Shown piece by piece: positions 1 through 64,000 of a stretch of DNA of 64,000 bases (positions are counted from its first letter, which is position 1; every line of letters starts with the position of its first letter). Source of the stretch: Lachnospiraceae bacterium (GTDB taxonomy: Bacteria; Bacillota; Clostridia; Lachnospirales; Lachnospiraceae); the NCBI GenBank assembly GCA_017428105.1, contig JAFRRM010000015.1, forward strand, positions 1-64,000, read 5' to 3'. The translations under genes were made by a program, and so were the position numbers. A model generated the notes under the pieces. That model made no database searches, was not told where the DNA came from, and worked only from the letters and a program-made list of their open reading frames with translations.

Positions 1-92
1 CGCATAAATCGTTTACCACGAGAATCTATGGGGTAAGGGGGATTATGCGTTCTTTTTCAGATTTCGACCTTGATGGTATTAATACAGGCATA

Positions 93-141
93 GAAAAAGG
101 ACCTGCGAAAAATGATCGCTCATTTTTTCACAGGCCCTTTG
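93..141 (-). terminator. Intrinsic terminator of the sugar symporter gene
   Basis: On the minus strand a near-perfect stem of about 20 bp (arms 93-115 and 120-141, loop of about 4) begins roughly 20 bases past the symporter stop codon and ends in a T run. The plus strand also ends in CCCTTT, so it may act in both directions. Bases 1-92 show no gene; the only structure is an imperfect inverted repeat (CGCATAA at 1-7, TTATGCG at 42-48). Confidence 0.8.
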
Positions 142-161
142 CTTTTGGGGCTTTCCGCGCT

Positions 162-1637
162 TTATTTCGCGGCGGCTTTTCTTTCTTCCAGTTCCCTGCA
201 GATCCGGTCGTATTCCGGCTCATCCAGCTTGTAGTGCTTCCGGTACAGCACGTAGGTGGCGAGCATGAAGAGGAAGGAGAGGAGCACCATGATCAGCAGG
301 AGGCCGACGGCCTGGCCCGTATGGGCGCCGCCCAGGATCTGCTCGATCTGCTGCAGTTTGGCCGCTTCGGTGATCAGGCCCTGCTCCTTCTGCATCTCCA
401 GGTCGGAGATCTGGTTGGTGATGCCGGTCACGTTGAGGATCAGGTAGCTGACGGTGGTGATGACGACGATCAGCGCGCTGCCCAGCTTGGTCACGAAAGG
501 CCGCACGGAGGCGATGATGGCGTCGTCGCGCGTGCCCGTGGTGTATTCGTTGTACTCCACCGTGTTCAGAATGGAGATCATCATGATCAGGTAGAAGCCG
601 TACTGGCCCAGGTTGGCGATCATGTAGCCCAGCGTGATGACCCAGAACCCGATCGTGCCGGACAGTGCCAGGCCGGCGATCAGCATCAGCACGTAGCCGC
701 CCATCGATGCGATCAGCATCTTTTTCATCATGTCCTTGCGCGGCATTTTGCGGGAGAGCATGGGATAGATGACCATCAGAACGGCGGTCGCCATCATGCC
801 GATGGTGGTGAACAGGCCGTACAGGCCGCCCTCGTAGCCGTATTTGAAGTAGATGAAGATCTGGCCCAGGCCGCCGATGATGATGCCGTTGCCGATCTGC
901 TGCAGCAGGAAGATCGGAATGATCCAGCGCAGCTGATCATTGCCGGTGATGGTCCGGATGATCTTCTTAAAACTGATCTTAGGCGCGGGTTCTTTTTCAT
1001 AATCGCGGTTCTCGCGCACTCCGAAGATGGTGAAGCACAGGAACAGCGGGGCGAGGACCGCGATGACCAGCGCGATCACGCCGTACGCGGTGACGGTGCT
1101 GCCGCCAATGGTCATGGCGCCGACGGTCAGCATGGGGATCAGCACGTTGGCGACTGTGCCGCCGAAGCCGGCGAACAGGTTGGTGCGGGACGTCAGCTTG
1201 TTGCGTTCGTCCGCATCCGTGCTCAGGGACGGGATCATGCCCCAGTAGGAGATATCATGCATCGTGTAGGTGATGCTGTACAGGAAATAAATGACGCCGA
1301 AGAAGATGACGAACGGCCATCCCTGCAGCTTGACGTTGAACGCGGCGTAGATGACCAGCGAGGTGGACAGGATGCCGACGACCAGCCAGGGCTTGAACTT
1401 GCCCCATTTGCTGCGGGTCCGGTCGATGATGTTGCCCATCAGCGGGTCGTTTAAGGCGTCGAACACCCGCGCGGCCACCATGATGGCGGCGACGGCGGAG
1501 AGCTGGCCCGCATTCAGTTTCTTGGTGAGCAGCACGAAGGTGTAAAGGTAGTTGGTAAACATCTGGTACATCATGTCGCGGCCTACCGTGCCGAGCGGGA
1601 ACATGATGCGGTTGCGCTTGAGGGTCTTCTGATCCAT
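162..1637 (-). CDS. Glycoside-pentoside-hexuronide (GPH/MelB-like) cation symporter
   Basis: A 491-residue polytopic membrane protein of the major facilitator superfamily, resembling the GPH branch that imports sugars or glycosides with Na+ or H+. About 12 hydrophobic segments are visible. The N-terminal half carries the family signature of a conserved Asp/Asn region (RVFDALNDPLMGNIIDRT) followed by the loop SKWGKFKPW. The start is taken at 1637 rather than the upstream ATG at 1679 because GGAG lies 7 bases before it and the mature N-terminus MDQKTLKRNRIMFPLG fits the family. It lies downstream of pepF on the same strand, 70 bases apart, with its own extended -10 promoter candidate. The substrate cannot be read from the sequence, and no sugar-catabolic gene adjoins it inside the window. 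Confidence 0.85.
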   Translation of the reverse strand: MDQKTLKRNRIMFPLGTVGRDMMYQMFTNYLYTFVLLTKKLNAGQLSAVAAIMVAARVFDALNDPLMGNIIDRTRSKWGKFKPWLVVGILSTSLVIYAAFNVKLQGWPFVIFFGVIYFLYSITYTMHDISYWGMIPSLSTDADERNKLTSRTNLFAGFGGTVANVLIPMLTVGAMTIGGSTVTAYGVIALVIAVLAPLFLCFTIFGVRENRDYEKEPAPKISFKKIIRTITGNDQLRWIIPIFLLQQIGNGIIIGGLGQIFIYFKYGYEGGLYGLFTTIGMMATAVLMVIYPMLSRKMPRKDMMKKMLIASMGGYVLMLIAGLALSGTIGFWVITLGYMIANLGQYGFYLIMMISILNTVEYNEYTTGTRDDAIIASVRPFVTKLGSALIVVITTVSYLILNVTGITNQISDLEMQKEQGLITEAAKLQQIEQILGGAHTGQAVGLLLIMVLLSFLFMLATYVLYRKHYKLDEPEYDRICRELEERKAAAK

Positions 1638-1706
1638 GATGATCTCCGTTCTTTTCTGTATTCCGGGGACCGGCGGCATGCCGGCCTCCGGATATTTGTG
1701 TGATAA

Positions 1707-1715
1707 ATTATACCA
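1707..1715 (-). promoter_or_regulatory. Extended -10 promoter candidate for the symporter gene
   Basis: On the minus strand TGGTATAAT (TG-N-TATAAT) overlaps the last codons and stop of pepF. The hexamer 17 bases upstream is a poor -35, so the extended -10 would carry recognition. Confidence 0.5.
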
Positions 1716-3498
1716 GCGATTCGATCTCGTCCAGCAGTTCTCCGAAATACGCCAGCGCGTCGTTCACCGGCTGCGGCGTGCTCATGTCCACGCCCGCGAT
1801 CTTCAGCAGGCTGATGGGATCCTGGCTGCCGCCGCCGGACAGGAACTTCTTGTAGTCCGCAACGGCCGGCGCGCCTTCCTTCAGGATGCGGCGGGCGATG
1901 GCCACGGCGGCCGAGAAGCCGGTGGAATACTGGAAGACGTAGTAATTGTAGAAGAAGTGCGGGATGCGGGCCCACTCCATCGCGATGCCTTCATCGGAGA
2001 TCATGTCCGGGCCGAAGTACAGCTCGTTCAGGGCTTTGTATTTTGCGCACAGGGCGTCCGCGGTCAGGGTCTCGCCGCGTTCCGCCATCTGTCCCATCAT
2101 CAGTTCAAACTCCGCGAACATGGTCTGGCGGTACACGCTGCCCTTGAACTGATCCAGGAAATGGTTGATCAGGGCGGCCTTTTCCTTCTTGTCTTCCGTG
2201 TGCTTGAGCAGATGCTGCATCAGCAGGACTTCGTTGCAGGTGGAGGCCACTTCAGCCACGAAGATCACGTAATCCGCCTGGGAGACCGGCTGGTTTTCCT
2301 TGCTGTACCAGCTGTGCATGGAGTGGCCCAGCTCGTGCACGAGGGTGAACTGGCTGTCCAGGTTGTCGTGGTGGTTCAGCAGGATATAGGGGTGAGGCCG
2401 GGCGCCGCCGGAAGAGTAGGCGCCGCCGCGCTTGCCTTCGTTTTCATAAATGTCGATCCAGCGCTCGTCGAAGGCGCGGTTCAGCAGGGCTACGTAATCG
2501 TCGCCCAGCACCTGCATGGCCGTCAGCACGGTCTGCTTGGCTTCCTCAAACGGGATCTTCCTATCGCTGCCGGCGATGATGGGACGGTACACGTCGTACA
2601 TGTGCAGCTCGTCCACGCCCAGCAGGCGCTTGCGCAGCGCGACGTAGCGGTACATCTTGTCCAGATTGCCGTGCACGGCTTCGATCAGATTGTGGTACAC
2701 TTCGACCGGCACTTCGGTATGGTCCAGCGACGCTTCCAGCGTGCTGCCGTAACGGCGCGCGTTCGCGTTGAAGAGCAGGGATTTGAACTGCCCCTCCAGC
2801 GTGGCGGCGACGGTGTTCTTGAATTCGCCCAGGCGGGTGTAGAATTTTTCGAACGCATCCTTCCGCAGCTGACGGTCCTCGCTTTCCAGCAGCGGGACCA
2901 GGGTGCCGCCGGTCAGGGTGTGGGCTTCGCCCTTGCTGTCCACGGCGTCCGGATACTTCATTTCCGTGTTGCGGAGCGTGGAGCCGATGCGGTCCGGCGC
3001 GTTGCTGATCTCGCGGGAGGCGGCCAGCAGGGCTTCCTCCGCGGGACTTAAGATATGGGCGGCCCGGCGGCGGATCTGGTAAATGCTCCGTTTATATTCG
3101 TCCAGGGCCGGTTCTTCCGCGTAGAAGCGGTCCAGCGTTTCCTGCGGGATCGCCATGATCTCCGGGGACTGGAAGGCGCCGGCGCGGGAAAGGGCGATCA
3201 GTGCGCTGCGGGCTTTGCCCACCATGCCCTGATAATGGCTGTCGGACAGGTCCACGTCGCTGTTCAGGCTGGCGTAGCTGTAGACTTTGCCGGCTACGAT
3301 CTCGATCTCGTCTCCCAGCCGGAAGAAGGCCAGCAGCTTTTCGGCGCTGTCGCCCAGGTGACCGCGGAAAGCGGCCAGCTGTTCGGCGTAGGCCGGGATC
3401 TTCGCGAGCGCTTCTTCCCAGGCGGCTTCGGATTCAAAAATGGCGCTTACATCCCAGGTGAATTCCACCGGGACTTCGGAACGTTTGGGAATCGACAT
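1708..3498 (-). CDS. pepF: Oligoendopeptidase F (M3 family zinc peptidase)
   Basis: A 596-residue cytoplasmic zinc metallopeptidase of family M3B that cleaves short peptides after import, supplying amino acids. The zinc and catalytic motif HELGH is at about residues 388-392 (VHELGHSMHSWYS), and the length matches PepF (about 600). The N-terminal half is the helical lobe of the family. The start at 3498 has GGAGG a few bases upstream, and the reading frame further upstream lacks family sequence. A good promoter (3539-3566) drives it. Peptide breakdown fits an amino-acid-fermenting lifestyle, which the lysine cluster at 24-34 kb supports independently. Confidence 0.93.
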   Translation of the reverse strand: MSIPKRSEVPVEFTWDVSAIFESEAAWEEALAKIPAYAEQLAAFRGHLGDSAEKLLAFFRLGDEIEIVAGKVYSYASLNSDVDLSDSHYQGMVGKARSALIALSRAGAFQSPEIMAIPQETLDRFYAEEPALDEYKRSIYQIRRRAAHILSPAEEALLAASREISNAPDRIGSTLRNTEMKYPDAVDSKGEAHTLTGGTLVPLLESEDRQLRKDAFEKFYTRLGEFKNTVAATLEGQFKSLLFNANARRYGSTLEASLDHTEVPVEVYHNLIEAVHGNLDKMYRYVALRKRLLGVDELHMYDVYRPIIAGSDRKIPFEEAKQTVLTAMQVLGDDYVALLNRAFDERWIDIYENEGKRGGAYSSGGARPHPYILLNHHDNLDSQFTLVHELGHSMHSWYSKENQPVSQADYVIFVAEVASTCNEVLLMQHLLKHTEDKKEKAALINHFLDQFKGSVYRQTMFAEFELMMGQMAERGETLTADALCAKYKALNELYFGPDMISDEGIAMEWARIPHFFYNYYVFQYSTGFSAAVAIARRILKEGAPAVADYKKFLSGGGSQDPISLLKIAGVDMSTPQPVNDALAYFGELLDEIESLV

Positions 3499-3538
3499 AG
3501 AATACCTCCGATCTTGCGGGTCTGGCCCGATTGTGTCC

Positions 3539-3566
3539 ATTATAACAGATTCTGACAGGATTGCAG
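3539..3566 (-). promoter_or_regulatory. Promoter of pepF
   Basis: On the minus strand CTGCAA (3561-3566), a 16-base spacer, then a perfect TATAAT (3539-3544), about 40 bases before the pepF start. Confidence 0.65.
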
Positions 3567-3634
3567 TAGTTTTTTCAAAAAGAATATGGAAAAGAAGACC
3601 GCGGGCCGGGAAGCGGCGGAAAGCGCGCGGATAC

Positions 3635-3663
3635 TTGAAAAAAACGGAGAATGATGGTACATT
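3635..3663 (+). promoter_or_regulatory. Promoter of the YcxB-like gene
   Basis: TTGAAA (3635-3640), a 17-base spacer and TACATT (3658-3663), about 30 bases before the start codon at 3695. Confidence 0.55.
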
Positions 3664-3694
3664 TTTGCCAGAACAAAGAAAAAGGAGAAGGAAC

Positions 3695-4237
3695 ATGCCG
3701 ATCCGTGCGGAATATGAAGTAAATGCCGGCGACTGCAGAAAAGCCCTGTATTTTGGATTGCGGAAGCGCTACCGGAACGCCCTGCGCCTGATGCTGGTCG
3801 CGCTGTCCGCCGTTCTGGTCTATCTGGCCACGGTGCTGATCCTGAAGACGGAGATCATGCCCCTCTTTTTTATCGCGGCAGGAGCTTTCCTGCTCTGGGG
3901 CCTCATGCTTGTGATCGGGACCGAGGTCCGGCTCTTCCGGATCAAAAAGGATCCGGACAGCATGCTGGGAAAGAAGATGATCCTGACCATAGACGGGAAA
4001 AATCTGACGGCTGAGATCCCGCATAAAAAGGCGAACGTCGTGAGCCCTGTCCGGGATCTGGCATACGTGTTTGAACTGAAAGATCTGTTCATGCTGTATC
4101 CGAACCCGCAGGAAACGTACATCCTGCCGAAGCGCGCGCTGCAGGAAGCGGAGGTATCGGCGCTGCAGACGTTTTTCCATGATACGATCCCGGACCGCTT
4201 TCTTTCTCCCCTGTATTATAATAAAAAGAAGCGGTAG
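3695..4237 (+). CDS. YcxB-like membrane protein
   Basis: A 180-residue protein with two adjacent transmembrane helices at about residues 30-75 and a soluble C-terminal domain. The layout and C-terminal pattern resemble the YcxB family, whose function is not established. The start at 3695 follows AAAGGAGAAGG, and the frame upstream of it has no coding character. It is divergent from pepF and followed directly by the rnpB promoter. No operon partner is apparent. Confidence 0.65.
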   Translation: MPIRAEYEVNAGDCRKALYFGLRKRYRNALRLMLVALSAVLVYLATVLILKTEIMPLFFIAAGAFLLWGLMLVIGTEVRLFRIKKDPDSMLGKKMILTIDGKNLTAEIPHKKANVVSPVRDLAYVFELKDLFMLYPNPQETYILPKRALQEAEVSALQTFFHDTIPDRFLSPLYYNKKKR

Positions 4238-4242
4238 CATAC

Positions 4243-4271
4243 TTGCCTTTTCGCCGCCGCCGTGCTATCTT
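4243..4271 (+). promoter_or_regulatory. Promoter of rnpB
   Basis: TTGCCT (4243-4248), 17-base spacer, TATCTT (4266-4271). The expected transcript start, about 7 bases on, coincides with the first base of the RNase P P1 helix at 4278. Confidence 0.7.
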
Positions 4272-4277
4272 AATCCC

Positions 4278-4614
4278 GCGGAGAAGGGTGAATGATCGCG
4301 GGTCCTTCGGGACACGAGGAAAGTCCGGGCTTCACAGGGCAGGATGCCGGATAACGTCCGGCGGAGGCGACTCCCGGGAAAGTGCAACAGAAAGATACCG
4401 CCGGCGCGGTCCGGCAAGGGTGAAAAGGCGGTGTAAGAGACCACCGGCTCTGCGGCAACGGAGAGTGCTCTGCAAACCCCATCCGAAGCAAGCACAAACA
4501 GAAAGCATAAGGCGGCCCGTCTGCTTTCGGGTAGTGCGCTGGAGCCTGCCGGCAACGGCAGGCCTAGATAGATGATCATTCACGACAGAACCCGGCTTAC
4601 AGCCCTTCTCCGCC
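4278..4614 (+). ncRNA. rnpB: RNase P RNA, bacterial A-like type
   Basis: Catalytic RNA of ribonuclease P, which trims the 5' leader of pre-tRNAs. The terminal P1 helix pairs GCGGAGAAGGG (4278-4288) with CCCTTCTCCGC (4603-4613). The universal core is present: GAGGAAAGTCCGGGCT near 4315, ACAGAAAG near 4387, the AGAGT/GCAAACC region near 4460-4480, and the 3' segment TAGATAGATGATCATTCACGACAGAACCCGGCTTAC, of which ACAGAACCCGGCTTA (4585-4599) is the conserved part. The segment TAGATnGATGA looks like A-type RNAs, as in Clostridia, rather than the Bacillus B type. Open reading frames here are shadows. Confidence 0.95.
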
Positions 4615-4629
4615 TCCCGCAGACGGTTC

Positions 4630-4650
4630 GGGCGGGCGCTCCGCCCTTTA
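4630..4650 (+). terminator. Weak terminator after rnpB
   Basis: GGGCGG and CCGCCC (4630-4635, 4641-4646) around a 5-base loop, followed only by TTTA. It is a plausible but weak intrinsic terminator. Confidence 0.4.
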
Positions 4651-4666
4651 TCAGGACATTTTTACG

Positions 4667-4939
4667 ATGGGAAGACGTGTACAGCAGCTGGATACGCTGG
4701 AAAACATCATCTGTATCCTGGTCTGCCTCCTGATGGCGGCAGCCGCTTTCCTGTGCCTGATCAAAGGCACGCTGCACTACGTCTGGCTGATCGCGGGCGG
4801 CGCCGCCGTCTACTACCTGGCGGGGGCCGTTTCCGAATTCGTCCGCTCCGAAAAAGGCTTCTGGAAGCGCGGCATTTTTAAGACCGTGCTGACCCTGCTG
4901 CTGGCCCTGTTTGCCTGGGTGGCCAGAGTCTGTCTGTAA
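4667..4939 (+). CDS. Small membrane protein of unknown function
   Basis: A 90-residue protein with three hydrophobic segments (about residues 13-33, 39-57 and 70-88) separated by short charged loops. I do not recognise a family. It lies between rnpB and the rpsF operon, and the start has only a weak AGGA-like site about 12 bases upstream, so translation may be modest. Codon use is like its neighbours. It could be a conserved lineage-specific protein, but nothing in the sequence gives a function. Confidence 0.55.
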   Translation: MGRRVQQLDTLENIICILVCLLMAAAAFLCLIKGTLHYVWLIAGGAAVYYLAGAVSEFVRSEKGFWKRGIFKTVLTLLLALFAWVARVCL

Positions 4940-4999
4940 ACTCTGCTGAAAGCGGCGGAGAGCGCGCCGCATCCGCAAAAAACTCCCTGCAAATAATGT

Positions 5000-5037
5000 A
5001 AAAAACGCTTGCAATTCCGTTTTTTCAGTGGTATGAT
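5000..5037 (+). promoter_or_regulatory. Promoter of rpsF operon, with -35 in a hairpin loop
   Basis: TTGCAA (5009-5014), 17-base spacer, TATGAT (5032-5037). AAAAAACG (5000-5007) and CGTTTTTT (5018-5025) form an inverted repeat whose 10-base loop contains the -35 hexamer. This is the same arrangement as at several other promoters in the window. Confidence 0.75.
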
Positions 5038-5109
5038 ACTTGCCTGTGACATATCACGATCCTTGCTTTCCCCACAGGGGAAGGCCAATAGTCCAAGAGG
5101 AGGTTAAGC

Positions 5110-5397
5110 ATGAACAAGTACGAATTAGCCGTTGTTCTGAGCAGCGCCATTACCGATGAAGAAAGAACTGCCGCTCTGGAAAGAGTGCAGGAATTCATCA
5201 CCCGTGACGGCGGCACGATCACCAGCGTGGACGATTGGGGGAAGAAGAAGCTCGCGTATGAGATCCAGAAAATGACCGAAGCTTACTACACCTTCATTCG
5301 TTTCGAATCAGAACCGTCTGTTCCTGCCCGGGTGGAAGAAAACGTCCGCCTGATGGAACAGGTGATCCGTTTCCTGTGCATCAGCAGGGAAGAGTAA
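5110..5397 (+). CDS. rpsF: 30S ribosomal protein S6
   Basis: A 95-residue small-subunit ribosomal protein that binds 16S rRNA together with S18. The N-terminus MNKYELAVVLSSAITDEER and the central DDWGKKKLAYEIQK are typical of S6. It is the first gene of the conserved rpsF-ssb-rpsR operon, with ssb 11 bases downstream. An AGAGGAGG site precedes the start. The 70-base leader contains a small CCCC/GGGG hairpin. S6:S18 complexes are known to regulate this operon in some bacteria, but I cannot confirm that motif here. Confidence 0.96.
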   Translation: MNKYELAVVLSSAITDEERTAALERVQEFITRDGGTITSVDDWGKKKLAYEIQKMTEAYYTFIRFESEPSVPARVEENVRLMEQVIRFLCISREE

Positions 5398-5408
5398 GAG
5401 AGGAACCC

Positions 5409-5855
5409 ATGAATAAAGTCATTTTGATGGGACGCCTGACCCGGGATCCGGAAGTCCGGTATTCCGCCGGTGAGAACTCCCTGGCAATCGCTCGTTTCAG
5501 TATCGCGGTGGACCGTCGTTTCCGCCGCGGCCAGGACGGCGCGGAAGCCGATTTCTTCAACTGCACCGCTTTCGGCAAGCAGGGGGAATTTGTAGAGAAA
5601 TATTTAAAGAAGGGCACCAAGGTGCTGCTTTCGGGCCGGATCCAGAACGATAACTACACCAATCGCGACGGCCAGAAGGTCAGTTCGGTGCAGATCATTG
5701 CGGAAGAGATCGAGTTTGCGGAAAGCAAGAACGCGACCGGCGGCCGCAGTGAAGGGAACTCCGAGTTCCAGGGACGTCCGTCCGCTCCGGTCAGCGAGGG
5801 CTTCATGAACCTGCCCGACAACGGCGACGACGAAGGCATCCCGTTCACTTTCTAA
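5409..5855 (+). CDS. ssb: Single-stranded DNA-binding protein
   Basis: A 148-residue protein with an N-terminal OB fold (residues 1-105; MNKVILMGRLTRDPEVRYS, then the FNCTAFGKQGEFVEKYLKKG segment) that coats single-stranded DNA in replication and repair. A short flexible linker leads to the acidic C-terminal tip DDEGIPFTF, which recruits partner proteins. The start at 5409 has GAGAGGAA upstream; an earlier in-frame ATG lies inside rpsF and is rejected. It is sandwiched between rpsF and rpsR, as in most Firmicutes. Confidence 0.96.
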   Translation: MNKVILMGRLTRDPEVRYSAGENSLAIARFSIAVDRRFRRGQDGAEADFFNCTAFGKQGEFVEKYLKKGTKVLLSGRIQNDNYTNRDGQKVSSVQIIAEEIEFAESKNATGGRSEGNSEFQGRPSAPVSEGFMNLPDNGDDEGIPFTF

Positions 5856-5873
5856 AATCAGGAGGGTATTACC

Positions 5874-6134
5874 ATGGCATTTGCTAAGAATGATAAAGGC
5901 AGCTCGCCCAGAAAGCACAACATGATGCGCCGCAAGAAAAAAGTCTGCGCCTTCTGCGGAGCCGAGGGCGAAGTGGATTACAAGGACGTCAACCGCCTGT
6001 CCAAGTTCATCTCCGAGCGCGGCAAGATCCTGCCCCGCCGGGTGACCGGGACCTGCGCGAAGCACCAGCGCATGGTGACCACCGCCATCAAGCGCGCCAG
6101 AAATCTGGCTCTGCTTCCTTACACGGTGGACTGA
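5874..6134 (+). CDS. rpsR: 30S ribosomal protein S18
   Basis: An 86-residue basic small-subunit protein that pairs with S6 on the platform of the 30S subunit. The segment [18 protein letters not shown] keeps the C-x2-C form of S18, and the C-terminal [21 protein letters not shown] is diagnostic. GGAGGG lies upstream of the start. It is the last gene of the operon, and a strong terminator follows 17 bases after the stop. Confidence 0.96.
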
Positions 6135-6151
6135 TCGGTCCGAAAAGCGAA

Positions 6152-6176
6152 GGGGCGCCTGCGGGCGCCCCTTTTT
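6152..6176 (+). terminator. Terminator of rpsF-ssb-rpsR
   Basis: GGGGCGCC (6152-6159) pairs with GGCGCCCC (6164-6171) around a 4-base loop, followed by TTTTT. Confidence 0.9.
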
Positions 6177-6233
6177 GTGTGTCTGCGGACCGTTTCGGTC
6201 AGGATCCCGCCGCCGGCGGGACGGCGGACCGTC

Positions 6234-7259
6234 TTAATCCATCGCATGCACCGGCAGGACGAACTGATAGCCCTGCGCCTGCGCGTATTCGATGAAATCG
6301 GACACGGCTTTCACATTTTCCGCCGAGATGCCCATCCGGATGACCGCGCCAGGCGACAAGGCGTTTTTCAGCTGCGGCAGCACCATGTAGACCGGCGCCT
6401 GCCCGTTGTCGTCGGCGGGAATGAAGGAGTAGCCCAGGAAACGGAAGCCCATCAGATCGCAGAGATAAACGTCCCGTTCGTAGATCTCCTCATAGGGATC
6501 GCTGAAGACGGACACGGGGTAATGATAGCGCAGCAGCGCGTCCAGTTCGGTCCGGTACAGGACCAGCTCGTTCAGGAAACGGCGGTTGGTGGCCAGGGTG
6601 GAGTGGATGTGCGTGTAGCCGTGGGAACTGACCAGATGGCCCTCGCGCACAATGCGGCGCACCGTTTCGGCGCGTTCTTCGGGATCGCTCTGCAGATAGT
6701 CGCGGAGCGTGATCAGGAACGTCGCCGGGACCTGCTTCTCCCGCAGGACGTCCAGCAGCTGTCCCGTATAGCCGGATTCCGCCGCAAGGGAGAACGTGAG
6801 GGCGATCTCCCTGCCGCCGCTGCCCGCGCGGGTGACGCCGCCGTGGGCGTACAGGTAACTCAGACTGGCGCTGCCGCGGCTCACGTCCTGCGGCACCGGC
6901 AGGTAAGGGCTGTAATCAAAGCCGGGCAGTTCCGCGTCCAGATCCGTCACGCTGCGGGGATCGTCCCGCCAGGCGGGCGGCTCGGTGGGGCCGGCCGGCG
7001 CGGTGACCGGGGGCTCGGTCGGCTCGGTCGGAGCCGGTGCGGCCGACGGTTCGGCGGCGGTGGCCGGAACGTCCCGGGGATCGTCCGCGAGCCCGTCCGT
7101 TCCGGCCGGGAAAATGCCGGCGGGAAGCGTGGCATCGTTGGCGGCTTCCGTTTTCCCGGCGGAGGAGCAGGCGCAGAGCCAGAAGAGGGAGAACAGCGCA
7201 AAACAGAGGGCCAGGGCCCTCGCGGCGCGCCTGACGGCGGTCCCGTGCCGATCGTTCAT
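6234..7259 (-). CDS. Lipoprotein with degenerate polysaccharide-deacetylase domain
   Basis: A 341-residue lipoprotein: basic N-terminus, hydrophobic stretch and lipobox LCAC near residue 30, then a Pro/Thr/Ala-rich linker to about residue 100, and a C-terminal domain with the layout of NodB/CE4 polysaccharide deacetylases. The family strand-1 motif (TFDDG) is replaced by ALTFSLAAESG, so the catalytic Asp pair is missing. The metal-site region reads SSHGYTHIHS, close to the usual H-x3-5-H form. VPATFLITLRDYL matches the conserved second strand. It is therefore probably an inactive or repurposed carbohydrate-binding surface protein. The start has GGAGG upstream, with a promoter at 7304-7332. 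Confidence 0.75.
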   Translation of the reverse strand: MNDRHGTAVRRAARALALCFALFSLFWLCACSSAGKTEAANDATLPAGIFPAGTDGLADDPRDVPATAAEPSAAPAPTEPTEPPVTAPAGPTEPPAWRDDPRSVTDLDAELPGFDYSPYLPVPQDVSRGSASLSYLYAHGGVTRAGSGGREIALTFSLAAESGYTGQLLDVLREKQVPATFLITLRDYLQSDPEERAETVRRIVREGHLVSSHGYTHIHSTLATNRRFLNELVLYRTELDALLRYHYPVSVFSDPYEEIYERDVYLCDLMGFRFLGYSFIPADDNGQAPVYMVLPQLKNALSPGAVIRMGISAENVKAVSDFIEYAQAQGYQFVLPVHAMD

Positions 7260-7303
7260 AAAAGCCTCCGTTCCGCGTTCCGTACACGTTTTTCTTGTGT
7301 CCC

Positions 7304-7332
7304 AGTATAATTCAGTTCCGGACCGCCTGCAA
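7304..7332 (-). promoter_or_regulatory. Promoter of the deacetylase-like lipoprotein gene
   Basis: On the minus strand TTGCAG (7327-7332), 17-base spacer, TATACT (7304-7309). Confidence 0.65.
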
Positions 7333-7340
7333 GTATATCC

Positions 7341-7369
7341 TTGTTTTTTGGCAGGAACTTTGCTATCAT
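7341..7369 (+). promoter_or_regulatory. Promoter of the DUF6145-dus unit
   Basis: TTGTTT (7341-7346), 17-base spacer, TATCAT (7364-7369), about 27 bases before the start codon at 7396. It is back to back with the minus-strand promoter at 7304-7332. Confidence 0.6.
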
Positions 7370-7395
7370 TTGCCTGTCATCGGAAGGAGAACGCC

Positions 7396-7719
7396 ATGAA
7401 CGAAGAACTGATCCTCTGCGGAGCCGGCGGAAAACAGCAGAAATTCTATTTTAACCCGCGGTATGCGATGCTGCCGGAAACGGTGCAGCAGGAGCTCAAG
7501 GCCGCGCTTGCCGTCTTTGCGGAACAGGTCGGCGGGACTGTCCTGCTGGTCTTTTCCCAGGCCGGCGATCTTTCCGTGCAGCTGATCCCGGACGAGGGCG
7601 ACATCTATTTTGACGACATCGAGGCCGGCCTGGCCGTCTCGCGCCTGCAGAAGGAAAAAGAAGTGCTGTTCCTTCAGCTGAAGGCGTTCTATCTGGCTTT
7701 CTTCGGGGAAAAGGCATGA
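7396..7719 (+). CDS. DUF6145-like small protein
   Basis: A 107-residue acidic protein beginning MNEELILCGAGGKQQKFYF. The pattern of a short N-terminal LCGA strand, FNP, VGG and EGDIYFDDIEAGL matches what I recall of the DUF6145 family found in Clostridia, function unknown. No membrane segment or cofactor motif is visible. GGAAGGAG precedes the start. The stop overlaps the dus start by 4 bases (ATGA), so the two are translationally coupled, which hints at a role linked to tRNA modification or simply co-expression. Confidence 0.6.
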   Translation: MNEELILCGAGGKQQKFYFNPRYAMLPETVQQELKAALAVFAEQVGGTVLLVFSQAGDLSVQLIPDEGDIYFDDIEAGLAVSRLQKEKEVLFLQLKAFYLAFFGEKA

Positions 7720-8690
7720 AACTGGGAACGTGCGAAATAGAATATCCCGTGTTCCTGGCGCCCATGGCGGGCGTGACGGATGCCCCGTTCCGCCGCCTGT
7801 GCATGGATCAGGGAGCGGGCGGCGCCGTGACGGAGATGGTCAGCGCCAAAGCCCTGTACTATCACAACCGGGGGACCGAAAAACTGCTCCGCCGGCCGAT
7901 GGACCGGGGCATCCTGGGCCTGCAGCTGTTCGGCTCCGACCCGGATATCCTGACGGAGATGGCGCTGAAGCAGCAGGCGGATTATGATTTCATCGACCTG
8001 AACATGGGCTGCCCCATGCCCAAGATCGTCGGCAATCACGAAGGCTCCGCCCTGCTGGAACGCCCGGACCTGGTCCGCGAGATCGTCCGCACCATGAGCC
8101 GGGCGCTGGAGAAGCCGCTGACGGTGAAGATGCGGATCGGCGTGACGCAGGACCGGATCTGCGGCCGGGAAATCGCGCTGATCGCGGAAGAAGCCGGCGC
8201 CGCCGCGGTCTTCGTGCACGGCCGCACCCGCGCGCAGATGTACGGTGGCAAGGCCGACTGGGAGGAGATCGCCCGGATCCGGGAGGCGCTGAGCATCCCC
8301 GTGATCGGCAACGGCGACATCGCTTCCGCGGAAGACGCGCTGCGCCTGCGGGAGCAAAGCGGCGCCGCCGGCGTCATGGTCGGCCGGGCCGCCCGCGGGA
8401 ATCCCTGGCTTTTCCGGGAGATCCGGGCCGCCTGGGAAGGCAGACCGGTCCCGCCCCGCCCTTCGCGGGAGGAGATGGCGCAGGTGCTGCGCGAACACGT
8501 CGCCCTGGAACTGGAGGAGAAAGGCGAGCGCATCGGATGCCGCGAGCTCCGCAAGCACCTGGCCTGGTACACGGCGGGCATGGCCGGCGGGGCGGCTCTC
8601 CGCAAGCAGGCCTCCGCGGTCAGCACGGCGGAGGATGCGGAACGGTTCATTCTCGCATTTTCGGGAAAAGGTCCTGTTGACAACTCGTGA
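7716..8690 (+). CDS. dusB: tRNA-dihydrouridine synthase (DusB type)
   Basis: A 324-residue FMN-dependent enzyme that reduces uridine to dihydrouridine in tRNA. The N-terminal TIM barrel starts with VFLAPMAGVTDAPFR. The family signature LNMGCPMPKIVGNHEGSALL contains the catalytic Cys, and KMRIG, the VHGRTR segment and IGNGDI form the FMN pocket. The helical C-terminal domain follows from about residue 240. The start overlaps the upstream gene. The greA promoter lies across its 3' end. In many Firmicutes dusB is also followed by greA, which supports the assignment. Confidence 0.93.
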   Translation: MKLGTCEIEYPVFLAPMAGVTDAPFRRLCMDQGAGGAVTEMVSAKALYYHNRGTEKLLRRPMDRGILGLQLFGSDPDILTEMALKQQADYDFIDLNMGCPMPKIVGNHEGSALLERPDLVREIVRTMSRALEKPLTVKMRIGVTQDRICGREIALIAEEAGAAAVFVHGRTRAQMYGGKADWEEIARIREALSIPVIGNGDIASAEDALRLREQSGAAGVMVGRAARGNPWLFREIRAAWEGRPVPPRPSREEMAQVLREHVALELEEKGERIGCRELRKHLAWYTAGMAGGAALRKQASAVSTAEDAERFILAFSGKGPVDNS

Positions 8691-8705
8691 GACGGGAAGT
8701 ATAAT
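8677..8705 (+). promoter_or_regulatory. Consensus promoter of greA
   Basis: TTGACA (8677-8682), 17-base spacer and TATAAT (8700-8705): a perfect vegetative sigma factor consensus. The -35 lies inside the last codons of dusB. Confidence 0.85.
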
Positions 8706-8757
8706 AGGCGAACGGCACAAAAACGTGGCCGTGACACAGAAAGGGAACAGAAGCAGT

Positions 8758-9225
8758 ATGGAAAAGAAAATCGTGACCCGGGCAGGTCTGGAAGCCCTGA
8801 AGGCGGAACTGTCCGAACTGACTTTACAGAGCCGCAAGGAGATCGCCAAGAAGATCAAGGAAGCCCGGGAACAGGGCGACCTTTCCGAAAATGCGGAATA
8901 TGACGTGGCCCGCGATGAGCAGCGCGCCATCGAGGCCCGGATCGCCGAACTGGAAGCCATCGTCAAGAATGCGGAAGTCATCGACACCGAGACCATCACG
9001 GAGGACGCCGTCAACGTCGGCCACACCGTGCGCGTCCGCAACGAAGAGATGAAGCGGGAAATCGAATACCGCATCGTGGGCTCCTCCGAAGCCAACGCCG
9101 CGCAGGGCCGCATCTCCAACGAATCCCCCATCGGCCGCAGTCTGCTGGGCCGCAAGGTCGGGGACCGGGTGACCGTGGAAGTGCCCGCCGGGGAGATCCA
9201 TCTGACGATCCTGGACATCCAGTAA
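8758..9225 (+). CDS. greA: Transcription elongation factor GreA
   Basis: A 155-residue factor that stimulates transcript cleavage by backtracked RNA polymerase. The N-terminal coiled coil (residues 1-75) contains the tip SENAEYDVARDEQ with the conserved acidic residues, and the C-terminal FKBP-like domain ends in VTVEVPAGEIHLTILDI. The start at 8758 is preceded by AAGGGA. Driven by a consensus promoter and ended by a strong terminator, it is also transcribed independently of dusB. Confidence 0.95.
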   Translation: MEKKIVTRAGLEALKAELSELTLQSRKEIAKKIKEAREQGDLSENAEYDVARDEQRAIEARIAELEAIVKNAEVIDTETITEDAVNVGHTVRVRNEEMKREIEYRIVGSSEANAAQGRISNESPIGRSLLGRKVGDRVTVEVPAGEIHLTILDIQ

Positions 9226-9237
9226 GGCTCTGTTCAC

Positions 9238-9290
9238 AAAAGGTTCTTATTTTCTCCCGAAAATAGGGGCCTTTTTTTCTTTTTTTTTAT
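9238..9290 (+). terminator. Terminator of greA
   Basis: An A/T-rich stem of about 15 bp (AAAGGTTCTTATTTTC with GAAAATAGGGGCCTTT) with a 4-base loop, followed by long T runs to 9289. Confidence 0.85.
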
Positions 9291-9299
9291 TCCGGACTG

Positions 9300-9308
9300 T
9301 GCTATAAT
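9300..9308 (+). promoter_or_regulatory. Extended -10 promoter of the cdaA operon
   Basis: TGCTATAAT (TG-N-TATAAT) lies just after the greA T tract, about 40 bases before the first gene. The -35 position is a T run. Confidence 0.6.
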
Positions 9309-9349
9309 ATCTTACACTTATGTCCAGGCGACCGGCCCGGGAGGATTTT

Positions 9350-9790
9350 ATGTTGCAGAAAGATAAAGTGATCATCATGACGAAGCTGGCGCTGGAGGAG
9401 AAGAAAGACCCCCGGCTCAGTTTCATTACCCGGAATTTCTGGTTCGATGATTACCTCGCCCTGGAACTGTGGAAAGCCTTCTTCGCCGTGACCGTCACCT
9501 TCATCCTGGCGGTGCTGATCGGCCTGGTGGCCACCGGCGACGACTGGACCGTGCGCTTCAAGATCGCGGACCTGCTGGCCCTGGGAATGACGCTGCTGCG
9601 CGTGTACCTGATGGTCCTGACCGGCTGCCTGCTGGCAACGGCCCTGTCCCACGTCTGGCTGTACAAGAAAGCGTACCGGAAGCAGGAGGCCGAAAAAAGC
9701 AGCCTCCGCAAGCTGAGCCGCATCTACGCTCTGGAAGAGGCTCTGGACAACCTCGACAAAAGAGAGAAACGGAGCCGGGGGAAAGAATGA
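9350..9790 (+). CDS. Two-helix membrane protein, first gene of cdaA operon
   Basis: A 146-residue protein with a basic N-terminus, two transmembrane helices (about residues 42-65 and 82-105) and a charged C-terminal helix predicted to be coiled coil. I do not recognise a named family. The start at 9350 follows GGGAGG by 6 bases; an earlier in-frame ATG lacks a ribosome-binding site. It overlaps the next gene by 4 bases and begins the transcription unit that includes cdaA and cdaR, so it may interact with the c-di-AMP machinery or envelope (inference). Confidence 0.6.
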   Translation: MLQKDKVIIMTKLALEEKKDPRLSFITRNFWFDDYLALELWKAFFAVTVTFILAVLIGLVATGDDWTVRFKIADLLALGMTLLRVYLMVLTGCLLATALSHVWLYKKAYRKQEAEKSSLRKLSRIYALEEALDNLDKREKRSRGKE

Positions 9791-10779
9791 ACGCCTTTTT
9801 CGATAAACTGATCCTGATCTGGCGGAACGTCAAGCGCTTTTACGCCTCCTGGTGCATCTACCTGACCATGGCGGCGAAATGCGGCGTGGCTTTCTGCGCC
9901 TTCACCTACATCAACCGGTATTTCCCCGGGCGGGCCTTCCTGCTCCGGATCATCGTGGTCATCGCCATCTCGCTGCTGGCCTCCGTGCTTCCCTGGAAGT
10001 ACCTGAGCTTTCTGGCGGCGCTGTGGCTGCTGGCACAGCTGAGCGCCCTGTCCCTGGAAGCGGCGGCCTTCACCTTCGTGGTCCTGCTGATCCTGGCGCT
10101 GGCCCGCTACCTGCTGCTGCCCGGCTCGGGCCTGGCCCTGGTGCTGCTGCCCATCCTGTTCCTGTGGAAGATCCCCTTTGCTGTCCCGCTGGTCGTCGGG
10201 GTGACGGGCGTGCTGAGCGGCTTCGTCTCCGTGGGGAGCGGCGTGATCATTTTCTACCTGCTGCAGTTCATCAGCCGGAACCTGGAGTACCTGACCGCGG
10301 CGGACGGCGACACTCTGGTGCAGCGCCTGTTTTCCCTCCTGAAGGGGATGGCCGAGCACCCGCAGCTGATGACGGTGATGCTGTGCTTCTGCCTGACCAC
10401 GCTGGTCGTCTACCTGATCAGCCGGCTCAAGGTGGATTACGCGCCGCAGATCGCGGTGGGCTTCGGCGCCGTCCTGGATCCCCTGCTGCTGGCCGGGATC
10501 TTCGATTTCCTGCGGCGGCCGGCCGGTCCGGAGAGCCTGGTCTGGGGCAGTCTGGTCTCGCTGCTGATCGCCCTGGCGATCTCCTTCGTGCACCGCTTCC
10601 TGGATTACGCAAAGACGGAAAACGTGCAGTTTGAGGACGATGAATATTACTACTACGTGAAGGCCGTGCCGAAGATCGCCCTGTCCGTCAGGGACCGGAA
10701 GCCGAAGGCCGCCGCGGCGGAAACGCCGGAAGAAAACACAGAAAAGGAGGATACGGTGCATGCTGAACGGGATACGTGA
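9787..10779 (+). CDS. Polytopic membrane protein, cdaA operon
   Basis: A 330-residue protein with about eight or nine hydrophobic segments across residues 25-270 and a soluble, Lys/Glu-rich tail of about 60 residues containing a run of Tyr (DDEYYYYVK). No transporter signature is evident. It overlaps the previous gene (ATGA) and the next one, cdaA, by 20 bases, so all are probably translated in a coupled manner. The genomic linkage makes it a candidate partner or regulator of CdaA. Function is unknown. Confidence 0.6.
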   Translation: MNAFFDKLILIWRNVKRFYASWCIYLTMAAKCGVAFCAFTYINRYFPGRAFLLRIIVVIAISLLASVLPWKYLSFLAALWLLAQLSALSLEAAAFTFVVLLILALARYLLLPGSGLALVLLPILFLWKIPFAVPLVVGVTGVLSGFVSVGSGVIIFYLLQFISRNLEYLTAADGDTLVQRLFSLLKGMAEHPQLMTVMLCFCLTTLVVYLISRLKVDYAPQIAVGFGAVLDPLLLAGIFDFLRRPAGPESLVWGSLVSLLIALAISFVHRFLDYAKTENVQFEDDEYYYYVKAVPKIALSVRDRKPKAAAAETPEENTEKEDTVHAERDT

Positions 10780-11725
10780 ATTCCTCAGAAACATACTGCA
10801 TCAGATCCAGGCCGTCCGGATCGCCCCCAAGAACATCCTGGAGATCCTGGTCCTGGCCGTCCTTGTCTATTACCTGATCCTCTGGATCAAACGGTCCCGC
10901 GCCTGGGTGCTGCTGCGCGGCATCGTGGTCCTGCTGATCTTCGTGCTGCTGGCCAAACTCTTCGAACTGAACGTGATCTCCTTCATCGCGGACAGGACGC
11001 TGAGCATCCTGGTGATCGCCCTGCTGGTCCTGTTCCAGCCGGAACTGCGCGCGGCGCTGGAGCAGATCGGACAGGGAAAGTTCATCCGCTACTTTTTGCG
11101 GTCCAACCGGTCGCAGACGGAGAAAATGTATCCGCCCGAAGCGATCAAGGAGATCGTGGACGCCAGCTTTATCATGGGCCGGAACAAAACGGGCGCGCTG
11201 ATCTGCCTGGAGCGGGAGATCGAGCTCAAGCACGTCATCAGCTCCGGCATCCGCATCGACGGCGTGCTGACCAGCGCGCTGCTGATCAATATTTTTGAAA
11301 AGAACACGCCGCTCCACGACGGGGCGGTGGTCCTGCAGGGCAATAAGGTGACCGCGGCCACCTGCTACCTGCCGATGTCCGAGAACAAGGATATCAGCAA
11401 GGAACTGGGGACCCGCCACCGGGCCGCCATCGGCCTCAGCGAGGAAACGGACAGCTGGATCGTGGTGGTCTCCGAGGAGACCGGCGACGTGTCCCTGGCC
11501 CGCGGCGGCGAGCTTCTGCGCGGTCTGACGCCGGATGAGCTGCGCGCGGAACTGCTGAAGATCGAGGATGATTTTTCCGCGGAAAAACTGCGTCAGGAAG
11601 CGGAAAACCGCCGGCTCCGCAGCCGCCGGCGCATCAGCGGGAAAGAAGTGCCGGAACTGCAGACGCAGGCCGTGACGGAAGACGCGGAGGAAGGAGAGCG
11701 GTATGCCGAAAAGATTTCTGAGTAA
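10760..11725 (+). CDS. cdaA: Diadenylate cyclase CdaA (c-di-AMP synthase)
   Basis: A 321-residue membrane enzyme that joins two ATP into c-di-AMP, an essential second messenger for osmolyte, K+ and wall homeostasis in Firmicutes. Three N-terminal transmembrane helices (about residues 25-92) precede the DAC domain, with the ATP-binding motifs DGA at 187-189 and RHR at 219-221 (GTRHRAA). The tail from about residue 270 is charged and rich in Arg/Glu, longer than in Bacillus. It overlaps the cdaR start by 23 bases. The glmM gene that often follows cdaR is absent here. Confidence 0.95.
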   Translation: MLNGIREFLRNILHQIQAVRIAPKNILEILVLAVLVYYLILWIKRSRAWVLLRGIVVLLIFVLLAKLFELNVISFIADRTLSILVIALLVLFQPELRAALEQIGQGKFIRYFLRSNRSQTEKMYPPEAIKEIVDASFIMGRNKTGALICLEREIELKHVISSGIRIDGVLTSALLINIFEKNTPLHDGAVVLQGNKVTAATCYLPMSENKDISKELGTRHRAAIGLSEETDSWIVVVSEETGDVSLARGGELLRGLTPDELRAELLKIEDDFSAEKLRQEAENRRLRSRRRISGKEVPELQTQAVTEDAEEGERYAEKISE

Positions 11726-13097
11726 ACTGCAGCTGAAAAGACTGCTGAACAACTGGCCGCTGAAACTGCTTTCCGTCCTGGTGGGCGCCTTCGTCTGGCT
11801 GGTGATCATCAGTCTGGCGGATCCGACCGATACCAAAACGATCTACAACATCCCCATCACGATCCAGAACGAGGACCTGCTGACCAAGTCGGGCAAGAGC
11901 TATTCCGTGGAAGGCGGCGACAATCCCGTGGTGAACATCCGCGTGACCGCCTCCTCGTCCGTGACGCGGGAACTGAAAGTTTCCGACTTCACCGCGACGG
12001 CGGACATCAAGGAGATGGTGGACATCAACGGCGCGGTCCCGATCCGGGTGACCTGCTCCAATTCCGCCGTCAGCGACAGCCAGATCGAGCTGGTCAACAG
12101 CGCGGTGACCATCCGCTATGAGGACATCATGTCCAAGAACTTCATCATTTCCATCCAGTCGGAGGAAACGCCGCCGGAAGGTTATTTCGTCGGCAGCATG
12201 TCGGCGAATCCCCGTACCGTGCGGGTGACCGCGCCCAGCTCCGTGCTCAACCGGATCGGCCGGGTCGTCGCGGAAGTGGACGTCTCGCAGCTGACAGAAA
12301 GCACGCAGATCGAGTCGGCCCTGCGGTATTTCACCAACTCCGACGAGGAGCTCCATCTGGATACCTATAAAGATACCCGCGCCAGCACCAGCAGCATCAT
12401 GGTGGGCGTGGAGATCCAGACCATGAAGACCGTGCCGGTGATGATCAGCCAGGAGGCCGTGGACGAACTGAAGGCCCAGGTGCCCGAAGACTACCGCTAT
12501 ACGGGCCACAGCACCCTGCCGACCATCCAGGTGAAAGGACTGAAGAGCCGACTGGCCGATCTGACCGCCGTGACCATCACCCCGGGTTCCCTGAGCCTGA
12601 AGGACGCGACGGAGGACAAGGTCTTTGAACTGGATCTGAATTATTTCCTGCCGGAAGGCATCGAACTGATGGACGGCCAGGAATCGCTGTTCATCGTGAC
12701 GCTCTTCGTGGATGAACTGGTCGTCCGCAACTTCATCGTCCGCAGCTTGCGCCTGATCGGCGAGGAAGACGGCTACCGCTACGAATATGAGCCGGAGATC
12801 CCGGTCAGCATCCGCGGCCTGGAGGATGATTTCGCGGGCTTCAGCGAGTCCATGATCAGCCTGACCGTTGACGTGACGGACTATGCGAACATTCCCGGCA
12901 AATACGTACTGCAGGTGGATGTCCACTGCGAGGACGAAGAGATCTTTACCCCGCTGCCCGGCCCCCGCATCGAAGTGACCATCAAGGCCGAAGCGCCGCC
13001 GACCCGCAGCCGGGAGACCACCGTCCCTCCGACCACCGCTCCGACGGAACCTGTCGAGACCACGGCGGCGGATTCCACGCTCCCGTCCCTGCCGTAA
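11703..13097 (+). CDS. cdaR: CdaA regulatory protein CdaR (YbbR-domain)
   Basis: A 464-residue single-pass membrane protein. The N-terminal transmembrane segment ([20 protein letters not shown]) is followed by repeated beta-rich YbbR domains exposed outside the cell, and a Thr/Pro-rich tail. In Firmicutes CdaR binds CdaA and tunes c-di-AMP synthesis. The start lies inside the cdaA 3' end with GGAAGGAGAG upstream. The gene order cdaA-cdaR is the usual one, and dtd follows 28 bases later. Confidence 0.9.
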
Positions 13098-13125
13098 GCC
13101 GGGGAAGCCGGGAAAGGAGGCGCGC

Positions 13126-13569
13126 ATGAAGATCGTCGTGCAGCGGGTCAAAGAGGCCGCTGTGACAGTAGAAGGGAAAACGGTCGGCCGGATCGGGAAG
13201 GGCTTCCTGGTCCTGCTGGGCGTATCGCAGACAGATACCGAGGCGCAGGCGGACCGCCTGGCCAAAAAGATGCTGGGCCTGCGCATCTTCCCGGATGCGG
13301 AAGGCAAGACCAACCTGTCCCTGGCGGACGTCGGCGGCCATCTCCTGGTGGTCTCGCAGTTCACCCTGTACGCGGACTGCCGCAAGGGCTACCGCCCCAG
13401 TTTCACGAACGCGGCGGGCGGTGAAAAAGCCGAGCGGCTGTACGAATACTTCGTGGATCTGTGCCGGCAGGGCAATCCGAAAGTGGAGACCGGCGTGTTC
13501 GGCGCGCACATGGACGTCAGCCTGATCAACGACGGCCCGTTCACCATCGTCTGGGAGGAAAACGGATGA
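13126..13569 (+). CDS. dtd: D-aminoacyl-tRNA deacylase
   Basis: A 147-residue homodimeric enzyme that hydrolyses D-amino acids, and Gly mischarged on tRNA-Ala, from tRNA. The N-terminus [17 protein letters not shown], the catalytic segment [19 protein letters not shown] and the cis-Gly-Pro motif NDGPFTI near the end are all present. The start follows AAAGGAGG. The stop overlaps the ruvA start (ATGA), so it is coupled to the recombination genes. Confidence 0.95.
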
Positions 13570-14174
13570 TCTACTACGTCAAGGGCATCCTGACTGAATT
13601 TACGGAAGAAGGCGCGGTGCTGGAAGCCGGCGGCGTCGGCTACCACCTGATCATTCCGGCCTCGCTCCGCGCGGAGCTTCCCGCTCCCGGCGAGGAAGTG
13701 AAACTGTACACCTATTATCAGGTGGGCGAGGATTCGCAGAAGCTCTACGGCTTTTCGGACTGCGAAGCCCGGAACCTGTTCCTGCAGCTGATCAAAGTGA
13801 GCGGCATCGGCCCCAAGCTGGCGGTCTCCGTGATGGGGACGCTGAGCGTGGACGAACTGCGGCTGGCGGTCATCGCCGGCGACGTAAAGGCGATCGCGCA
13901 GGCGCCCGGCATGGGAAAGAAGACGGCGGAGAAACTGATCCTGGAAATGAAGGACAAGATCGACGTCTCGCAGCTCGTGACGGGCCCCGCGGGAACGCCG
14001 GGCGGCGCGCCGGTGATCGTCACCGACGCTTTCTCCGAAGCCGTGGCCGCCCTCCAGTCCCTGGGCTACAGCTCCTCGGAAGCCTTAAAGACCGTACGCA
14101 GCCTGGACGCGGACGAGGACTGGACCGTGGATCAGATCCTGCAGGCGGCGTTTCAGAAGCTGGCGGCGTTTTAA
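13566..14174 (+). CDS. ruvA: Holliday junction helicase subunit RuvA
   Basis: A 202-residue DNA-binding subunit that forms tetramers on Holliday junctions and loads RuvB. The N-terminal OB domain, central helix-hairpin-helix repeats ([13 protein letters not shown] and [19 protein letters not shown]) and a C-terminal domain with [13 protein letters not shown] that contacts RuvB are visible. The start at 13566 overlaps dtd. ruvB follows after 12 bases. No ruvC is in the window, as is normal for many Firmicutes. Confidence 0.95.
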
Positions 14175-14186
14175 GGAGGCGGGCGA

Positions 14187-15206
<1,020 letters not shown>

Positions 15207-15216
15207 ACGGGAATAC

Positions 15217-15240
15217 GGGAGCCCCGCGGCTGCCCTTTCC
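15217..15240 (+). terminator. Possible weak terminator after ruvB
   Basis: GGGAGCC and GGCTGCCC with one bulge around CCGC, followed by TTTCC. The T tract is poor, so read-through into glnS is possible. Confidence 0.35.
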
Positions 15241-15284
15241 GATAGAAAAAAGCCCGGCCCCTGAAGCCGAGGAAGGAGCAAAAC

Positions 15285-16955
15285 ATGGAAGAAAACACCT
15301 CGAAAAACTTCATTGAGCAGTTCATCGATGAAGACCTGGCGGAGGGCGTGTACGATCACGTCTGCACCCGGTTCCCGCCGGAGCCCAACGGCTACCTGCA
15401 TATCGGGCACGCCAAATCCATCCTGCTGAACTACGGCCTGGCCGTAAAGTACGGCGGCCAGTTCAATATGCGCTTTGACGACACCAACCCCACCAAGGAA
15501 AAGACGGAATACATGGAGTCCATCCTGACCGATATCCGCTGGCTGGGAGCGGACTGGGGCGAGCACCTGTACTACGCTTCGGATTATTTCCCGAAGATGT
15601 ACGAATGCGCCCTGCTGCTGATCGACAAAGGCCTCGCCTACGTGGATGACCTTTCCGCGGACGAGATCCGCGCCTACCGCGGCACCCTGACGGAGCCCGG
15701 CAAGGAGAGCCCCTGCCGGAACCGTTCCGTGGAAGAGAACCGCCGCCTGTTCCTGGAGATGAAGGACGGCAAATACGCGGACGGCGAAAAAGTGCTGCGC
15801 GCCAAGATCGACATGGCCTCTTCGAACATGAACATGCGCGACCCGGTCATCTACCGCGTGGCGCACGTGCCGCACTACAATACCGGGGACACCTGGTGCA
15901 TCTACCCGATGTACGATTTCGCGCACCCGATCGAGGACGCCATCGAAGGCATCACCCATTCCATCTGCACGCTGGAGTTTGAGGACCACCGGCCGCTGTA
16001 CGACTGGGTGAAGATCAACTGCGATTTCAAAAACCCGCCGCGCCAGATCGAATTCGCCAAGCTGTACCTGAAGGACGTGGTCACCGGCAAGCGCTATATC
16101 AAGCGGCTGGTGGAAAACGGCACCGTGGACGGCTGGGACGATCCCCGGCTGGTCTCCATCAGCGGTCTGCGCCGCCGCGGCTATACCCCGGAATCCATCA
16201 AGATGTTCGTGGACATGTGCGGCGTCTCCAAGGCCAACTCCATCGCGGAGCTGCCGGCCCTGGAATACTGCATCCGCGAGGACTTAAAGACGAAGGTGCC
16301 GCGCCTGATGGCGGTGCTGGATCCCGTGAAGCTGGTCATCGAAAACTATCCGGAAGGACAGATCGAAGAACTGAGCATCCCCAACAACCTGGAAAATCCG
16401 GAACTGGGCGAGCGCACGGTCCCCTTCGGCCGCGAGCTGTACATCGAACGCGAGGACTTCATGATCGACCCGCCGAAGAAGTATTTCCGCCTCTTCCCGG
16501 GCAATGAAGTCCGCCTGATGGGCGCGTATTTCGTGAAATGCACCGGATATGAGACCGATGAAAACGGCAACGTCACCCTGGTGCGCGCCACCTATGATCC
16601 GGAGACGAAGAGCGGATCCGGCTTCGAAGGCCGCAAGGTCAAAGGCACCATCCACTGGGTGGAAGCCACGACGGCCGGCCATGTGACCGCGCGCCTGTAC
16701 GAGAACCTGATCGACGAAGAAAAGGGCATGTTCAACGAAGAGGGCGGCCTGAACCTGAACCCCCGCTCCCTGGTGGTCTGCGAAAACTGCGTGGTGGAGC
16801 CGCTGCTGATGGAGGCGAAGCCGTACGACCGCTTCCAGTTCGTGCGGAACGGCTATTTCTGCGCGGACGCCCATGACTCCGCGCCTGGCGCGCCGGTCTT
16901 CAACCGCATCGTCCCGCTGAAGAGCAGCTTCAAACTGCCCGCGGCGGTAAAATAA
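15285..16955 (+). CDS. glnS: Glutaminyl-tRNA synthetase
   Basis: A 556-residue class I synthetase that charges tRNA-Gln with glutamine. The HIGH motif lies in [15 protein letters not shown] (about residues 28-42), and the KMSKS-like motif appears as [16 protein letters not shown] and neighbours. The C-terminal anticodon-binding barrels include [20 protein letters not shown]. Length fits GlnRS. Many Firmicutes lack GlnRS and use GatCAB with a non-discriminating GluRS, so direct charging is a notable feature. AGGAAGGAG precedes the start. Confidence 0.95.
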
Positions 16956-16964
16956 AATCTTTCC

Positions 16965-16988
16965 GGGCGGCATCATGCCGCCCTTTTT
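16965..16988 (+). terminator. Terminator of glnS
   Basis: GGGCGGCA (16965-16972) pairs with TGCCGCCC (16976-16983) around TCA, followed by TTTTT. Confidence 0.9.
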
Positions 16989-17001
16989 GCAGGATGACCC
17001 T

Positions 17002-17661
17002 ATGAATTACCGATGCCTGATCCTGGATCACGACGATACCGTGGTGGATTCCACCGCTACGGTGCACTATCCGGCTTTCCTGGCGTTCATGAAGCAGTTC
17101 CGCGGCGGCACGGACGTCACGCTGGAGCAGTATTTTACCTATAATTTTTCCCCCGGCGTCCTTCCGTTCTTCCAGGAGATCATCGGCCTGAACGAGGAGG
17201 AACTGAAGGCGGAGGAGGCCTTCTGGCGCGCCTATGTCCGCCGCCACGTCCCGCAGGCCTACCCGGCCATGAAGGACCTGCTCTGGAAAGTCAGGGAAGC
17301 GGGCGGCCTGCTCTGCGTCGTCTCGCATTCCTTCAGCGACTACGTCCGGCGGGACTACGAGGCGAACGGCCTTCCCGAACCGGACATGCTGTTCGGCTGG
17401 GAGGTCCCGAAAGCCATCCGGAAGCCGGAGCCGTACAGCGTCCTGGCGATCCTGGACCGCTATGACCTGCGCCCGGAAGAGGTGCTTGTCGTGGATGACT
17501 TAAAGCCCGGCTACGACATGGCGGCGGCCGCGGGCGTGCCCTTCGCCGCCGCCGGCTGGGCCGGGGACTATCCGGCCGTCGAATCCTTCATGCGCGCCCA
17601 TTGCGAACACTACTGCAGGACCATCGGGGAACTGGCCGCCCTGATCGGTCTGAACGGCTGA
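17002..17661 (+). CDS. HAD-family phosphatase
   Basis: A 219-residue haloacid dehalogenase-like hydrolase. Motif I is ILDHDDTVVDST with the nucleophile and acid/base Asp pair, motif II is VVSHSFSD, and motif III/IV are KPEPYSV and VVDDLKPGYDMAAAAG. A helical cap lies between residues 20 and 90. This is the phosphoglycolate/beta-phosphoglucomutase-like subfamily, with substrate unknown. The start at 17002 sits just after the glnS terminator, with AGGATG upstream. The gene is monocistronic as far as can be seen. Confidence 0.8.
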   Translation: MNYRCLILDHDDTVVDSTATVHYPAFLAFMKQFRGGTDVTLEQYFTYNFSPGVLPFFQEIIGLNEEELKAEEAFWRAYVRRHVPQAYPAMKDLLWKVREAGGLLCVVSHSFSDYVRRDYEANGLPEPDMLFGWEVPKAIRKPEPYSVLAILDRYDLRPEEVLVVDDLKPGYDMAAAAGVPFAAAGWAGDYPAVESFMRAHCEHYCRTIGELAALIGLNG

Positions 17662-17687
17662 CAAGCCGTCGGAAAAGGAGGAAGAAC

Positions 17688-17885
17688 ATGAAAAAACTGC
17701 CCCGGCTTCCCGCGTACGGGCGCTCTGGGGCATGATAACTGTATTCGGGCTTTTCCTCGGCCAAGACCGCAGTGCTCAGTTTCACTGCCCAAACCAAATA
17801 CAATGGTCTGCAGTACCGCTGTCTCATCACAGATGAGAACGGGAAGACGCTTACGTCGACGGCCGTGACCCTGACGGTAAACTGA
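17688..17885 (+). pseudogene. Remnant of a surface protein with an Ig-like repeat
   Basis: A good ribosome-binding site (AAAAGGAGG) and ATG open a frame that reads 15 residues, then hits TGA and TAA in tandem (17733-17738). The same frame continues for 49 residues to a final TGA, and that part reads SAKTAVLSFTAQTKYNGLQY, RCLITDENGKTLTSTAV, TLTVN. This is the C-terminal half of a bacterial Ig-like repeat of the kind found in large Clostridia cell-surface proteins. The remnant therefore joins the first codons and last codons of a once larger gene. A terminator follows. Confidence 0.65.
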
Positions 17886-17914
17886 CCGACGGCCTAATGA
17901 TGCTTCCCCTTGCA

Positions 17915-17955
17915 CAAAAAAAGGGCTGCCGCATTGATCTGTGGCAGCCTTTTTC
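17915..17955. terminator. Bidirectional terminator
   Basis: AAAAAAAGGGCTGCC and GGCAGCCTTTTT flank a loop of about 12 bases. A run of A on one side and T on the other lets it serve both the remnant (plus) and the gene at 17980 (minus). Confidence 0.8.
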
Positions 17956-17979
17956 ATCCCGGAAGAACAAGGGATCCGG

Positions 17980-18474
17980 TCACTCGTTCAGATGATCTTT
18001 GACCTCTTCTACGGTCTCTTTGATCTCTTCCTTGATGTTCTCGACACCCTCTTTGACCTCTTCGAAGACCGCGTCCACGGGGCCCTCTTCCCCGTTGTCT
18101 TCCGCGGCCTTGCGCTCCGCGGCGGCTTTCTTGGCGCCTTCCACGGCTTCCTTCACGTCGGCCAGGGCCTTCTTCAGACCGGTCAGGATGTCTTCGGAGG
18201 CGTTTTTGGCGTCTTCGCGGAAGCGTTCCATGGCTTTGGCGGCTTCGTCTTTGAAGCGGGCCCTGATCTCCTCGGCGTCCAGTTCCTCGCCGTCGATGGT
18301 ATAAGTGGCTTTCCAGGAATGCTCGTCGTCAGCGGATCTCTTCAGTTCGTCGAGTTCGGCGTCCAGCGACTCCTCGGCGGTCTGCTGTTTTTCAGACATC
18401 TTTTTCAGATAGATCAGGCCGCCGGCCATGGCGGCGCCGGCGATCATGGCGGCTAAGGTATTGTGCTTGCCCAT
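17980..18474 (-). CDS. YtxH-like membrane-anchored helical protein
   Basis: A 164-residue protein. One N-terminal transmembrane helix (LAAMIAGAAMAGGLIYL) is followed by a long charged amphipathic region rich in Lys, Glu and Ala, with heptad-like runs (ALADVKEAVEGAKKAAAER; VKEGVENIKEEIKETVEEVK). It resembles YtxH/apolipophorin-type stress proteins in layout, but no catalytic motif is seen. The start at 18474 has a perfect AGGAGGT upstream, making the longer frame unlikely. A clear promoter is present. Confidence 0.65.
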   Translation of the reverse strand: MGKHNTLAAMIAGAAMAGGLIYLKKMSEKQQTAEESLDAELDELKRSADDEHSWKATYTIDGEELDAEEIRARFKDEAAKAMERFREDAKNASEDILTGLKKALADVKEAVEGAKKAAAERKAAEDNGEEGPVDAVFEEVKEGVENIKEEIKETVEEVKDHLNE

Positions 18475-18530
18475 TCTGTTACCTCCTTGTCTATATGGTT
18501 CGTGCGGGACCGCAATAAAGTTCCGGAAAT

Positions 18531-18559
18531 ATTGTATCGGAAACGCTTTCAATTGTAAA
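18531..18559 (-). promoter_or_regulatory. Promoter of the YtxH-like gene
   Basis: On the minus strand TTTACA (18554-18559), 17-base spacer, TACAAT (18531-18536). Confidence 0.7.
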
Positions 18560-18641
18560 GACTTGCCGGGAAAAATGAGAAAAAATTCCGGACGGGGCGG
18601 AGAGCGCGGCGGAAAATCGGAAGCAAACCGCCGGCAAAGCC

Positions 18642-18671
18642 TTTACAAGCAGGGGCTCCCGGCCGTATAAT
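18642..18671 (+). promoter_or_regulatory. Promoter of the gene at 18713
   Basis: TTTACA (18642-18647), 18-base spacer, perfect TATAAT (18666-18671). Confidence 0.7.
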
Positions 18672-18712
18672 GGCCGCAGACTAAAACATGACGGCAGACA
18701 GGAGGAAGACCT

Positions 18713-19213
18713 ATGCTGATGACATCCGCCGAAGCGGCCAAATACTTAAGAAAACTGAACGAGGAACTGGCGTCCCTGCGGAGCCGGGAAGAGCAGAGCA
18801 GACAGTTCACCGTCTCCCTGGGAGAGAAAGAAGAGGAACTGCGCCCGGCATATGATTACGAGGCCGCGCGGGACGCGATGCTGGCGCTGGAAGAGAAGAT
18901 CCGGCGGGTCAAGCACGCCGTGAACTGCTTCAACTGCACCACGGAAGTTCCCGGCTTCGGCATGACCGTGGACCAGATGCTGATCTATCTGCCGCAGCTG
19001 AACATGCGGAAGCTGAAGCTGGCCGCGATGAAGGACGTCCTGCCCCGCACGCGCGTGGCGCGCTACAACAGCAATCTGGTGGAATACACCCTGATCAACT
19101 ACGACCCGGAGCAGGTCGCGGCGGATCATGAGGCCGCCGCCGACGAGCTCGGCCGGGCCCAGAACGCCCTGGACGTGGTCAATACCACCCTGCGGTTCGA
19201 AGTGGAAGAGTAA
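18713..19213 (+). CDS. Conserved helical protein of unknown function
   Basis: A 166-residue, mostly helical soluble protein with coiled-coil character at both ends (residues 1-70 and 135-165) and a central conserved-looking stretch HAVNCFNCTTEVPGFGMTVDQMLIYLPQL. This recalls a family of about 150-170 residues annotated as DIP1984-like or hypothetical in Clostridia; I am not certain of the name and know no function. GGAGGAAG precedes the start. It stands alone with its own promoter, and a GC-rich inverted repeat follows the stop (19215-19235). Confidence 0.6.
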   Translation: MLMTSAEAAKYLRKLNEELASLRSREEQSRQFTVSLGEKEEELRPAYDYEAARDAMLALEEKIRRVKHAVNCFNCTTEVPGFGMTVDQMLIYLPQLNMRKLKLAAMKDVLPRTRVARYNSNLVEYTLINYDPEQVAADHEAAADELGRAQNALDVVNTTLRFEVEE

Positions 19214-19448
19214 AACGGCCCGCGGACGGCCGTTGCGGTCTTTTCCGCTGCTTTCCCTCTTTTTGTTCTCTCTGGGAACATTTTTGATCTGAAGTCCCGG
19301 TTCAAAGTCGGAGTTATCCGTTATTTTCTTTGTGTTATCCGTTATCCGGCCGGGTTCAATGTACGGACATGTGAAGACGATCTTTTTCGGGAAAACAGGA
19401 AAACTTCCGGGCGGGTGAAGTTCGGTTTCAGCCCGTCCATTTTTCGTA
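19214..19448. other. Intergenic stretch with a 12-base direct repeat
   Basis: No gene is visible. An inverted repeat (AACGGCC/GGCCGTT, 19215-19235) follows the upstream stop and may be a weak terminator. GTTATCCGTTAT occurs twice, at 19313-19324 and 19334-19345, 21 bases apart or about two helical turns, which would suit a protein binding one face of the DNA. Confidence 0.4.
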
Positions 19449-19517
19449 TAAAAAAGGCCGCTGTGTCAGCGGCCGGCATTCCGGAAGGAACCGCAGGGGC
19501 CGCTGATGCAGCGGCCC
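19449..19517 (-). terminator. Tandem terminator hairpins of the sdaA-phosphotransferase unit
   Basis: Two hairpins share the same core: GGGCCGCTG-atg-CAGCGGCCC type (19497-19517) and GGCCGCTG-tgt-CAGCGGCC (19456-19474). On the minus strand the second is followed by TTTTTT (complement of 19450-19455), a classic terminator. Confidence 0.8.
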
Positions 19518-19528
19518 TTCCTGTTTCG

Positions 19529-20620
19529 TCACGGCCTCAGTTCTTCCTCCGGCAGATCCGCCAGCATTCCCAGCAATTCCAGCACTTCCTTCTTCAGCGC
19601 GCCGCCTTTGAGCGCTTCCAGGAAGAAGCACACCTGCGGCCAGCCTGCCGTCAGCGCGATCCAGGTATACCGGCCCATCGCCTCTTTTTCCGCTTCGGCC
19701 GCGTGATAGAGCGTCAGCATGCGGCCCTGGTATTCCCGGTATCCGGCCAGCGTGCGCGAAAGCCGTTCGCCCGCGCCGATGGGCTCCGTGACTTCTTCCT
19801 GAAATCCGCCGCCCAGGTTGGCAAAATAATTCACGATCACTTCCGTGCCGGCCAGGTTGAAATCGATGAAGCCGGCCAGATGGCCGTCCGGCCCCACCAG
19901 CACGTTGCTGCTGTTCTCATCCCCCTGGAACACGCAGCGGGGGAGAGAGTGGGCCGCGGCTTTCAGGGCGGCGCGGACGGCGTCGTGCTTCCGCGTCAGG
20001 CGGTCCGCCAGGGCGGATCCGCCCAGATCGCGAAGCGCCGCGGTCAGGCAGTTGAAATTCTGCTGCTTCTCGTCGATCCCCGCCTCCCGGTCGAAAGGAC
20101 TCAGGTCGAACAGACTGTACATGCCCATCGTTTCGGACAGGTCCGTGTTCCGGTACCGCTCCGCAAAGAGGGCGACGCTGTCCAGCACTTCCTGCCAGAG
20201 GGCCTTTTCGTCGAAGGAAGAGGGCTGATCCCGCATCAGGTCGGCCATCAGCGGCAGGTCCACGTACTCCGCCAGATAAACGGAAAACGGGCCGCGGGCG
20301 TGGAAAAAGCGGCCTTGCGGGTCCGGCAGATAGGCCGGGCAGGTGAGTCCGAAATCCCGGTAGCGGCCGATCAGGCGGTTCAGGCCGGCCAGACGGCGCT
20401 CGGTCATGTCCGGGGCCTTCACCAGGCGCAGGACCCAGCGTCTGTCGATGATGTAGTTCAGGCGGATGTCGTCACCGCCGTGCGATGAGTCGATCAGGCG
20501 GATATCGCCGGTCCCGGCATACCCGTAGGCGGCCAACAGGGCCAGGATCTCTCCGCGGTCCGGGGGCGTCAGGTCCGCCGGGAAATGACGGCCGGGGGTC
20601 AGGGGAGTGCTGTCAGGCAT
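19529..20620 (-). CDS. Phosphotransferase of the aminoglycoside/choline kinase fold
   Basis: A 363-residue protein of the APH/choline kinase-like superfamily. The catalytic loop reads FQGDENSSNVLV, the counterpart of HGDlxxxN with Gln in place of His, and is followed by the metal-binding GFIDFNLAG. The N-terminal lobe includes YIIDRRWVLRLVKA. It probably phosphorylates a small hydroxyl compound; related enzymes act on homoserine, choline or sugars, and the substrate here is unknown. It lies 15 bases downstream of sdaA with GGAGG upstream, so it is likely co-transcribed with serine dehydratase. Confidence 0.7.
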   Translation of the reverse strand: MPDSTPLTPGRHFPADLTPPDRGEILALLAAYGYAGTGDIRLIDSSHGGDDIRLNYIIDRRWVLRLVKAPDMTERRLAGLNRLIGRYRDFGLTCPAYLPDPQGRFFHARGPFSVYLAEYVDLPLMADLMRDQPSSFDEKALWQEVLDSVALFAERYRNTDLSETMGMYSLFDLSPFDREAGIDEKQQNFNCLTAALRDLGGSALADRLTRKHDAVRAALKAAAHSLPRCVFQGDENSSNVLVGPDGHLAGFIDFNLAGTEVIVNYFANLGGGFQEEVTEPIGAGERLSRTLAGYREYQGRMLTLYHAAEAEKEAMGRYTWIALTAGWPQVCFFLEALKGGALKKEVLELLGMLADLPEEELRP

Positions 20621-20635
20621 AAAGTTTCCTCCAGA

Positions 20636-21841
20636 TCAGTCCTGAGAACGGTATTGGTACAGCGCCGCCAGGCCGCCGTGGGAGGTCTCGCGGTATTTTT
20701 CATTCATGTCCTTCCCGGTCTGGTACATGGTCTGCACCACTTCGTCAAAGGAGATCTTCCGGGACCCGGTCAGGAAATGGGAGAGGTTGACGGAACTGAC
20801 GGCACGCATCGCGGCGACCGCGTTCCGTTCGATGCAGGGGATCTGCACGAGGCCGTTCACCGGGTCGCAGGTGAGGCCCAGCGAGTGCTCCATCGCGATC
20901 TCGGCCGCGTATTCGATCTGGTTGTCGTCCAGTCTGTAGAGGCTGGCCAGCGCCGCGGCCGCCATGGAGCAGGCGGAGCCGATCTCGGCCTGGCAGCCGC
21001 ATTCCGCGCCGGAAACGGAGGCGTTGGTGCGGATCACGTTGCCGATCAGGGCTGCCACCGCCAGCGCGTCCAGGATCTCTTCCTCCGGGAAACCGCGGTC
21101 GTTCTGCATGTAATACAGCACCGAGGGCAGCACGCCGCAGGCGCCGCACGTGGGAGCGGTCACCACCACGCCCTCCGCCGCGTTTTCCTCGCTTACGGCG
21201 TAAGCGTAAGCGGCAATGGTGCGGTTCATGGTCACGTCCGGGCTCTCGTTGTAGCAGCGGGTCTTGAGCAGCTCTCCGGCCCGGCGGGCGATATTGAGGC
21301 CCCCGGGCAGAACGCCTTCTGCCTGCAGGCCCCGTTCGACGGCGTCCTGCATCGCGTTCCAGACGTCGGCCAGATAGGGGATCAGGCCGGGGCCTTCCGT
21401 CTGTTTGATGAAATCCAGCAGGCGGATGCCTTCCTGATAGCAGTAGTAGCGGATCTCACCGAAATTCTTCTGCGGATAGATCTCGCGCTCCTCCCCGGCC
21501 GGGACCTGCGGCCAGCGGATGGATCCGCCGCCGATGCTCATGACCTGCCGTTCGCCCAGCAGCCGCCCGTCCTGATAAGCCCGGAACAGCATCGTATTGG
21601 GATGGGGAAGGTCCGTCGTTTCCTTATCAAAGATCAGGTCCGCTTCGGGCAGGATGCGGCGGATGGCTTTTTCCGTCCCGTGGCCTTCGCCGGTAAAGGC
21701 CAGCGAGCCGTAGAGCGTCACCTGGAAAGCGTCCGCTTCCGGGTACTGTTCCCGGAACCATTTGGCGGCCCGGAAGGGGCCGACGGTGTGGGAACTGGAA
21801 GGGCCCTGACCGATTTTATAGACGGTTTTGATGGTGCGCAT
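20636..21841 (-). CDS. sdaA: L-serine ammonia-lyase, iron-sulfur dependent, single chain
   Basis: A 401-residue enzyme that deaminates L-serine to pyruvate and ammonia using an oxygen-labile [4Fe-4S] cluster. The N-terminal beta domain begins with [19 protein letters not shown]. The catalytic alpha domain has the cluster and catalytic motifs [31 protein letters not shown] and [19 protein letters not shown]. The fused beta-alpha order is the single-chain form. AAGGATGA precedes the start. Amino-acid fermentation is a theme of the window. A terminator separates it from the vitamin-uptake genes upstream, but its own promoter is not obvious. Confidence 0.93.
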
Positions 21842-21877
21842 GGGATCATCCTTTCTGGCTATCTGCCGGGCGGTGAG

Positions 21878-21903
21878 AAAAAGGGGCGGCGCGAAGCCGC
21901 CCC
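21878..21903 (-). terminator. Terminator of the DUF4430-ECF unit
   Basis: On the minus strand GGGGCGGC, a 5-base loop TTCGC, GCCGCCCC and then TTTTT. Confidence 0.9.
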
Positions 21904-21911
21904 GGACGGGA

Positions 21912-22439
21912 TCAGTTCATCCGCCTGTTCCACAGTTTCCGGAACAGGGCTTCCACCTGCTCGTGGAGCAGCAGCGTGGGCAGGAAAGCGCTGACCGCCA
22001 GCATCAGCTCCCAGGGGATGTCCGTGATGATGTAGGCTTTCAGATTCCGGATCTGATTGGTCAGCACGAGGGCTGTGGGCACGATCATGGTCCAGCTGTA
22101 CAGAAAGGCGAATCCCGCGTTGGCAAAGGCCAGGGGGATGCTGCTTTCCGTTTTCCGGAGCAGCGTGCAGGTGATGAGCGGCCCCCACATCCAGCCGATC
22201 CACTGGGCCGTGGTGAAGATCGGGTTGAGCGAGCCCCACAGGGTGGAGTCCAGCAGCAGATAGACAGTCACGATGGCGGCGGTCCGCCCCAGCCCCAGCA
22301 CTTTCGCGTACAGGAGGATGAGGAAGAAATTCAGCGTCACGTTCGGCAGGAAGGTGAGCAGCTGTTTCTGCAGGAGCAGGATCGCCGTCAGGGCCGCCAT
22401 TACAACGATCTCATAAACGGGTAAAGGCGGTTTTTTCAT
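21912..22439 (-). CDS. ECF transporter S component, probably for a corrinoid
   Basis: A 175-residue membrane protein with six hydrophobic segments, the size and layout of substrate-capturing S components of energy-coupling-factor importers. ILLYAKVLGLGRTAAIVTVYLLLDSTLWG is typical of the helix 2-3 region. It lies 3 bases after the DUF4430 gene with no strong ribosome-binding site, so it is translationally coupled, and both sit behind a cobalamin riboswitch. Cobalamin or a precursor is therefore the likely substrate (inference). No EcfT or EcfA genes adjoin, so it must share a module encoded elsewhere. Confidence 0.75.
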   Translation of the reverse strand: MKKPPLPVYEIVVMAALTAILLLQKQLLTFLPNVTLNFFLILLYAKVLGLGRTAAIVTVYLLLDSTLWGSLNPIFTTAQWIGWMWGPLITCTLLRKTESSIPLAFANAGFAFLYSWTMIVPTALVLTNQIRNLKAYIITDIPWELMLAVSAFLPTLLLHEQVEALFRKLWNRRMN

Positions 22440-22442
22440 GAT

Positions 22443-23600
22443 TTACGGAGCAATATATACCGTGTTGATGAACTCGATCCTGTCGCCGTCGGCAAAAGGC
22501 TGGGTGGTCACGCCTTCCGACGCGTACTCGCCGTTGATGTAGAAGGCGATGTAGGTGTGGTAATCGGCGGGGGTGGTCAGGCTTTCGAGGGTCATCAGGA
22601 AACCGTTGTCGATGGTGACGTTCTCAAAGTTGGCTTCCAGCAGATCCGCCACGGTCTGGCCGGCCATGAAACCGACTTCTTTTTCGGCCAGGACGTTGTC
22701 TTTTTCATCCTTCACGGTAATGGTGACGTGGCCGTCGAATTCATCCGCCGGGACGGTCTCCGGGAGGTAGACCGTGTTGATGAACTCGATCTTATCGCCG
22801 TCGGCAAAAGGCTGCGTAGTCACGCCCTGCATCGCATATTCGCCGTTGACGAAGAAGGCGATGTAGGTGTGGTAATCGGCGGGCGTGGTCAGGCTTTCGA
22901 GGGTCATCAGGAAGCCGTTGTCGATGGTGACGTTCTCAAAGTTGGCTTCCAGCAGGTCCGCGACGGTCTGGCCGGCCATGAAACCGACTTCCTTTTCGGC
23001 CAGGACGCTGTCGTTTTCGTCCTTCACGGTGATGGTGACGTGGCCGTCGAATTCATCGGGTTCCGCGGTAGTGTCCTCAGGGATGTACACGGTATTGACG
23101 AATTCGATCTTGTCGCCGTCGGTGAAAGGCTGGGTGGTCACGCCCTGCATCGCGTACTCGCCATTGACATAGAAGGCGATGTAGGTGTGGTAGTCGGCGG
23201 GCGTGGTCAGGCTTTCGAGGGTCATCAGGAAGCCGTTGTCGATGGTGACGTTCTCAAAGTTGGCTTCCAGCAGATCGGCTACGGTCTGGCCGGCCTTGAA
23301 GCCGACTTCCTTATCGGCCAGGACTTTGCCGTTTTCGTCCTTCACGGTGATGGTGATGTGGCCGTCCACCGCTTCGGCGGGTTCGGTGGGGATTTCCGTG
23401 GCAGGCGCTTCGGTCACGGGGGCTTCGGTCCCCGGAGCCTCGGTCGCGGGGGCTTCGGTGGTGACGGCAGGGGCTTCCGTCGGAGCCGCGGCGGTGCGGC
23501 GGGGCTGTCCGCCCTTGTTCCCGAAAATGAGCCAGCAGGCAACGCCGAGCACCAGCAGCGCTGCCGCTGCCAGTACGATCTTCAGGGTCTTCTTATTCAT
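22443..23600 (-). CDS. Membrane-anchored protein with three DUF4430 (transcobalamin-like) domains
   Basis: A 385-residue surface protein: N-terminal transmembrane anchor (residues 7-28), a Thr/Pro/Glu/Ala-rich linker of tandem TEAP repeats to about residue 75, and three nearly identical DUF4430 domains of about 104 residues. Each contains DGHVTITVKDE, AGQTVADLLEANFENVTID and YAMQGVTTQPFADGDKIEF variants. DUF4430 resembles the C-terminal domain of transcobalamin/intrinsic factor, so it probably captures corrinoid outside the cell for the adjacent S component. The start at 23600 is chosen because a short upstream frame ends on it (ATGA); TTG at 23612 is an alternative. Confidence 0.75.
   Translation of the reverse strand: MNKKTLKIVLAAAALLVLGVACWLIFGNKGGQPRRTAAAPTEAPAVTTEAPATEAPGTEAPVTEAPATEIPTEPAEAVDGHITITVKDENGKVLADKEVGFKAGQTVADLLEANFENVTIDNGFLMTLESLTTPADYHTYIAFYVNGEYAMQGVTTQPFTDGDKIEFVNTVYIPEDTTAEPDEFDGHVTITVKDENDSVLAEKEVGFMAGQTVADLLEANFENVTIDNGFLMTLESLTTPADYHTYIAFFVNGEYAMQGVTTQPFADGDKIEFINTVYLPETVPADEFDGHVTITVKDEKDNVLAEKEVGFMAGQTVADLLEANFENVTIDNGFLMTLESLTTPADYHTYIAFYINGEYASEGVTTQPFADGDRIEFINTVYIAP
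22455..23375. repeat. Threefold tandem repeat within the DUF4430 gene
   Basis: Blocks of about 300 bases recur with periods of 312 and 318. For example the segments starting at 22557, 22869 and 23187 match over more than 100 bases with only a handful of differences. This indicates recent duplication or gene conversion of whole domains. Confidence 0.85.
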
Positions 23601-23656
23601 TTGTTTTCGCAAGGGATCTTCAGTCTTCGGCCGTGATCCGGCGGCGGAAGCCTCAA
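23597..23656 (-). CDS. Possible leader peptide upstream of the DUF4430 gene
   Basis: A TTG-initiated frame of 19 codons (LRLPPPDHGRRLKIPCENK) begins 10 bases after the strongest ribosome-binding site of the leader (TAGGAGG). Its TGA overlaps the DUF4430 ATG as ATGA. The main ATG itself has no good site, so translation of the leader may be needed to express the downstream gene. It could instead be noncoding platform sequence of the riboswitch. Confidence 0.35.
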   Translation of the reverse strand: MRLPPPDHGRRLKIPCENK

Positions 23657-23684
23657 GGCTTGCAATCCTCCTAAAAAATGCTTT

Positions 23685-23845
23685 CGGGTAAGTCTCCTGG
23701 CTCCGCTTCTTCCTCGGACCGCCTTCTCACAGGATCTCCCGCAATGGCTGAGTTTCCTCCCGGCCCTCGTCCGCGATACAGTTGCCGGTACAGCTGAGGC
23801 CTTTCACCTCATTCCTCGTTACGGCCTCGCGGCCACCCGATGCGG
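23685..23845 (-). promoter_or_regulatory. Cobalamin riboswitch
   Basis: On the minus strand the leader contains the B12 box AGCCAGGAGAC (near 23692-23702) close to its 3' end, GGAGGAAACTC and GCGGGAGATCCTGTGAGAAGGCGGTCC stretches, and GGCAACTG upstream. Order and length (about 160 bases) fit adenosylcobalamin-type aptamers, which normally shut off uptake genes when cobalamin is plentiful. No T-rich terminator follows; TTTTTTAGGAGG just downstream suggests control of ribosome access. Confidence 0.85.
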
Positions 23846-23849
23846 ACAC

Positions 23850-23878
23850 ATTATAGCAGGATGTCCGGTATAAAACAA
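23850..23878 (-). promoter_or_regulatory. Promoter of the cobalamin-riboswitch unit
   Basis: On the minus strand TTGTTT (23873-23878), 17-base spacer, perfect TATAAT (23850-23855). The transcript starts just ahead of the aptamer. Confidence 0.75.
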
Positions 23879-23969
23879 GGGGGCGGTGCCGTCACCGCCC
23901 CCGAAAAATACCGGGTCTGCCGCCCCGGGCCGGAAGGATCCGGTACGCGGCGGCGCTCCGGCCGTCCGA

Positions 23970-24494
23970 TCAGAACTCGATCCCCTTCCGGGCCGGGATG
24001 CCCCGGTCGAAGGGGTGCTTGATCTTTTTCATCTCGGTCACGTAATCCGCCAGCTCCACCAGGGCGGGAGAGGGATCGCGGCCGGTCAGGACAACTTCCA
24101 GGCCGTCGGGCTTGTTCTGCAGGAACCGGATGACCGCCTCCTCCGGGACCATGCCGCAGGAAATGGCGCCGAGGATCTCGTCCAGGACCAGCAGATCGTA
24201 CTGGTCCTCCGCGGCAAGGCGGACCGCCTCCCCGAACAGGCCGGTGAAATCCGCGCGGGCTCGGACTTTTTCTTCGTCGTCCATGGTCCAGATGAAGCCG
24301 TAAGGCTTTTCGCAGACCAGGATGCGGATGCCGGGGATCAGGCGGAGCGCGCTCAGCTCCGCGGAATCGCCGCGCTTCAGGTATTGGGTGAAGAGCACCT
24401 TCCGGCCGGCGCCGGCGGCGCGCACGGACAGGCCCACGGAAGCCGTGGTCTTGCCCTTGTTTTCCCCGCAGTAGATATGGATCAGACCGCTCAT
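23970..24494 (-). CDS. cobA: Cob(I)alamin adenosyltransferase, CobA/BtuR type
   Basis: A 174-residue ATP:corrinoid adenosyltransferase that makes the coenzyme form, adenosylcobalamin. The P-loop reads CGENKGKTTASVGLSVRAAG at residues 9-28, and Walker B-like DLLVLDEILGAISCG follows. The C-terminal PFDRGIPARKGIEF is the family ending. The start at 24494 has TTGGAGGAAAAG upstream. It is divergent from kamB and adjoins corrinoid uptake, so it probably supplies AdoCbl to the lysine 5,6-aminomutase encoded at 32-34 kb (inference). Confidence 0.93.
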   Translation of the reverse strand: MSGLIHIYCGENKGKTTASVGLSVRAAGAGRKVLFTQYLKRGDSAELSALRLIPGIRILVCEKPYGFIWTMDDEEKVRARADFTGLFGEAVRLAAEDQYDLLVLDEILGAISCGMVPEEAVIRFLQNKPDGLEVVLTGRDPSPALVELADYVTEMKKIKHPFDRGIPARKGIEF

Positions 24495-24534
24495 AAGACT
24501 TTTCCTCCAATGACAGGTGTTGGTTTCACCGCTT

Positions 24535-24563
24535 ATGGTAGCGTGACAGGAAGCATTTGTCAA
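24535..24563 (-). promoter_or_regulatory. Promoter of cobA
   Basis: On the minus strand TTGACA (24558-24563), 17-base spacer, TACCAT (24535-24540). Its -35 overlaps that of the divergent kamB promoter almost completely. Confidence 0.65.
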
Positions 24564-24585
24564 TTTGGAAAAAGCGTGGTATGAT
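24557..24585 (+). promoter_or_regulatory. Promoter of kamB
   Basis: TTGTCA (24557-24562), 17-base spacer, TATGAT (24580-24585), about 27 bases before the kamB start. Confidence 0.65.
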
Positions 24586-24612
24586 ACGCGCAGAAACGAA
24601 GGGTGATGCCAA

Positions 24613-25587
24613 ATGAGACTGCTGGATCTGACAGCCGGGGAACCGGCGGTGGCGATGCTGGGCATGTGCAAGAATGCCGGCAAGACCACCGCGCTGAACC
24701 GTCTGATCCGCGAGCTGGGGGAAGCGGGCGCGGCGTCCGCGGCGCTCACCAGCATCGGACGCGACGGCGAAGCCCGGGACCTGGTCACGGGGACGGACAA
24801 ACCGCCCATCTATATGCGCGAAGGCATGCTGGCCGCCACGGCGGAACAGCTTTTATCGCTGTGCGACGTTTCCCGGGAGATCCTGTCCGCCACGGGGCTG
24901 TACACGAGCCTGGGCGAGGTGATCCTGTTCCGGGCGCGGAGCGACGGCTTCGTGCAGCTGGCCGGCCCGGGCATCGTGGCCCACATGAAGCGGCTGCGGG
25001 GCGAGTTCGCCCGCTTCGGGGCGTCGCCGGTGCTGATCGACGGCGCGCTCAGCCGCCTGAGTCTGCTGGCCGGGGCGTCCGACGGGGTCTGCGTCCTGTC
25101 CACCGGCGCTTCGCTGGACCGGAACCCGGACCGCGTGGTGGCGGAAACGGCCTATGTGGCGGCCCTGCTGGGGCTGCCGGAAAAGGCGGCGCCCGGAGCG
25201 CCGCGGGGGAAACTGACCCTGTTCGGGGCGGAGCCCGAAGGCCGGCCGGTCACGGACCTGGCGCGGATCGGCCGCGCGGAGCCGGAGGAAACGCTGCTTT
25301 CGGAAGGCGCCTTCACGGAGACGCAGGCCCGCGCGCTGCTCAGAGGCTATACGAAGAAGGAAGGCCTGACCCTGCTGGTGCGGGACGCCAGCTGCCTGAT
25401 GCTGAAGCGGGAGACGTACGAAGCGCTCGCCGCCCGCGGCATGGACTTTGCGGTCCGGCAGGGGACCCGGCTGGCCGCGGTGACGGTCAACAGCGTTTCC
25501 GCCGGCGGCTGGCGCTTCGACGGCGATGAGTTCCGGGAAAAAATGCAGGCGGCGGTGAACGTGCCGGTGCTGGACGTGAAGAAATAA
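24613..25587 (+). CDS. kamB: KamB-type P-loop protein of the lysine fermentation cluster
   Basis: A 324-residue protein with a Walker A motif MLGMCKNAGKTTALNRL at about residues 15-31. No kinase or GTPase family signature is obvious beyond that. Proteins of this kind pair with a MutS-like protein (KamC) in lysine 5,6-aminomutase and ornithine 4,5-aminomutase clusters, where they have been proposed to help reactivate the B12 enzyme. That role is inference here. It is followed by kamC after 38 bases. The divergent promoter shared with cobA supports a B12 link. Confidence 0.75.
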   Translation: MRLLDLTAGEPAVAMLGMCKNAGKTTALNRLIRELGEAGAASAALTSIGRDGEARDLVTGTDKPPIYMREGMLAATAEQLLSLCDVSREILSATGLYTSLGEVILFRARSDGFVQLAGPGIVAHMKRLRGEFARFGASPVLIDGALSRLSLLAGASDGVCVLSTGASLDRNPDRVVAETAYVAALLGLPEKAAPGAPRGKLTLFGAEPEGRPVTDLARIGRAEPEETLLSEGAFTETQARALLRGYTKKEGLTLLVRDASCLMLKRETYEALAARGMDFAVRQGTRLAAVTVNSVSAGGWRFDGDEFREKMQAAVNVPVLDVKK

Positions 25588-25625
25588 AGCAGGCGGGCGC
25601 GGAAGGCTCCGCCGGAGAATACGAC

Positions 25626-27059
25626 ATGATCAGACTGAGTTACGAACAGAAAGAAGACATCGGCCTCAAATATGTGCGGGACATGCTGGATCCGGCAAGC
25701 CCTTACGGCGTGAAATATCTGAAAGCCGAGGGGTTTTACGGGTCGGCCCGGCAGCAGGCGCTGGAAGAGGAACTGAACAATATCGCCCTGCTGCGGCGGG
25801 ACCTGGAGGAAGCCGGGGACGCCGCGGCGGACCTGGTGCACGCGCTGAGCGAGCTGAAGGACCTGTCCGGGACGTTCGCAAACGGAATGACGCAGGCGCT
25901 CACGGAGGTGGAATTGTTCGAACTGTCCGCGTTCTGCCGGCGGATGCGGGAACTGAAGCGGCTGGCGGAGAAACTGCCGTCGTATCCGCAGCTGGCCGGA
26001 ACACGGCTGGAACCGGTGGAGGACGCGCTGCGGGTGCTGGATCCCGCGGGAAGCAGCGCAGGCGGGTTTTATATTGAAGATGACCGCACGCCCGCATTGG
26101 CCCGCGCGCGCGGCGCCAAACGAGCGGCGGAACTGAAGCTGCGCGCCGCGGCGGAAGAGGAGCGGGAGGAACTGCTGCGGCAGCGGCAGGAGGCGGCCCG
26201 GCAGGAGGAAGACGCCCTGCGGGCGGTCTACGCCGCGATGAGCGCGGCCCTGCGTCCGTATCTGCCTGTATTGCAGCGGGATGCGGCGGCGGCCGGCCGG
26301 CTGGACGCGGACATCGCGAAAGCCCTGCTGGCCCGGCGTCTTGGCTGTACGCGCCCGGAAATGGGCGGCGGGGACCTGGTGCTGGAAGAGGCCGTCCACC
26401 CGCAGGTGGCGGCAGCCCTGGCGGAACGGGGCCGGGATTTCACGCCCATCACCATGACCCTGTCCCGCGGCGTGACCGTGCTGACCGGCGCCAACATGGG
26501 CGGGAAAAGCATCGCCCTGAAGACGGCGCTCTTAAATGCGGCGCTGGCCTTGAGCGGCTGCTTCGTCTTTGCGCGGCGCGCCCGCGTGCCGTTTTTTGAC
26601 CGGATCGAAGTGATCAACCGCGACTTCTCCAACGCCTCGCAGGGCCTCTCCAGCTTCGGCGGCGAGATCCTGCGGCTGAAGGAAGCGCTGGAAAACCTGC
26701 GCGAAGGAGGCCTGTCCCTGATCGTCATGGACGAGCTGGCCCGCGGCACCAACGCCCGCGAAGGCGCGCACATCGCCCGCGGGACCGTGCGTTATCTGGC
26801 GGACAAAAATGCCGTGACGCTGCTCGCTACGCATTATGACGGCGCGGCGGAAGGCGCCGTCCGTCATTACCAGGTGAAGGGCCTGGCGGAGCGGGACGAA
26901 GCCGCCTGGCAGCCCGCCGGGGACGGCCGGGACGGCCTGCGGCGGATCGAAAACGCGATGGATTACGGCCTGATCGAGGTCCGGCCGGGGACGGAATGCC
27001 CCCGCGACGCCGTCGCCATCTGCCGCCTGCTGGGCCTGCCGGAGGAAATCCTGTCATGA
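25626..27059 (+). CDS. kamC: KamC-type MutS-like ATPase
   Basis: A 477-residue protein homologous to the core and ATPase domains of MutS, lacking the mismatch-recognition N-terminus of true MutS (about 850 residues). Walker A is LTGANMGGKSIALKT near residue 285, followed by the signature DFSNASQGLSSFGGEI, Walker B SLIVMDELARGTNAREG and the H-loop LLATHYDG. The middle region is helical with many Arg/Glu. With kamB it probably forms the AdoCbl-enzyme maintenance pair rather than a DNA-repair protein. It overlaps the next gene by 4 bases. Confidence 0.8.
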   Translation: MIRLSYEQKEDIGLKYVRDMLDPASPYGVKYLKAEGFYGSARQQALEEELNNIALLRRDLEEAGDAAADLVHALSELKDLSGTFANGMTQALTEVELFELSAFCRRMRELKRLAEKLPSYPQLAGTRLEPVEDALRVLDPAGSSAGGFYIEDDRTPALARARGAKRAAELKLRAAAEEEREELLRQRQEAARQEEDALRAVYAAMSAALRPYLPVLQRDAAAAGRLDADIAKALLARRLGCTRPEMGGGDLVLEEAVHPQVAAALAERGRDFTPITMTLSRGVTVLTGANMGGKSIALKTALLNAALALSGCFVFARRARVPFFDRIEVINRDFSNASQGLSSFGGEILRLKEALENLREGGLSLIVMDELARGTNAREGAHIARGTVRYLADKNAVTLLATHYDGAAEGAVRHYQVKGLAERDEAAWQPAGDGRDGLRRIENAMDYGLIEVRPGTECPRDAVAICRLLGLPEEILS

Positions 27060-27952
27060 CGGCGGAAAAGACCCCGAAAAAGAAAAAGAAGAGAGAAGCC
27101 GGCCTGCTGCGGATCATGCCCCTGAACTTCGCCGTCGGTTTTTCCGGGCCGGTCATCTTTTTCGGCGCGATGATGATCCTGCTCCATACGGGAGCCTGGT
27201 GCGTGCCGCTGTTCCTTTCGTATCTCGCCCTGCTGATCATGCCTTCGGCGTACTGGGTCGGCCGGCGGGATCTGAACAACCAGCATTATGTCCTGGGGGA
27301 CGAGGTGTTTTATACGGAATATCCGGAGGAAAGGAAAAAAGCCCTCCGCCGGATGCGCCGGAAGGGCATCCCGGGCGAACGGCAGGACGTGGCGGAACGA
27401 TACCGCCGGGAACCGGTGCCGGAGTTCGGAGAAGAGAATGAACGGTTCATAAAGGAACGCCGCCGGGGCCGCCTGCTGTTCCTCATCGCCGCGGTCCTGC
27501 TGGCCGCGCTGGCGGCCTGGCTGTTTGTACAGACGGAACATCTCTGGCGGGTCAACCGCGGCGCCGGGCGGAAACAGCCGGATCTCTCGTGGATCTTCCC
27601 GCTGGCGGGCGGGATCCTGGTGCTGGCCACGGCGCTCCTCGCGCTGTTCCGGAGGAAAAATCGCTGGCTGTATCTGGCTGCCCAGCTCGTGCTGCTGTTC
27701 GGCGCGTGGGGCGCTTACGTCTCCGTGTCCGTGAACGCGCGCCTGGTGCTGGCGGACGTCCTGAAGGGCTTCGGCTGCGCCGTTCTGTACGCCCTGATCT
27801 GGTTCGGCCCGCTGCATTTTGCCAGAGACCTGAGATCCCGGGAGGAGGCGTACCGGGTATATGCGGAACAGCAGATCGAACTGTTCGAACTCGGCTGCTT
27901 TGATGAGGACGTGCTGCGCATACGGTTGGAAAAACGGCGGCAGACCGGGTAA
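27056..27952 (+). CDS. Membrane protein coupled to kamC
   Basis: A 298-residue protein starting with a Lys-rich cytoplasmic stretch, then two transmembrane helices (about residues 25-65), a hydrophilic Arg/Glu-rich loop, and about four more helices between residues 135 and 260. No transporter or enzyme signature is recognised. Its ATG overlaps the kamC stop (ATGA), so it is made together with KamB and KamC. It could be a lysine or product transporter component or a membrane partner, but the sequence alone does not say which. The lysine operon promoter starts at its stop codon. Confidence 0.55.
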   Translation: MTAEKTPKKKKKREAGLLRIMPLNFAVGFSGPVIFFGAMMILLHTGAWCVPLFLSYLALLIMPSAYWVGRRDLNNQHYVLGDEVFYTEYPEERKKALRRMRRKGIPGERQDVAERYRREPVPEFGEENERFIKERRRGRLLFLIAAVLLAALAAWLFVQTEHLWRVNRGAGRKQPDLSWIFPLAGGILVLATALLALFRRKNRWLYLAAQLVLLFGAWGAYVSVSVNARLVLADVLKGFGCAVLYALIWFGPLHFARDLRSREEAYRVYAEQQIELFELGCFDEDVLRIRLEKRRQTG

Positions 27953-27987
27953 AAAATGCTTGATTTTTTTCTCTTTTTTATTATAAT
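27951..27987 (+). promoter_or_regulatory. Promoter of the lysine-riboswitch operon
   Basis: TTGATT (27960-27965), 16-base spacer, perfect TATAAT (27982-27987). AAAAAAT (27951-27957) and ATTTTTT (27963-27969) make an inverted repeat with the -35 in its loop and 3' arm. Confidence 0.75.
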
Positions 27988-28000
27988 GTTCGTGTGATAT

Positions 28001-28019
28001 CCGCGGACACCGTCCGCGG
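28001..28019 (+). other. Stable hairpin at the 5' end of the lysine leader
   Basis: CCGCGGAC (28001-28008) pairs perfectly with GTCCGCGG (28012-28019) around ACC, starting only about 7 bases into the transcript. It may protect the RNA 5' end. There is no T tract. Confidence 0.6.
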
Positions 28020-28048
28020 GATGTGCCAGTATTTACAATCGAACAAGA

Positions 28049-28212
28049 CCGATAGAGGCGCAGGGCGCAGGGTAACGTTCCTTCCATGGCATCAGGCAGT
28101 GCCGAAGGAGCGCGAAGGGGCGCTTTGCCGAAGGATGCGGCCGGCCGACGCCGTTTCCTGGGAACCGGGCCCATCGCCAGTTCCTGTCATGATGATCATG
28201 AAGCGCTATCCG
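28049..28212 (+). promoter_or_regulatory. Lysine riboswitch (L box) aptamer
   Basis: The segment begins GATAGAGGCGC (28051-28061) and ends AAGCGCTATC (28201-28210), forming stem P1 by pairing GATAG with CTATC. Conserved blocks match the Bacillus lysC element as I recall it: GATAGAGG at the start, AAGGGGCGC followed by GCCGAAG (28126-28132), a stem closed by GGATGCGGC and GCCGTTTCC, then CTGGGA, and a terminal hairpin TCATGA-TGA-TCATGA. Length (about 160 bases) fits. It lies directly upstream of kal, so lysine itself is sensed before its own degradation genes. Confidence 0.85.
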
Positions 28213-28242
28213 AGGAATGACCCGGACGGCGCTTGTTCTTTA
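28201..28242 (+). terminator. Expression-platform hairpin competing with aptamer stem P1
   Basis: AAGCGC (28201-28206) pairs with GCGCTT (28229-28234), extended by TCCG/CGGA inside, giving about 11 pairs with one mismatch and a 10-base loop. GTTCTTTAT follows, a moderately T-rich tail. The 5' arm includes CTATC (28206-28210), the 3' strand of P1, so the hairpin and the ligand-stabilised aptamer exclude each other. Confidence 0.55.
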
Positions 28243-28296
28243 TGGGGGCCGCATCGCCCCGCTGCCAAAACACATTTTACCGAGGAGGACATCCAG

Positions 28297-28683
28297 ATGA
28301 AATCACTCATTCGCATCCGCATGGGAGCGGAAGACGCCCATTACGGCGGGAACCTGGTGGACGGCGCCCATATGCTCCACCTGTTCGGTGACGTGGCCAC
28401 CGAGCTGCTGATCCGCCACGACGGCGACGAAGGCCTGTTCTGCGCCTACGACAACGTGGAATTCCTGGCGCCCGTGTTCGCCGGCGATTACATCGAGGCG
28501 GAAGGGGAGATCGTCCACGTGGGCAACACCTCCCGCAAGATGGTCTTTGAGGCCCGCAAGGTGATCGTGCCCCGCCCGGACATCAATGAATCCGCCTGCG
28601 ACGTGCTGGAGGAGCCGATCGTGGTCTGCCGGGCCAGCGGTACCTGCGTGGTCCCGAAGGATAAGCAGCGGGGGAACCGCTGA
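28297..28683 (+). CDS. kal: 3-aminobutyryl-CoA ammonia-lyase
   Basis: A 128-residue hot-dog-fold enzyme that removes ammonia from L-3-aminobutyryl-CoA to give crotonyl-CoA, the last lysine-specific step of the anaerobic pathway. The family pattern is clear: [20 protein letters not shown], then [20 protein letters not shown] and [12 protein letters not shown]. The start at 28297 follows GAGGAGGAC. It is the first gene after the lysine riboswitch and overlaps kce by one base (TGATG). Hot-dog thioesterases look similar, but the neighbours settle the call. Confidence 0.9.
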
Positions 28684-29498
28684 TGGAAAAACTCATCATC
28701 ACCGCCGCCATCTGCGGCGCGGAAGTGACCAAGGAGCAGAATCCCGCTGTGCCCTACACGGTCGAGGAGATCGTGCGCGAAGCGAAGAGCGCCTATGACG
28801 CCGGCGCCGCCATCGTGCATCTGCACGTGCGCCGGGACGACGGCACGCCCACGCAGGACCGCGAGCGGTTCCGCGAATGCATCGACGCCATCCGGAAGGA
28901 GATCCCGGACGTGATCCTGATCCCCTCTACCGGCGGCGCCGTGGGCATGACCGCCGAAGAGCGCCTGCAGCCCACCGAGCTGTTCCCGGAGATGGCCACG
29001 CTGGACTGCGGCACCTGCAACTTCGGCGACGACGTCTTTGAAAACACCATGCCCATCATGCGGGCGTTCGGGAAGCGGATGCTGGAAAACCGCATCAAGC
29101 CCGAATACGAATGCTTCGAAATGGGCCATCTGGATACCGTGCTGACCATGGCTCGCAAGGGACAGGTCCCCGGCGCGCCCATGCAGTTCAATTTTGTGCT
29201 GGGCGTCCCCGGCTGCGCTCCGGCCACGGTGGAGAACCTGGCCTGGCTGGTGCGGAACATCCCGGCCGGCAGCACCTGGACCGCCACCGGCATCGGCCGC
29301 GCGGCCTTCCCCATGGCCGCCGCCGCCATCATCATGGGCGGCAACGTGCGCGTCGGCTTTGAGGACAACCTGTACCTCGAAAGAGGCGTCCTTGCGAAAA
29401 GCAACGGAGAACTCGTCGCCAAGGTCGTCCGCCTTGCCAGGGAACTGGGGCGGGAGATCGCGACGCCCGCGGAAGCCCGGAAGATCCTGGGCCTGTGA
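28683..29498 (+). CDS. kce: 3-keto-5-aminohexanoate cleavage enzyme
   Basis: A 271-residue TIM-barrel, zinc-dependent enzyme of the BKACE (DUF849) family. It condenses acetyl-CoA with 3-keto-5-aminohexanoate and splits the product to 3-aminobutyryl-CoA and acetoacetate. The zinc ligands are His46 and His48 in AAIVHLHVRRDDG, the same numbering as in characterised Kce enzymes as I recall. GGNVRVGFEDNLYLERG near residues 219-235 is the C-terminal family signature. It is translationally coupled to kal. Acetoacetate made here could be activated by the ligase at 48.7 kb. Confidence 0.93.
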   Translation: MEKLIITAAICGAEVTKEQNPAVPYTVEEIVREAKSAYDAGAAIVHLHVRRDDGTPTQDRERFRECIDAIRKEIPDVILIPSTGGAVGMTAEERLQPTELFPEMATLDCGTCNFGDDVFENTMPIMRAFGKRMLENRIKPEYECFEMGHLDTVLTMARKGQVPGAPMQFNFVLGVPGCAPATVENLAWLVRNIPAGSTWTATGIGRAAFPMAAAAIIMGGNVRVGFEDNLYLERGVLAKSNGELVAKVVRLARELGREIATPAEARKILGL

Positions 29499-29539
29499 CC
29501 GATCGCCCGCGCAGGATCATTCATTCACAAAAACCCGGA

Positions 29540-29605
29540 GGCCGGCGTCCCGCCGGTCCGCCGGAACAAATTGACGGCAGAGGCCGGCCGCCCGCCGGTC
29601 CGCCC
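29540..29605 (+). repeat. GC-rich 24-base direct repeat between kce and kdd
   Basis: The 24-base unit at 29540-29563 recurs at 29582-29605 with two mismatches (AGGCCGGC and GCCGGTCCGCC ends shared). Each copy contains an internal GGCCGGC/GCCGG inverted repeat, so each could form a hairpin in the mRNA. This 139-base gap is the only sizeable one inside the operon. Confidence 0.6.
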
Positions 29606-29637
29606 CCAAGAGGAAAAACAGAGAGGAGACTTACCCC

Positions 29638-30681
29638 ATGGAACAGCTGAAAGGCAATAAATACGGCACCCACCGCGTCATCGAGCCCAAGGGCGTCCTG
29701 ACCCAGGCGGCCTGGAAGATCGACAACGACATGACCAAGCATTACTCCAACGAGATCATCTGCGACGTGATCTCCCTGAACATCGACTCCGCGTCCTTCA
29801 CGCAGATCGAAGAAGCCTGCGGCGGCGACGAGCAGAAGATCGGCGAAATGATCATGGGCATCGTGGCCGAGCGCGGCAAGCAGCAGAACCCGGTCACCGG
29901 CTCCGGCGGCATGTTCATCGGCAAGGTCGCTTACATCGGCGACGACCTGAAGGACCGCGACCTGAAGGTGGGCGACAAGATCGCTTCCCTGGTGAGCCTG
30001 TCCCTGACCCCGCTGAAGATCGATAAGATCCTGGCCATCCACAAGGCCATCGACCGTGTGGACATCGTCGGCCAGGCCGTGCTGTTCGAAAGCGGCCTGT
30101 ACGCCAAGCTGCCCGACGACATGTCCGAAGCGCTGGCCCTGGCGGCCCTCGACGTGGCCGGCGCGCCGGCCCAGGCCCGCCGCCTGCCCAAGGAAGGCGA
30201 CAGCGTGCTGATCCTGGGCGCCAACGGCAAATCCGGCGTGCTCTGCGCATATGAAGCCATGAAGAAGGTCGGCCCGAACGGCAACGTGGTCGGCGTGGTC
30301 CGCAACCCGAAGCAGGTCCCCGGCCTGATGGAACTGGGCGTGTACCACAAAGTGGTGGTGGCCTCCGCCACCGAGCCCGTCGCCGTGCTGGAAGCGGCCC
30401 TGGAAGCCAACGGCGGGAAGGAATACGACCTGTCCATCAGCTGCGTGAACGTGGAAGCCTGCGAGATGAGCGCCATCCTGCCCGTCAAAGAGGGCGGCAC
30501 GGTCTACTTCTTCTCCATGGCCACCAGCTTCACCCGCGCGGCCCTGGGCGCCGAAGGCGTAGGCAAGGACATCACGATGATCGTCGGCAACGGCTACGCG
30601 AAGAACCACGCGGAGATCACGCTGAACGTGCTGCGCGAAAACGCGAAGATCCGTGAATTATTCGACAAGAAGTACGTATAA
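29638..30681 (+). CDS. kdd: L-erythro-3,5-diaminohexanoate dehydrogenase
   Basis: A 347-residue NAD(P)-dependent enzyme that deaminates 3,5-diaminohexanoate oxidatively to 3-keto-5-aminohexanoate. The N-terminus GTHRVIEPKGVLTQAAWKID is characteristic. A Rossmann nucleotide-binding motif lies at VLILGANGKSGVL, and the C-terminal half has ISCVNVEACEMSAILPVKEGG. AGAGAGGAG precedes the start. The step follows KamDE and feeds Kce. Confidence 0.92.
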   Translation: MEQLKGNKYGTHRVIEPKGVLTQAAWKIDNDMTKHYSNEIICDVISLNIDSASFTQIEEACGGDEQKIGEMIMGIVAERGKQQNPVTGSGGMFIGKVAYIGDDLKDRDLKVGDKIASLVSLSLTPLKIDKILAIHKAIDRVDIVGQAVLFESGLYAKLPDDMSEALALAALDVAGAPAQARRLPKEGDSVLILGANGKSGVLCAYEAMKKVGPNGNVVGVVRNPKQVPGLMELGVYHKVVVASATEPVAVLEAALEANGGKEYDLSISCVNVEACEMSAILPVKEGGTVYFFSMATSFTRAALGAEGVGKDITMIVGNGYAKNHAEITLNVLRENAKIRELFDKKYV

Positions 30682-30703
30682 CAGGCATAAAGGAGAGAAC
30701 GTC

Positions 30704-31957
30704 ATGCAGACCCGCAACGGATTATTTGCCAAAGTGCCGGCAGAACAGTGGAACGACTGGAAATGGCAGGTGCGCAACCGCATCGAGACGGTGGAGGACC
30801 TGAAAAAGTATATCGCGATCACGCCCGAAGAGGAAGAAGGCATCCGCCAGTGCCTGGGCGTGCTGCGCATGGCCATCACCCCCTACTACCTGTCCCTGAT
30901 CGATCTGGACGATCCCCACGACCCGATCCGCCGCCAGGCCATCCCGACGGCCCAGGAACTGCATAAAGCGGACGCGGATCTGCTGGATCCCCTGCATGAG
31001 GACACGGACTCCCCGGTGAAGGGCCTGACCCACCGCTATCCGGACCGCGTGCTGCTGCTGGTGACGGACCAGTGCTCCATGTACTGCCGCCACTGCACGC
31101 GCCGCCGCTTCGCCGGCCAGCACGACCAGGCCGTGCCGCTGGAGCAGATAGACGCCTGCATCGAATATGTGCGGAACCATCCGGAAGTGCGCGACGTCCT
31201 GATCTCCGGCGGCGACCCGCTGGTGATGAGCGACGACCGTCTGGAATACATCATCGCCAAGGTGCGCGAGATCCCGCACGTGGAGATCGTCCGCATCGGC
31301 AGCCGCACGCCGGTCGTCATGCCGCAGCGCGTCACGCCCGAACTGTGCGCGATGCTGAAGAAATACCACCCGGTATGGCTGAACACCCATTTCAACCATC
31401 CGAAGGAAGTCACCGAAGAATCCAAACGCGCCTGCGCGATGCTGGCGGACGCCGGCGTCCCGCTGGGCAACCAGAGCGTACTGCTGGCCGGCGTCAACGA
31501 CTGCGTCTTCACCATGAAGAAACTGGTGCATGAACTGGTCAGGATGCGCGTGCGGCCGTACTATATCTACCAGTGCGACCTGTCCATGGGCCTGGAGCAT
31601 TTCCGCACGCCGGTGGGCAAGGGCATCGAGATCATCGAGGGCCTGCGCGGCCACACCAGCGGTTTCTGCGTGCCCACCTTCGTCGTGGACGCGCCCGGCG
31701 GCGGCGGCAAGATCCCGGTGATGCCGGACTACGTGATCTCCCAGACGCCCCGCAAGGTGATCCTGCGCAACTTCGAAGGCGTGATCACCACCTACACGGA
31801 GCCCGAAAACTATAAGGAGACCTGCCAGTGCGAATACTGCCGCGGCGAAAAGCCGGCGAAGCTGGTCGGCGTGGCCGGGCTGGAGCGCGGCCAGGCATTG
31901 AGCCTGGAGCCCAAGGGACTGGCCCGCACCGAGCGCTGCAGCTGCAAAGGGGAATAA
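30704..31957 (+). CDS. kamA: Lysine 2,3-aminomutase
   Basis: A 417-residue radical-SAM, PLP-dependent enzyme converting L-lysine to L-beta-lysine, the entry step of lysine fermentation. The iron-sulfur motif is CSMYCRHC with Cys at residues 124, 128 and 131, near-identical in spacing to the Clostridium enzyme. The PLP lysine lies in APGGGGKIPVMPDY. The C-terminal CQCEYC region provides zinc-ligand cysteines. AAGGAGAG precedes the start. Length and order fit KamA exactly. Confidence 0.96.
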   Translation: MQTRNGLFAKVPAEQWNDWKWQVRNRIETVEDLKKYIAITPEEEEGIRQCLGVLRMAITPYYLSLIDLDDPHDPIRRQAIPTAQELHKADADLLDPLHEDTDSPVKGLTHRYPDRVLLLVTDQCSMYCRHCTRRRFAGQHDQAVPLEQIDACIEYVRNHPEVRDVLISGGDPLVMSDDRLEYIIAKVREIPHVEIVRIGSRTPVVMPQRVTPELCAMLKKYHPVWLNTHFNHPKEVTEESKRACAMLADAGVPLGNQSVLLAGVNDCVFTMKKLVHELVRMRVRPYYIYQCDLSMGLEHFRTPVGKGIEIIEGLRGHTSGFCVPTFVVDAPGGGGKIPVMPDYVISQTPRKVILRNFEGVITTYTEPENYKETCQCEYCRGEKPAKLVGVAGLERGQALSLEPKGLARTERCSCKGE

Positions 31958-31959
31958 AT

Positions 31960-33519
31960 ATGGCAAGCAAGATCGGTTTAGACCAGGCGCTGGTGGATAA
32001 GGCCCGCGCGTCCGCCGCCCGGGTGGCGGAGGATACGCAGCGCTTCATCGACCGGCACACCACCGTCGCGGTGGAACGGACGGTCTGCCGCCTGCTGGGC
32101 ATCGACGGGATCAACGACGTGGAGGTCCCCATGCCCAACGTGGTGGTGGAGCATCTGACGGAAAAGAATATCCTGGCGGACGGCGCGGCGCTGCGCATCG
32201 GCAACGCGATGGCGGAACTGGGGCTGGGCCCGCAGGAGATCGCCGAAGGCATCGACCGCGGCGAGATCGACCTGGCGGCGCTTCCGCTGCATCCGGACGC
32301 GGAGATCCGCGCGGCCCTGGCACCCGCGGTCGCGGCCACGATGGCCCGCATCCGCACCAACGTCGCGAAACGCAGGGAATATCTGACGGAGTTCGGCGAC
32401 AAGAAGGGCCCGTACATCTATCTGATCGTCGCCACCGGCAACATTTACGAAGACATCACCCAGGCCAAGGCGGCGGCCAAGCAAGGCGCGGACGTCATCG
32501 CCGTGATCCGCACCACCGGCCAGAGCCTGCTGGACTTCGTGCCCTACGGCGCGACCACGGAAGGCTTCGGCGGCACCTACGCCACCCAGGAGAACTTCCG
32601 TCTGATGCGCGCGGCCCTGGACGAAGTGGGAGAGGAGCAGCACCGCTGCATCCGCCTCTGCAACTACTGCTCCGGTCTCTGCATGCCGGAGATCGCGGCC
32701 ATGGGCGCGCTGGAGCGTCTGGACGTGATGCTGAACGACGCGCTGTACGGCATCCTGTTCCGGGACATCAACATGCAGCGCACCATCGTGGACCAGTATT
32801 TCTCCCGCGTGATCAACGGCTTTGCCGGCGTCATCATCAACACCGGCGAGGACAACTACCTGACCACGGCCGACGCCTATGAGGAAGCCCACACCGTGCT
32901 GGCCAGCCAGTTCCTGAACGAGCAGTTCGCCGTGCAGGCGGGCCTGCCCGAGGAGCAGATGGGCCTCGGCCACGCGTTCGAGATGGATCCGGACCTGCCC
33001 AACGCCTTCCTCTACGAGCTGGCGCAGGCGCAGATGGCCCGCGAGATCTTCCCGAAGGCGCCGCTGAAATACATGCCGCCCACCAAATTCATGACGGGCA
33101 ACATCTTCCGCGGCCACGTGCAGGACGCCCTGTTCAACATGGTGACCATCCTGACGAACCAGAAGATCCACCTGCTGGGCATGATGACCGAAGCCATCCA
33201 CACCCCGTTCATGAGCGACCGTGCCCTGGCCATCGAGAACGCGCAGTACATTTTCCGCACCATGGCGGACCTGGGCGAGGACATCGAGTACAAGAAGGGC
33301 GGCATCATCCAGAGCCGCGCGGCCGAAGTGCTCAAGAAGGCGGCGGATCTTCTGGGCGAGATCGAACGCATCGGCCTGTTCGCCACCCTGGAGAAGGGCG
33401 TGTTCGCGGACATCAAACGCCCGCTGGACGGCGGCAAGGGCCTGGACGGCGTGACGACCAAATCCGACCGCTATTTCAACCCCTTCATTGAGGAAATGAG
33501 GAAGGAGGCGCGCGCATGA
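31960..33519 (+). CDS. kamD: Beta-lysine 5,6-aminomutase, alpha subunit
   Basis: A 519-residue large subunit of the AdoCbl- and PLP-dependent mutase that moves the terminal amino group of beta-lysine to give 3,5-diaminohexanoate. It forms the TIM barrel that holds the substrate and the adenosyl moiety. Recognisable stretches are IYLIVATGNIYEDITQAKAA, YGATTEGFGGTYATQENF and NMVTILTNQKIHLLGMMTEA. The start follows AAAGGGGAATAA, 2 bases after kamA. It overlaps kamE by 4 bases, fitting a 1:1 complex. Confidence 0.95.
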   Translation: MASKIGLDQALVDKARASAARVAEDTQRFIDRHTTVAVERTVCRLLGIDGINDVEVPMPNVVVEHLTEKNILADGAALRIGNAMAELGLGPQEIAEGIDRGEIDLAALPLHPDAEIRAALAPAVAATMARIRTNVAKRREYLTEFGDKKGPYIYLIVATGNIYEDITQAKAAAKQGADVIAVIRTTGQSLLDFVPYGATTEGFGGTYATQENFRLMRAALDEVGEEQHRCIRLCNYCSGLCMPEIAAMGALERLDVMLNDALYGILFRDINMQRTIVDQYFSRVINGFAGVIINTGEDNYLTTADAYEEAHTVLASQFLNEQFAVQAGLPEEQMGLGHAFEMDPDLPNAFLYELAQAQMAREIFPKAPLKYMPPTKFMTGNIFRGHVQDALFNMVTILTNQKIHLLGMMTEAIHTPFMSDRALAIENAQYIFRTMADLGEDIEYKKGGIIQSRAAEVLKKAADLLGEIERIGLFATLEKGVFADIKRPLDGGKGLDGVTTKSDRYFNPFIEEMRKEARA

Positions 33520-34304
33520 GCTCCGGACTGTATGATATGTCCGCGAAGGACTTTGACAAGACCCTGGATCTGTCTGCCATCAAGCCCTACGGCGATACCA
33601 TGAATGACGGCAAAGTACAGCTGTCCTTCACCCTTCCCGTAGCCAACAACGACCGCGGCATGGAAGCCGCCCGCATCCTGGCGAAGAAAATGGGGCTCAC
33701 CGAGCCGAACGTGGCCTATGCCCGCACGCTGGACGCGGAATTCACGTTCTACGTGGTCTACGGCTCCTGCACCCATACGGTGGATTACAACAACATCAAG
33801 ATCCAGGCCATCGAGGACGTGTCCATGGAAATGGATGAAGTGGACGAGTACATCAGGGAGCACATCGGCCGGAAGATCGTGGTGCTCGGAGCCTCCACCG
33901 GCACGGACGCCCACACCGTGGGCATCGACGCCATCATGAACCGCAAGGGCTTTGCCGGCCACTACGGCCTGGAGCGCTACGAGATGATCGAAGCTCTCAA
34001 CATGGGCGCGCAGGTGCCCAACGAGGAATTCCTGGCCAAGGCGAAGGAGATCAATGCGGATGTGCTGCTGGTGAGCCAGACCGTGACCCAGAAAAACATC
34101 CACATCATCAACCTCACCGAACTCATCGAACTGGCCGAAGCCGAAGGCCTCCGGTCGAAATGCGTCATGTGCTGCGGCGGCGCCCGCATCACCCACGAAC
34201 TCGCCAAGGAGCTCGGCTTCGACGCCGGCTTCGGTCCCGGCAAATTCGCCAACGACGTCGCGACGTTCTGCGTGAAGGAGATGGTCAGGAGAGGGATGAA
34301 GTAA
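33516..34304 (+). CDS. kamE: Beta-lysine 5,6-aminomutase, beta subunit (B12-binding)
   Basis: A 262-residue small subunit with the Rossmann-type cobalamin-binding domain. The DxHxxG motif is DAHTVG, whose His133 would be the lower cobalt ligand, and Lys144 eleven residues later would hold PLP. Both numbers equal those described for the Clostridium sticklandii enzyme. The downstream part (GLERYEMIEALNMGAQVPNE and VMCCGGARITHELAKELGFD) completes the fold. It ends the operon at a strong palindromic terminator. Activity requires adenosylcobalamin, linking it to cobA and the riboswitch-controlled uptake genes. Confidence 0.96.
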   Translation: MSSGLYDMSAKDFDKTLDLSAIKPYGDTMNDGKVQLSFTLPVANNDRGMEAARILAKKMGLTEPNVAYARTLDAEFTFYVVYGSCTHTVDYNNIKIQAIEDVSMEMDEVDEYIREHIGRKIVVLGASTGTDAHTVGIDAIMNRKGFAGHYGLERYEMIEALNMGAQVPNEEFLAKAKEINADVLLVSQTVTQKNIHIINLTELIELAEAEGLRSKCVMCCGGARITHELAKELGFDAGFGPGKFANDVATFCVKEMVRRGMK

Positions 34305-34308
34305 ACAA

Positions 34309-34340
34309 CAAAAAAACGGCCCCGCGGGGCCGCTTTTTTG
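34309..34340. terminator. Bidirectional terminator between kamE and ridA
   Basis: CGGCCCCGCGGGGCCG (34317-34332) is a perfect palindrome flanked by an A run on the left and TTTTTT on the right, so it can end both the kam operon and the convergent ridA transcript. Confidence 0.9.
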
Positions 34341-34353
34341 TTTGCCGCTGCTG

Positions 34354-34815
34354 TCAGTCTTCCAACTCCACGATCATTTCCACCTCGACCGGCGCGTTCC
34401 CGGGCAGGGAATAGACGCCGACGGCGCTGCGGGCGGCCACGGCTTTGTCGCCGAAGACCTCTTTGAGGAAGAGGGAGGCGCCGTCCAGGGCTTTGGGCTG
34501 GGCGGTGAAGCCTTCGCCGCTGGCGATGAAGCCGGTGACTTTGACGATCTTTTTGACGCGCTCCAGGCTGCCGGCGACGGAGTGGATGATGCCCAGACAG
34601 TTTAAGGCGCAGAGCCGGGCGGCGGCCTGGGTCTCCTCCAGGGTCAGGTCGGTGCCGGCTTTGCCGGTGTACTGCAGGACGCCGTCTTTGCGGGGCGTCT
34701 GGCCGGCGGTGTAGAGGATATTGCCGCAGATCACGCCGGGCGTGTAGGCGCCCTGCGGACGGATGCCGGCGGGAAGTTCATAGCCGAGTTCTCTGATTTT
34801 TTCTTCTGCTGTCAT
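34354..34815 (-). CDS. ridA: RidA-family enamine/imine deaminase
   Basis: A 153-residue YjgF/YER057c/UK114 protein that hydrolyses reactive enamine and imine intermediates released by PLP enzymes. The catalytic Arg is in ARSAVGVYSLPGNAPVEVEM. The N-terminal half is slightly longer than RidA proper and resembles the Rid subgroup with GAYTPGVICGNILYTAGQTP. It lies 33 bases downstream of a PLP aminotransferase and convergent with the lysine operon, so protection against enamines from aminotransfer is a sensible job. AGAAGGAGAAC precedes the start. Confidence 0.88.
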   Translation of the reverse strand: MTAEEKIRELGYELPAGIRPQGAYTPGVICGNILYTAGQTPRKDGVLQYTGKAGTDLTLEETQAAARLCALNCLGIIHSVAGSLERVKKIVKVTGFIASGEGFTAQPKALDGASLFLKEVFGDKAVAARSAVGVYSLPGNAPVEVEMIVELED

Positions 34816-34848
34816 GATCGTTCTCCTTCTGCCTGACGGGCGTTTTTT

Positions 34849-36060
34849 TCAGTGTTTGCGGTAGCGCTCCAGCAGCACCAGGAGGCGCCGGATGGCGGCT
34901 ACGGCGTTGTCGTGATCCTGCGAGAAATTGATGCGGAACTGGTGCAGGAACTGCGGGCCGAATTCCGTCCCGGGGGTCACGGTCACGTTCGCCATTTTGC
35001 GGGCGATGCGGATGAACTGGTGCAGGGAGACGTCCAGCTCGGGCAGTTCGATGAAGAGGTAGCTGCCGCCTTCGGTCGGCCGCGCGCTGACGCCGGGGAC
35101 CCCTTCGATCTCGGCCAGGATGGCGTCGCGGATGGCCTGGTGCGCCGCCACACGCTTCTTCATAAAGCCTTCCGGCTCATGGAACCAGGTCCGGAAAACG
35201 GCCTGATTATAGCCGCTGCAGCGCAGCGCCATGATCGCCTGCAGCTTTTCCATGCGGTCGATGATCTCTTCGGTGCCGAAGGCCACGCCCAGGCGGTAGC
35301 CGCTTAAGGATTCGGTCTTGGACGGGCCGATGATGGTGATCAGGTTGTCCGGGATCTCCGGCTGCGCGCACAGATGCGTGTAGGTCTTGCCGGGGTAGAT
35401 CTGGCGGGTATACAGTTCATCCACGATCAGGGTCACGCCGTACCGCTTCGCCAGCTTCGCGATCTCCGTGATCTCGCGGAAGGAATAAATGCAGCCCACG
35501 GGGTTGTTAGGATTGGAGAACAGGAACAGCTTCACACCGCCCCGGAAGGCCTCCTCGAGCGCAGCCAGATCCAGGCCGGCGTCTTCCCGGCTATTCCGGT
35601 AATCCATCTGTACGGGGACCAGTTCTCCGTGGAAGAATTCCACCATCTTGCGGTTGGCGAAATAGTCGGGCTCCACGATGGCGACCTTGTCGCCGGGCAG
35701 GATGTTGCTGCCCATGGCCAGGAACAGCGCGCCCTGCGTGCCGGGCGTCAGAATGATGTTCCGGGCGGGGTCGATCGCGGCGCCGGTAAAGTCGGACAGA
35801 TCGGCCGCGACCTGTTCCAGGATCGACCGGCGGCCCCGGTAAGGGGTGTAGGCCATCGGAGCGCCTTCCCGCACGCCTTCGGCAAAGACTTCAAAGCTGC
35901 CCGGGGTGGGAACGTGCGCGTCCACGTCGCCGTGCGAAAAATCAACGGCGGGACCGGGAAGGAATTCCCCTCTTAAGTCCAGATCTTCCTCTTTCTGCAG
36001 CGCTTCCTGGCCGGGAGCGTTGTCCACTCCTAATTTATCAAACTTTTCCTGGATCGTCAT
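34849..36060 (-). CDS. Class I/II PLP-dependent aminotransferase
   Basis: A 403-residue fold-type I aminotransferase. The PLP lysine is in IIGPSKTESLSGYRLGVAFG, the Asp that binds the pyridine nitrogen is likely in TLIVDELYTRQ, and NPNNPVG and the C-terminal Arg region (HQFRINFSQ) are present. The substrate cannot be assigned; a role with ridA or in amino-acid fermentation is plausible. The start at 36060 follows AAAGGAGGAAAAAGAGG. A divergent LysR gene with a palindromic site lies upstream and may control it. Confidence 0.8.
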   Translation of the reverse strand: MTIQEKFDKLGVDNAPGQEALQKEEDLDLRGEFLPGPAVDFSHGDVDAHVPTPGSFEVFAEGVREGAPMAYTPYRGRRSILEQVAADLSDFTGAAIDPARNIILTPGTQGALFLAMGSNILPGDKVAIVEPDYFANRKMVEFFHGELVPVQMDYRNSREDAGLDLAALEEAFRGGVKLFLFSNPNNPVGCIYSFREITEIAKLAKRYGVTLIVDELYTRQIYPGKTYTHLCAQPEIPDNLITIIGPSKTESLSGYRLGVAFGTEEIIDRMEKLQAIMALRCSGYNQAVFRTWFHEPEGFMKKRVAAHQAIRDAILAEIEGVPGVSARPTEGGSYLFIELPELDVSLHQFIRIARKMANVTVTPGTEFGPQFLHQFRINFSQDHDNAVAAIRRLLVLLERYRKH

Positions 36061-36135
36061 CCTCTTTTTCCTCCTTTTCCGGTTCCGCGGAGCCAAGTCT
36101 CCGGGACCAGGGACATCATAGCGCGGAAAGCAGGC

Positions 36136-36183
36136 TTGCGTCCACAGGCAATAAGAGATATAATTATTCCGAAAATGAATAAT
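36136..36183 (+). promoter_or_regulatory. LysR promoter with a 21-base palindromic operator
   Basis: TTGCGT (36136-36141), 17-base spacer and TATAAT (36159-36164) form a promoter. ATTATTC-N7-GAATAAT (36163-36183) is a perfect inverted repeat of the LysR-type T-N11-A class and overlaps the -10 end and transcript start. Autorepression, and control of the divergent aminotransferase, are likely. Confidence 0.65.
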
Positions 36184-36250
36184 GATGCGCCGGGCCGGGG
36201 CAGGGAGGATCCCCTGTTTTCCGTGCCGGGAGCGGACAGGAGACGGTAAA

Positions 36251-37234
36251 ATGGATCTGATCGAGATTCGGGAAATAGAATATATCTTAGTTCTCGCGGA
36301 AGAGCGGAGCGTATCGCGCGCCGCGGACCGCTGCTACATCTCGCAGCCCCAGTTCAGCAAAATGATCCGGCGGGCGGAAAGCCGCCTGGGCATCGAACTG
36401 TTCGACCGGCGGACGCATCCCCTTTCGCTCACGCCGGCCGGGGAGCTCCTGATCCCTCTCATGAAGAAACTCGGGGAAAGCTACCGCGATTTTCTGAGGA
36501 ACTGCGAAATGTTCCGCCGGAATAAGAGCGCGGACCTGACGGTCGCAGCGCCCAGCTTCTTCTGCACCCACAGCCTGCCGCCGCTGGTGAGGGCGTTCGC
36601 GGCGGAACGTCCCGATTTCCGCATCCGCCTGATCGAGAGCAACGACCAGGACCTGAAAGCGCTGCTGGCCAGCGGGACCGCGGATCTGGGCATTACGGTC
36701 CAGACCGGGCTGACGGAGGATTACGCGGCGGAAGTCCTGGGACGCGAGACGATCATCCTGGCCGTTCCCGCGGATCATCCGGTCAACCGCGGGCTGGAGG
36801 ACCGGGCTTTGTCTCCCCGGCAGCTGCAGACGGATTTTTCCGCCGATCCCGCCGTCCCCGCCGTTCCGCTCGCGCTGTTTGCGGACGTGGACTTCCTCTT
36901 CCTCAAAAGCGGAAACGATCTGCGCGACAGGGGCCTGGAGCTGTGCCGCCGGGCCGGATTCACGCCGCACATCACCATGGAGCTGGATCAGCTGATGACC
37001 GCCTATTATCTGGCGGAAGCCGGGCTGGGCGCGACGTTCACCCGGGCTTCCGCACCGTTCTATACGGGCAGCGAAGGGAAGCTCTGCTTTTACAAGATCG
37101 GCGACGAGCTGACCGGTCGGGACGTGTTCCTGCTGACCGGCGACCCGAAAAAAATCCCGTCGGAGGGGCGGGATTTCATCCGTTTCCTAAAACGCGGTCC
37201 TTTTTATTCGGGAACTCTTCCGGCGCAGAGATAG
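36251..37234 (+). CDS. LysR-family transcriptional regulator
   Basis: A 327-residue regulator. The N-terminal winged helix-turn-helix (residues 5-65) reads LVLAEERSVSRAADRCYISQPQFSKMIRRAE with FDRRTHPLSLTPAG, and the C-terminal effector domain follows. The start at 36251 follows AGGAGACGG. It is divergent from the aminotransferase, the usual arrangement for LysR targets, so that gene, ridA and perhaps the lysine genes are candidate targets. Its 3' end overlaps the convergent degV by 31 bases. The effector is unknown. Confidence 0.88.
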   Translation: MDLIEIREIEYILVLAEERSVSRAADRCYISQPQFSKMIRRAESRLGIELFDRRTHPLSLTPAGELLIPLMKKLGESYRDFLRNCEMFRRNKSADLTVAAPSFFCTHSLPPLVRAFAAERPDFRIRLIESNDQDLKALLASGTADLGITVQTGLTEDYAAEVLGRETIILAVPADHPVNRGLEDRALSPRQLQTDFSADPAVPAVPLALFADVDFLFLKSGNDLRDRGLELCRRAGFTPHITMELDQLMTAYYLAEAGLGATFTRASAPFYTGSEGKLCFYKIGDELTGRDVFLLTGDPKKIPSEGRDFIRFLKRGPFYSGTLPAQR

Positions 37235-38088
37235 AAGACGGTCAGCAGGCCGGGACCGCAGTGGGCGCCGATGACGACGCCGAGCTGGGTGATGGTGACG
37301 GGGCCGATCTGCGGACAGGCGGCTCTGATCTCGTCACGGAGCCATGCCGCGTCGGCCGCGCAGTCGGCGTGCAGGATGTGGACGTCGGCGCCGGTGGGAT
37401 CGGTCTTTTCCAGATCGTGCAGGACGCCGTCGCGGATCGCGCGGAGCGCGGATTTGCGGCCGCGGGCTTTCTTCACGACGTCCAGCGTGCCGCCGTCCGG
37501 CACGTACAGCACGGGCTTGATGCTGAGCAGCGAGCCGACCAGGGCGGAGGCGTTGGAGACGCGGCCGCCGCGCTTTAAATATTTCAGATCGTCTACCGTG
37601 AAGCGGTGCGCGATCTTCAGTTTATGTTCTTCTCCCCAGGCGATGACTTCCTCAAAGGACTTTCCGGCCTCCATCAGCGCCGTCATGTGCACGACCAGCG
37701 TGCCCAGGCCGCCGGAGATGCAGCGGGTGTCCATCACGTAAAGGGTCTGTCCCGGGAATTCCTCCCGCATCTGCGCCGCCGCTTCCTGCGAATTCGCGTA
37801 CGAGGAAGACATTTTCTGCGACATGTCGAGGAAGATCACGTTTTTCCCGCCGGACAGCAGGCTGCGGAAAAACTCTTCATATTCGAAACGGTTGATCATG
37901 GACGTCTGCAGCAGGTCGCCTTTCCGCATGCCGGCGTAGACGGCGGCGCGGCTCTCTTCGCGGCAGTCATCCTCGAACGGGACGTCGTTGACGGTGTAGC
38001 CGTAGGAGATAAAAGGAATGCCGTGTTCGTCCAGCCATGTCCGCGGCAGATCGGCGGTGGAAGATGTTGCGATCAGATAATTGCGCAT
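37204..38088 (-). CDS. DegV-family fatty-acid-binding protein
   Basis: A 294-residue two-domain protein that binds fatty acids; related FakB proteins present acyl chains to fatty-acid kinase. The N-terminal DegV domain includes MRNYLIATSSTADLPRTWL, and the ligand-contact motif resembles FLDMSQKMSSSYANSQEAA. The second part has SMINRF and RTFTVDDLKYLKRGGRVSNASA. AGGAGG precedes the start, and a strong promoter follows. No fakA gene adjoins in the window. Confidence 0.9.
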   Translation of the reverse strand: MRNYLIATSSTADLPRTWLDEHGIPFISYGYTVNDVPFEDDCREESRAAVYAGMRKGDLLQTSMINRFEYEEFFRSLLSGGKNVIFLDMSQKMSSSYANSQEAAAQMREEFPGQTLYVMDTRCISGGLGTLVVHMTALMEAGKSFEEVIAWGEEHKLKIAHRFTVDDLKYLKRGGRVSNASALVGSLLSIKPVLYVPDGGTLDVVKKARGRKSALRAIRDGVLHDLEKTDPTGADVHILHADCAADAAWLRDEIRAACPQIGPVTITQLGVVIGAHCGPGLLTVFYLCAGRVPE

Positions 38089-38119
38089 ACCGGGCCTCCT
38101 ATTTCATTTATTATATAAC

Positions 38120-38148
38120 ATTATATCAGAAAAAACGGGTGGTTGCAA
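38120..38148 (-). promoter_or_regulatory. Promoter of degV
   Basis: On the minus strand TTGCAA (38143-38148), 17-base spacer, perfect TATAAT (38120-38125). Confidence 0.8.
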
Positions 38149-38212
38149 TCTGTGCCGGCGCGGAAGATTTATCAGAATAATTCCGGCAATGCTTAAAATT
38201 TCATAAAAATGC

Positions 38213-38241
38213 TTTTCAATTTTATAAAATAATGGTATCAT
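38213..38241 (+). promoter_or_regulatory. Promoter upstream of the gene at 38272
   Basis: TTTTCA (38213-38218), 17-base spacer, TATCAT (38236-38241). It may also serve the sugar-acid genes, because no terminator separates 38796 from 38839. Confidence 0.55.
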
Positions 38242-38271
38242 AAAATCGACTTTAATTTCGGAGAACGACCC

Positions 38272-38796
38272 ATGGAAAAGAACCTGGACCGCATCTTGTC
38301 GGAACAGAAGGGCAAAACGAGGCTCAGCCTCCTGATCTGCCTTTCTCTTTTGGTCGCCGCGATCGTGCTGGTGTCCGCCCGGCAGGTGATGGGCTGGGTC
38401 TTTTTGGGTATGTCGCTCATCATGGGCTGGGCGATGTGGCAGCGGCTCCGCTGCAACCGCCAGGAACTGGACAAGCTCGGAGATCCTGCGCAGGCGGAAT
38501 CGAAAATGAGCGCTTACGACACGGTGTATTACCCGATGTTCAGCCTGACCGTGGGCGCGGATTTCGCGGTCCTGGAAAAGCCTTCGCTGCAGGTCTACCC
38601 GTTCGGGGACATGGAGAAGTTTGAAGTAGGACTGGCCGGCGACGTGCGGAAAGTCCTGTTTCTGACGGACCGGGAAGGCAGGCGCCATCCGATTGCGGAG
38701 ACCACGAAAGATGACGACAAACAGGCGGAATTCGACCGGGTCTACGAACAGGTCCGGAAGGCTTTCGCGGCAAGGCATCCGGAACGGAACGTGTAA
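38272..38796 (+). CDS. Membrane protein of unknown function
   Basis: A 174-residue protein with two adjacent transmembrane helices (about residues 18-60) followed by a soluble domain of about 110 residues. The general layout resembles the YcxB-like protein at 3695, but I see no clear sequence match. AGAACG precedes the start weakly. It lies 42 bases before the sugar-acid dehydrogenase without an intervening terminator, so it may be co-transcribed. No function is assigned. Confidence 0.5.
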   Translation: MEKNLDRILSEQKGKTRLSLLICLSLLVAAIVLVSARQVMGWVFLGMSLIMGWAMWQRLRCNRQELDKLGDPAQAESKMSAYDTVYYPMFSLTVGADFAVLEKPSLQVYPFGDMEKFEVGLAGDVRKVLFLTDREGRRHPIAETTKDDDKQAEFDRVYEQVRKAFAARHPERNV

Positions 38797-38838
38797 AAAA
38801 GGCATGAGCCATAGAGCCGAATCGAAAGGAGAAAAAGC

Positions 38839-39729
38839 ATGAAACTTGGATTTATCGGATTAGGGATCATGGGACGGCCGCTGGCCAAGCATCTGGTCAA
38901 GGCGGGCTTCGACGTCATGGTATCGGACGTGAATCCGGTCCCCGTACAGGAACTGGTCTCCATGGGAGCAGGCACCGGGACGTACGCCGAGATCGGCGAG
39001 CAGTGCGAGGTCGTGATCACGATCCTGCCCACGGGCGGCATCGTGCAGTCGGTTCTCTTCGGCGAGGGCGGCATCGCTTCCACCCTGAAGCCCGGCAGCC
39101 TCGTGATCGATCACAGCTCCGTGACTCCGGTGGAGTCCCGGGAGTGCTATGCCAAGCTGCAGGAGAAGGGCGTTGCGTTCGTGGACGCGCCCGTGTCCGG
39201 CGGTGAGCCCGGCGCGATCGCCGGCACCCTGGCCATCATGGCGGGCGGCGACGAAGAGGCTTTCGAGCGGGCCAAGAAGTATATGGAGCCCTACGCTTCC
39301 TCCATCCTCCTGATCGGGCCGGTCGGCAGCGGCAGCGTCGCCAAATTGGCCAACCAGATCATCGTGAACAACAACATCGCCATCGTTTCCGAAGCTCTGA
39401 CCTTCGCCGTGAAGGCCGGCGCCGACCCGGAAAAGGTCTACCTGGCGATCCGCGGCGGCCTGGCCGGTTCCGCGGTGCTGGACGCCAAGGCGCCCATGAT
39501 GTACAACCGCAATTTCGTCCCGGGCGGCCCCATCCGCATCAACCACAAGGACATTACCAACGTGGTGAAGACCGCGCACGCGATCGACGCGCCGATCCCC
39601 TACACTGCGCAGCTGTACGAGATCATGCAGTCCCTGAAGATCCACGGCCTGATGGGCGAGGACCATTCCGCCATCGTGAAGTATTTTGAGGCCATGGGCG
39701 ACGTCGTAGTCGAAAAGAAGGAGAAATAA
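38839..39729 (+). CDS. NAD-dependent beta-hydroxyacid dehydrogenase (GarR/LtnD-like)
   Basis: A 296-residue member of the 3-hydroxyisobutyrate dehydrogenase superfamily. The Rossmann motif GFIGLGIMGRPLAKHLVKAG opens the protein, followed by the substrate loop DAPVSGGEPGAIAGTLAIMAGG and the catalytic Lys in GSVAKLANQIIVNNNIA. Members include tartronate semialdehyde reductase (GarR) and L-threonate dehydrogenase (LtnD). The neighbouring DUF1537 kinases favour a four-carbon sugar-acid substrate (inference). GAAAGGAG precedes the start, and the next gene starts one base after the stop. Confidence 0.85.
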   Translation: MKLGFIGLGIMGRPLAKHLVKAGFDVMVSDVNPVPVQELVSMGAGTGTYAEIGEQCEVVITILPTGGIVQSVLFGEGGIASTLKPGSLVIDHSSVTPVESRECYAKLQEKGVAFVDAPVSGGEPGAIAGTLAIMAGGDEEAFERAKKYMEPYASSILLIGPVGSGSVAKLANQIIVNNNIAIVSEALTFAVKAGADPEKVYLAIRGGLAGSAVLDAKAPMMYNRNFVPGGPIRINHKDITNVVKTAHAIDAPIPYTAQLYEIMQSLKIHGLMGEDHSAIVKYFEAMGDVVVEKKEK

Positions 39730-39730
39730 G

Positions 39731-41155
39731 ATGGCGATCGGAGCAGAGATCCTCACCAGCTTTAAACCCATTGACGTCCCCGCCGTCGACGCGCTGCTGA
39801 ACGCGGAGATCGCGGCGAACAACAAAAAGATCGTGGTCCTGGACGACGACCCCACCGGCGTGCAGACCGTGCACGACATCACCGTCTACACTAACTGGGA
39901 CAAGGACAGCATCCGCCAGGGCTTTGAAGAGAAGAACAACCTCTTTTACATCATGACCAACTCCCGCGGCTTCACCGCGGAGCAGACCACCAAAGCGCAT
40001 CACGAGATCGCCGCCGTGGTGGACGAAGTCGCGCGCGAGACCGGCCGCGAGTACATTTTCATCAGCCGCAGCGACTCCACGCTGCGCGGCCATTATCCGC
40101 TGGAGACCAAGCTGCTGCGGGACGACTATGAAAAGTACACCGGCAAGAAGATCGACGGCGAGATCCTGTGCCCCTTCTTCAAGGAAGGCGGCCGCTTCAC
40201 CATCGGCAACGTCCACTATGTGAAATACGGCAATGAACTGGTCCCGGCCAACGAGACCGAATTCGCGAAGGACAAGACCTTCGGCTACACCGCGGCCACC
40301 ATGCCCGGCTACGTGGAAGAGAAGACCGGCGGCGAATTCAAGGCCGAAGACGTGGTCGGCATCACGCTGGAAGAGATCCATGACATGGACTATGACGGCA
40401 TCCAGGCCAAGCTGATGGCGGTGAAGGATTTCAACAAGATCATCGTCAACGCCGTGGATTACGCGGACGTCAAGGTCTTCTGCGTGGCCCTGTACCGCGC
40501 GATGGCCGCCGGCAAGGTCTTCATGTTCCGCACCGCGGCCGCCATCGTCAAAGTCCTGGGCGGCGTCACGGACCAGCCGCTGCTGACCCGCGAAAAGATG
40601 GTCCAGACCGAAACGGCGAACGGCGGCGTCATCGTGGTCGGGTCCCACACGGACAAGACCACCCGCCAGCTGAACTGCTTAAAGACCCTGAAGGGCATCG
40701 AATTCATCGAACTGGACGCCACCCTGGTGCGTGACGAGGCCGCTTTTGAAGCCGAAGTGCAGCGCTGCCTGGATCTGGAAAACAAGTGCATCGCGGCCGG
40801 AAAGACCGTCTGCTGCTATACCACCCGCGCCCTGATCACCGCGGATACCGGCGACAAGGAAGACGAGCTCCGCCTCTCCGTGCGCATTTCCGACGCGGTG
40901 CAGTCCCTGGTGGGACGCCTGTCCGTGACGCCCAGCTTCGTGATCGCGAAGGGCGGCATCACCTCCAGCGACGTGGGCACCAAGGCCCTGGCCGTGAAGA
41001 AGGCCAACGTCCTGGGGCAGATCCGGCCCGGCATCCCGGTCTGGCAGACCGGCGACGACAGCCGCTTCCCCCGCATCCCTTACGTGATCTTCCCCGGCAA
41101 CGTGGGCGAAGACGAGACCCTGAAAGAAGCGGCCGAGATCCTGCTGGCCAGATAA
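39731..41155 (+). CDS. Four-carbon acid sugar kinase, DUF1537 family (first copy)
   Basis: A 474-residue kinase of the DUF1537 family, which phosphorylates threonate, erythronate or their 2-oxo forms at O4. The N-terminal acid-binding domain has VVLDDDPTGVQTVHDI and SRSDSTLRGHYPLET. The C-terminal nucleotide-binding domain has VVGSHTDKTTRQLN and IAKGGITSSDVGTKAL. Its N-terminus is extended relative to the second copy, and the phosphate loop differs (KGGITSSD versus KGGSQGD). GAAGGAG lies in the end of the previous gene. It probably works with PdxA2 two genes on. Confidence 0.87.
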   Translation: MAIGAEILTSFKPIDVPAVDALLNAEIAANNKKIVVLDDDPTGVQTVHDITVYTNWDKDSIRQGFEEKNNLFYIMTNSRGFTAEQTTKAHHEIAAVVDEVARETGREYIFISRSDSTLRGHYPLETKLLRDDYEKYTGKKIDGEILCPFFKEGGRFTIGNVHYVKYGNELVPANETEFAKDKTFGYTAATMPGYVEEKTGGEFKAEDVVGITLEEIHDMDYDGIQAKLMAVKDFNKIIVNAVDYADVKVFCVALYRAMAAGKVFMFRTAAAIVKVLGGVTDQPLLTREKMVQTETANGGVIVVGSHTDKTTRQLNCLKTLKGIEFIELDATLVRDEAAFEAEVQRCLDLENKCIAAGKTVCCYTTRALITADTGDKEDELRLSVRISDAVQSLVGRLSVTPSFVIAKGGITSSDVGTKALAVKKANVLGQIRPGIPVWQTGDDSRFPRIPYVIFPGNVGEDETLKEAAEILLAR

Positions 41156-41179
41156 CGAAACGGCAGAGAGGAGAGATCC

Positions 41180-42484
41180 ATGGCCCAATGCGTCGTCATT
41201 GCGGATGACCTGACCGGCGGCAACGCCACCGGCGTCCTGCTCCGCAAAATGAACTATCAGGCGGACACCGTGCTGAACCTCGGCGCGGTGGATCCAGCCC
41301 TGATCAAATACAGCGACTGCGTCGTCTATCCCACGGACTCCCGCGGCGTGAGCCCGGACGTGGCATACGAACGGGTCCGTAAAGCCTGCGAAGTCCTGGC
41401 CGGGGACGACGTGAAGCTCTATACGCACCGCATCGACAGCACGCTGCGCGGAAACCTCGGCAGTGAGACCGACGCGATGCTGGATTTCCTCGGCGGGGAT
41501 TATATCGCCGTCGCAGCGCCCTGCTTCCCGGCGACGGCCCGCATCGTATGCGGCGGCTATATGCTGGTGGAGGGCATCCCCCTGCACCAGACCAACATCG
41601 CCGTCGACCCCAAGACCCCGGTCCTGACCTCTGACGTCGCGGCCCTGTTCCGCGGCCAGAGCAAATACAAAGTGGCCCCGGTCATGATGGACGGGCTGAT
41701 GCAGGGCCGGGAATGGCTGACTGAGCGGCTGAAAGCCCTGGCCGCGGACGGCGTCCGCACCGTCACGCTGGACTGCATCACCCAGGACGATCTGGAACTG
41801 ATCGCGGACGCGCTGATCGCGAGCGGCCTGAAATTCATCGCCGTGGACCCCGGGCCCTTTACGGCCACCCTGGTCCGGAAACTGATCGCGCAGGAGGCGT
41901 CTCTCGGGAAATACCGCATCCTGTCGGTGGTCGGCAGCGTCAACTCCCGCACACTGGACCAGATGCGCTACGTCTGGATGAACCTGGATACGGGCCGCGT
42001 CATGGTGGAGACCCAAAAACTGCTGGAAAGCGAAGAGGAGTGCGAAGGCGAGATCGCCCGCGTGGTGGAAACTGTCCTCTACGCCGGCCGCGGCAACCAG
42101 GTCCTGACCGTGACCGGCGACGGGATCTACCCGGAGAATCGCATCGATTTCGCTCCGTACATGGAGAAATTCCAATGCTCCATGGACGACGTCACCGCCC
42201 GCATCAACCGCTCCTTCGCGGAGATCGCCTACCGCATCTTCCGGGAAGAGCCTTCCTTCCGGGGGCTCTACACCAGCGGCGGCGACGTGACCGTGGCGGT
42301 CTGCGAACGCTTCGGGACCGCAGGCCTGCGCCTGAAGGACGAAGTGCTCCCGCTGGCGGCTTACGGGGAATTCCTGGGCGGCGAATTCGGCGGCATCCAC
42401 ATCGTCACCAAGGGCGGCAGCCAGGGCGACGAGACCGCCATCGCGCGCTGCCTTGCGTTCCTGAAAGAGAAGATAGCGAATTAA
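41180..42484 (+). CDS. Four-carbon acid sugar kinase, DUF1537 family (second copy)
   Basis: A 434-residue DUF1537 kinase, clearly diverged from the upstream copy. N-terminal motifs are VVIADDLTGGNATGVLL and THRIDSTLRGNLGSETDAML, and C-terminal motifs are LSVVGSVNSRTLDQMRYV, YTSGGDVTVAVCERFG and TKGGSQGDETAI. It sits 15 bases before pdxA, the arrangement seen for D-threonate kinase and PdxA2. The first copy may handle a different stereoisomer or the dehydrogenase product. GAGAGGAGAG precedes the start. Confidence 0.87.
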   Translation: MAQCVVIADDLTGGNATGVLLRKMNYQADTVLNLGAVDPALIKYSDCVVYPTDSRGVSPDVAYERVRKACEVLAGDDVKLYTHRIDSTLRGNLGSETDAMLDFLGGDYIAVAAPCFPATARIVCGGYMLVEGIPLHQTNIAVDPKTPVLTSDVAALFRGQSKYKVAPVMMDGLMQGREWLTERLKALAADGVRTVTLDCITQDDLELIADALIASGLKFIAVDPGPFTATLVRKLIAQEASLGKYRILSVVGSVNSRTLDQMRYVWMNLDTGRVMVETQKLLESEEECEGEIARVVETVLYAGRGNQVLTVTGDGIYPENRIDFAPYMEKFQCSMDDVTARINRSFAEIAYRIFREEPSFRGLYTSGGDVTVAVCERFGTAGLRLKDEVLPLAAYGEFLGGEFGGIHIVTKGGSQGDETAIARCLAFLKEKIAN

Positions 42485-42499
42485 GAGGAGGGGAAGAGC

Positions 42500-43498
42500 A
42501 TGAAAAAACCTTTGATCGCGGTCACACTGGGAGATCCGGCCGGCATCGGGCCGGAGATCGTGGTGCGATCGATCGCGGACAAGGATCTGTTCCGGATCAC
42601 GGACTGCATCGTCGTGGGCGACCGCAAGGTCGTGGCGAACGCCATTAAGATCACCGGCGAGGACGTGACCCTGAACGTGGTCGCGGACCCGGCGGAAGGC
42701 GATTACCGCGAAGGCGTCCTGAACCTGATCGACCTGGACAACGTCGACATGGACCGCTTCGAATTCGGCAAGGTGAACGCCATGTGCGGCAAGGCGGCGT
42801 TCGAATACATTGAAAAGAGCATTCAGCTGACGATGGCCGGCAAGGCGGACGCCGTGGCGACCACGCCGATCAATAAAGAATCCCTGCACGCGGCGGAGAT
42901 CCACTACATCGGCCACACCGAGATCTTCGGCGCCCTGACCGGGACCGAGGACCCGCTGACCATGTTCGAGACCGACGGCATGCGGGTGTTCTTCCTGACC
43001 CGCCACGTATCGCTCCGCGCGATGCTGGACCAGATCAAGAAAGAACGGATCATCGACTACGTGGTGCGCTGCACGGAGGCCCTGCGCCGCCTGGGCGTCA
43101 CCGAAGGCACGATGGCCGTGGCAGGCCTCAACCCTCACTCCGGCGAACACGGCCTGTTCGGCTGGGAGGAAGTCAACGAGATCGCCCCCGCCGTGGAAGA
43201 ACTGAAGAAGATGGGCTACAACGTGGCCGGCCCGGTCCCCGCGGACTCGGTCTTCCACCAGGTGGCCCTCGGCAAGTACAACTCGGTCCTGTCCCTGTAT
43301 CACGATCAGGGACACATCGCCACCAAGACCCTGGACTTCGACCGGACCATCTCCATCACCAACGGGATGCCGATCCTGAGGACCTCGGTGGACCATGGGA
43401 CCGCGTTCGACATCGCGGGCAAAGGCATAGCGGGCGCCGTCAGCATGAAGGAAGCCATCCGGCTGGCGGCGAAATACGCGCCTTACTTCACCAAATAA
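42500..43498 (+). CDS. pdxA2: 4-phospho-tetronate dehydrogenase, PdxA2 type
   Basis: A 332-residue metal- and NAD-dependent enzyme of the PdxA family. Motifs include [49 protein letters not shown] and the metal-site [15 protein letters not shown]. True PdxA serves vitamin B6 synthesis, but paralogues beside DUF1537 kinases oxidise and decarboxylate threonate or erythronate 4-phosphate to dihydroxyacetone phosphate. No pyridoxine genes adjoin, supporting the catabolic role. AAGAGGAGGGG precedes the start. Confidence 0.88.
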
Positions 43499-43540
43499 GA
43501 TCCATAATAAAATCTAAATAAAAAAAAGAGGAGGCACATT

Positions 43541-44956
43541 ATGGAAATCAATGGCACAAGAATGTTGATCGCTCTGTTGATCGGCATCGCCGTGCTGATC
43601 GTGCTCGTGCTCAAGACCAAGATCCAGGCGTTCCTGGCTCTGATCCTTTGTACGATCCTGGTCGGTGTCATCGGCGGCATGCCCCTGGCTGCGACAGACA
43701 TCGTTGATGCATCAGGCGCGTCCAAATCCGGCGTTAGCATCATCAACTCCGTCACGGGCGGCTTCGGCGGCACCCTCGGAAGCATCGGCATCATCATCGG
43801 CTTCGGCGTGATGATGGGCCAGATCTTCGAAGTATCCGGCGCGGCAAAGCGCATGGCCTACACCTTCCTGAAGCTGTTCGGCAAAGGCAAAGAGGAAGAA
43901 GCGCTGGCCATCACCGGTTTCCTGGTATCCATCCCGATCTTCTGCGACTCCGGTTTCGTGGTGCTGTCCCCCATCGCGAAGGCGCTGTCCCGCACCACCA
44001 AAAAGTCCGTGATCAGCCTCGGCGTGGCTCTGGCCGCCGGTCTGGTCATCACCCACTCCCTGGTGCCTCCGACCCCCGGCCCTCTGGGCGTCTGCGGCAT
44101 TTTCGGCATTGACGTAGGTCTGTTCCTGCTGCTGACCATCGTCCTGGCTATCCCCATGGCCATCGCCTGCATCATCTATGCGAGAAAGGTCCTGGCCAAG
44201 AAGTTCTACCGCATCCCCGACGAGGAAGGCAATATCGTGGAAATGCCTTACCAGGCTCCCGATTACGAGGCCGCTTTCAACATGGATATGAAGGGCGTCC
44301 CCGGTGCACTGGTTTCCTTCCTGCCTCTGCTGCTCCCCATCGTGCTGATCCTGATCAACACGGTCGCTTCCGCTCTGAAGCTTGGCGGCGGCTTCTGGAA
44401 GGTCCTGATCTTCCTCGGCCAGCCGATCGTGGCTGTGGGCATCGGTCTGTTAGTCGCCATCTTTACGCTGGGCAAGCCGTTCAGCCGTGAGACCATCCTT
44501 CGCGAGATGGAAAAAGGCATGGCTTCTGCCGGTATCATCATGCTGGTGACCGGCGGCGGCGGTGCTCTGGGCCGCATCATCACCGATTCCGGTCTGGGCG
44601 CCTACATGGCCAACGGCCTGGCCAAGACGGCCATCCCGCTGATCCTGCTGCCTCTGCTGATCTCCACGCTGATGCGTTTCGTGCAGGGCTCCGGCACGGT
44701 CGCCATGACCACCGCGGCCAGCATCACCGCTCCCATCCTGGCGGCTGCCAACAGCAACCTGATCCTCGGCGCCATCGCCTGCTGCGTGGGCTCCCTGTTC
44801 TTCGGTTACTTCAACGATTCCTATTTCTGGGTCGTGAACCGTACGCTGGGCGTCTCCGAAGCGAAGGAACAGCTGCGTGTCTGGTCCGTCACCTCCACCA
44901 TCGCCTGGGGCGTCGGTGTCGTGGAAGTGCTGATCTTAAGCATCTTCATGCACTAA
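43541..44956 (+). CDS. GntP-family sugar-acid permease
   Basis: A 471-residue polytopic transporter of the gluconate:H+ symporter family, with about 12 hydrophobic segments. TGFLVSIPIFCDSGFVVLSP and THSLVPPTPGPLGVCGIFG are diagnostic. It presumably imports threonate, erythronate or a related acid for the enzymes upstream. The codons are noticeably more T-ending than those of its neighbours, perhaps reflecting strong expression or a different origin. AGAGGAGGC precedes the start. A palindromic repeat follows the stop. Confidence 0.9.
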   Translation: MEINGTRMLIALLIGIAVLIVLVLKTKIQAFLALILCTILVGVIGGMPLAATDIVDASGASKSGVSIINSVTGGFGGTLGSIGIIIGFGVMMGQIFEVSGAAKRMAYTFLKLFGKGKEEEALAITGFLVSIPIFCDSGFVVLSPIAKALSRTTKKSVISLGVALAAGLVITHSLVPPTPGPLGVCGIFGIDVGLFLLLTIVLAIPMAIACIIYARKVLAKKFYRIPDEEGNIVEMPYQAPDYEAAFNMDMKGVPGALVSFLPLLLPIVLILINTVASALKLGGGFWKVLIFLGQPIVAVGIGLLVAIFTLGKPFSRETILREMEKGMASAGIIMLVTGGGGALGRIITDSGLGAYMANGLAKTAIPLILLPLLISTLMRFVQGSGTVAMTTAASITAPILAAANSNLILGAIACCVGSLFFGYFNDSYFWVVNRTLGVSEAKEQLRVWSVTSTIAWGVGVVEVLILSIFMH

Positions 44957-44973
44957 ACCCTGTCACCTGACAG

Positions 44974-45017
44974 AGGGACGGTTCTTTTGTCAGATTTCTG
45001 GCAGGGGGGCCGTCCCT
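44974..45017. repeat. Palindromic repeat, diverged copy (family with GGACGG ends)
   Basis: AGGGACGG (44974-44981) and CCGTCCCT (45010-45017) bound the element, 18 bases after the GntP stop. The left end GGGACGGTTCTT matches the copies at 59391 and 61893. The interior differs and contains TTTTGTCAG. Together with the flanking TGTCACCTGACAG it may act as a terminator-like hairpin. Confidence 0.6.
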
Positions 45018-45058
45018 TCCCTTATCCGTCCGGCAGAAAAACAAAGGAGAGCGATGAT

Positions 45059-45898
45059 ATGTCACTCGTAACCATGAAACAATTGGTCGATGAGGCCTGG
45101 CAGCAGCACACCTGCATCCCCGCCTTCAACGTCGGCAGCCTGGAAATGGTGCGCGGCGCTTTGCAGGCGGCGGAGGAATTCAACACCCCGGTGATCATCC
45201 AGATCGCCGAGCGCCTGCTCAAATATTCCCCGCTGGAGCTGATCGGCCCCGGCATGGTGCAGGCGGCGCGCGAGGCGGCTGTCCCCGTGGCGGTGAATTT
45301 CGACCACAGCCGCACCCGTGAGACCATCGAACGCGCGCTGGATTACGGCTTCACCGGCGTGATGTACGACGGCTCCACGGACCCGTTTGAGGAAAATATC
45401 GCCGGCACCGCGGCCATCGTGGAACTGGCGAAGAAATACGGCGCCTCGGTGGAAGGCGAACTGGGCCTGGTAGGCGGCAGCGAAGACGGCCTCTCGGACC
45501 ACGGCATCCTCTGCACCAACCCCGACAAGGCGCATGAATTCTGCGAGCGCACCGGCATCGCCTGCCTGGCCGTCGCCATCGGCAATGCGCACGGCGATTA
45601 CCCCACCGCTCCTGTCCTGGCCTTCGACATCCTGGAACAGATCAACGCCAAAGCCGGCGTCCCCCTGGTCCTGCACGGCGGCAGCGGCATCTCGGACGAA
45701 GACTTCCGCAAAGCCATCTCCCTCGGCATCGCCAAGATCAACATCGGCACCGCCAGCTTCAACAACGTGACCCGCTTCGCGGAAAAATATCTGGCTACCG
45801 AAGGCAAGCACAGTTATTTCGAACTGAACACGGCCATGACGAAGGGCATGGTCGAAAACGCGAGGAAGCATATCCGCGTGTTCCGCGGGATCGATTGA
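45059..45898 (+). CDS. Class II fructose-bisphosphate aldolase-type enzyme
   Basis: A 279-residue zinc-dependent aldolase of the class II FBA/tagatose-bisphosphate family. Motifs are IPAFNVGSLEMVRGALQAAEE, the zinc His in VNFDHS, GFTGVMYDGSTDPFEENI, the catalytic region VEGELGLVGGSEDG and the phosphate-binding LHGGSGISDEDF and INIGTASFNNVT. Dihydroxyacetone phosphate, the PdxA2 product, is the usual C3 substrate, so it could link this route to glycolytic pools. Whether it acts on fructose or another sugar bisphosphate is open. The start at 45059 follows AAAGGAGAG; it could be a separate unit. Confidence 0.85.
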   Translation: MSLVTMKQLVDEAWQQHTCIPAFNVGSLEMVRGALQAAEEFNTPVIIQIAERLLKYSPLELIGPGMVQAAREAAVPVAVNFDHSRTRETIERALDYGFTGVMYDGSTDPFEENIAGTAAIVELAKKYGASVEGELGLVGGSEDGLSDHGILCTNPDKAHEFCERTGIACLAVAIGNAHGDYPTAPVLAFDILEQINAKAGVPLVLHGGSGISDEDFRKAISLGIAKINIGTASFNNVTRFAEKYLATEGKHSYFELNTAMTKGMVENARKHIRVFRGID

Positions 45899-45912
45899 AC
45901 TGCGCCGGAGTT

Positions 45913-45976
45913 ACTATTTGTATCAAATAGTTGATTTCGTACAGGGCTGTGAGTAATCGCAGCCCTGTTATTTTTC
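45913..45976. terminator. Inverted repeat and terminator after the aldolase
   Basis: ACTATTTG-tat-CAAATAGT (45913-45931) is a perfect inverted repeat. Then ACAGGGCTG (45941-45949) pairs with CAGCCCTGT (45960-45968) and is followed by TATTTTTC, a convincing plus-strand terminator. A related palindrome CAAATAATATTTG follows at 45976-45988. These AT-rich palindromes lie just before the truncated PadR gene and may be old PadR operators. Confidence 0.7.
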
Positions 45977-46000
45977 AAATAATATTTGATTTTAAAGTAA

Positions 46001-46029
46001 TTGCCTTTTCTCTATCTGTCGCTTATGAT
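46001..46029 (+). promoter_or_regulatory. Promoter of the truncated PadR gene
   Basis: TTGCCT (46001-46006), 17-base spacer, TATGAT (46024-46029). Confidence 0.55.
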
Positions 46030-46066
46030 AATCATAACTTAAGCGAAAGAGCGAAAAAGGTTCAAT

Positions 46067-46219
46067 ATGGCTGCCTACACTTCCAGTAATGTCAAAAAAG
46101 GTCTGCTCCCCATGCTGGTGCTTCATCTGCTGAATGAGAAGGACATGTACGGCTATGAGATCATCAAGGCGATAGAAGAACGGTCCGGCCTTGCTAACGG
46201 GCCGGATCTTTTGTTATAA
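46067..46219 (+). pseudogene. Truncated PadR-family regulator
   Basis: A 50-residue frame that matches the first half of the PadR winged helix: NVKKGLLPMLVLHLLNEKDM followed by YGYEIIKAIEERSG. It then runs into ANGPDLLL and a stop. The recognition helix and wing (normally LxxGTLYPxLxRLE) and the C-terminal dimerisation region are missing. The junction falls exactly at a terminator hairpin, so a deletion seems to have joined the gene's start to its end. A DNA-binding function is unlikely. Confidence 0.75.
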
Positions 46220-46220
46220 T
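46182..46220 (+). promoter_or_regulatory. Terminator hairpin containing the promoter of the gene at 46279
   Basis: A 9-bp stem (46182-46190 with 46200-46208) is followed by TTTTGTT. TTGCTA (46191-46196) lies in the loop, and with an 18-base spacer the perfect TATAAT (46215-46220) follows the T tract. Confidence 0.65.
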
Positions 46221-46278
46221 GTCTAATAATATCCGGCGTCATTTTGCGATAAGAAAGATACGAAAGGAGAGAAGGCAG

Positions 46279-46878
46279 ATGAAGCAAAGATTTTTATTCG
46301 CGTTGATGATCCTCACAATCCTCTGCCTGTCCGCCTGCAGCAAGACGCCCGCGGAACCCGACATGAGCGGGATCGTCCCGCTGCCGCCTGTCACGACATA
46401 TTATTCGCTGGAGGAATTTGAGAACAGCGAAAAGCAGAATGCGGCCGGCAGAGTCGAAGCCTATTATGTCCCGGTCCTTCCGGAAGATCAGTATACCCTC
46501 TCGTCTGTCACGAAGCGGGAAGGCGTCTACGTATCCGTGACGTACCGCACCGAACTGCCGGAGGATCTGGCTAAACAGCTCCGGACCGAATATGACCGGG
46601 AACGCTGTCAGCAGCTGATCTGCGAGACCCGTCTGTTTGAGGACGGCAGCGCCGGCCTGCAGCAGTATATCAGCAACGGATATCAGGAAACCGTGGTGAA
46701 CGGCCGCACGGTTTACCGCTGGGACGAGCATGCGGAAAACAGCCCGGCGCAGCCCGTGATAGGGTATGAAATCGTTTTTCTGGCGGAGGGGAAGCGGATC
46801 TTCATGCATTTGCCCGGGGTAGGTTCGTTTGAAGAAATGATGCAGTACGCCGATCCGGTAAAGAGAGTAATCGAGTGA
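46279..46878 (+). CDS. Lipoprotein of unknown function
   Basis: A 199-residue secreted lipoprotein: signal peptide with lipobox LSAC at about residues 16-19, a short Pro-rich linker, then a globular domain of about 150 residues with no recognised motif. The central part has YYVPVLPEDQYTLSSVTKRE and alternating strand-like segments. It resembles in style the DUF4367-type extracellular domains found near anti-sigma factors, but I cannot assign it. AAGGAGAGAAGG precedes the start. A broken lipoprotein gene follows. Confidence 0.65.
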   Translation: MKQRFLFALMILTILCLSACSKTPAEPDMSGIVPLPPVTTYYSLEEFENSEKQNAAGRVEAYYVPVLPEDQYTLSSVTKREGVYVSVTYRTELPEDLAKQLRTEYDRERCQQLICETRLFEDGSAGLQQYISNGYQETVVNGRTVYRWDEHAENSPAQPVIGYEIVFLAEGKRIFMHLPGVGSFEEMMQYADPVKRVIE

Positions 46879-46945
46879 GAAAGATGACAGAGGTACGTCC
46901 CCTGTTATCCTATGTTTTGAACTAGGAAGGGTAGATTTATAAACA

Positions 46946-48477
46946 ATGAAGATAGGTTGCAAAATAAAATTCATTTCCGTTTTACTCTGCGCGCTCTTCG
47001 TTCTGATTACCGGTTGTTCGGCCAACAACGGGAGTATGGTTCCAGTTTCAGAGTCATCTCTGACCCGGACCGAAGAATATTTGCCCGGCACGTCTGAGAA
47101 AACCGATCTCACACCGGCAACGGAAGATATACGAACTACAGAGACGGGGGCCGCAGAATCGGACGCCGCTGAAGCGGATACGACGGAACGGCGCACCACG
47201 GAACCGGATGTGTTGCCGGAAAACAGGCTCGTCATTAACCATCTCCCGGAAAGAACCGGAGACGTGTATTCCCTGCCTATGGCAGCTCAGATAAGAGATG
47301 AAACGGATCCCAGAATGAAGAACGTGACAAGAATGTCGCAGGAGGAATTGTCCGATTATTACGGACTCTCGATCGGCGTGGATGCACTCGGTTCTGCATT
47401 GGAGCCCGTCCTGGGGGACAAGGTGTCTGCTGATATCTATTCCAGCTACCTTCTTTCTCCGGGAATCTTCCGGGACGGAGAATCAGTTTATGATGCGAAC
47501 ACGATCGATCTGCGGACCAGACATGCATCAGTCAGAATTATTCTTGCCCGATATCAGAATACTCGTTGGCCCGGAGGTGAGATCCTGCAGGAACAGGAAC
47601 CGGAAGAGGAACCTCTTGAGACATCCTGCCTTGGCGGGACCGAATGTGTCGTCTGCGTTTACGGTCAGGAAAAGATCAGTACTAACCGCATCGGTTATGA
47701 CGTGGAAGCGATGATCGGGAACACAAAAGTATCGATCTCGATAGGAGGTGTATCGGAAGAAAAACTGGCTGAGGTTCTGGAGACGATCTACGTCCTGCTG
47801 CATGCAGCGACGCCGGCTGCGGAAAGCAGTGCGGAAGTACTTGATCCCGACCAGACAGATTCTGAACCGAGTACGACAGTGCAGTCTGAACCGTGTGAAG
47901 ACCGGATCGTCATGAATCTGATCACGGAATACGTTTATTCCCTCCTGTGGAGCACGGTCACGGAAGATGATCCGCGCTGGGAACATGTCACATTGATGTC
48001 GTGGGAGGAACTGTCAGATTATTACGGTTAAATATTAATGAGAAAGCCGTTTCGGACATGATCCGATCCGTTGTGGGAAAAAGCTTAGACTCCTATTCTG
48101 GTTCGCCCTGTCTCCCTGCTACCGGGATATACCGGGACGGAGACAGGATCTATGACGGAAACTTCCTGGAACTCAACACGTCTCCCGAGGGAGTTACCAT
48201 AGTTTTTTCTAAGGACAACAATATCCTCTGGCCCGGATATGAGGGCCGGCTTGAGCATGATCCGTCAGACGACCATTATGAAACGTCCTGTATCGGCGGG
48301 ATCGAATGCGTCATCGGCCGGCCGGTTTCCGAGACAGGAACGGTAAGGGAGGCCTCTTTTGTGATCAATGCGTCGTTCCGGGATACTGAAATGTCCATTC
48401 AAACGTATGGTCTGTCCGAAGAAGAGGCCGTCACCTTTTTTATTGAGCTTTGCCGCCTGATAGATCCCGCCGGTTAG
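46946..48477 (+). pseudogene. Frameshifted lipoprotein with two homologous domains
   Basis: The first frame (46946-48031) encodes a signal peptide with lipobox ITGC, a Thr/Glu-rich linker and one complete domain of about 170 residues. It then starts a second copy and stops at EELSDYYG. The second copy continues in the +1 frame from about 48028 to 48477 (LNINEKAVSDMIRSVVG onward). Both copies share EELSDYYG, GIFRDG/GIYRDG, WPGG/WPGY and ETSCLGGTECV/ETSCIGGIECV. Restoring one T at GGT-TAA (48026-48031) would give a single protein of about 510 residues. The first copy could still be secreted. The domain family is not recognised. Confidence 0.75.
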
Positions 48478-48527
48478 GGGAAGCGTGTGCAGGCCGGAGA
48501 AGCGCCTTCGTGCGACAATTTATCCGG

Positions 48528-48564
48528 AACCGGTCTTGTAAACAGGCCGGTTTTTTGTTATGAT
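48528..48564 (+). promoter_or_regulatory. Terminator hairpin containing the promoter of the acetoacetate-CoA ligase gene
   Basis: AACCGGTC (48528-48535) pairs with GGCCGGTT (48545-48552), followed by TTTTTT. The 9-base loop holds TTGTAA (48536-48541), and TATGAT (48559-48564) follows after a 17-base spacer. Confidence 0.7.
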
Positions 48565-48661
48565 GGCAGTTGCGAAAATCGCCCGGGGAGAACCGTCTCC
48601 GCGGGCGAAAAAACCGCCCGTGAGAGTTGTCCCCGGGGGCGGGGGGAGAAAGGCAGAATAT

Positions 48662-50614
48662 ATGCAGAAATTGTTGTGGAAGCCTTCGGAAGAGGTAAAG
48701 AATTCCTGCCGGATGGCGGATTTCATGCGGTATGTGAATGCGCGCTGCGGGAAGGAGTTCAGGGAATATAAGGAGCTGTATGACTGGTCCATTACGGACA
48801 TCCCCGCGTTCTGGGACGCGCTGTGGCACTATTTTGACGTGATCTGCTCCCGGCCGTATGAAACGGTCGTGGATGATATAAAGAAATTCCCGGGGGCGCG
48901 CTGGTTTGTCGGGGCGCGGATGAATTACGCGGAAAACATGCTGCGCTTCTGCGATGAGGACGGCACCGCCATCACGTTCCGGGGCGAAGCGCACGAGCGC
49001 CGCGTCATCAGCCGCCGGGAGCTGAAGGAAACGGTCTGGCGCCTGGCGGAAGCATTCCGGAAGGAGGGTATTAAGCCGGGCGATACCATCGCGGCGTATC
49101 TGCCCAACCTGCCGGAGACCATCATCGCCATGCTGGCGGCTGCGGCGGTAGGCGCGGTCTGGTGTTCCTGCGCGACGGACATCGGGGCCGGCGCGGCCGC
49201 GGACCGGGTCGGGCAGATCGAGCCGAAGATCCTGGTGACCACGGACGGCTACGTCTACAAAGGAAAGACCTTCTCCTCCCTGGAAAACGCGAAGGAGATC
49301 GCGGCCCGCATCCCGTCTTTAAAGCGCGTGGTGGTGGCCCATTACGCGGGGAACGGCACGACCGGGGGGATCCCGGACGCCGTGCGCTGGGAAGACTATC
49401 TGGAGCCGCTGCCGGAGCAGTTTGAGTACGAACAGGTCGAGGCTTCGCACCCGCTGTTCGTCATGTTTTCCTCCGGCACCACAGGCAAGCCCAAATGCAT
49501 GGTCCAGTCCCACGCGGGCATTCTGGCAAACCAGCTGAAGGAACTGACGCTGCACTGCAATATCCAGCGCGGCAGCAAGCTCTGCTACATCACCACCTGC
49601 AGCTGGATGATGTGGAACTGGCAGGCGGCGGCCCTGGGCACCGGCGCGGAACTGGTGCTGTATGAAGGCAACCCGTCCTACCCGGACAACGCGGCCATCT
49701 GGAAGGTGCTGGAAGAAGAGGAAGTCACGGACTTCGGCCTGTCCGCCAGCTACATCCACATGCTGATCGCGCAGGGCTTTAGCCCGAAGGAACACGCGGA
49801 TCTGTCGAAGCTGCGCGCCATTTCGCAGACCGGCTCCGCCCTGTCCGACGCGGGCTGGGAGTTCGTGTACCGCGAGATCAAGGAAGACTACCACTTCAAC
49901 TCCATCGCCGGCGGCACGGACATCAACGGCTGCTTCGGCATCGGCAACATGATGATCCCGGTCTATTCCGGCGAACTGGCCGCCATCGGCCTGGGCGAGA
50001 AGGTGGAGTGCTACGATGATAACGGCAAGCCCATCCGTGACAAAGAGGGCGAGCTGGTCTGCGAAGCGCCGATCCCGTCCATGCCGCTGTATTTCTGGAA
50101 CGACCCGGACGGCGCCCGCTATCACAGCGCGTACTTTGACGTCTATCCCGGCGTGTGGCGCCACGGCGACTACGTGATCCTGCACGGCAACACCGGCGGC
50201 CTGACGTTCTGCGGCCGCAGCGACTCCATCTTAAAGCCGTCGGGCGTGCGCATCGGTACCGCGGAGATCTACAACATCGTCAACGTGATCCCGCAGGTGG
50301 AGGATTCCCTGGCGGTGGGCCAGAATTACCACGGCGACCAGCGGATCGTCCTGTTCGTCAAATGCCAGCCCGGCTGCACGCTGGACGACGCGCTGGTCAA
50401 GACCATCAAGACGGCCCTGCGCACCAAGGGATCGCCCCGCCACGTGCCGGCCGTGATCCTGGAAACGCCGGAGATCCCGACCACCTTAAACGGCAAGAAA
50501 GTGGAAGGCGCGGTCACCAATATCCTGAACGGCCGGCCCGTGGGCAACCGCGACGCCCTGTCCAATCCGGAAAGCCTGACCTACTACGAGGAGCAGGCGG
50601 CGAAACTGCAGTAA
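48662..50614 (+). CDS. aacS: Acetoacetate-CoA ligase
   Basis: A 650-residue ANL-superfamily enzyme activating acetoacetate to acetoacetyl-CoA with ATP. The N-terminal ACAS region (MADFMRYVNARCGKEFREYKE) and AMP-binding motif FVMFSSGTTGKPKCMVQSHAG are present. YITTCSWMMWNWQAAAL and SIAGGTDINGCFG are typical of acetoacetate rather than acetate ligases, and the catalytic Lys lies in the late TTLNGKKVEGAV. The start at 48662 follows GAAAGG; the longer frame is noncoding leader. Acetoacetate is a product of Kce, so this enzyme could return lysine carbon to acetoacetyl-CoA. Confidence 0.9.
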   Translation: MQKLLWKPSEEVKNSCRMADFMRYVNARCGKEFREYKELYDWSITDIPAFWDALWHYFDVICSRPYETVVDDIKKFPGARWFVGARMNYAENMLRFCDEDGTAITFRGEAHERRVISRRELKETVWRLAEAFRKEGIKPGDTIAAYLPNLPETIIAMLAAAAVGAVWCSCATDIGAGAAADRVGQIEPKILVTTDGYVYKGKTFSSLENAKEIAARIPSLKRVVVAHYAGNGTTGGIPDAVRWEDYLEPLPEQFEYEQVEASHPLFVMFSSGTTGKPKCMVQSHAGILANQLKELTLHCNIQRGSKLCYITTCSWMMWNWQAAALGTGAELVLYEGNPSYPDNAAIWKVLEEEEVTDFGLSASYIHMLIAQGFSPKEHADLSKLRAISQTGSALSDAGWEFVYREIKEDYHFNSIAGGTDINGCFGIGNMMIPVYSGELAAIGLGEKVECYDDNGKPIRDKEGELVCEAPIPSMPLYFWNDPDGARYHSAYFDVYPGVWRHGDYVILHGNTGGLTFCGRSDSILKPSGVRIGTAEIYNIVNVIPQVEDSLAVGQNYHGDQRIVLFVKCQPGCTLDDALVKTIKTALRTKGSPRHVPAVILETPEIPTTLNGKKVEGAVTNILNGRPVGNRDALSNPESLTYYEEQAAKLQ

Positions 50615-50642
50615 GGATGCGGACAAAAAAAGCATAAACAGA

Positions 50643-50701
50643 CGGCTCTCCCGGAAAAAACGGGAGGGCCGTTTGACTTTTGACGGGAGTTGGGCTATAA
50701 T
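50643..50701 (+). promoter_or_regulatory. Terminator of aacS fused to the promoter of the next gene
   Basis: An 11-bp stem (50643-50653 with 50661-50671) is followed by TTT. TTGACT (50673-50678) overlaps the T tract, then a 17-base spacer and perfect TATAAT (50696-50701). Confidence 0.8.
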
Positions 50702-50774
50702 GGGCACATCCGTTGCAAAAACGGTTTATTTTGCTATGGTTTTGACTATACGATCCAAAGGAGATGATTGATCG

Positions 50775-53390
50775 ATGAGTCGTTATCAATGTCCGATCTG
50801 CGGGAATCAGCAGGATTTCGGCCCGGAAAAAGAGTTCGGGTTCTGCCAGCGGTGCGGGACCAAACTTTCCCTGCGCCGGACTGCGGCGCCGGACAGCCTC
50901 CCGAAGAAAGACGTCCCGCCGGAAAAACTGCCGGAAGAAAATATTATGAACGATATTGGTCCGGAAGGATCCGTTCCGGACATGCAGGACGCGGAAAACA
51001 CCGCGCCGGAAGGATCCGTGGCGGAAACGCCGGCTGCGGAAAACACCGCGCCGGAAGGATCCGTGCCGGAAACACCGGCTGCGGAAAACGCTGCCCCGGA
51101 AGGATCTGCGCCGGAAACACCGGCTGCGGAAAACGCTGCCCCGGAAGAGGATGCTTCCGGGACCGCCGCGCCGGAAGAGGCTGACGAGGAGGACTTCGTC
51201 CTTCCGAAGATCGCCATGACGGAGACCGGCAAACTGGCGCATCTGTCCTCCCTGGAGGCGGAAGAGCCGGAAGCGGAACTGCCGAAGATCGAGCTGACGG
51301 AGACCGAAGAGATCGAGACCGAAGAAGAACTGGCGGAAGAGCAGGAGGCGGAAGCCCGCGCAAGCCGCCGGAGCGGTCTGCTCACGATCCTTTCCGTGGT
51401 CGCCGCGCTGGGCGTGCTGGCCGCGGCGTACTTTGTGTGGATCCGTCCGGCGGCAGCCTACCGGATGAATGAGACGCGCCGCCAGAACGGCCAGTACGAG
51501 GAGGCCATCGAGGGCTTCCGCTCGCTGGGGAGTTATAAGGACAGCGCGCTGCAGGCCGAACTCTGCTGGCTGGACAAGGCCGTCGCGGAACTGCAGGCCG
51601 GAAAACTGGCGGAATCGGCCCGGTCCCTGGCCGAGGTCCGCAACTCCGCCGTGGACACGAAGATCTACGACGCCATCGCCGGCTCTCACCTGCAGAAACT
51701 GCTGATCCAGGACCATGACTATGAAAAGGCGCTGGATGCGCTGAAACAGCTGCCCGAGGGCCGCGTCCGCGGCCTGGACGATTCGTTCGAAGCGGCTTTG
51801 CGCCGCACGCTGGACGAGCACGAATACCGGACGGCCGCCAGTGCCTTTGCGGATATCGAGCCTTACCTGAGCGATCCGGACCGGATCCGGAAGATGGTCG
51901 GCGAAGAGCAGAAAGCCCTGATGGACGCGGGGGATTTCGCCCGTGCCCTGGAACTTTCGCAGGAATTCGCCGCGCTCCTGGTCGACCCGAAGGAGGACGT
52001 GACCGCCCGCTTCGACAGCTTCCTGGAGGAAGGGCAGTATTTCCCGGCGGCGGCCATGCTGGAGGTCTTCGAGCCGGAGATCGGCAACCGGACCTATTAT
52101 GAAAAAGCCATCGAAAACAAACTGCTGGATCTGATGGACCGGGGCGAGGACGACGCCGTCATTGAGATGGCCTACGCTTTCCACGAATTCCGGGATCTGG
52201 ACCTGACCATCGCCATCAAGGCGTCCGAGCATCTGGAGGACAGCGTCAAGGCAAAAGATTGGGAACGCGCCGGACAGCTCCTGAAGCGCTACACGTCCTA
52301 TAACGAGCGCCTGACGCAGGAGGCCGAATCGGCCTTCACGAAACTGCTGGACGATGAGGCTTACGACGATGCGGAAGCCCTGATCGCGCAGCTGGAGGAA
52401 GGACCGGTCAACATCAAGGAATGGCAGTACATGCTGACCGAGCACTGCATGGAATCCCAGGACTGGGAGCGCGCCAAGCGGCTTCTGGCCGTGCTGGACG
52501 GTTATAAGGACAGCGAACAGCTGGGCCGGGAGCTGATCTACCGCCAGATCCTGAAACTGTGGGACGAAGGCCGCAACGAAGAAGCGGACGAGCTGATCGC
52601 GCAGCTGGGCGATTCCGAGGAGAGCCGCGAGATCGTGCAGGAGGCGCAGATGCGCGCCGCCGCGGCCCTGGTGGACAAGGAAACGCCCGCCCCGGACGAG
52701 TTCCTGGAAGCCTACAGCACGCTGTACGCCATCCGCAGCCACGAAGGCGCGCCTCAGGCGCTGACACGCGTCCTGGAACGCTGGGCGGACATGATGCTGG
52801 ACAATGTGGACCGGCGTCCGTATCTGGAGGCCATGTCCGGCATGGGCTTCGTGTCCTCCGCCAACCGCGTTCACGTCTGCGAGTACCTGATCTCCCGGAC
52901 GCCGGCGCTGGCGGGCCATTACGACAACGGCGCCACCTGGATGATGACCGACGAATGGCTTCCGTACAACGTCTACCGCTTCCTGGAACTGGTCAGCGAC
53001 GGTTCGGGCGTGACCCGGAGCTTCACGCAGTTCGCCATGTCCATGGCCAAGGAAAACATCACCTTCTCCCTCAGCGACCTGTGGAACCTGTGGGATCTGC
53101 GGGAGGACGTCCGGGCTCTGAGCATCAGCAGCGATTACCTGATCTTTTTCCTGGCGGGCGTGTGGACTTCGTCCGACGGCTCCGCAAGCATCACCGTCAC
53201 CCGGAACAACGGGGTCTTCTCGGTGGATTACCGCGTCCCTCCGACCGCGGCGGCCGGCGGGATCCGCGCGGAAAGCTTCGGGCTCTCCGGCGCCGCGGGC
53301 CGGCTCTGCGGGATCGTGATCCAGGACTTCAATACGATCCAGCTCACCAATTCGGCCGACGGCCGGACCTATACGATGACCCGCCCCTGA
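50775..53390 (+). CDS. Zinc-ribbon, single-pass membrane protein with helical repeats
   Basis: An 871-residue protein. Residues 1-30 are a zinc ribbon (CPICG and CQRCG). Residues 55-115 hold a Pro/Glu/Ala repeat of 15 residues, and an acidic linker follows to about residue 192. A transmembrane helix at about residues 200-220 (LLTILSVVAALGVLAAAYFVW) is followed by about 560 residues of degenerate TPR-like helical pairs outside, and a C-terminal beta domain with WTSSDGSASITVTRNNGVFSVDY. Zinc-ribbon/TM proteins of this layout are common in Clostridia, with unknown roles, perhaps in envelope sensing. GGAG precedes the start weakly. Confidence 0.7.
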   Translation: MSRYQCPICGNQQDFGPEKEFGFCQRCGTKLSLRRTAAPDSLPKKDVPPEKLPEENIMNDIGPEGSVPDMQDAENTAPEGSVAETPAAENTAPEGSVPETPAAENAAPEGSAPETPAAENAAPEEDASGTAAPEEADEEDFVLPKIAMTETGKLAHLSSLEAEEPEAELPKIELTETEEIETEEELAEEQEAEARASRRSGLLTILSVVAALGVLAAAYFVWIRPAAAYRMNETRRQNGQYEEAIEGFRSLGSYKDSALQAELCWLDKAVAELQAGKLAESARSLAEVRNSAVDTKIYDAIAGSHLQKLLIQDHDYEKALDALKQLPEGRVRGLDDSFEAALRRTLDEHEYRTAASAFADIEPYLSDPDRIRKMVGEEQKALMDAGDFARALELSQEFAALLVDPKEDVTARFDSFLEEGQYFPAAAMLEVFEPEIGNRTYYEKAIENKLLDLMDRGEDDAVIEMAYAFHEFRDLDLTIAIKASEHLEDSVKAKDWERAGQLLKRYTSYNERLTQEAESAFTKLLDDEAYDDAEALIAQLEEGPVNIKEWQYMLTEHCMESQDWERAKRLLAVLDGYKDSEQLGRELIYRQILKLWDEGRNEEADELIAQLGDSEESREIVQEAQMRAAAALVDKETPAPDEFLEAYSTLYAIRSHEGAPQALTRVLERWADMMLDNVDRRPYLEAMSGMGFVSSANRVHVCEYLISRTPALAGHYDNGATWMMTDEWLPYNVYRFLELVSDGSGVTRSFTQFAMSMAKENITFSLSDLWNLWDLREDVRALSISSDYLIFFLAGVWTSSDGSASITVTRNNGVFSVDYRVPPTAAAGGIRAESFGLSGAAGRLCGIVIQDFNTIQLTNSADGRTYTMTRP
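50991..51150 (+). repeat. 45-base minisatellite in the zinc-ribbon gene
   Basis: Units begin with GCGGAAAAC at 50991, 51036, 51081 and 51126, an exact 45-base period, encoding AENTAPEGSVPETPA-type repeats. Differences between units are few, so the linker length may vary between strains. Confidence 0.85.
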
Positions 53391-53426
53391 CGGGGCCCGC
53401 AAATATTCTCACTGTGAGGCGCTGAG

Positions 53427-55061
53427 ATGACCATCTACAATGTCCTGTCCTTTCTGGGCGGCGTAGGCCTGTTCCTGTACGGCATGACGATCATGTCGTC
53501 GGGGCTGCGCAACGCCGCGGGCGACAAGCTGCGCAGCATTCTGGAAAAAGTGGCCGGCAACCGCGTGCTGGCGATCCTGATCGGCATCCTGGTGACCGTA
53601 CTGATCCAGAGCTCCTCCGCCACCGACATGATGGTGATCGGGTTCGTGGATTCCGGTCTGATGAACCTGTTCCAGGCGGTCGGGGTGATCATGGGCGCCA
53701 ACATCGGTACCACGGTGACCGCGCAGATCACGGCATTCGACCTGGTGTCGTTCGCGCCGTTCATCCTGTTCGTGGGCTGCGTGATGGCGGTGTTCGTCAA
53801 GAAGACCATGGTGCAGCACATCGGGCGCATCATTCTGGGCTTCGGCATGCTGTTCGTGGGCATCGGGATCTTAAAGGCAGCCATCGCGCCGCTGTCCAAG
53901 AGCGCGGAGTTCGTGGACGCGCTGAGCCTGCTGTCCAATCCGGCGGCTGGCATTCTGTTCGGCTTCCTGTTCACGTCGCTGCTGCAGAGCTCGTCCTCGT
54001 CCATCGTCATTTTCCAGGCGTTCGCATTCGAGGGGCTGCTGACGTATGAGCAGTGCGTGTTCCTGATCATCGGCGCCGCCGTCGGTTCGGTCACGCCCAA
54101 CCTGCTGGCCTCCCTGACCACCGGGCGCAACGGGAAGCGTACGGCGCTGCTGAACCTGTATTTCAACCTGTTGCGGGCGGTGCTGCTCACGGTCATCGTA
54201 TTGGCGTTCCCGGCGGTGCTGGAATGGATCAAGGGGCTTTCGCCGAATGACGTTGCGCGCCAGGTCGCGAATACGCATACGATCTTTGCGGTCTTTGCCG
54301 TGACGGTCATCGCGCCGTTCTCCTCGCTGCTGGTCAAACTGGCGCAGAAGACGCTGCCGATGCTGCCGGCGGAAATGCAGGCGCTGGAAGACCGGCGTCT
54401 CAAGTATCTGGCGCACGTGGGGCCGCGGAGCATCCCGGCCGTCGCCATGCGGCAGGCCGCGCTGGAGGTGACCCGGATGGGCCGGATCGCCCGCGACAAC
54501 CTGGAGACCTCGCTGACCTATTTCTTCGACCCGTCGCAGCAGGCGCTGTTCGACAAGGTGGAGGAAACGGAAGAGACCGTGGATTACCTGAACAAGGTCA
54601 TCGAAGACAAACTGGTGGAGCTGCGCTCCCTGTCCCTGTCGGACCGCGACGTGTTCCGGCTCTCGCGCATGATTCTGGTCGTCGCGAACATGGAACGTAT
54701 CAGCGACTACGCGGAGAACATCATCGAATATGGGGACCGGATGAAGAACGCGAAGACGAAGTTCTCTCCGGACGCTGAGCAGGAACTGCGCCAGATGCGC
54801 GACGCCGTGCTGAAGACGCTGGACCTGGCGCTGGAGATCTTCGAGGGAGAACGGTTCGACCGGCTGCCGGAGATCGAAGCCGTCGAGCAGCAGGTCGACG
54901 ACATGCAGGAACGCTTCGTCCAGAATCACGTGGAGCGTCTGATGGAAGGCACGTGCGACCCGCTGGGCGGCGTGATCTTCACGGATATGTGCACACATCT
55001 GGAACGCTGCGGCGACCAGGCCATCAACATCGCGACGTCTCTGCAGCATAAAGAAGAGTAG
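53427..55061 (+). CDS. Na/Pi cotransporter family protein with PhoU-like domain
   Basis: A 544-residue protein of the NptA/YjbB group. The N-terminal membrane part carries two inverted QSSS motifs (LIQSSSATDMMVIGF and LLQSSSSSIVIFQAF) and GANIGTTVTAQ, the transport core. From about residue 340 a PhoU-like helical domain follows (ETEETVDYLNKVIEDKLVELR and THLERCGDQAINIATSLQ). It probably moves phosphate with Na+. The start has only a weak GAGG site. It follows the zinc-ribbon gene by 36 bases and may be co-transcribed with it. A hairpin terminator follows. Confidence 0.9.
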   Translation: MTIYNVLSFLGGVGLFLYGMTIMSSGLRNAAGDKLRSILEKVAGNRVLAILIGILVTVLIQSSSATDMMVIGFVDSGLMNLFQAVGVIMGANIGTTVTAQITAFDLVSFAPFILFVGCVMAVFVKKTMVQHIGRIILGFGMLFVGIGILKAAIAPLSKSAEFVDALSLLSNPAAGILFGFLFTSLLQSSSSSIVIFQAFAFEGLLTYEQCVFLIIGAAVGSVTPNLLASLTTGRNGKRTALLNLYFNLLRAVLLTVIVLAFPAVLEWIKGLSPNDVARQVANTHTIFAVFAVTVIAPFSSLLVKLAQKTLPMLPAEMQALEDRRLKYLAHVGPRSIPAVAMRQAALEVTRMGRIARDNLETSLTYFFDPSQQALFDKVEETEETVDYLNKVIEDKLVELRSLSLSDRDVFRLSRMILVVANMERISDYAENIIEYGDRMKNAKTKFSPDAEQELRQMRDAVLKTLDLALEIFEGERFDRLPEIEAVEQQVDDMQERFVQNHVERLMEGTCDPLGGVIFTDMCTHLERCGDQAINIATSLQHKEE

Positions 55062-55087
55062 CACGGGGACGGTATAATAAGAAGTAG

Positions 55088-55164
55088 GGGCGGCCGCCGG
55101 CCGCCCTTACTGTATGACAGATATAAATAGATCCGGGCGGCCGCTGGCCGCCCGGCGTATTTTT
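55088..55164. terminator. Two related GC hairpins between nptA-like and nagZ genes
   Basis: GGGCGGCCGCCGGCCGCCC (55088-55106) and CCGGGCGGCC-gct-GGCCGCCCGG (55133-55155) share a 16-17-base core. The second is followed by CGTATTTTT and can terminate the plus transcript; on the minus strand it lies just after the nagZ stop. Confidence 0.7.
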
Positions 55165-55165
55165 G

Positions 55166-56617
55166 TCATTCCAGGATCCCGTATTTCAGTTTCAGCATCA
55201 GGACTCGCAGGACACTTTCGTCCACGCGGGCGCCGGAGAGCTGGCCGCTTTCGAGGGCGGCGGCGAGGAAGTCGACACACTGACCGAGCTTTTCGGGCTG
55301 GCCTTCGGGGCACAGGAGCATGTCGCAGCCGGCGTTCAGGGCTTTCAGGCAGGCTTCGCCGCCAGTGCTGACGGAGGCGGCCGCGGCCATCTCCAGGGCG
55401 TCCGTGATGATGACGCCGTCAAAGCCGAGTTCCTTCCGCAGCAGGTCCGTCACGATCTTGCGGGAGAAGGTGGCCGGGTTGTCCGGATCCACGTCCGGCA
55501 CCATCAGATGGCCGGTCATCACCAGGTCCGCGCCGGCCGCGATCCCGGAGAGGAACGGCAGGAATTCCTGTTCGCGAAGTTCGCTCAGCGTCTTGGTCAC
55601 CACGGCCGTGTTTTCGTGTGAATCCTCCACGGTGTCGCCGTGGCCCGGGAAATGCTTCAGCGTGCAGATGACGCCGCCGTCGTGGAAACCGCGGACCGCG
55701 GAGGCGATGAGCGTGGCGGCCTTGCCGAAATCGTCGCTGTAGGCGCGTTCCCCGATCACTTTGTTCTCCGGGTTGGACCAGACGTCGGCCACCGGCGCGA
55801 AATCCAGATTGAAGCCGAACCGGCTGATGTCCGTGGCCAGCGTCAGCGCGTTGGTGCGGGCTTTTTCAATGCCGTCGCCGCGGTAGGTGAACATGTTTTT
55901 GATGGGGGTGGTCCCCATGGTCTGCATGATGCGGCTCACACGGCCGCCCTCTTCATCCACGCAGATGAGCAGCGGGACGGAAGAGACCTTCTGGTGGCCT
56001 TCCACCAGCGCGGTCAGCTGATCCGGGGTCTCCATGTTTTTGGCCTGGTACAGGATGCCGCCCACGGGGCAGGAGCGCAGCTCGTTGTTGTCCGGGAGCT
56101 TGACCGGATTGTCCCAGCTGATGCCTTCCGGCGTCACGATGATGAGCTGGAAAAGGCGCGCGCGGGTGTCCATCTGCGCCAGATAGGCCGCGGCCCGTTC
56201 GCGCAGGGCGATCTCTTCGGGGCTCTGCGTGGCGGGCGGTTCGGTGGAGGCGGGCTCTGTGGCGGGCTCCGTTTCTTCAGGGGAAGTGCTTTCCTCGGCA
56301 GAAGATTCGTCAGGGCCTTCGGTAGAGGGTTCCTCGGTGGGCTCCGGCGTAGTTTCCTCGGGGGTCGTGGGCTGCGTGGCAGGAGAGGGGGTCGAGGCGG
56401 CGGTGGGCGGTTCGGTGGGCTCGGTCGTCTGGGCGGCCGTCGGATCGTCCGGGGAAATGGTGAGCGCCGCCGTGGTCTCGCCGGCGGCTCTGGACGTCAC
56501 GGGTTCGCCACCCGGCAGGACGGGCAGCGTGGGCTCCGGACCTTTTTTGCCGCAGGCGGCCAGCAGAAGGACCGCGGCGATCAGGGCGGAAAAAAAGATA
56601 TGATGAATGCGGCGCAT
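55166..56617 (-). CDS. nagZ: Beta-N-acetylhexosaminidase, GH3 (NagZ-like) lipoprotein
   Basis: A 483-residue lipoprotein: lipobox LAAC near residue 21, a Thr/Pro/Glu-rich linker to about residue 130, then a glycoside hydrolase family 3 barrel. The NagZ signature KHFPGHGDTVEDSHENTA contains the catalytic His/Asp dyad, and the general region VCVDEEGGRVSRI and ALEMAAAASVS fit the family. It removes GlcNAc from cell-wall muropeptides outside the membrane. GAAGGAG precedes the start. Family length without the linker is about 350 residues, so the linker is an added surface spacer. Confidence 0.88.
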   Translation of the reverse strand: MRRIHHIFFSALIAAVLLLAACGKKGPEPTLPVLPGGEPVTSRAAGETTAALTISPDDPTAAQTTEPTEPPTAASTPSPATQPTTPEETTPEPTEEPSTEGPDESSAEESTSPEETEPATEPASTEPPATQSPEEIALRERAAAYLAQMDTRARLFQLIIVTPEGISWDNPVKLPDNNELRSCPVGGILYQAKNMETPDQLTALVEGHQKVSSVPLLICVDEEGGRVSRIMQTMGTTPIKNMFTYRGDGIEKARTNALTLATDISRFGFNLDFAPVADVWSNPENKVIGERAYSDDFGKAATLIASAVRGFHDGGVICTLKHFPGHGDTVEDSHENTAVVTKTLSELREQEFLPFLSGIAAGADLVMTGHLMVPDVDPDNPATFSRKIVTDLLRKELGFDGVIITDALEMAAAASVSTGGEACLKALNAGCDMLLCPEGQPEKLGQCVDFLAAALESGQLSGARVDESVLRVLMLKLKYGILE

Positions 56618-56665
56618 GGGCAGACTCCTTCACTCCCTGCCGCGGCAGGGCACATCTTATTCCAC

Positions 56666-56700
56666 ATTATAAAAAAACGGCCCGGAAAAAGCAAGGACCG
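56666..56700 (-). promoter_or_regulatory. Promoter of nagZ, with -35 in a terminator-like hairpin
   Basis: On the minus strand TTGCTT (56689-56694), 17-base spacer, perfect TATAAT (56666-56671). CGGTCC and GGGCCG (complements of 56695-56700 and 56678-56683) pair around the -35 and are followed by TTTTTTT. Confidence 0.7.
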
Positions 56701-56711
56701 CCGTGAAAAAC

Positions 56712-56740
56712 TTGACGGAAGATGATCCATGGATTATACT
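56712..56740 (+). promoter_or_regulatory. Promoter of prfC
   Basis: TTGACG (56712-56717), 17-base spacer, TATACT (56735-56740). Confidence 0.7.
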
Positions 56741-56806
56741 CTATATGGTAGCCGGGACCCGGCTGCCTGCCATATATTGCCCTTACGGGCTTTCAGGAGA
56801 GTCAAC

Positions 56807-58390
56807 ATGCCTCTGGCTGACGAAATCAGAAGAAGACGGACCTTTGCCATCATTTCCCACCCCGACGCGGGCAAGACCACGCTGACGGAGAAGTTCCTGC
56901 TGTACGGCGGGGCCATCAATCTGGCCGGCTCCGTGAAGGGCCGCAAGACCGCCCGCCACGCCGTGTCCGACTGGATGGAGATCGAGAAGGAAAGAGGGAT
57001 CTCCGTCACCAGCTCCGTCCTGCAGTTCCAGTACGGCGGCCTGTGCGTCAACATCCTGGACACGCCCGGCCACCAGGACTTTTCGGAGGACACCTACCGC
57101 ACGCTGATGGCGGCGGACTCCGCGGTCATGGTGATCGACGCGTCCAAGGGCGTGGAAGCCCAGACCATCAAACTGTTCAAGGTCTGCGTGATGCGGCATA
57201 TCCCGATCTTCACGTTCATCAACAAGCTGGACCGCGAGGCGAAGGATCCCTTTGAACTTCTGGACGACATCGAGCGCGTCCTGGGCATCGCCACCTGCCC
57301 CGTGAACTGGCCGCTCGGCTCCGGCAAATCCTTCAAGGGGATCTACGAGCGGGACAAAAAGCAGATCACGACATTCAAGGCGGAAGGCTCCGGCCAGCGC
57401 GAGATCGCGACCGACGTCCTGGATCCGGACGATCCCGCGACCCGGGAGAAACTCGGGAACCCGGCGATGGACCAGCTCGCGGAAGACCTGGAAATGCTGG
57501 ATGCGGTGGCGGAAATGGATGAGGAAGCCGTGGCGGCGGGCCTGCTGAGCCCGGTGTTCTTCGGCTCCGCGCTGACCAACTTCGGCGTGCAGATCTTTCT
57601 GGAACACTTCCTGGAGATGTCGCCGGCGCCCGGCCTGCGCGAATCCTCCAAAGGCGTCATCGACCCGGCCGCGGAGCCGTTCTCGGCCTTCGTCTTCAAG
57701 ATCCAGGCCAACATGAACAAGGCGCACCGGGACCGCATCGCATTCATGCGCATCGCTTCCGGCCGCTATGAAGCGGGCATGGAAGTGAACCACGTGCAGG
57801 GCGGGCGGAAGATCCGTCTGTCGCAGTCCACGCAGATGATGGCGCAGGAGAGGACGCTGGTGGAGGAAGCCTATGCGGGCGACATCATCGGTGTGTTCGA
57901 CCCCGGCGTGTTCTCCATCGGCGACACGCTGTGCCTGTCGGAGGATAAATTCACGTACGAAGGCATTCCGACGTTCGCGCCGGAGCATTTCGCGCGGCTG
58001 CGCCAGATCGACACCATGAAGCGCAAGCAGTTCATCAAGGGCGTGGAGCAGATCGCGCAGGAAGGCGCCATCCAGATCTTCCAGGAGATGCGCGGCGGCA
58101 TGGAGGAGATCATCGTCGGCGTCGTGGGCGTCCTGCAGTTCGACGTCCTGATGTACCGGCTGAAGAACGAGTACAATGTGGAGGCGGGCCTCGATGTCCT
58201 GCCTTACGAATATATCCGGTGGATCGAAAGCGATACCGATCCCGAGACCATCCAGGGCACTTCGGACATGAAGCGCGTCTGCGACCTCAAGGGCCGCCCG
58301 CTGCTGCTCTTCATCAACAGCTGGAGCCCCAGAATGGTCCTGGACCGCAATCCCGGACTGGTGCTGTCGGAATTCGGTAACAACACGTAA
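56807..58390 (+). CDS. prfC: Peptide chain release factor 3
   Basis: A 527-residue translational GTPase that recycles RF1/RF2 after peptide release. G1 is SHPDAGKTTLTEKFL (about residues 16-30), G2 GISVTSSV, G3 DTPGHQDFSEDTYRTL, and G4 NKLDREAKDP. The RF3-specific RKTARHAVSDWMEIEKERG and the C-terminal domain (VGVVGVLQFDVLMYRLKNEY) are present. The start at 56807 has CAGGAGAG upstream; the longer frame is leader. nrdR follows after 12 bases, so the two may share a transcript. Confidence 0.95.
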   Translation: MPLADEIRRRRTFAIISHPDAGKTTLTEKFLLYGGAINLAGSVKGRKTARHAVSDWMEIEKERGISVTSSVLQFQYGGLCVNILDTPGHQDFSEDTYRTLMAADSAVMVIDASKGVEAQTIKLFKVCVMRHIPIFTFINKLDREAKDPFELLDDIERVLGIATCPVNWPLGSGKSFKGIYERDKKQITTFKAEGSGQREIATDVLDPDDPATREKLGNPAMDQLAEDLEMLDAVAEMDEEAVAAGLLSPVFFGSALTNFGVQIFLEHFLEMSPAPGLRESSKGVIDPAAEPFSAFVFKIQANMNKAHRDRIAFMRIASGRYEAGMEVNHVQGGRKIRLSQSTQMMAQERTLVEEAYAGDIIGVFDPGVFSIGDTLCLSEDKFTYEGIPTFAPEHFARLRQIDTMKRKQFIKGVEQIAQEGAIQIFQEMRGGMEEIIVGVVGVLQFDVLMYRLKNEYNVEAGLDVLPYEYIRWIESDTDPETIQGTSDMKRVCDLKGRPLLLFINSWSPRMVLDRNPGLVLSEFGNNT

Positions 58391-58402
58391 AGGAGAAAAC
58401 CT

Positions 58403-58852
58403 ATGAAATGCCCTTATTGCGGAGCGGAAGATACCAAGGTCACGGATTCCCGTCCCTCCGATAAAAGCATCCGCCGGCGGCGCGTCTGCACCGTCTGCGA
58501 CATGCGCTTCACCACTTACGAACGCGTGGAGGAAGTCCCGCTGATGGTGGTCAAGAAAGACGGTGTCCGCGAGGAATTCGACCGCGCCAAGATCGAACGC
58601 GGCATCATGCGCGCCTGCCACAAGCGCCCGGTCTCTGCGGACCAGATCTCCAGGATCGTGGACGAGATCGAAAACGAACTGACTTCCCGCGCGGAGCGCG
58701 AGATCCCCAGTACCGTGATCGGCGAGATGGTCATGAACAAACTGGCCGTCACGGACGACGTGGCCTATGTGCGCTTCGCCTCCGTCTACCGCGAATTCAA
58801 GGACGTCAAGACCTTCGTGCAGGAGATCGCGAAGCTGGATCAGCTGAAATGA
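58403..58852 (+). CDS. nrdR: Transcriptional repressor NrdR
   Basis: A 149-residue zinc-finger/ATP-cone repressor of ribonucleotide reductase genes. The zinc ribbon is MKCPYCGAEDTKVTDSR and RRRVCTVCDMRFTTYER (residues 1-43), and the ATP cone runs from about residue 49 with VVKKDGVREEFDRAKIERG. AAAGGAGAAAACC precedes the start. It overlaps the next gene by 4 bases. No ribonucleotide reductase gene is in the window. Confidence 0.96.
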   Translation: MKCPYCGAEDTKVTDSRPSDKSIRRRRVCTVCDMRFTTYERVEEVPLMVVKKDGVREEFDRAKIERGIMRACHKRPVSADQISRIVDEIENELTSRAEREIPSTVIGEMVMNKLAVTDDVAYVRFASVYREFKDVKTFVQEIAKLDQLK

Positions 58853-59370
58853 GCCTGCTGCGATGCTTTTTTCCGGACTACCATCTGCGGTCCGTTTATG
58901 ACCTGACCCCGGCATGGCTGGCGGACCACGGCTTCCGTGCCCTGATCCTGGACATCGACAACACGCTGGTATCCCCGAACGCCCCCGCGGACGCCGCCGC
59001 CCGCGATTTTGCGGCGCAGATGCTGGCGGCCGGCGTCGCCTGCCTGGTCCTCTCCAACAACGGGGAAGAACGCGCCTGCAGTTTCGCCGCGGATCTGGGC
59101 TGGCTTTACCTGGCAAAGGCGAAAAAACCCAGCCCGAAAGGCTTCCGCAAAGCGTTGGAATTGCTGCATGCGGACCCTTCCTCGACCCTGGCCGTAGGCG
59201 ACCAGTTCTACACCGATGTCCTCGGTGCCCACCGCGCCGGTCTCCGGTCCCTTCTCGTCGATGCGCTTGACCCCGCACACGAACAGTCCTTCGTCCGCGT
59301 CAAACGCTTTTTCGAGCGCCCCCTCCGCCGCGCCTGGCTCCGCTCGCGCGCGAGGGAACGCCGCGCCTGA
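58849..59370 (+). CDS. YqeG-family HAD phosphatase
   Basis: A 173-residue HAD subfamily IIIA phosphatase. Motif I is ALILDIDNTLVSPN, motif II CLVLSNNGEE, motif III KAKKPSPKGFRKAL and motif IV VAVGDQFYTDVLGAHRAG. YqeG proteins are conserved in Firmicutes and act on lipid-linked phosphates in related organisms; the substrate here is not known. The start overlaps nrdR (ATGA). A palindromic repeat lies 20 bases after the stop. Confidence 0.88.
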   Translation: MSLLRCFFPDYHLRSVYDLTPAWLADHGFRALILDIDNTLVSPNAPADAAARDFAAQMLAAGVACLVLSNNGEERACSFAADLGWLYLAKAKKPSPKGFRKALELLHADPSSTLAVGDQFYTDVLGAHRAGLRSLLVDALDPAHEQSFVRVKRFFERPLRRAWLRSRARERRA

Positions 59371-59390
59371 CTTTTAAAACGAATCCGCTG

Positions 59391-59452
59391 AAGGACGGTT
59401 CTTACCGGCCTTGTTTGACACAAATTGATCAGACAGGGCCGCCCGGAACCGT
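59391..59452. repeat. Palindromic repeat, complete copy
   Basis: GGACGGTTC (59391-59399) and GAACCGTCC (59444-59452) bound a 62-base element. Inside, CGGCCTTGT pairs with ACAGGGCCG around TTGACACAAATTGATCAG. The 61893 copy shares GGCCTTGTTT, GATCAGACAGGGC and the ends. Bases 59453-59527 hold no gene and no clear promoter. Confidence 0.75.
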
Positions 59453-59527
59453 CCCCGGCGGTACTTTTTTTCATTTCCTGTCCCATTTTGAGGTTTTGCT
59501 GTGTTTATATTGACAGAGGGCTGATCA

Positions 59528-60037
59528 ATGATAATCACGACGACTGATCTGAAGGATGACGATATTCCGGCGTTTTCGGAACTCTACCGGCTGCATGCGG
59601 GCTGGATGCTCCGATATGCGGAATATATCCTGAAAAACCGCCAGGATGCGGAGGACGCGGTGCAGGAGTGCTTCCTGTATCTGGCCGGCCACTTCCATTA
59701 TGTGCGGGGCAAGGATGAAAAGTCCGTGCGGAGCGCGCTGCTCGTCCTGACCAAAAGCCGGAGCCTGAACGTGCTGCGCGGCCGGCGGGAGCATGCGGAT
59801 CTGGAGGAAGCAGACGTCGGGTGCCCGGGCGACGAGATGCGGGTCCTGGAAGGGATGGCGCTGGAAGAGGCCATCGCCGCGCTGCCGCCGGCACAGCGGG
59901 AAGTATTCCTTCTGCATGCGGCGGACGGATACAGTCTGTGGGAGATCGCCGGCCTGCGCAGCATGAGATATGACGCGGTGCGCAAGACCTGGCAGCGGGC
60001 CAGGCAGGCCCTGAAGCAATACCTGAGCGGGGAGTGA
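59528..60037 (+). CDS. ECF-type sigma-70 family factor
   Basis: A 169-residue alternative sigma factor. Region 2 (ELYRLHAGWMLRYAEYILKN and RQDAEDAVQECFLYL) covers residues 15-55, and region 4 with its helix-turn-helix (ALPPAQREVFLLHAADGYSLWEIAGL) covers residues 115-160. The start has AGGG 8 bases upstream. The anti-sigma-like gene follows after 2 bases, the normal sigma/anti-sigma arrangement. Its target promoters are not identifiable in the window, though the downstream lipoprotein is an obvious candidate. Confidence 0.88.
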   Translation: MIITTTDLKDDDIPAFSELYRLHAGWMLRYAEYILKNRQDAEDAVQECFLYLAGHFHYVRGKDEKSVRSALLVLTKSRSLNVLRGRREHADLEEADVGCPGDEMRVLEGMALEEAIAALPPAQREVFLLHAADGYSLWEIAGLRSMRYDAVRKTWQRARQALKQYLSGE

Positions 60038-60039
60038 AC

Positions 60040-60744
60040 ATGGACAAGCGCTGGAATACGAATGAAATACGCGAAGCGGCCGGAAACGTCCGGGATGCCT
60101 GGCTGGAGCAGGCGCGGGAAGACTGCGGAAACGAAACGCTGACCCCGTCCGCCGCCCTGGACGACAGCATCCGGGCCATGAAGAGCCGGGTGAAGAAAAG
60201 CTGGAACCGCCGGGGGTTCCGCCGGGCGGCCGCTGCCGGGCTGGCGGTCCTGATGCTTTTTGCCGGCTGGCTGACGGTGGACGTCAAAGCCCGTGCCGCC
60301 GTCCTGAACTGGTTCCGCGAGATCACCGGAACACAGGCGGTGTATTATTCCAATATCGAGAACCGCGAAGATTCGGAGGTCTATAAGGCGAAGCCCGGAT
60401 GGATGCCGGAAGGGATCGTGCTGGACAAGGAATACTGGTTCCCGCACTCGTATACGGCCGTGTTCAGGGATCCGGCGGACCGCAGCCGCTTCTGTATCCT
60501 GGGCGTGGACGAGATGCGGGAAGGAAGGTCGTTTGAACTGACGGCCGGAGATGAGAGGCGGTACGAACAGGCGGAAGTCAGAGGGACCCGCATCGACTGC
60601 TTCCTGAACGAGGAGAAAGCGGACCATGATTACGTCTGGGTCGATGAAGAGAACCGGTGCTTCGTGATCATGAATTCCTCACTGCCCCATGAAACGAATC
60701 TGAAGATCTGGGAAAGTTTTTTTGTCCCCGCAGATAGGAATTAA
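60040..60744 (+). CDS. Membrane anti-sigma-like protein with DUF4367 domain
   Basis: A 234-residue protein. The cytoplasmic N-terminal part (residues 1-68) is probably the sigma-binding region, a transmembrane helix follows (AAAAGLAVLMLFAGWLTV, about residues 65-85), and the extracellular part begins with VKARAAVLNWFREITGTQ, a hallmark of DUF4367-type anti-sigma partners. Later PGWMPEGIVLDKEYWF fits this domain. The start at ATG 60040 has GGGGAG; a GTG at 60034 is less likely. It probably holds the ECF sigma factor inactive. Confidence 0.82.
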   Translation: MDKRWNTNEIREAAGNVRDAWLEQAREDCGNETLTPSAALDDSIRAMKSRVKKSWNRRGFRRAAAAGLAVLMLFAGWLTVDVKARAAVLNWFREITGTQAVYYSNIENREDSEVYKAKPGWMPEGIVLDKEYWFPHSYTAVFRDPADRSRFCILGVDEMREGRSFELTAGDERRYEQAEVRGTRIDCFLNEEKADHDYVWVDEENRCFVIMNSSLPHETNLKIWESFFVPADRN

Positions 60745-60766
60745 GGCCGGAAAGGAGAGTTTTGCG

Positions 60767-61882
60767 ATGAAAAAAATGATACGGGCGACCGCCGCCCTGA
60801 CAGCGCTCTGCCTGCTGCTGGGCGCCTGCTCCGCGCCGGGGACCGTGCCGTCCCCGAATACGCAGGTCCCGGAAACGACACCGGTCCTGACCACAAAGGC
60901 AGGCCCGGAGGAGCCGCCGGAGACAGCGGAAATGACGGAGGGACCCGTGCAGACGACGGCACCGGATGAAACGGAGACGCCGGCCGAGACCGGGACGCAG
61001 CCGCCGGAGACGGACCTGACGGAGGGACCTTCCCCGATTCAGACGCAGCCCGTTCCCGCCGGCGAGGGCAACGACATTTTCGATGATGTCGGCATCTGGA
61101 ACGGATTGTCCCTGCGGATATGCGACGGGGAAACCTGTCTGGTCTGTGATTTTTACCGGGATTACCGGAAAGTGATCTATGCGCTGCAGGGGATCGCAGC
61201 GGTTCCGGCACCGGAATTCACGGCGGACCTGATGACGTTTCCCGTATACGAAATACACTTTTCCAGAAAAGATCCGGCGCATCGTTCATATTTATCCGAT
61301 GCCGTGCTGTGGACCAATGGATATCTGATCGACAGCAGCGGCAATGCCTGGCGCTTCCCTTATGATTTCGCGCAGCTCGCGCAGGAAGACTGGGAGGACC
61401 GAATGGAACGGAGCGGCGGGCTTACGGCGATGAAATGCGCCCGCTTTGTGACGGAAACGGAGGGAACGTGGCTTTTCGACCGCCTGCCGGAGGCGGAGAC
61501 GCCGGAAATATCCTCCGTCATGGAAATGGAAGTGAAAGAGGTCACGGAGAAGGCGGTCATCGTCACACTTACCAATCGATCGGACGAAGAACTGATGTAT
61601 GGGGAAATGTATCGTCTGGACGTTTACGACGGAGAAAAATGGCACCCGGTGCCTCCATCCCCTTACGGCCTGGCATTCGATCTGGTCGGACTTCTTCTGC
61701 CTGCCGGCGGCACCGTTTCGCATGAGTATCGGATCTTCGGATATGTTGGGGCCGAAAACGAGCCTTTCGCATACTATCCGCTGCCCGCCGGCCATTACCG
61801 CATCGTGATCCCGGGCGGGGTGCCGCACAACACCGATCCCACGACCGGAAAAAACGTCACGGCGGAGTTTGACGTCCCGTGA
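60767..61882 (+). CDS. Lipoprotein with Ig-like C-terminal domain
   Basis: A 371-residue lipoprotein: lipobox LLGAC near residue 20, a long Thr/Pro/Glu-rich linker to about residue 105, a middle domain of about 120 residues with strand-like segments, and from about residue 245 a beta-sandwich resembling the bacterial Ig-like domain found with DUF4367-type proteins (VKEVTEKAVIVTLTNRSDEE; YRLDVYDGEKWHPVP). AAAGGAGAG precedes the start. It follows the anti-sigma gene by 22 bases and is likely part of the same unit. Function is unknown; envelope sensing is a guess. Confidence 0.7.
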   Translation: MKKMIRATAALTALCLLLGACSAPGTVPSPNTQVPETTPVLTTKAGPEEPPETAEMTEGPVQTTAPDETETPAETGTQPPETDLTEGPSPIQTQPVPAGEGNDIFDDVGIWNGLSLRICDGETCLVCDFYRDYRKVIYALQGIAAVPAPEFTADLMTFPVYEIHFSRKDPAHRSYLSDAVLWTNGYLIDSSGNAWRFPYDFAQLAQEDWEDRMERSGGLTAMKCARFVTETEGTWLFDRLPEAETPEISSVMEMEVKEVTEKAVIVTLTNRSDEELMYGEMYRLDVYDGEKWHPVPPSPYGLAFDLVGLLLPAGGTVSHEYRIFGYVGAENEPFAYYPLPAGHYRIVIPGGVPHNTDPTTGKNVTAEFDVP

Positions 61883-61892
61883 GGCCATTTGG

Positions 61893-61958
61893 GGACGGTT
61901 CTTCCCTGGCCTTGTTTTTCGTAAAATGATCAGACAGGGCTATTCCGGAACCGTCCCT
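61893..61958. repeat. Palindromic repeat, complete copy
   Basis: GGGACGGTTC (61893-61902) and GAACCGTCCC (61949-61958) bound a 66-base element 10 bases after the lipoprotein stop. The interior shares GGCCTTGTTT and GATCAGACAGGGC with the 59391 copy. Confidence 0.75.
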
Positions 61959-61979
61959 CAGCGGCCTTGTTTTCAAACG

Positions 61980-62015
61980 GGAGGGCTTGCGGCCCTCCTT
62001 TTTTTGTGGTATCAT
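61980..62015 (+). promoter_or_regulatory. Terminator hairpin containing the promoter of the ABC exporter
   Basis: GGAGGGC (61980-61986) and GCCCTCC (61992-61998) are followed by TTTTTTT. The 5-base loop starts TTGCGG (61987-61992), and TATCAT (62010-62015) follows after a 17-base spacer. Confidence 0.7.
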
Positions 62016-62054
62016 TACTTGTTGTTTTCAGTTTGGTTCATGAGGACTTTGTGA

Positions 62055-63791
62055 ATGAAGAGATGGTTCAAGTATATCAAACCCTACTGGCCCTGGTTCG
62101 TGCTGGGACCGCTGTGCATGATCATTGAGGTGATCGGGGAAGTGCGGATGCCGACCTTCCTGCAGGCCGTGATCAACGCGGCGAACGACGGGACGCTGAC
62201 CGCGGCCATGGGCTGGCGCGCGATGGGGGGCATGGTCTTAAATGCCCTGATCATGATGGCCGGCGGCGTGGGCGGCGCCTATTTCGGCGCGAAGGCGGCA
62301 GTCAATTTCGCGGCGGACCTCCGGGCCGACATCTATGCGCGCATTCAGACGTTTTCGTTCAGCAATATCGATAAATTCTCCACGGGTTCGCTCGTGACGC
62401 GCATGACCAACGACGTGACGCAGATCACCAACTTCGTGGGCATGATGCTCCGCATGATGCTGCGCGCGCCGGGCATGATGATCGCGGCCCTGATCATGGC
62501 CATCAGCATCCGGCCGAAGCTGTCGCTGGTGTTTGCGGTCAGCATCCCGCTGCTGATCGTCGGCGTCGCGGTGGTGCTGCGCATAGGTTTCCCGCGCTTT
62601 ACGCGCATGCAGGAAAAAGTGGACGGCATCAACGCCACGGTGCGGGAAAACGTGACCAACGTGCGCGTGGTCAAAAGCTTCGTGCGGGAAGATCACGAGA
62701 CGGAGAAATTCGGAACGGCCAACCGCGGCCTGCGGGACGCGAACATTTCCGCCGTGAAAGTCATGATCACGACGCAGCCCCTGATGACGCTGCTCATGCA
62801 GGGCACCATTCTGGCGCTGGTCCTGATCGGCGGTCCCATCATCCTGCGCGGCGAGATGCCTGTGGGCGACCTGTCCGCCTTCATCACCTATGCCACCCAG
62901 ATCCTGATGTCGCTGCTCATGATGAGCTTCATGCTGATGTTCTCCTCCCGCGCGGCGGCCTCCGCCCGGCGTATCAAGGAAGTACTGGAAGAGGAGAGCG
63001 ACATCCTGGACGGTAAAGATGCGGACGGGACGCTCCGGGTCACGAAAGGCGCGGTGGAGTTCCGCGACGTGACCTTCCGCTATTACAAGACCAGCGAGGA
63101 CGCGGTGCTGGACCATGTCAGCCTGTCGATCCCGGCTGGCGCGACCGTCGGCATCACCGGTGCCACCGGCTGCGGCAAATCCACGCTGGTCTCCCTGATC
63201 CCCCGCCTGTACGACCCGGATGAAGGCGCCGTGCTGGTGGACGGCGTGGACGTGCGGGATTACCAGATGCATTGCCTGCGTGAGGACGTCAGCATGGTGC
63301 TGCAGAACAACACGCTGTTTTCCGGGACGATCGCGGACAATCTGCGCTGGGGCGATCCCGGTGCTTCGGACGAAGAGATCCGGCACGCGGCGGGCTGCGC
63401 CCAGGCGGATAAATTCATCGACAGTTTCCCGGACGGCTACGATACCGTCATCGAACAGGGCGGCACCAACGTCTCCGGCGGCCAGAAGCAGCGTCTCTGC
63501 ATCGCCCGCGCCCTGCTCAAAAAACCGAAGATCCTGATCCTGGACGATTCCACCAGCGCGGTGGACACGGCCACGGAAGCCCTGATCCGGGAGGCTTTCC
63601 GCAGGGAACTGAAGGATTCGACCAAATTCATCATTTCCCAGCGCATCAGTTCCGTGATGGACGCGGACCTGATCCTGGTCATGGAAGACGGCCGGATCAC
63701 GGCCCGGGGCACCCATGAAGAACTGCTGCGGACCAGCGAAGCCTACCGCGAGATCTGCGAGTCGCAGATGCAGGGAAAGGAGGCGTCGTGA
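62055..63791 (+). CDS. ABC exporter, fused permease-ATPase (first subunit)
   Basis: A 578-residue half-transporter of the multidrug/lipid exporter type. Six transmembrane helices lie in residues 15-310, and the ATPase domain begins at about residue 340 with VEFRDVTFRYYKTSEDAVLDHV. Walker A is GATGCGKSTLVSL, the Q-loop is VLQNNTLFSG, the signature is VSGGQKQRLCIARAL, Walker B is ILILDDSTSAVD. Asp instead of Glu-containing DE after Walker B (DDST) suggests a degenerate site, as in heterodimeric exporters. The second subunit starts 2 bases after the stop. GAGGACTTTG precedes the start. Confidence 0.92.
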   Translation: MKRWFKYIKPYWPWFVLGPLCMIIEVIGEVRMPTFLQAVINAANDGTLTAAMGWRAMGGMVLNALIMMAGGVGGAYFGAKAAVNFAADLRADIYARIQTFSFSNIDKFSTGSLVTRMTNDVTQITNFVGMMLRMMLRAPGMMIAALIMAISIRPKLSLVFAVSIPLLIVGVAVVLRIGFPRFTRMQEKVDGINATVRENVTNVRVVKSFVREDHETEKFGTANRGLRDANISAVKVMITTQPLMTLLMQGTILALVLIGGPIILRGEMPVGDLSAFITYATQILMSLLMMSFMLMFSSRAAASARRIKEVLEEESDILDGKDADGTLRVTKGAVEFRDVTFRYYKTSEDAVLDHVSLSIPAGATVGITGATGCGKSTLVSLIPRLYDPDEGAVLVDGVDVRDYQMHCLREDVSMVLQNNTLFSGTIADNLRWGDPGASDEEIRHAAGCAQADKFIDSFPDGYDTVIEQGGTNVSGGQKQRLCIARALLKKPKILILDDSTSAVDTATEALIREAFRRELKDSTKFIISQRISSVMDADLILVMEDGRITARGTHEELLRTSEAYREICESQMQGKEAS

Positions 63792-63792
63792 G

Positions 63793-64000
63793 ATGGCAAG
63801 GACTCTGAAAGAACTTCAGGAACGCTATAACAGCGCCGCCAAAAAGCAGCTGCTCCAGACCTCCTCGAACCGTCAGGCGCGCGGCGGCAAGGGCACCGGC
63901 CCCAAGAACGCCGGCGCGGCCGTGAAACGCCTGCTGACCTACGTGAAGGGCTACCGCCTGCATCTGGTGCTGGTGCTCGTCTGCATGCTGGTCAGCGCCG
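63793..64000 (+). CDS. ABC exporter second subunit, cut by window end
   Basis: The first 69 codons of a gene starting MARTLKELQERYNSAAKKQ, with a basic Gly/Lys-rich N-terminal extension and then the first transmembrane helix (LHLVLVLVCMLVSA) at the window edge. It lies 1 base after the previous exporter gene, with AAAGGAGGCG in that gene's end. Such tandem pairs usually form heterodimeric exporters, and this one is expected to have the competent ATPase site. The substrate is unknown. Confidence 0.8.
   Translation, partial: MARTLKELQERYNSAAKKQLLQTSSNRQARGGKGTGPKNAGAAVKRLLTYVKGYRLHLVLVLVCMLVSA

What the first reader, a model, noticed from the sequence alone, without database searches (positions are those of the whole stretch)
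28049..28212. Lysine riboswitch placed in front of the lysine-degradation operon
The leader of kal-kce-kdd-kamADE carries the L-box landmarks (GATAGAGG start, GGGGCGC...GCCGAAG core, CTGGG, closing CTATC). Lysine riboswitches are best known as OFF switches for lysine biosynthesis and import. Here the same sensor precedes a complete catabolic operon, so ligand logic should be inverted. I think related placements may have been noted in comparative work, but I cannot verify this.
Basis: partly seen in the sequence, partly recalled or inferred. Interest (0 to 1): 0.82.

Follow-up and report, generated by a model that had tools for sequence, protein, structure and literature searches.

The report
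Lysine switch turning on lysine breakdown
A known kind of RNA sensor for the amino acid lysine sits in front of the genes a rumen bacterium uses to ferment lysine, and its layout predicts that lysine switches these genes on rather than off; this placement was already described in other bacteria, but the mechanism is unusually clear here and has not, as far as I found, been tested at the bench.

Summary
Rfam RF00168 (lysine riboswitch) matches window 28045-28216 (+) over the whole model with 71.5 bits, E = 1e-16. It lies 80 nt upstream of kal-kce-kdd-kamA-kamD-kamE, all six above NCBIfam equivalog cut-offs, with no plus-strand terminator until after kamE.

The inverted logic is strongly supported by anatomy. 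The J5/1-P1 3' strand of the aptamer is itself the 5' arm of an intrinsic terminator (28201-28234, then GTTCTTTAT), so lysine-stabilised P1 and the terminator exclude each other: an ON switch. Of 34 lysine riboswitches placed before kal or kamA in related genomes, 32 have this P1-overlapping terminator, against 3 of 102 before other genes (Fisher p = 2.6e-25; shuffles 9 of 960). Some congeners carry both this ON type and a separate-terminator type.

Placement and ON logic are not new: kal/kce-linked lysine riboswitches were reported in 2017, and ON-type lysine riboswitches were cited in 2007. I call it a new member of a known kind. New here are the sharp ON/OFF split by gene context, and presence of the switch at the operon in Bacillota but not in Bacteroidota with close Kce relatives. 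Ligand response is untested.

The parts
27960..27987 (+). sigma-70-type promoter-like site TTGATT-16-TATAAT
   Evidence: 10 of 12 matches; 0.3 expected by chance
28001..28019 (+). perfect 8-bp hairpin CCGCGGAC-ACC-GTCCGCGG near the presumed 5' end of the transcript
   Evidence: sequence; formed in the MFE of the leader
28045..28216 (+). lysine riboswitch aptamer (RF00168)
   Evidence: 71.5 bits, E 1.1e-16, full-length match
28051..28055 (+). P1 5' strand GATAG
   Evidence: structure line
28206..28210 (+). P1 3' strand CTATC, shared with the terminator 5' arm
28201..28244 (+). P1-overlapping intrinsic terminator: hairpin AAGCGCTATCCGAGG-AATGA-CCCGGACGGCGCTT (28201-28234, -18.2 kcal/mol) followed by GTTCTTTATG
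   Evidence: pairing probability near 1 in the leader without ligand constraint
28282..28288 (+). Shine-Dalgarno-like GAGGAGG of kal
   Evidence: sequence
28297..28683 (+). kal, 3-aminobutyryl-CoA ammonia lyase
   Evidence: NF052388 200.5 bits, cut-off 160
28683..29498 (+). kce, 3-keto-5-aminohexanoate cleavage enzyme
   Evidence: NF052387 435.6 bits, cut-off 382
29638..30681 (+). kdd, L-erythro-3,5-diaminohexanoate dehydrogenase
   Evidence: NF052381 261.6 bits, cut-off 200
30701..31957 (+). kamA, lysine 2,3-aminomutase
   Evidence: TIGR03820 628.9 bits, cut-off 525
31960..33519 (+). kamD, lysine 5,6-aminomutase alpha
   Evidence: NF052384 911.8 bits, cut-off 600
33516..34304 (+). kamE, lysine 5,6-aminomutase beta
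   Evidence: NF052385 398.3 bits, cut-off 280
34307..34342 (.). bidirectional terminator closing the operon
24613..27059 (+). kamB and kamC, lysine 5,6-aminomutase reactivase genes, upstream of and outside the riboswitch-controlled unit
   Evidence: NF052386 and NF052383 above cut-off

Best explanation
It is a lysine-sensing transcriptional ON riboswitch. As the leader is transcribed, the aptamer folds and P1 forms first. If lysine is bound, P1 and the J5/1 core hold the sequence AAGCGCUAUC; the terminator hairpin, which needs exactly those bases as its 5' arm, cannot form, and polymerase reads through into kal-kce-kdd-kamA-kamD-kamE. Without lysine the emerging 3' arm (CCCGGACGGCGCUU) invades, P1 is lost, the hairpin forms ahead of the U-rich stretch and transcription stops. 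The operon for fermenting lysine is thus opened by its own substrate. Shown: aptamer, operon, mutually exclusive pairing, conservation. Inferred: lysine binding, read-through, direction of regulation in the cell.
For: Aptamer; core motifs AGAGGyGC and GCCGAA in 34 of 34 kal/kamA-linked riboswitches, aligned. Operon. P1 and terminator share bases; in silico P1 probability is 0.96 when transcribed to 28216, 0.07 at 28230 and 0 at 28236 while the terminator pairs reach about 1. P1-overlapping terminator at -15 kcal/mol or better in 32 of 34 kal/kamA-linked riboswitches versus 3 of 102 at other genes; Fisher p 2.6e-25; 9 of 960 shuffles. Three further kal-linked leaders outside that set fold the same way. 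The P1 base that toggles C/T (position 4) keeps its P1 partner in 32 of 33 and its terminator partner in 33 of 33; positions just beyond P1 carry GC, CG, TA and AT pairs with 33 of 33 paired (hairpins were chosen by folding, so the contrast with other genes and shuffles is the fair test). Riboswitches in the same genus before an antiporter-type gene or dapA have a separate downstream terminator. Where the operon is split (G001, G006), the ON riboswitch stands before kamA, not kal. External: in Intestinimonas AF211 the proteins of the lysine operon were about 10-fold induced on lysine (PMC4697335); whether that strain has the riboswitch was not checked.
Against: The window's own U-tract is imperfect (TT-GTTCTTTAT), the stem has a mismatch and a bulge, and the simple terminator scanner did not list it. 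No lysine-binding, transcription or expression data exist for this organism. Sequences in the test are related and some near-identical, so the p-value overstates independence. One kal-linked member (G464) has no P1-terminator and no predicted antiterminator.
Confidence: 0.88

Rival explanations
1. An ordinary OFF lysine riboswitch that ended up in front of a catabolic operon; lysine would reduce transcription.
For: Most lysine riboswitches are OFF, and 80 of 102 riboswitches at other genes here have only a separate downstream terminator.
Against: No separate terminator-like hairpin is detected downstream in the window leader; the only one uses the P1 3' strand, as in 32 of 34 kal/kamA-linked cases.
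Confidence: 0.05
2. Translational control: the riboswitch governs access to the kal ribosome site rather than, or in addition to, termination.
For: In several congeners the GGAGG follows the U-tract directly (L040, L042). The window's U-tract is imperfect.
Against: The spacing between aptamer and kal varies widely among relatives (kal match 36 to 267 nt after the aptamer) while hairpin plus U-tract is constant; kal has its own GAGGAGG outside the conserved hairpin.
Confidence: 0.06
3. The aptamer of this catabolic group senses a lysine derivative or pathway intermediate rather than lysine.
For: Bit scores of the kal-linked members of the window's genus (about 59-78) are lower than those of most riboswitches at other genes, and the P2 turn reads AGGGTA instead of the consensus AugAGUA in most aligned members.
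Against: The conserved core motifs are kept in all 34; differences lie in P2 and loops; the first enzyme of the pathway uses lysine itself.
Confidence: 0.04

Closest known systems
Lysine riboswitches before kal/kce in Clostridium sticklandii, Fusobacterium nucleatum and Thermoanaerobacter (PMC5584792, section 13)
   Same: Same aptamer class, same target genes, presumed positive regulation.
   Different: That report, in its main text, lists the placement and cites positive regulation; here the expression platform is worked out and compared across 136 riboswitches. The window operon starts with kal and runs through kamE; Thermoanaerobacter has a regulator gene first.
ON-type lysine riboswitches of Rodionov et al. 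2003, as cited in PMC2258182
   Same: Ligand binding buries a piece of the terminator stem.
   Different: The 2003 paper was not readable here, so the identity of its examples could not be compared.
Bacillus subtilis pbuE (ydhL) adenine riboswitch (from memory; ON logic for adenine cited in PMC2258182)
   Same: Works alike: P1 3' strand is part of the terminator, ligand gives read-through.
   Different: Different aptamer and ligand.
OFF lysine riboswitches, e.g. B. subtilis lysC, or L035-L037 in the window's genus
   Same: Same RF00168 aptamer.
   Different: Terminator lies separately downstream and an antiterminator, not the terminator, uses the P1 3' strand.

Membership tests
Lysine riboswitch (RF00168) | Covariance-model score above the gathering threshold over the whole model | tested here: met
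   71.5 bits against 30, positions 1-182
Lysine riboswitch (RF00168) | Five-helix junction with conserved core (TAGAGG.GC, GCCGAAG, CTGG, AGNGCTA) | tested here: met
Lysine riboswitch (RF00168) | L2-L3 kissing loop and P2 turn motifs | tested here: inconclusive
   P2 turn reads CAGGGTA, one base shorter than the consensus; the kissing loop is not in the model and was not tested rigorously
Lysine riboswitch (RF00168) | Binds L-lysine | not testable with these tools
   needs in-line probing or calorimetry
Transcriptional ON riboswitch | Terminator and ligand-stabilised P1 share a strand and exclude each other | tested here: met
Transcriptional ON riboswitch | Terminator hairpin followed by a U-tract, conserved in relatives | tested here: met
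   32 of 34 kal/kamA-linked leaders; the window's own tract is imperfect
Transcriptional ON riboswitch | Ligand raises read-through | not testable with these tools
   needs transcription assay or reporter
Lysine fermentation operon (acetate/butyrate pathway) | kamA, kamDE, kdd, kce, kal present and co-directional | tested here: met

The most novel reading that the evidence does not exclude
A natural lysine-ON riboswitch lineage whose single-hairpin platform has the P1 strand as the terminator arm has been kept or carried with the lysine-fermentation operon through several Bacillota families, while Bacteroidota with close relatives of Kce lack it; in some species it coexists with a separate-terminator (OFF-type) lysine riboswitch before an antiporter-type gene, so that one metabolite could lower the expression of one gene and open its own fermentation through the same aptamer class.
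Probability: 0.55. Interest if true: 0.45.

Novelty: new member of a known kind. Interest (0 to 1): 0.36.

Why it matters
It gives a clean natural experiment in how one riboswitch aptamer is wired for opposite logic by where the terminator is placed, within one genus and even within one genome. It predicts substrate induction of a lysine-fermenting, ammonia-releasing pathway of rumen bacteria without a protein regulator. If confirmed, it supplies a natural lysine-ON part for biosensors, where such parts have mostly been engineered (own knowledge). The existence of lysine-ON riboswitches before kal was already proposed, so the gain is in mechanism and breadth, not in kind.

Tried and rejected
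The simple terminator scan did not list the key hairpin; a fold-based search with a U-tract test was used instead. The first version of that test merged antiterminator and terminator in dapA/asd leaders (L050, L051, L053) and was replaced by a shortest-hairpin rule; some leaders still called P1-terminator at other genes were read by eye: L071 and L103 look like antiterminators over a nested terminator, and L219 ends at a contig end and resembles kal-linked L215. Eight loci came back on the opposite strand and were re-oriented. A second mechanism was examined in G192, where withdrawing the P1 strand yields an antiterminator; in G464 none was predicted. Altered ligand specificity was considered and given low weight. 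Rodionov 2003 could not be opened. Motif scanning of loci not covered by the Rfam search is less sensitive than the covariance model: it missed L160.

Full report
What is there. The Rfam lysine riboswitch model matches window 28045-28216 (+) over its full length at 71.5 bits, E = 1.1e-16. It is the only RF00168 match in the 45-contig, 2.26-Mb assembly. The closest named relatives are labelled Lachnospiraceae from ruminants; 13 of 15 congeners searched carry at least one lysine riboswitch.

Genes. Downstream stand kal, kce, kdd, kamA, kamD and kamE, each above the curated NCBIfam equivalog cut-off. No + strand terminator-like site was found from 29400 until 34317, where a bidirectional terminator closes the unit. 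The reactivase genes kamB and kamC lie upstream (24613-27059), with one protein of no recognised family between them and the riboswitch. A promoter-like site lies at 27960-27987.

Expression platform. The aptamer ends ...GAAGCGCTATC. The stretch AAGCGCTATCCGAGG pairs with CCCGGACGGCGCTT directly downstream to give a hairpin of -18.2 kcal/mol (28201-28234), followed by GTTCTTTATG. Its 5' arm therefore contains J5/1 and the whole P1 3' strand. In silico, P1 is formed with mean probability 0.96 when the RNA ends at 28216, 0.85 at 28225, 0.07 at 28230 and 0 from 28236, as the hairpin takes over. Ligand stabilisation of P1 would oppose the hairpin: ON logic, with no extra antiterminator needed.

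Is this more than chance, and is it tied to gene content? I assembled 136 lysine-riboswitch leaders from related genomes. Thirty-four stand before kal (32) or kamA (2). At a threshold of -15 kcal/mol, 32 of these 34 have a P1-overlapping terminator, against 3 of 102 at other genes (Fisher p = 2.6e-25); shuffling the 3' part while keeping P1 and the U-tract gives 9 of 960. One of the three exceptions, L219, lies at a contig end in a genome with the operon and looks like the kal type. Related sequences inflate the p-value, but the pattern also holds in distant members (L114, L119). Three additional kal-linked leaders outside the set (L136, L165, L198) fold the same way. The two kal-linked exceptions are G192, in which withdrawing the P1 strand allows an antiterminator, another route to ON logic, and G464, which stays unclear.

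Three-way pairing. Across 33 P1-terminator leaders the P1 positions can pair in both states: the base after CTAT toggles C/T with its P1 partner (32 of 33 paired) and its terminator partner (33 of 33), and stem positions just beyond P1 vary through GC, CG, AT and TA while staying paired. Because hairpins were selected by folding, pairing counts alone are not independent proof; the contrast with other genes and shuffles is.

Contrast within one genus. G004, G013 and G014 carry both the kal-type switch and a lysine riboswitch before a Na+/H+-antiporter-family gene (PF03553) with a separate terminator starting 14-16 nt after the aptamer. By eye, in L036 and L037 the P1 3' strand TATCGTGAC can pair with the terminator arm GTCATGATA, as expected of an OFF switch. 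G002 lacks a detectable kal and has only separate-terminator switches, one before dapA. In G001 and G006 kal has no riboswitch motif in the upstream sequence at hand (only about 120 nt for G006) and the ON switch stands before kamA.

Distribution. A Kce tree of 85 sequences places riboswitch-bearing operons with Bacillota; Bacteroidota with 82-90% identical Kce have none. All 25 of the 50 named genomes that have a lysine riboswitch are Bacillota-labelled. The remaining 30 loci were not searched with the covariance model in that call; all but L120 (the same contig as G007, which has it) are Bacteroidota-labelled, and a cruder motif scan of all 80 loci found the riboswitch only in Bacillota loci. 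The riboswitch label needs 3 changes on the tree against 25 in shuffles; deep forks are poorly resolved, so the direction of transfer is not settled. In a wider class sample, 23 of 391 genomes have Kal above the cut-off, and only the window genome, G192 and G464 have a lysine riboswitch directly before it, so riboswitch control of kal is a minority arrangement in the class.

Known or new. PMC5584792 describes lysine riboswitches before kal/kce in C. sticklandii, F. nucleatum and Thermoanaerobacter and states positive regulation. PMC2258182 attributes ON logic by burying terminator pieces to certain lysine riboswitches, citing Rodionov 2003, which is not held. A 2026 covariation study of whole riboswitches modelled the lysine class as a whole; in the passages read, no kal-linked ON platform is described. 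I found no experimental test of a natural lysine-ON riboswitch in the papers searched, though subscription papers are mostly missing. In Intestinimonas AF211 the proteins of the lysine operon are about 10-fold higher on lysine (PMC4697335), in line with the predicted direction, but that strain's leader was not examined.

Verdict. The value lies in a well-resolved mechanism and a sharp association between gene context and switch polarity.

Noticed in passing
23670-23855 (-), with 21912-24809 (-): Cobalamin riboswitch (78.6 bits) before a protein with three DUF4430 repeats and a small membrane protein, next to a CobA-type corrinoid adenosyltransferase; plausibly supplies adenosylcobalamin to KamDE.
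   Followed up: partly
26996-27952 (+): 318-aa protein with no Pfam or NCBIfam match between kamC and the riboswitch.
   Followed up: no
L033 / G009:C127:5018-5184: Lysine riboswitch with a separate terminator before an isochorismatase-domain protein (PF00857), an unusual target.
   Followed up: partly
L232 / G446:C18:527184-527337 and 527430-527585: Two lysine riboswitches in tandem, each followed by its own terminator-like hairpin.
   Followed up: no
28068-28074 and the same place in kal-linked relatives: P2 turn reads CAGGGTA instead of the consensus cAugAGUA, one base shorter; shared by most aligned kal-linked aptamers.
   Followed up: partly
L123-L199, loci labelled Bacteroidota: Bacteroidota Kce proteins are 82-90% identical to the window's, closer than those of other members of its own order (61-69%), suggesting horizontal transfer of the operon.
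   Followed up: partly
29538-29602 (+): GC-rich imperfect repeat (GGCCGGC..CCGCCGGTCCGCC) in the 139-nt gap between kce and kdd.
   Followed up: no
38839-42484 (+): 2-hydroxy-3-oxopropionate-reductase-like gene followed by two further co-directional genes that look like four-carbon acid sugar kinases (by eye).
   Followed up: no
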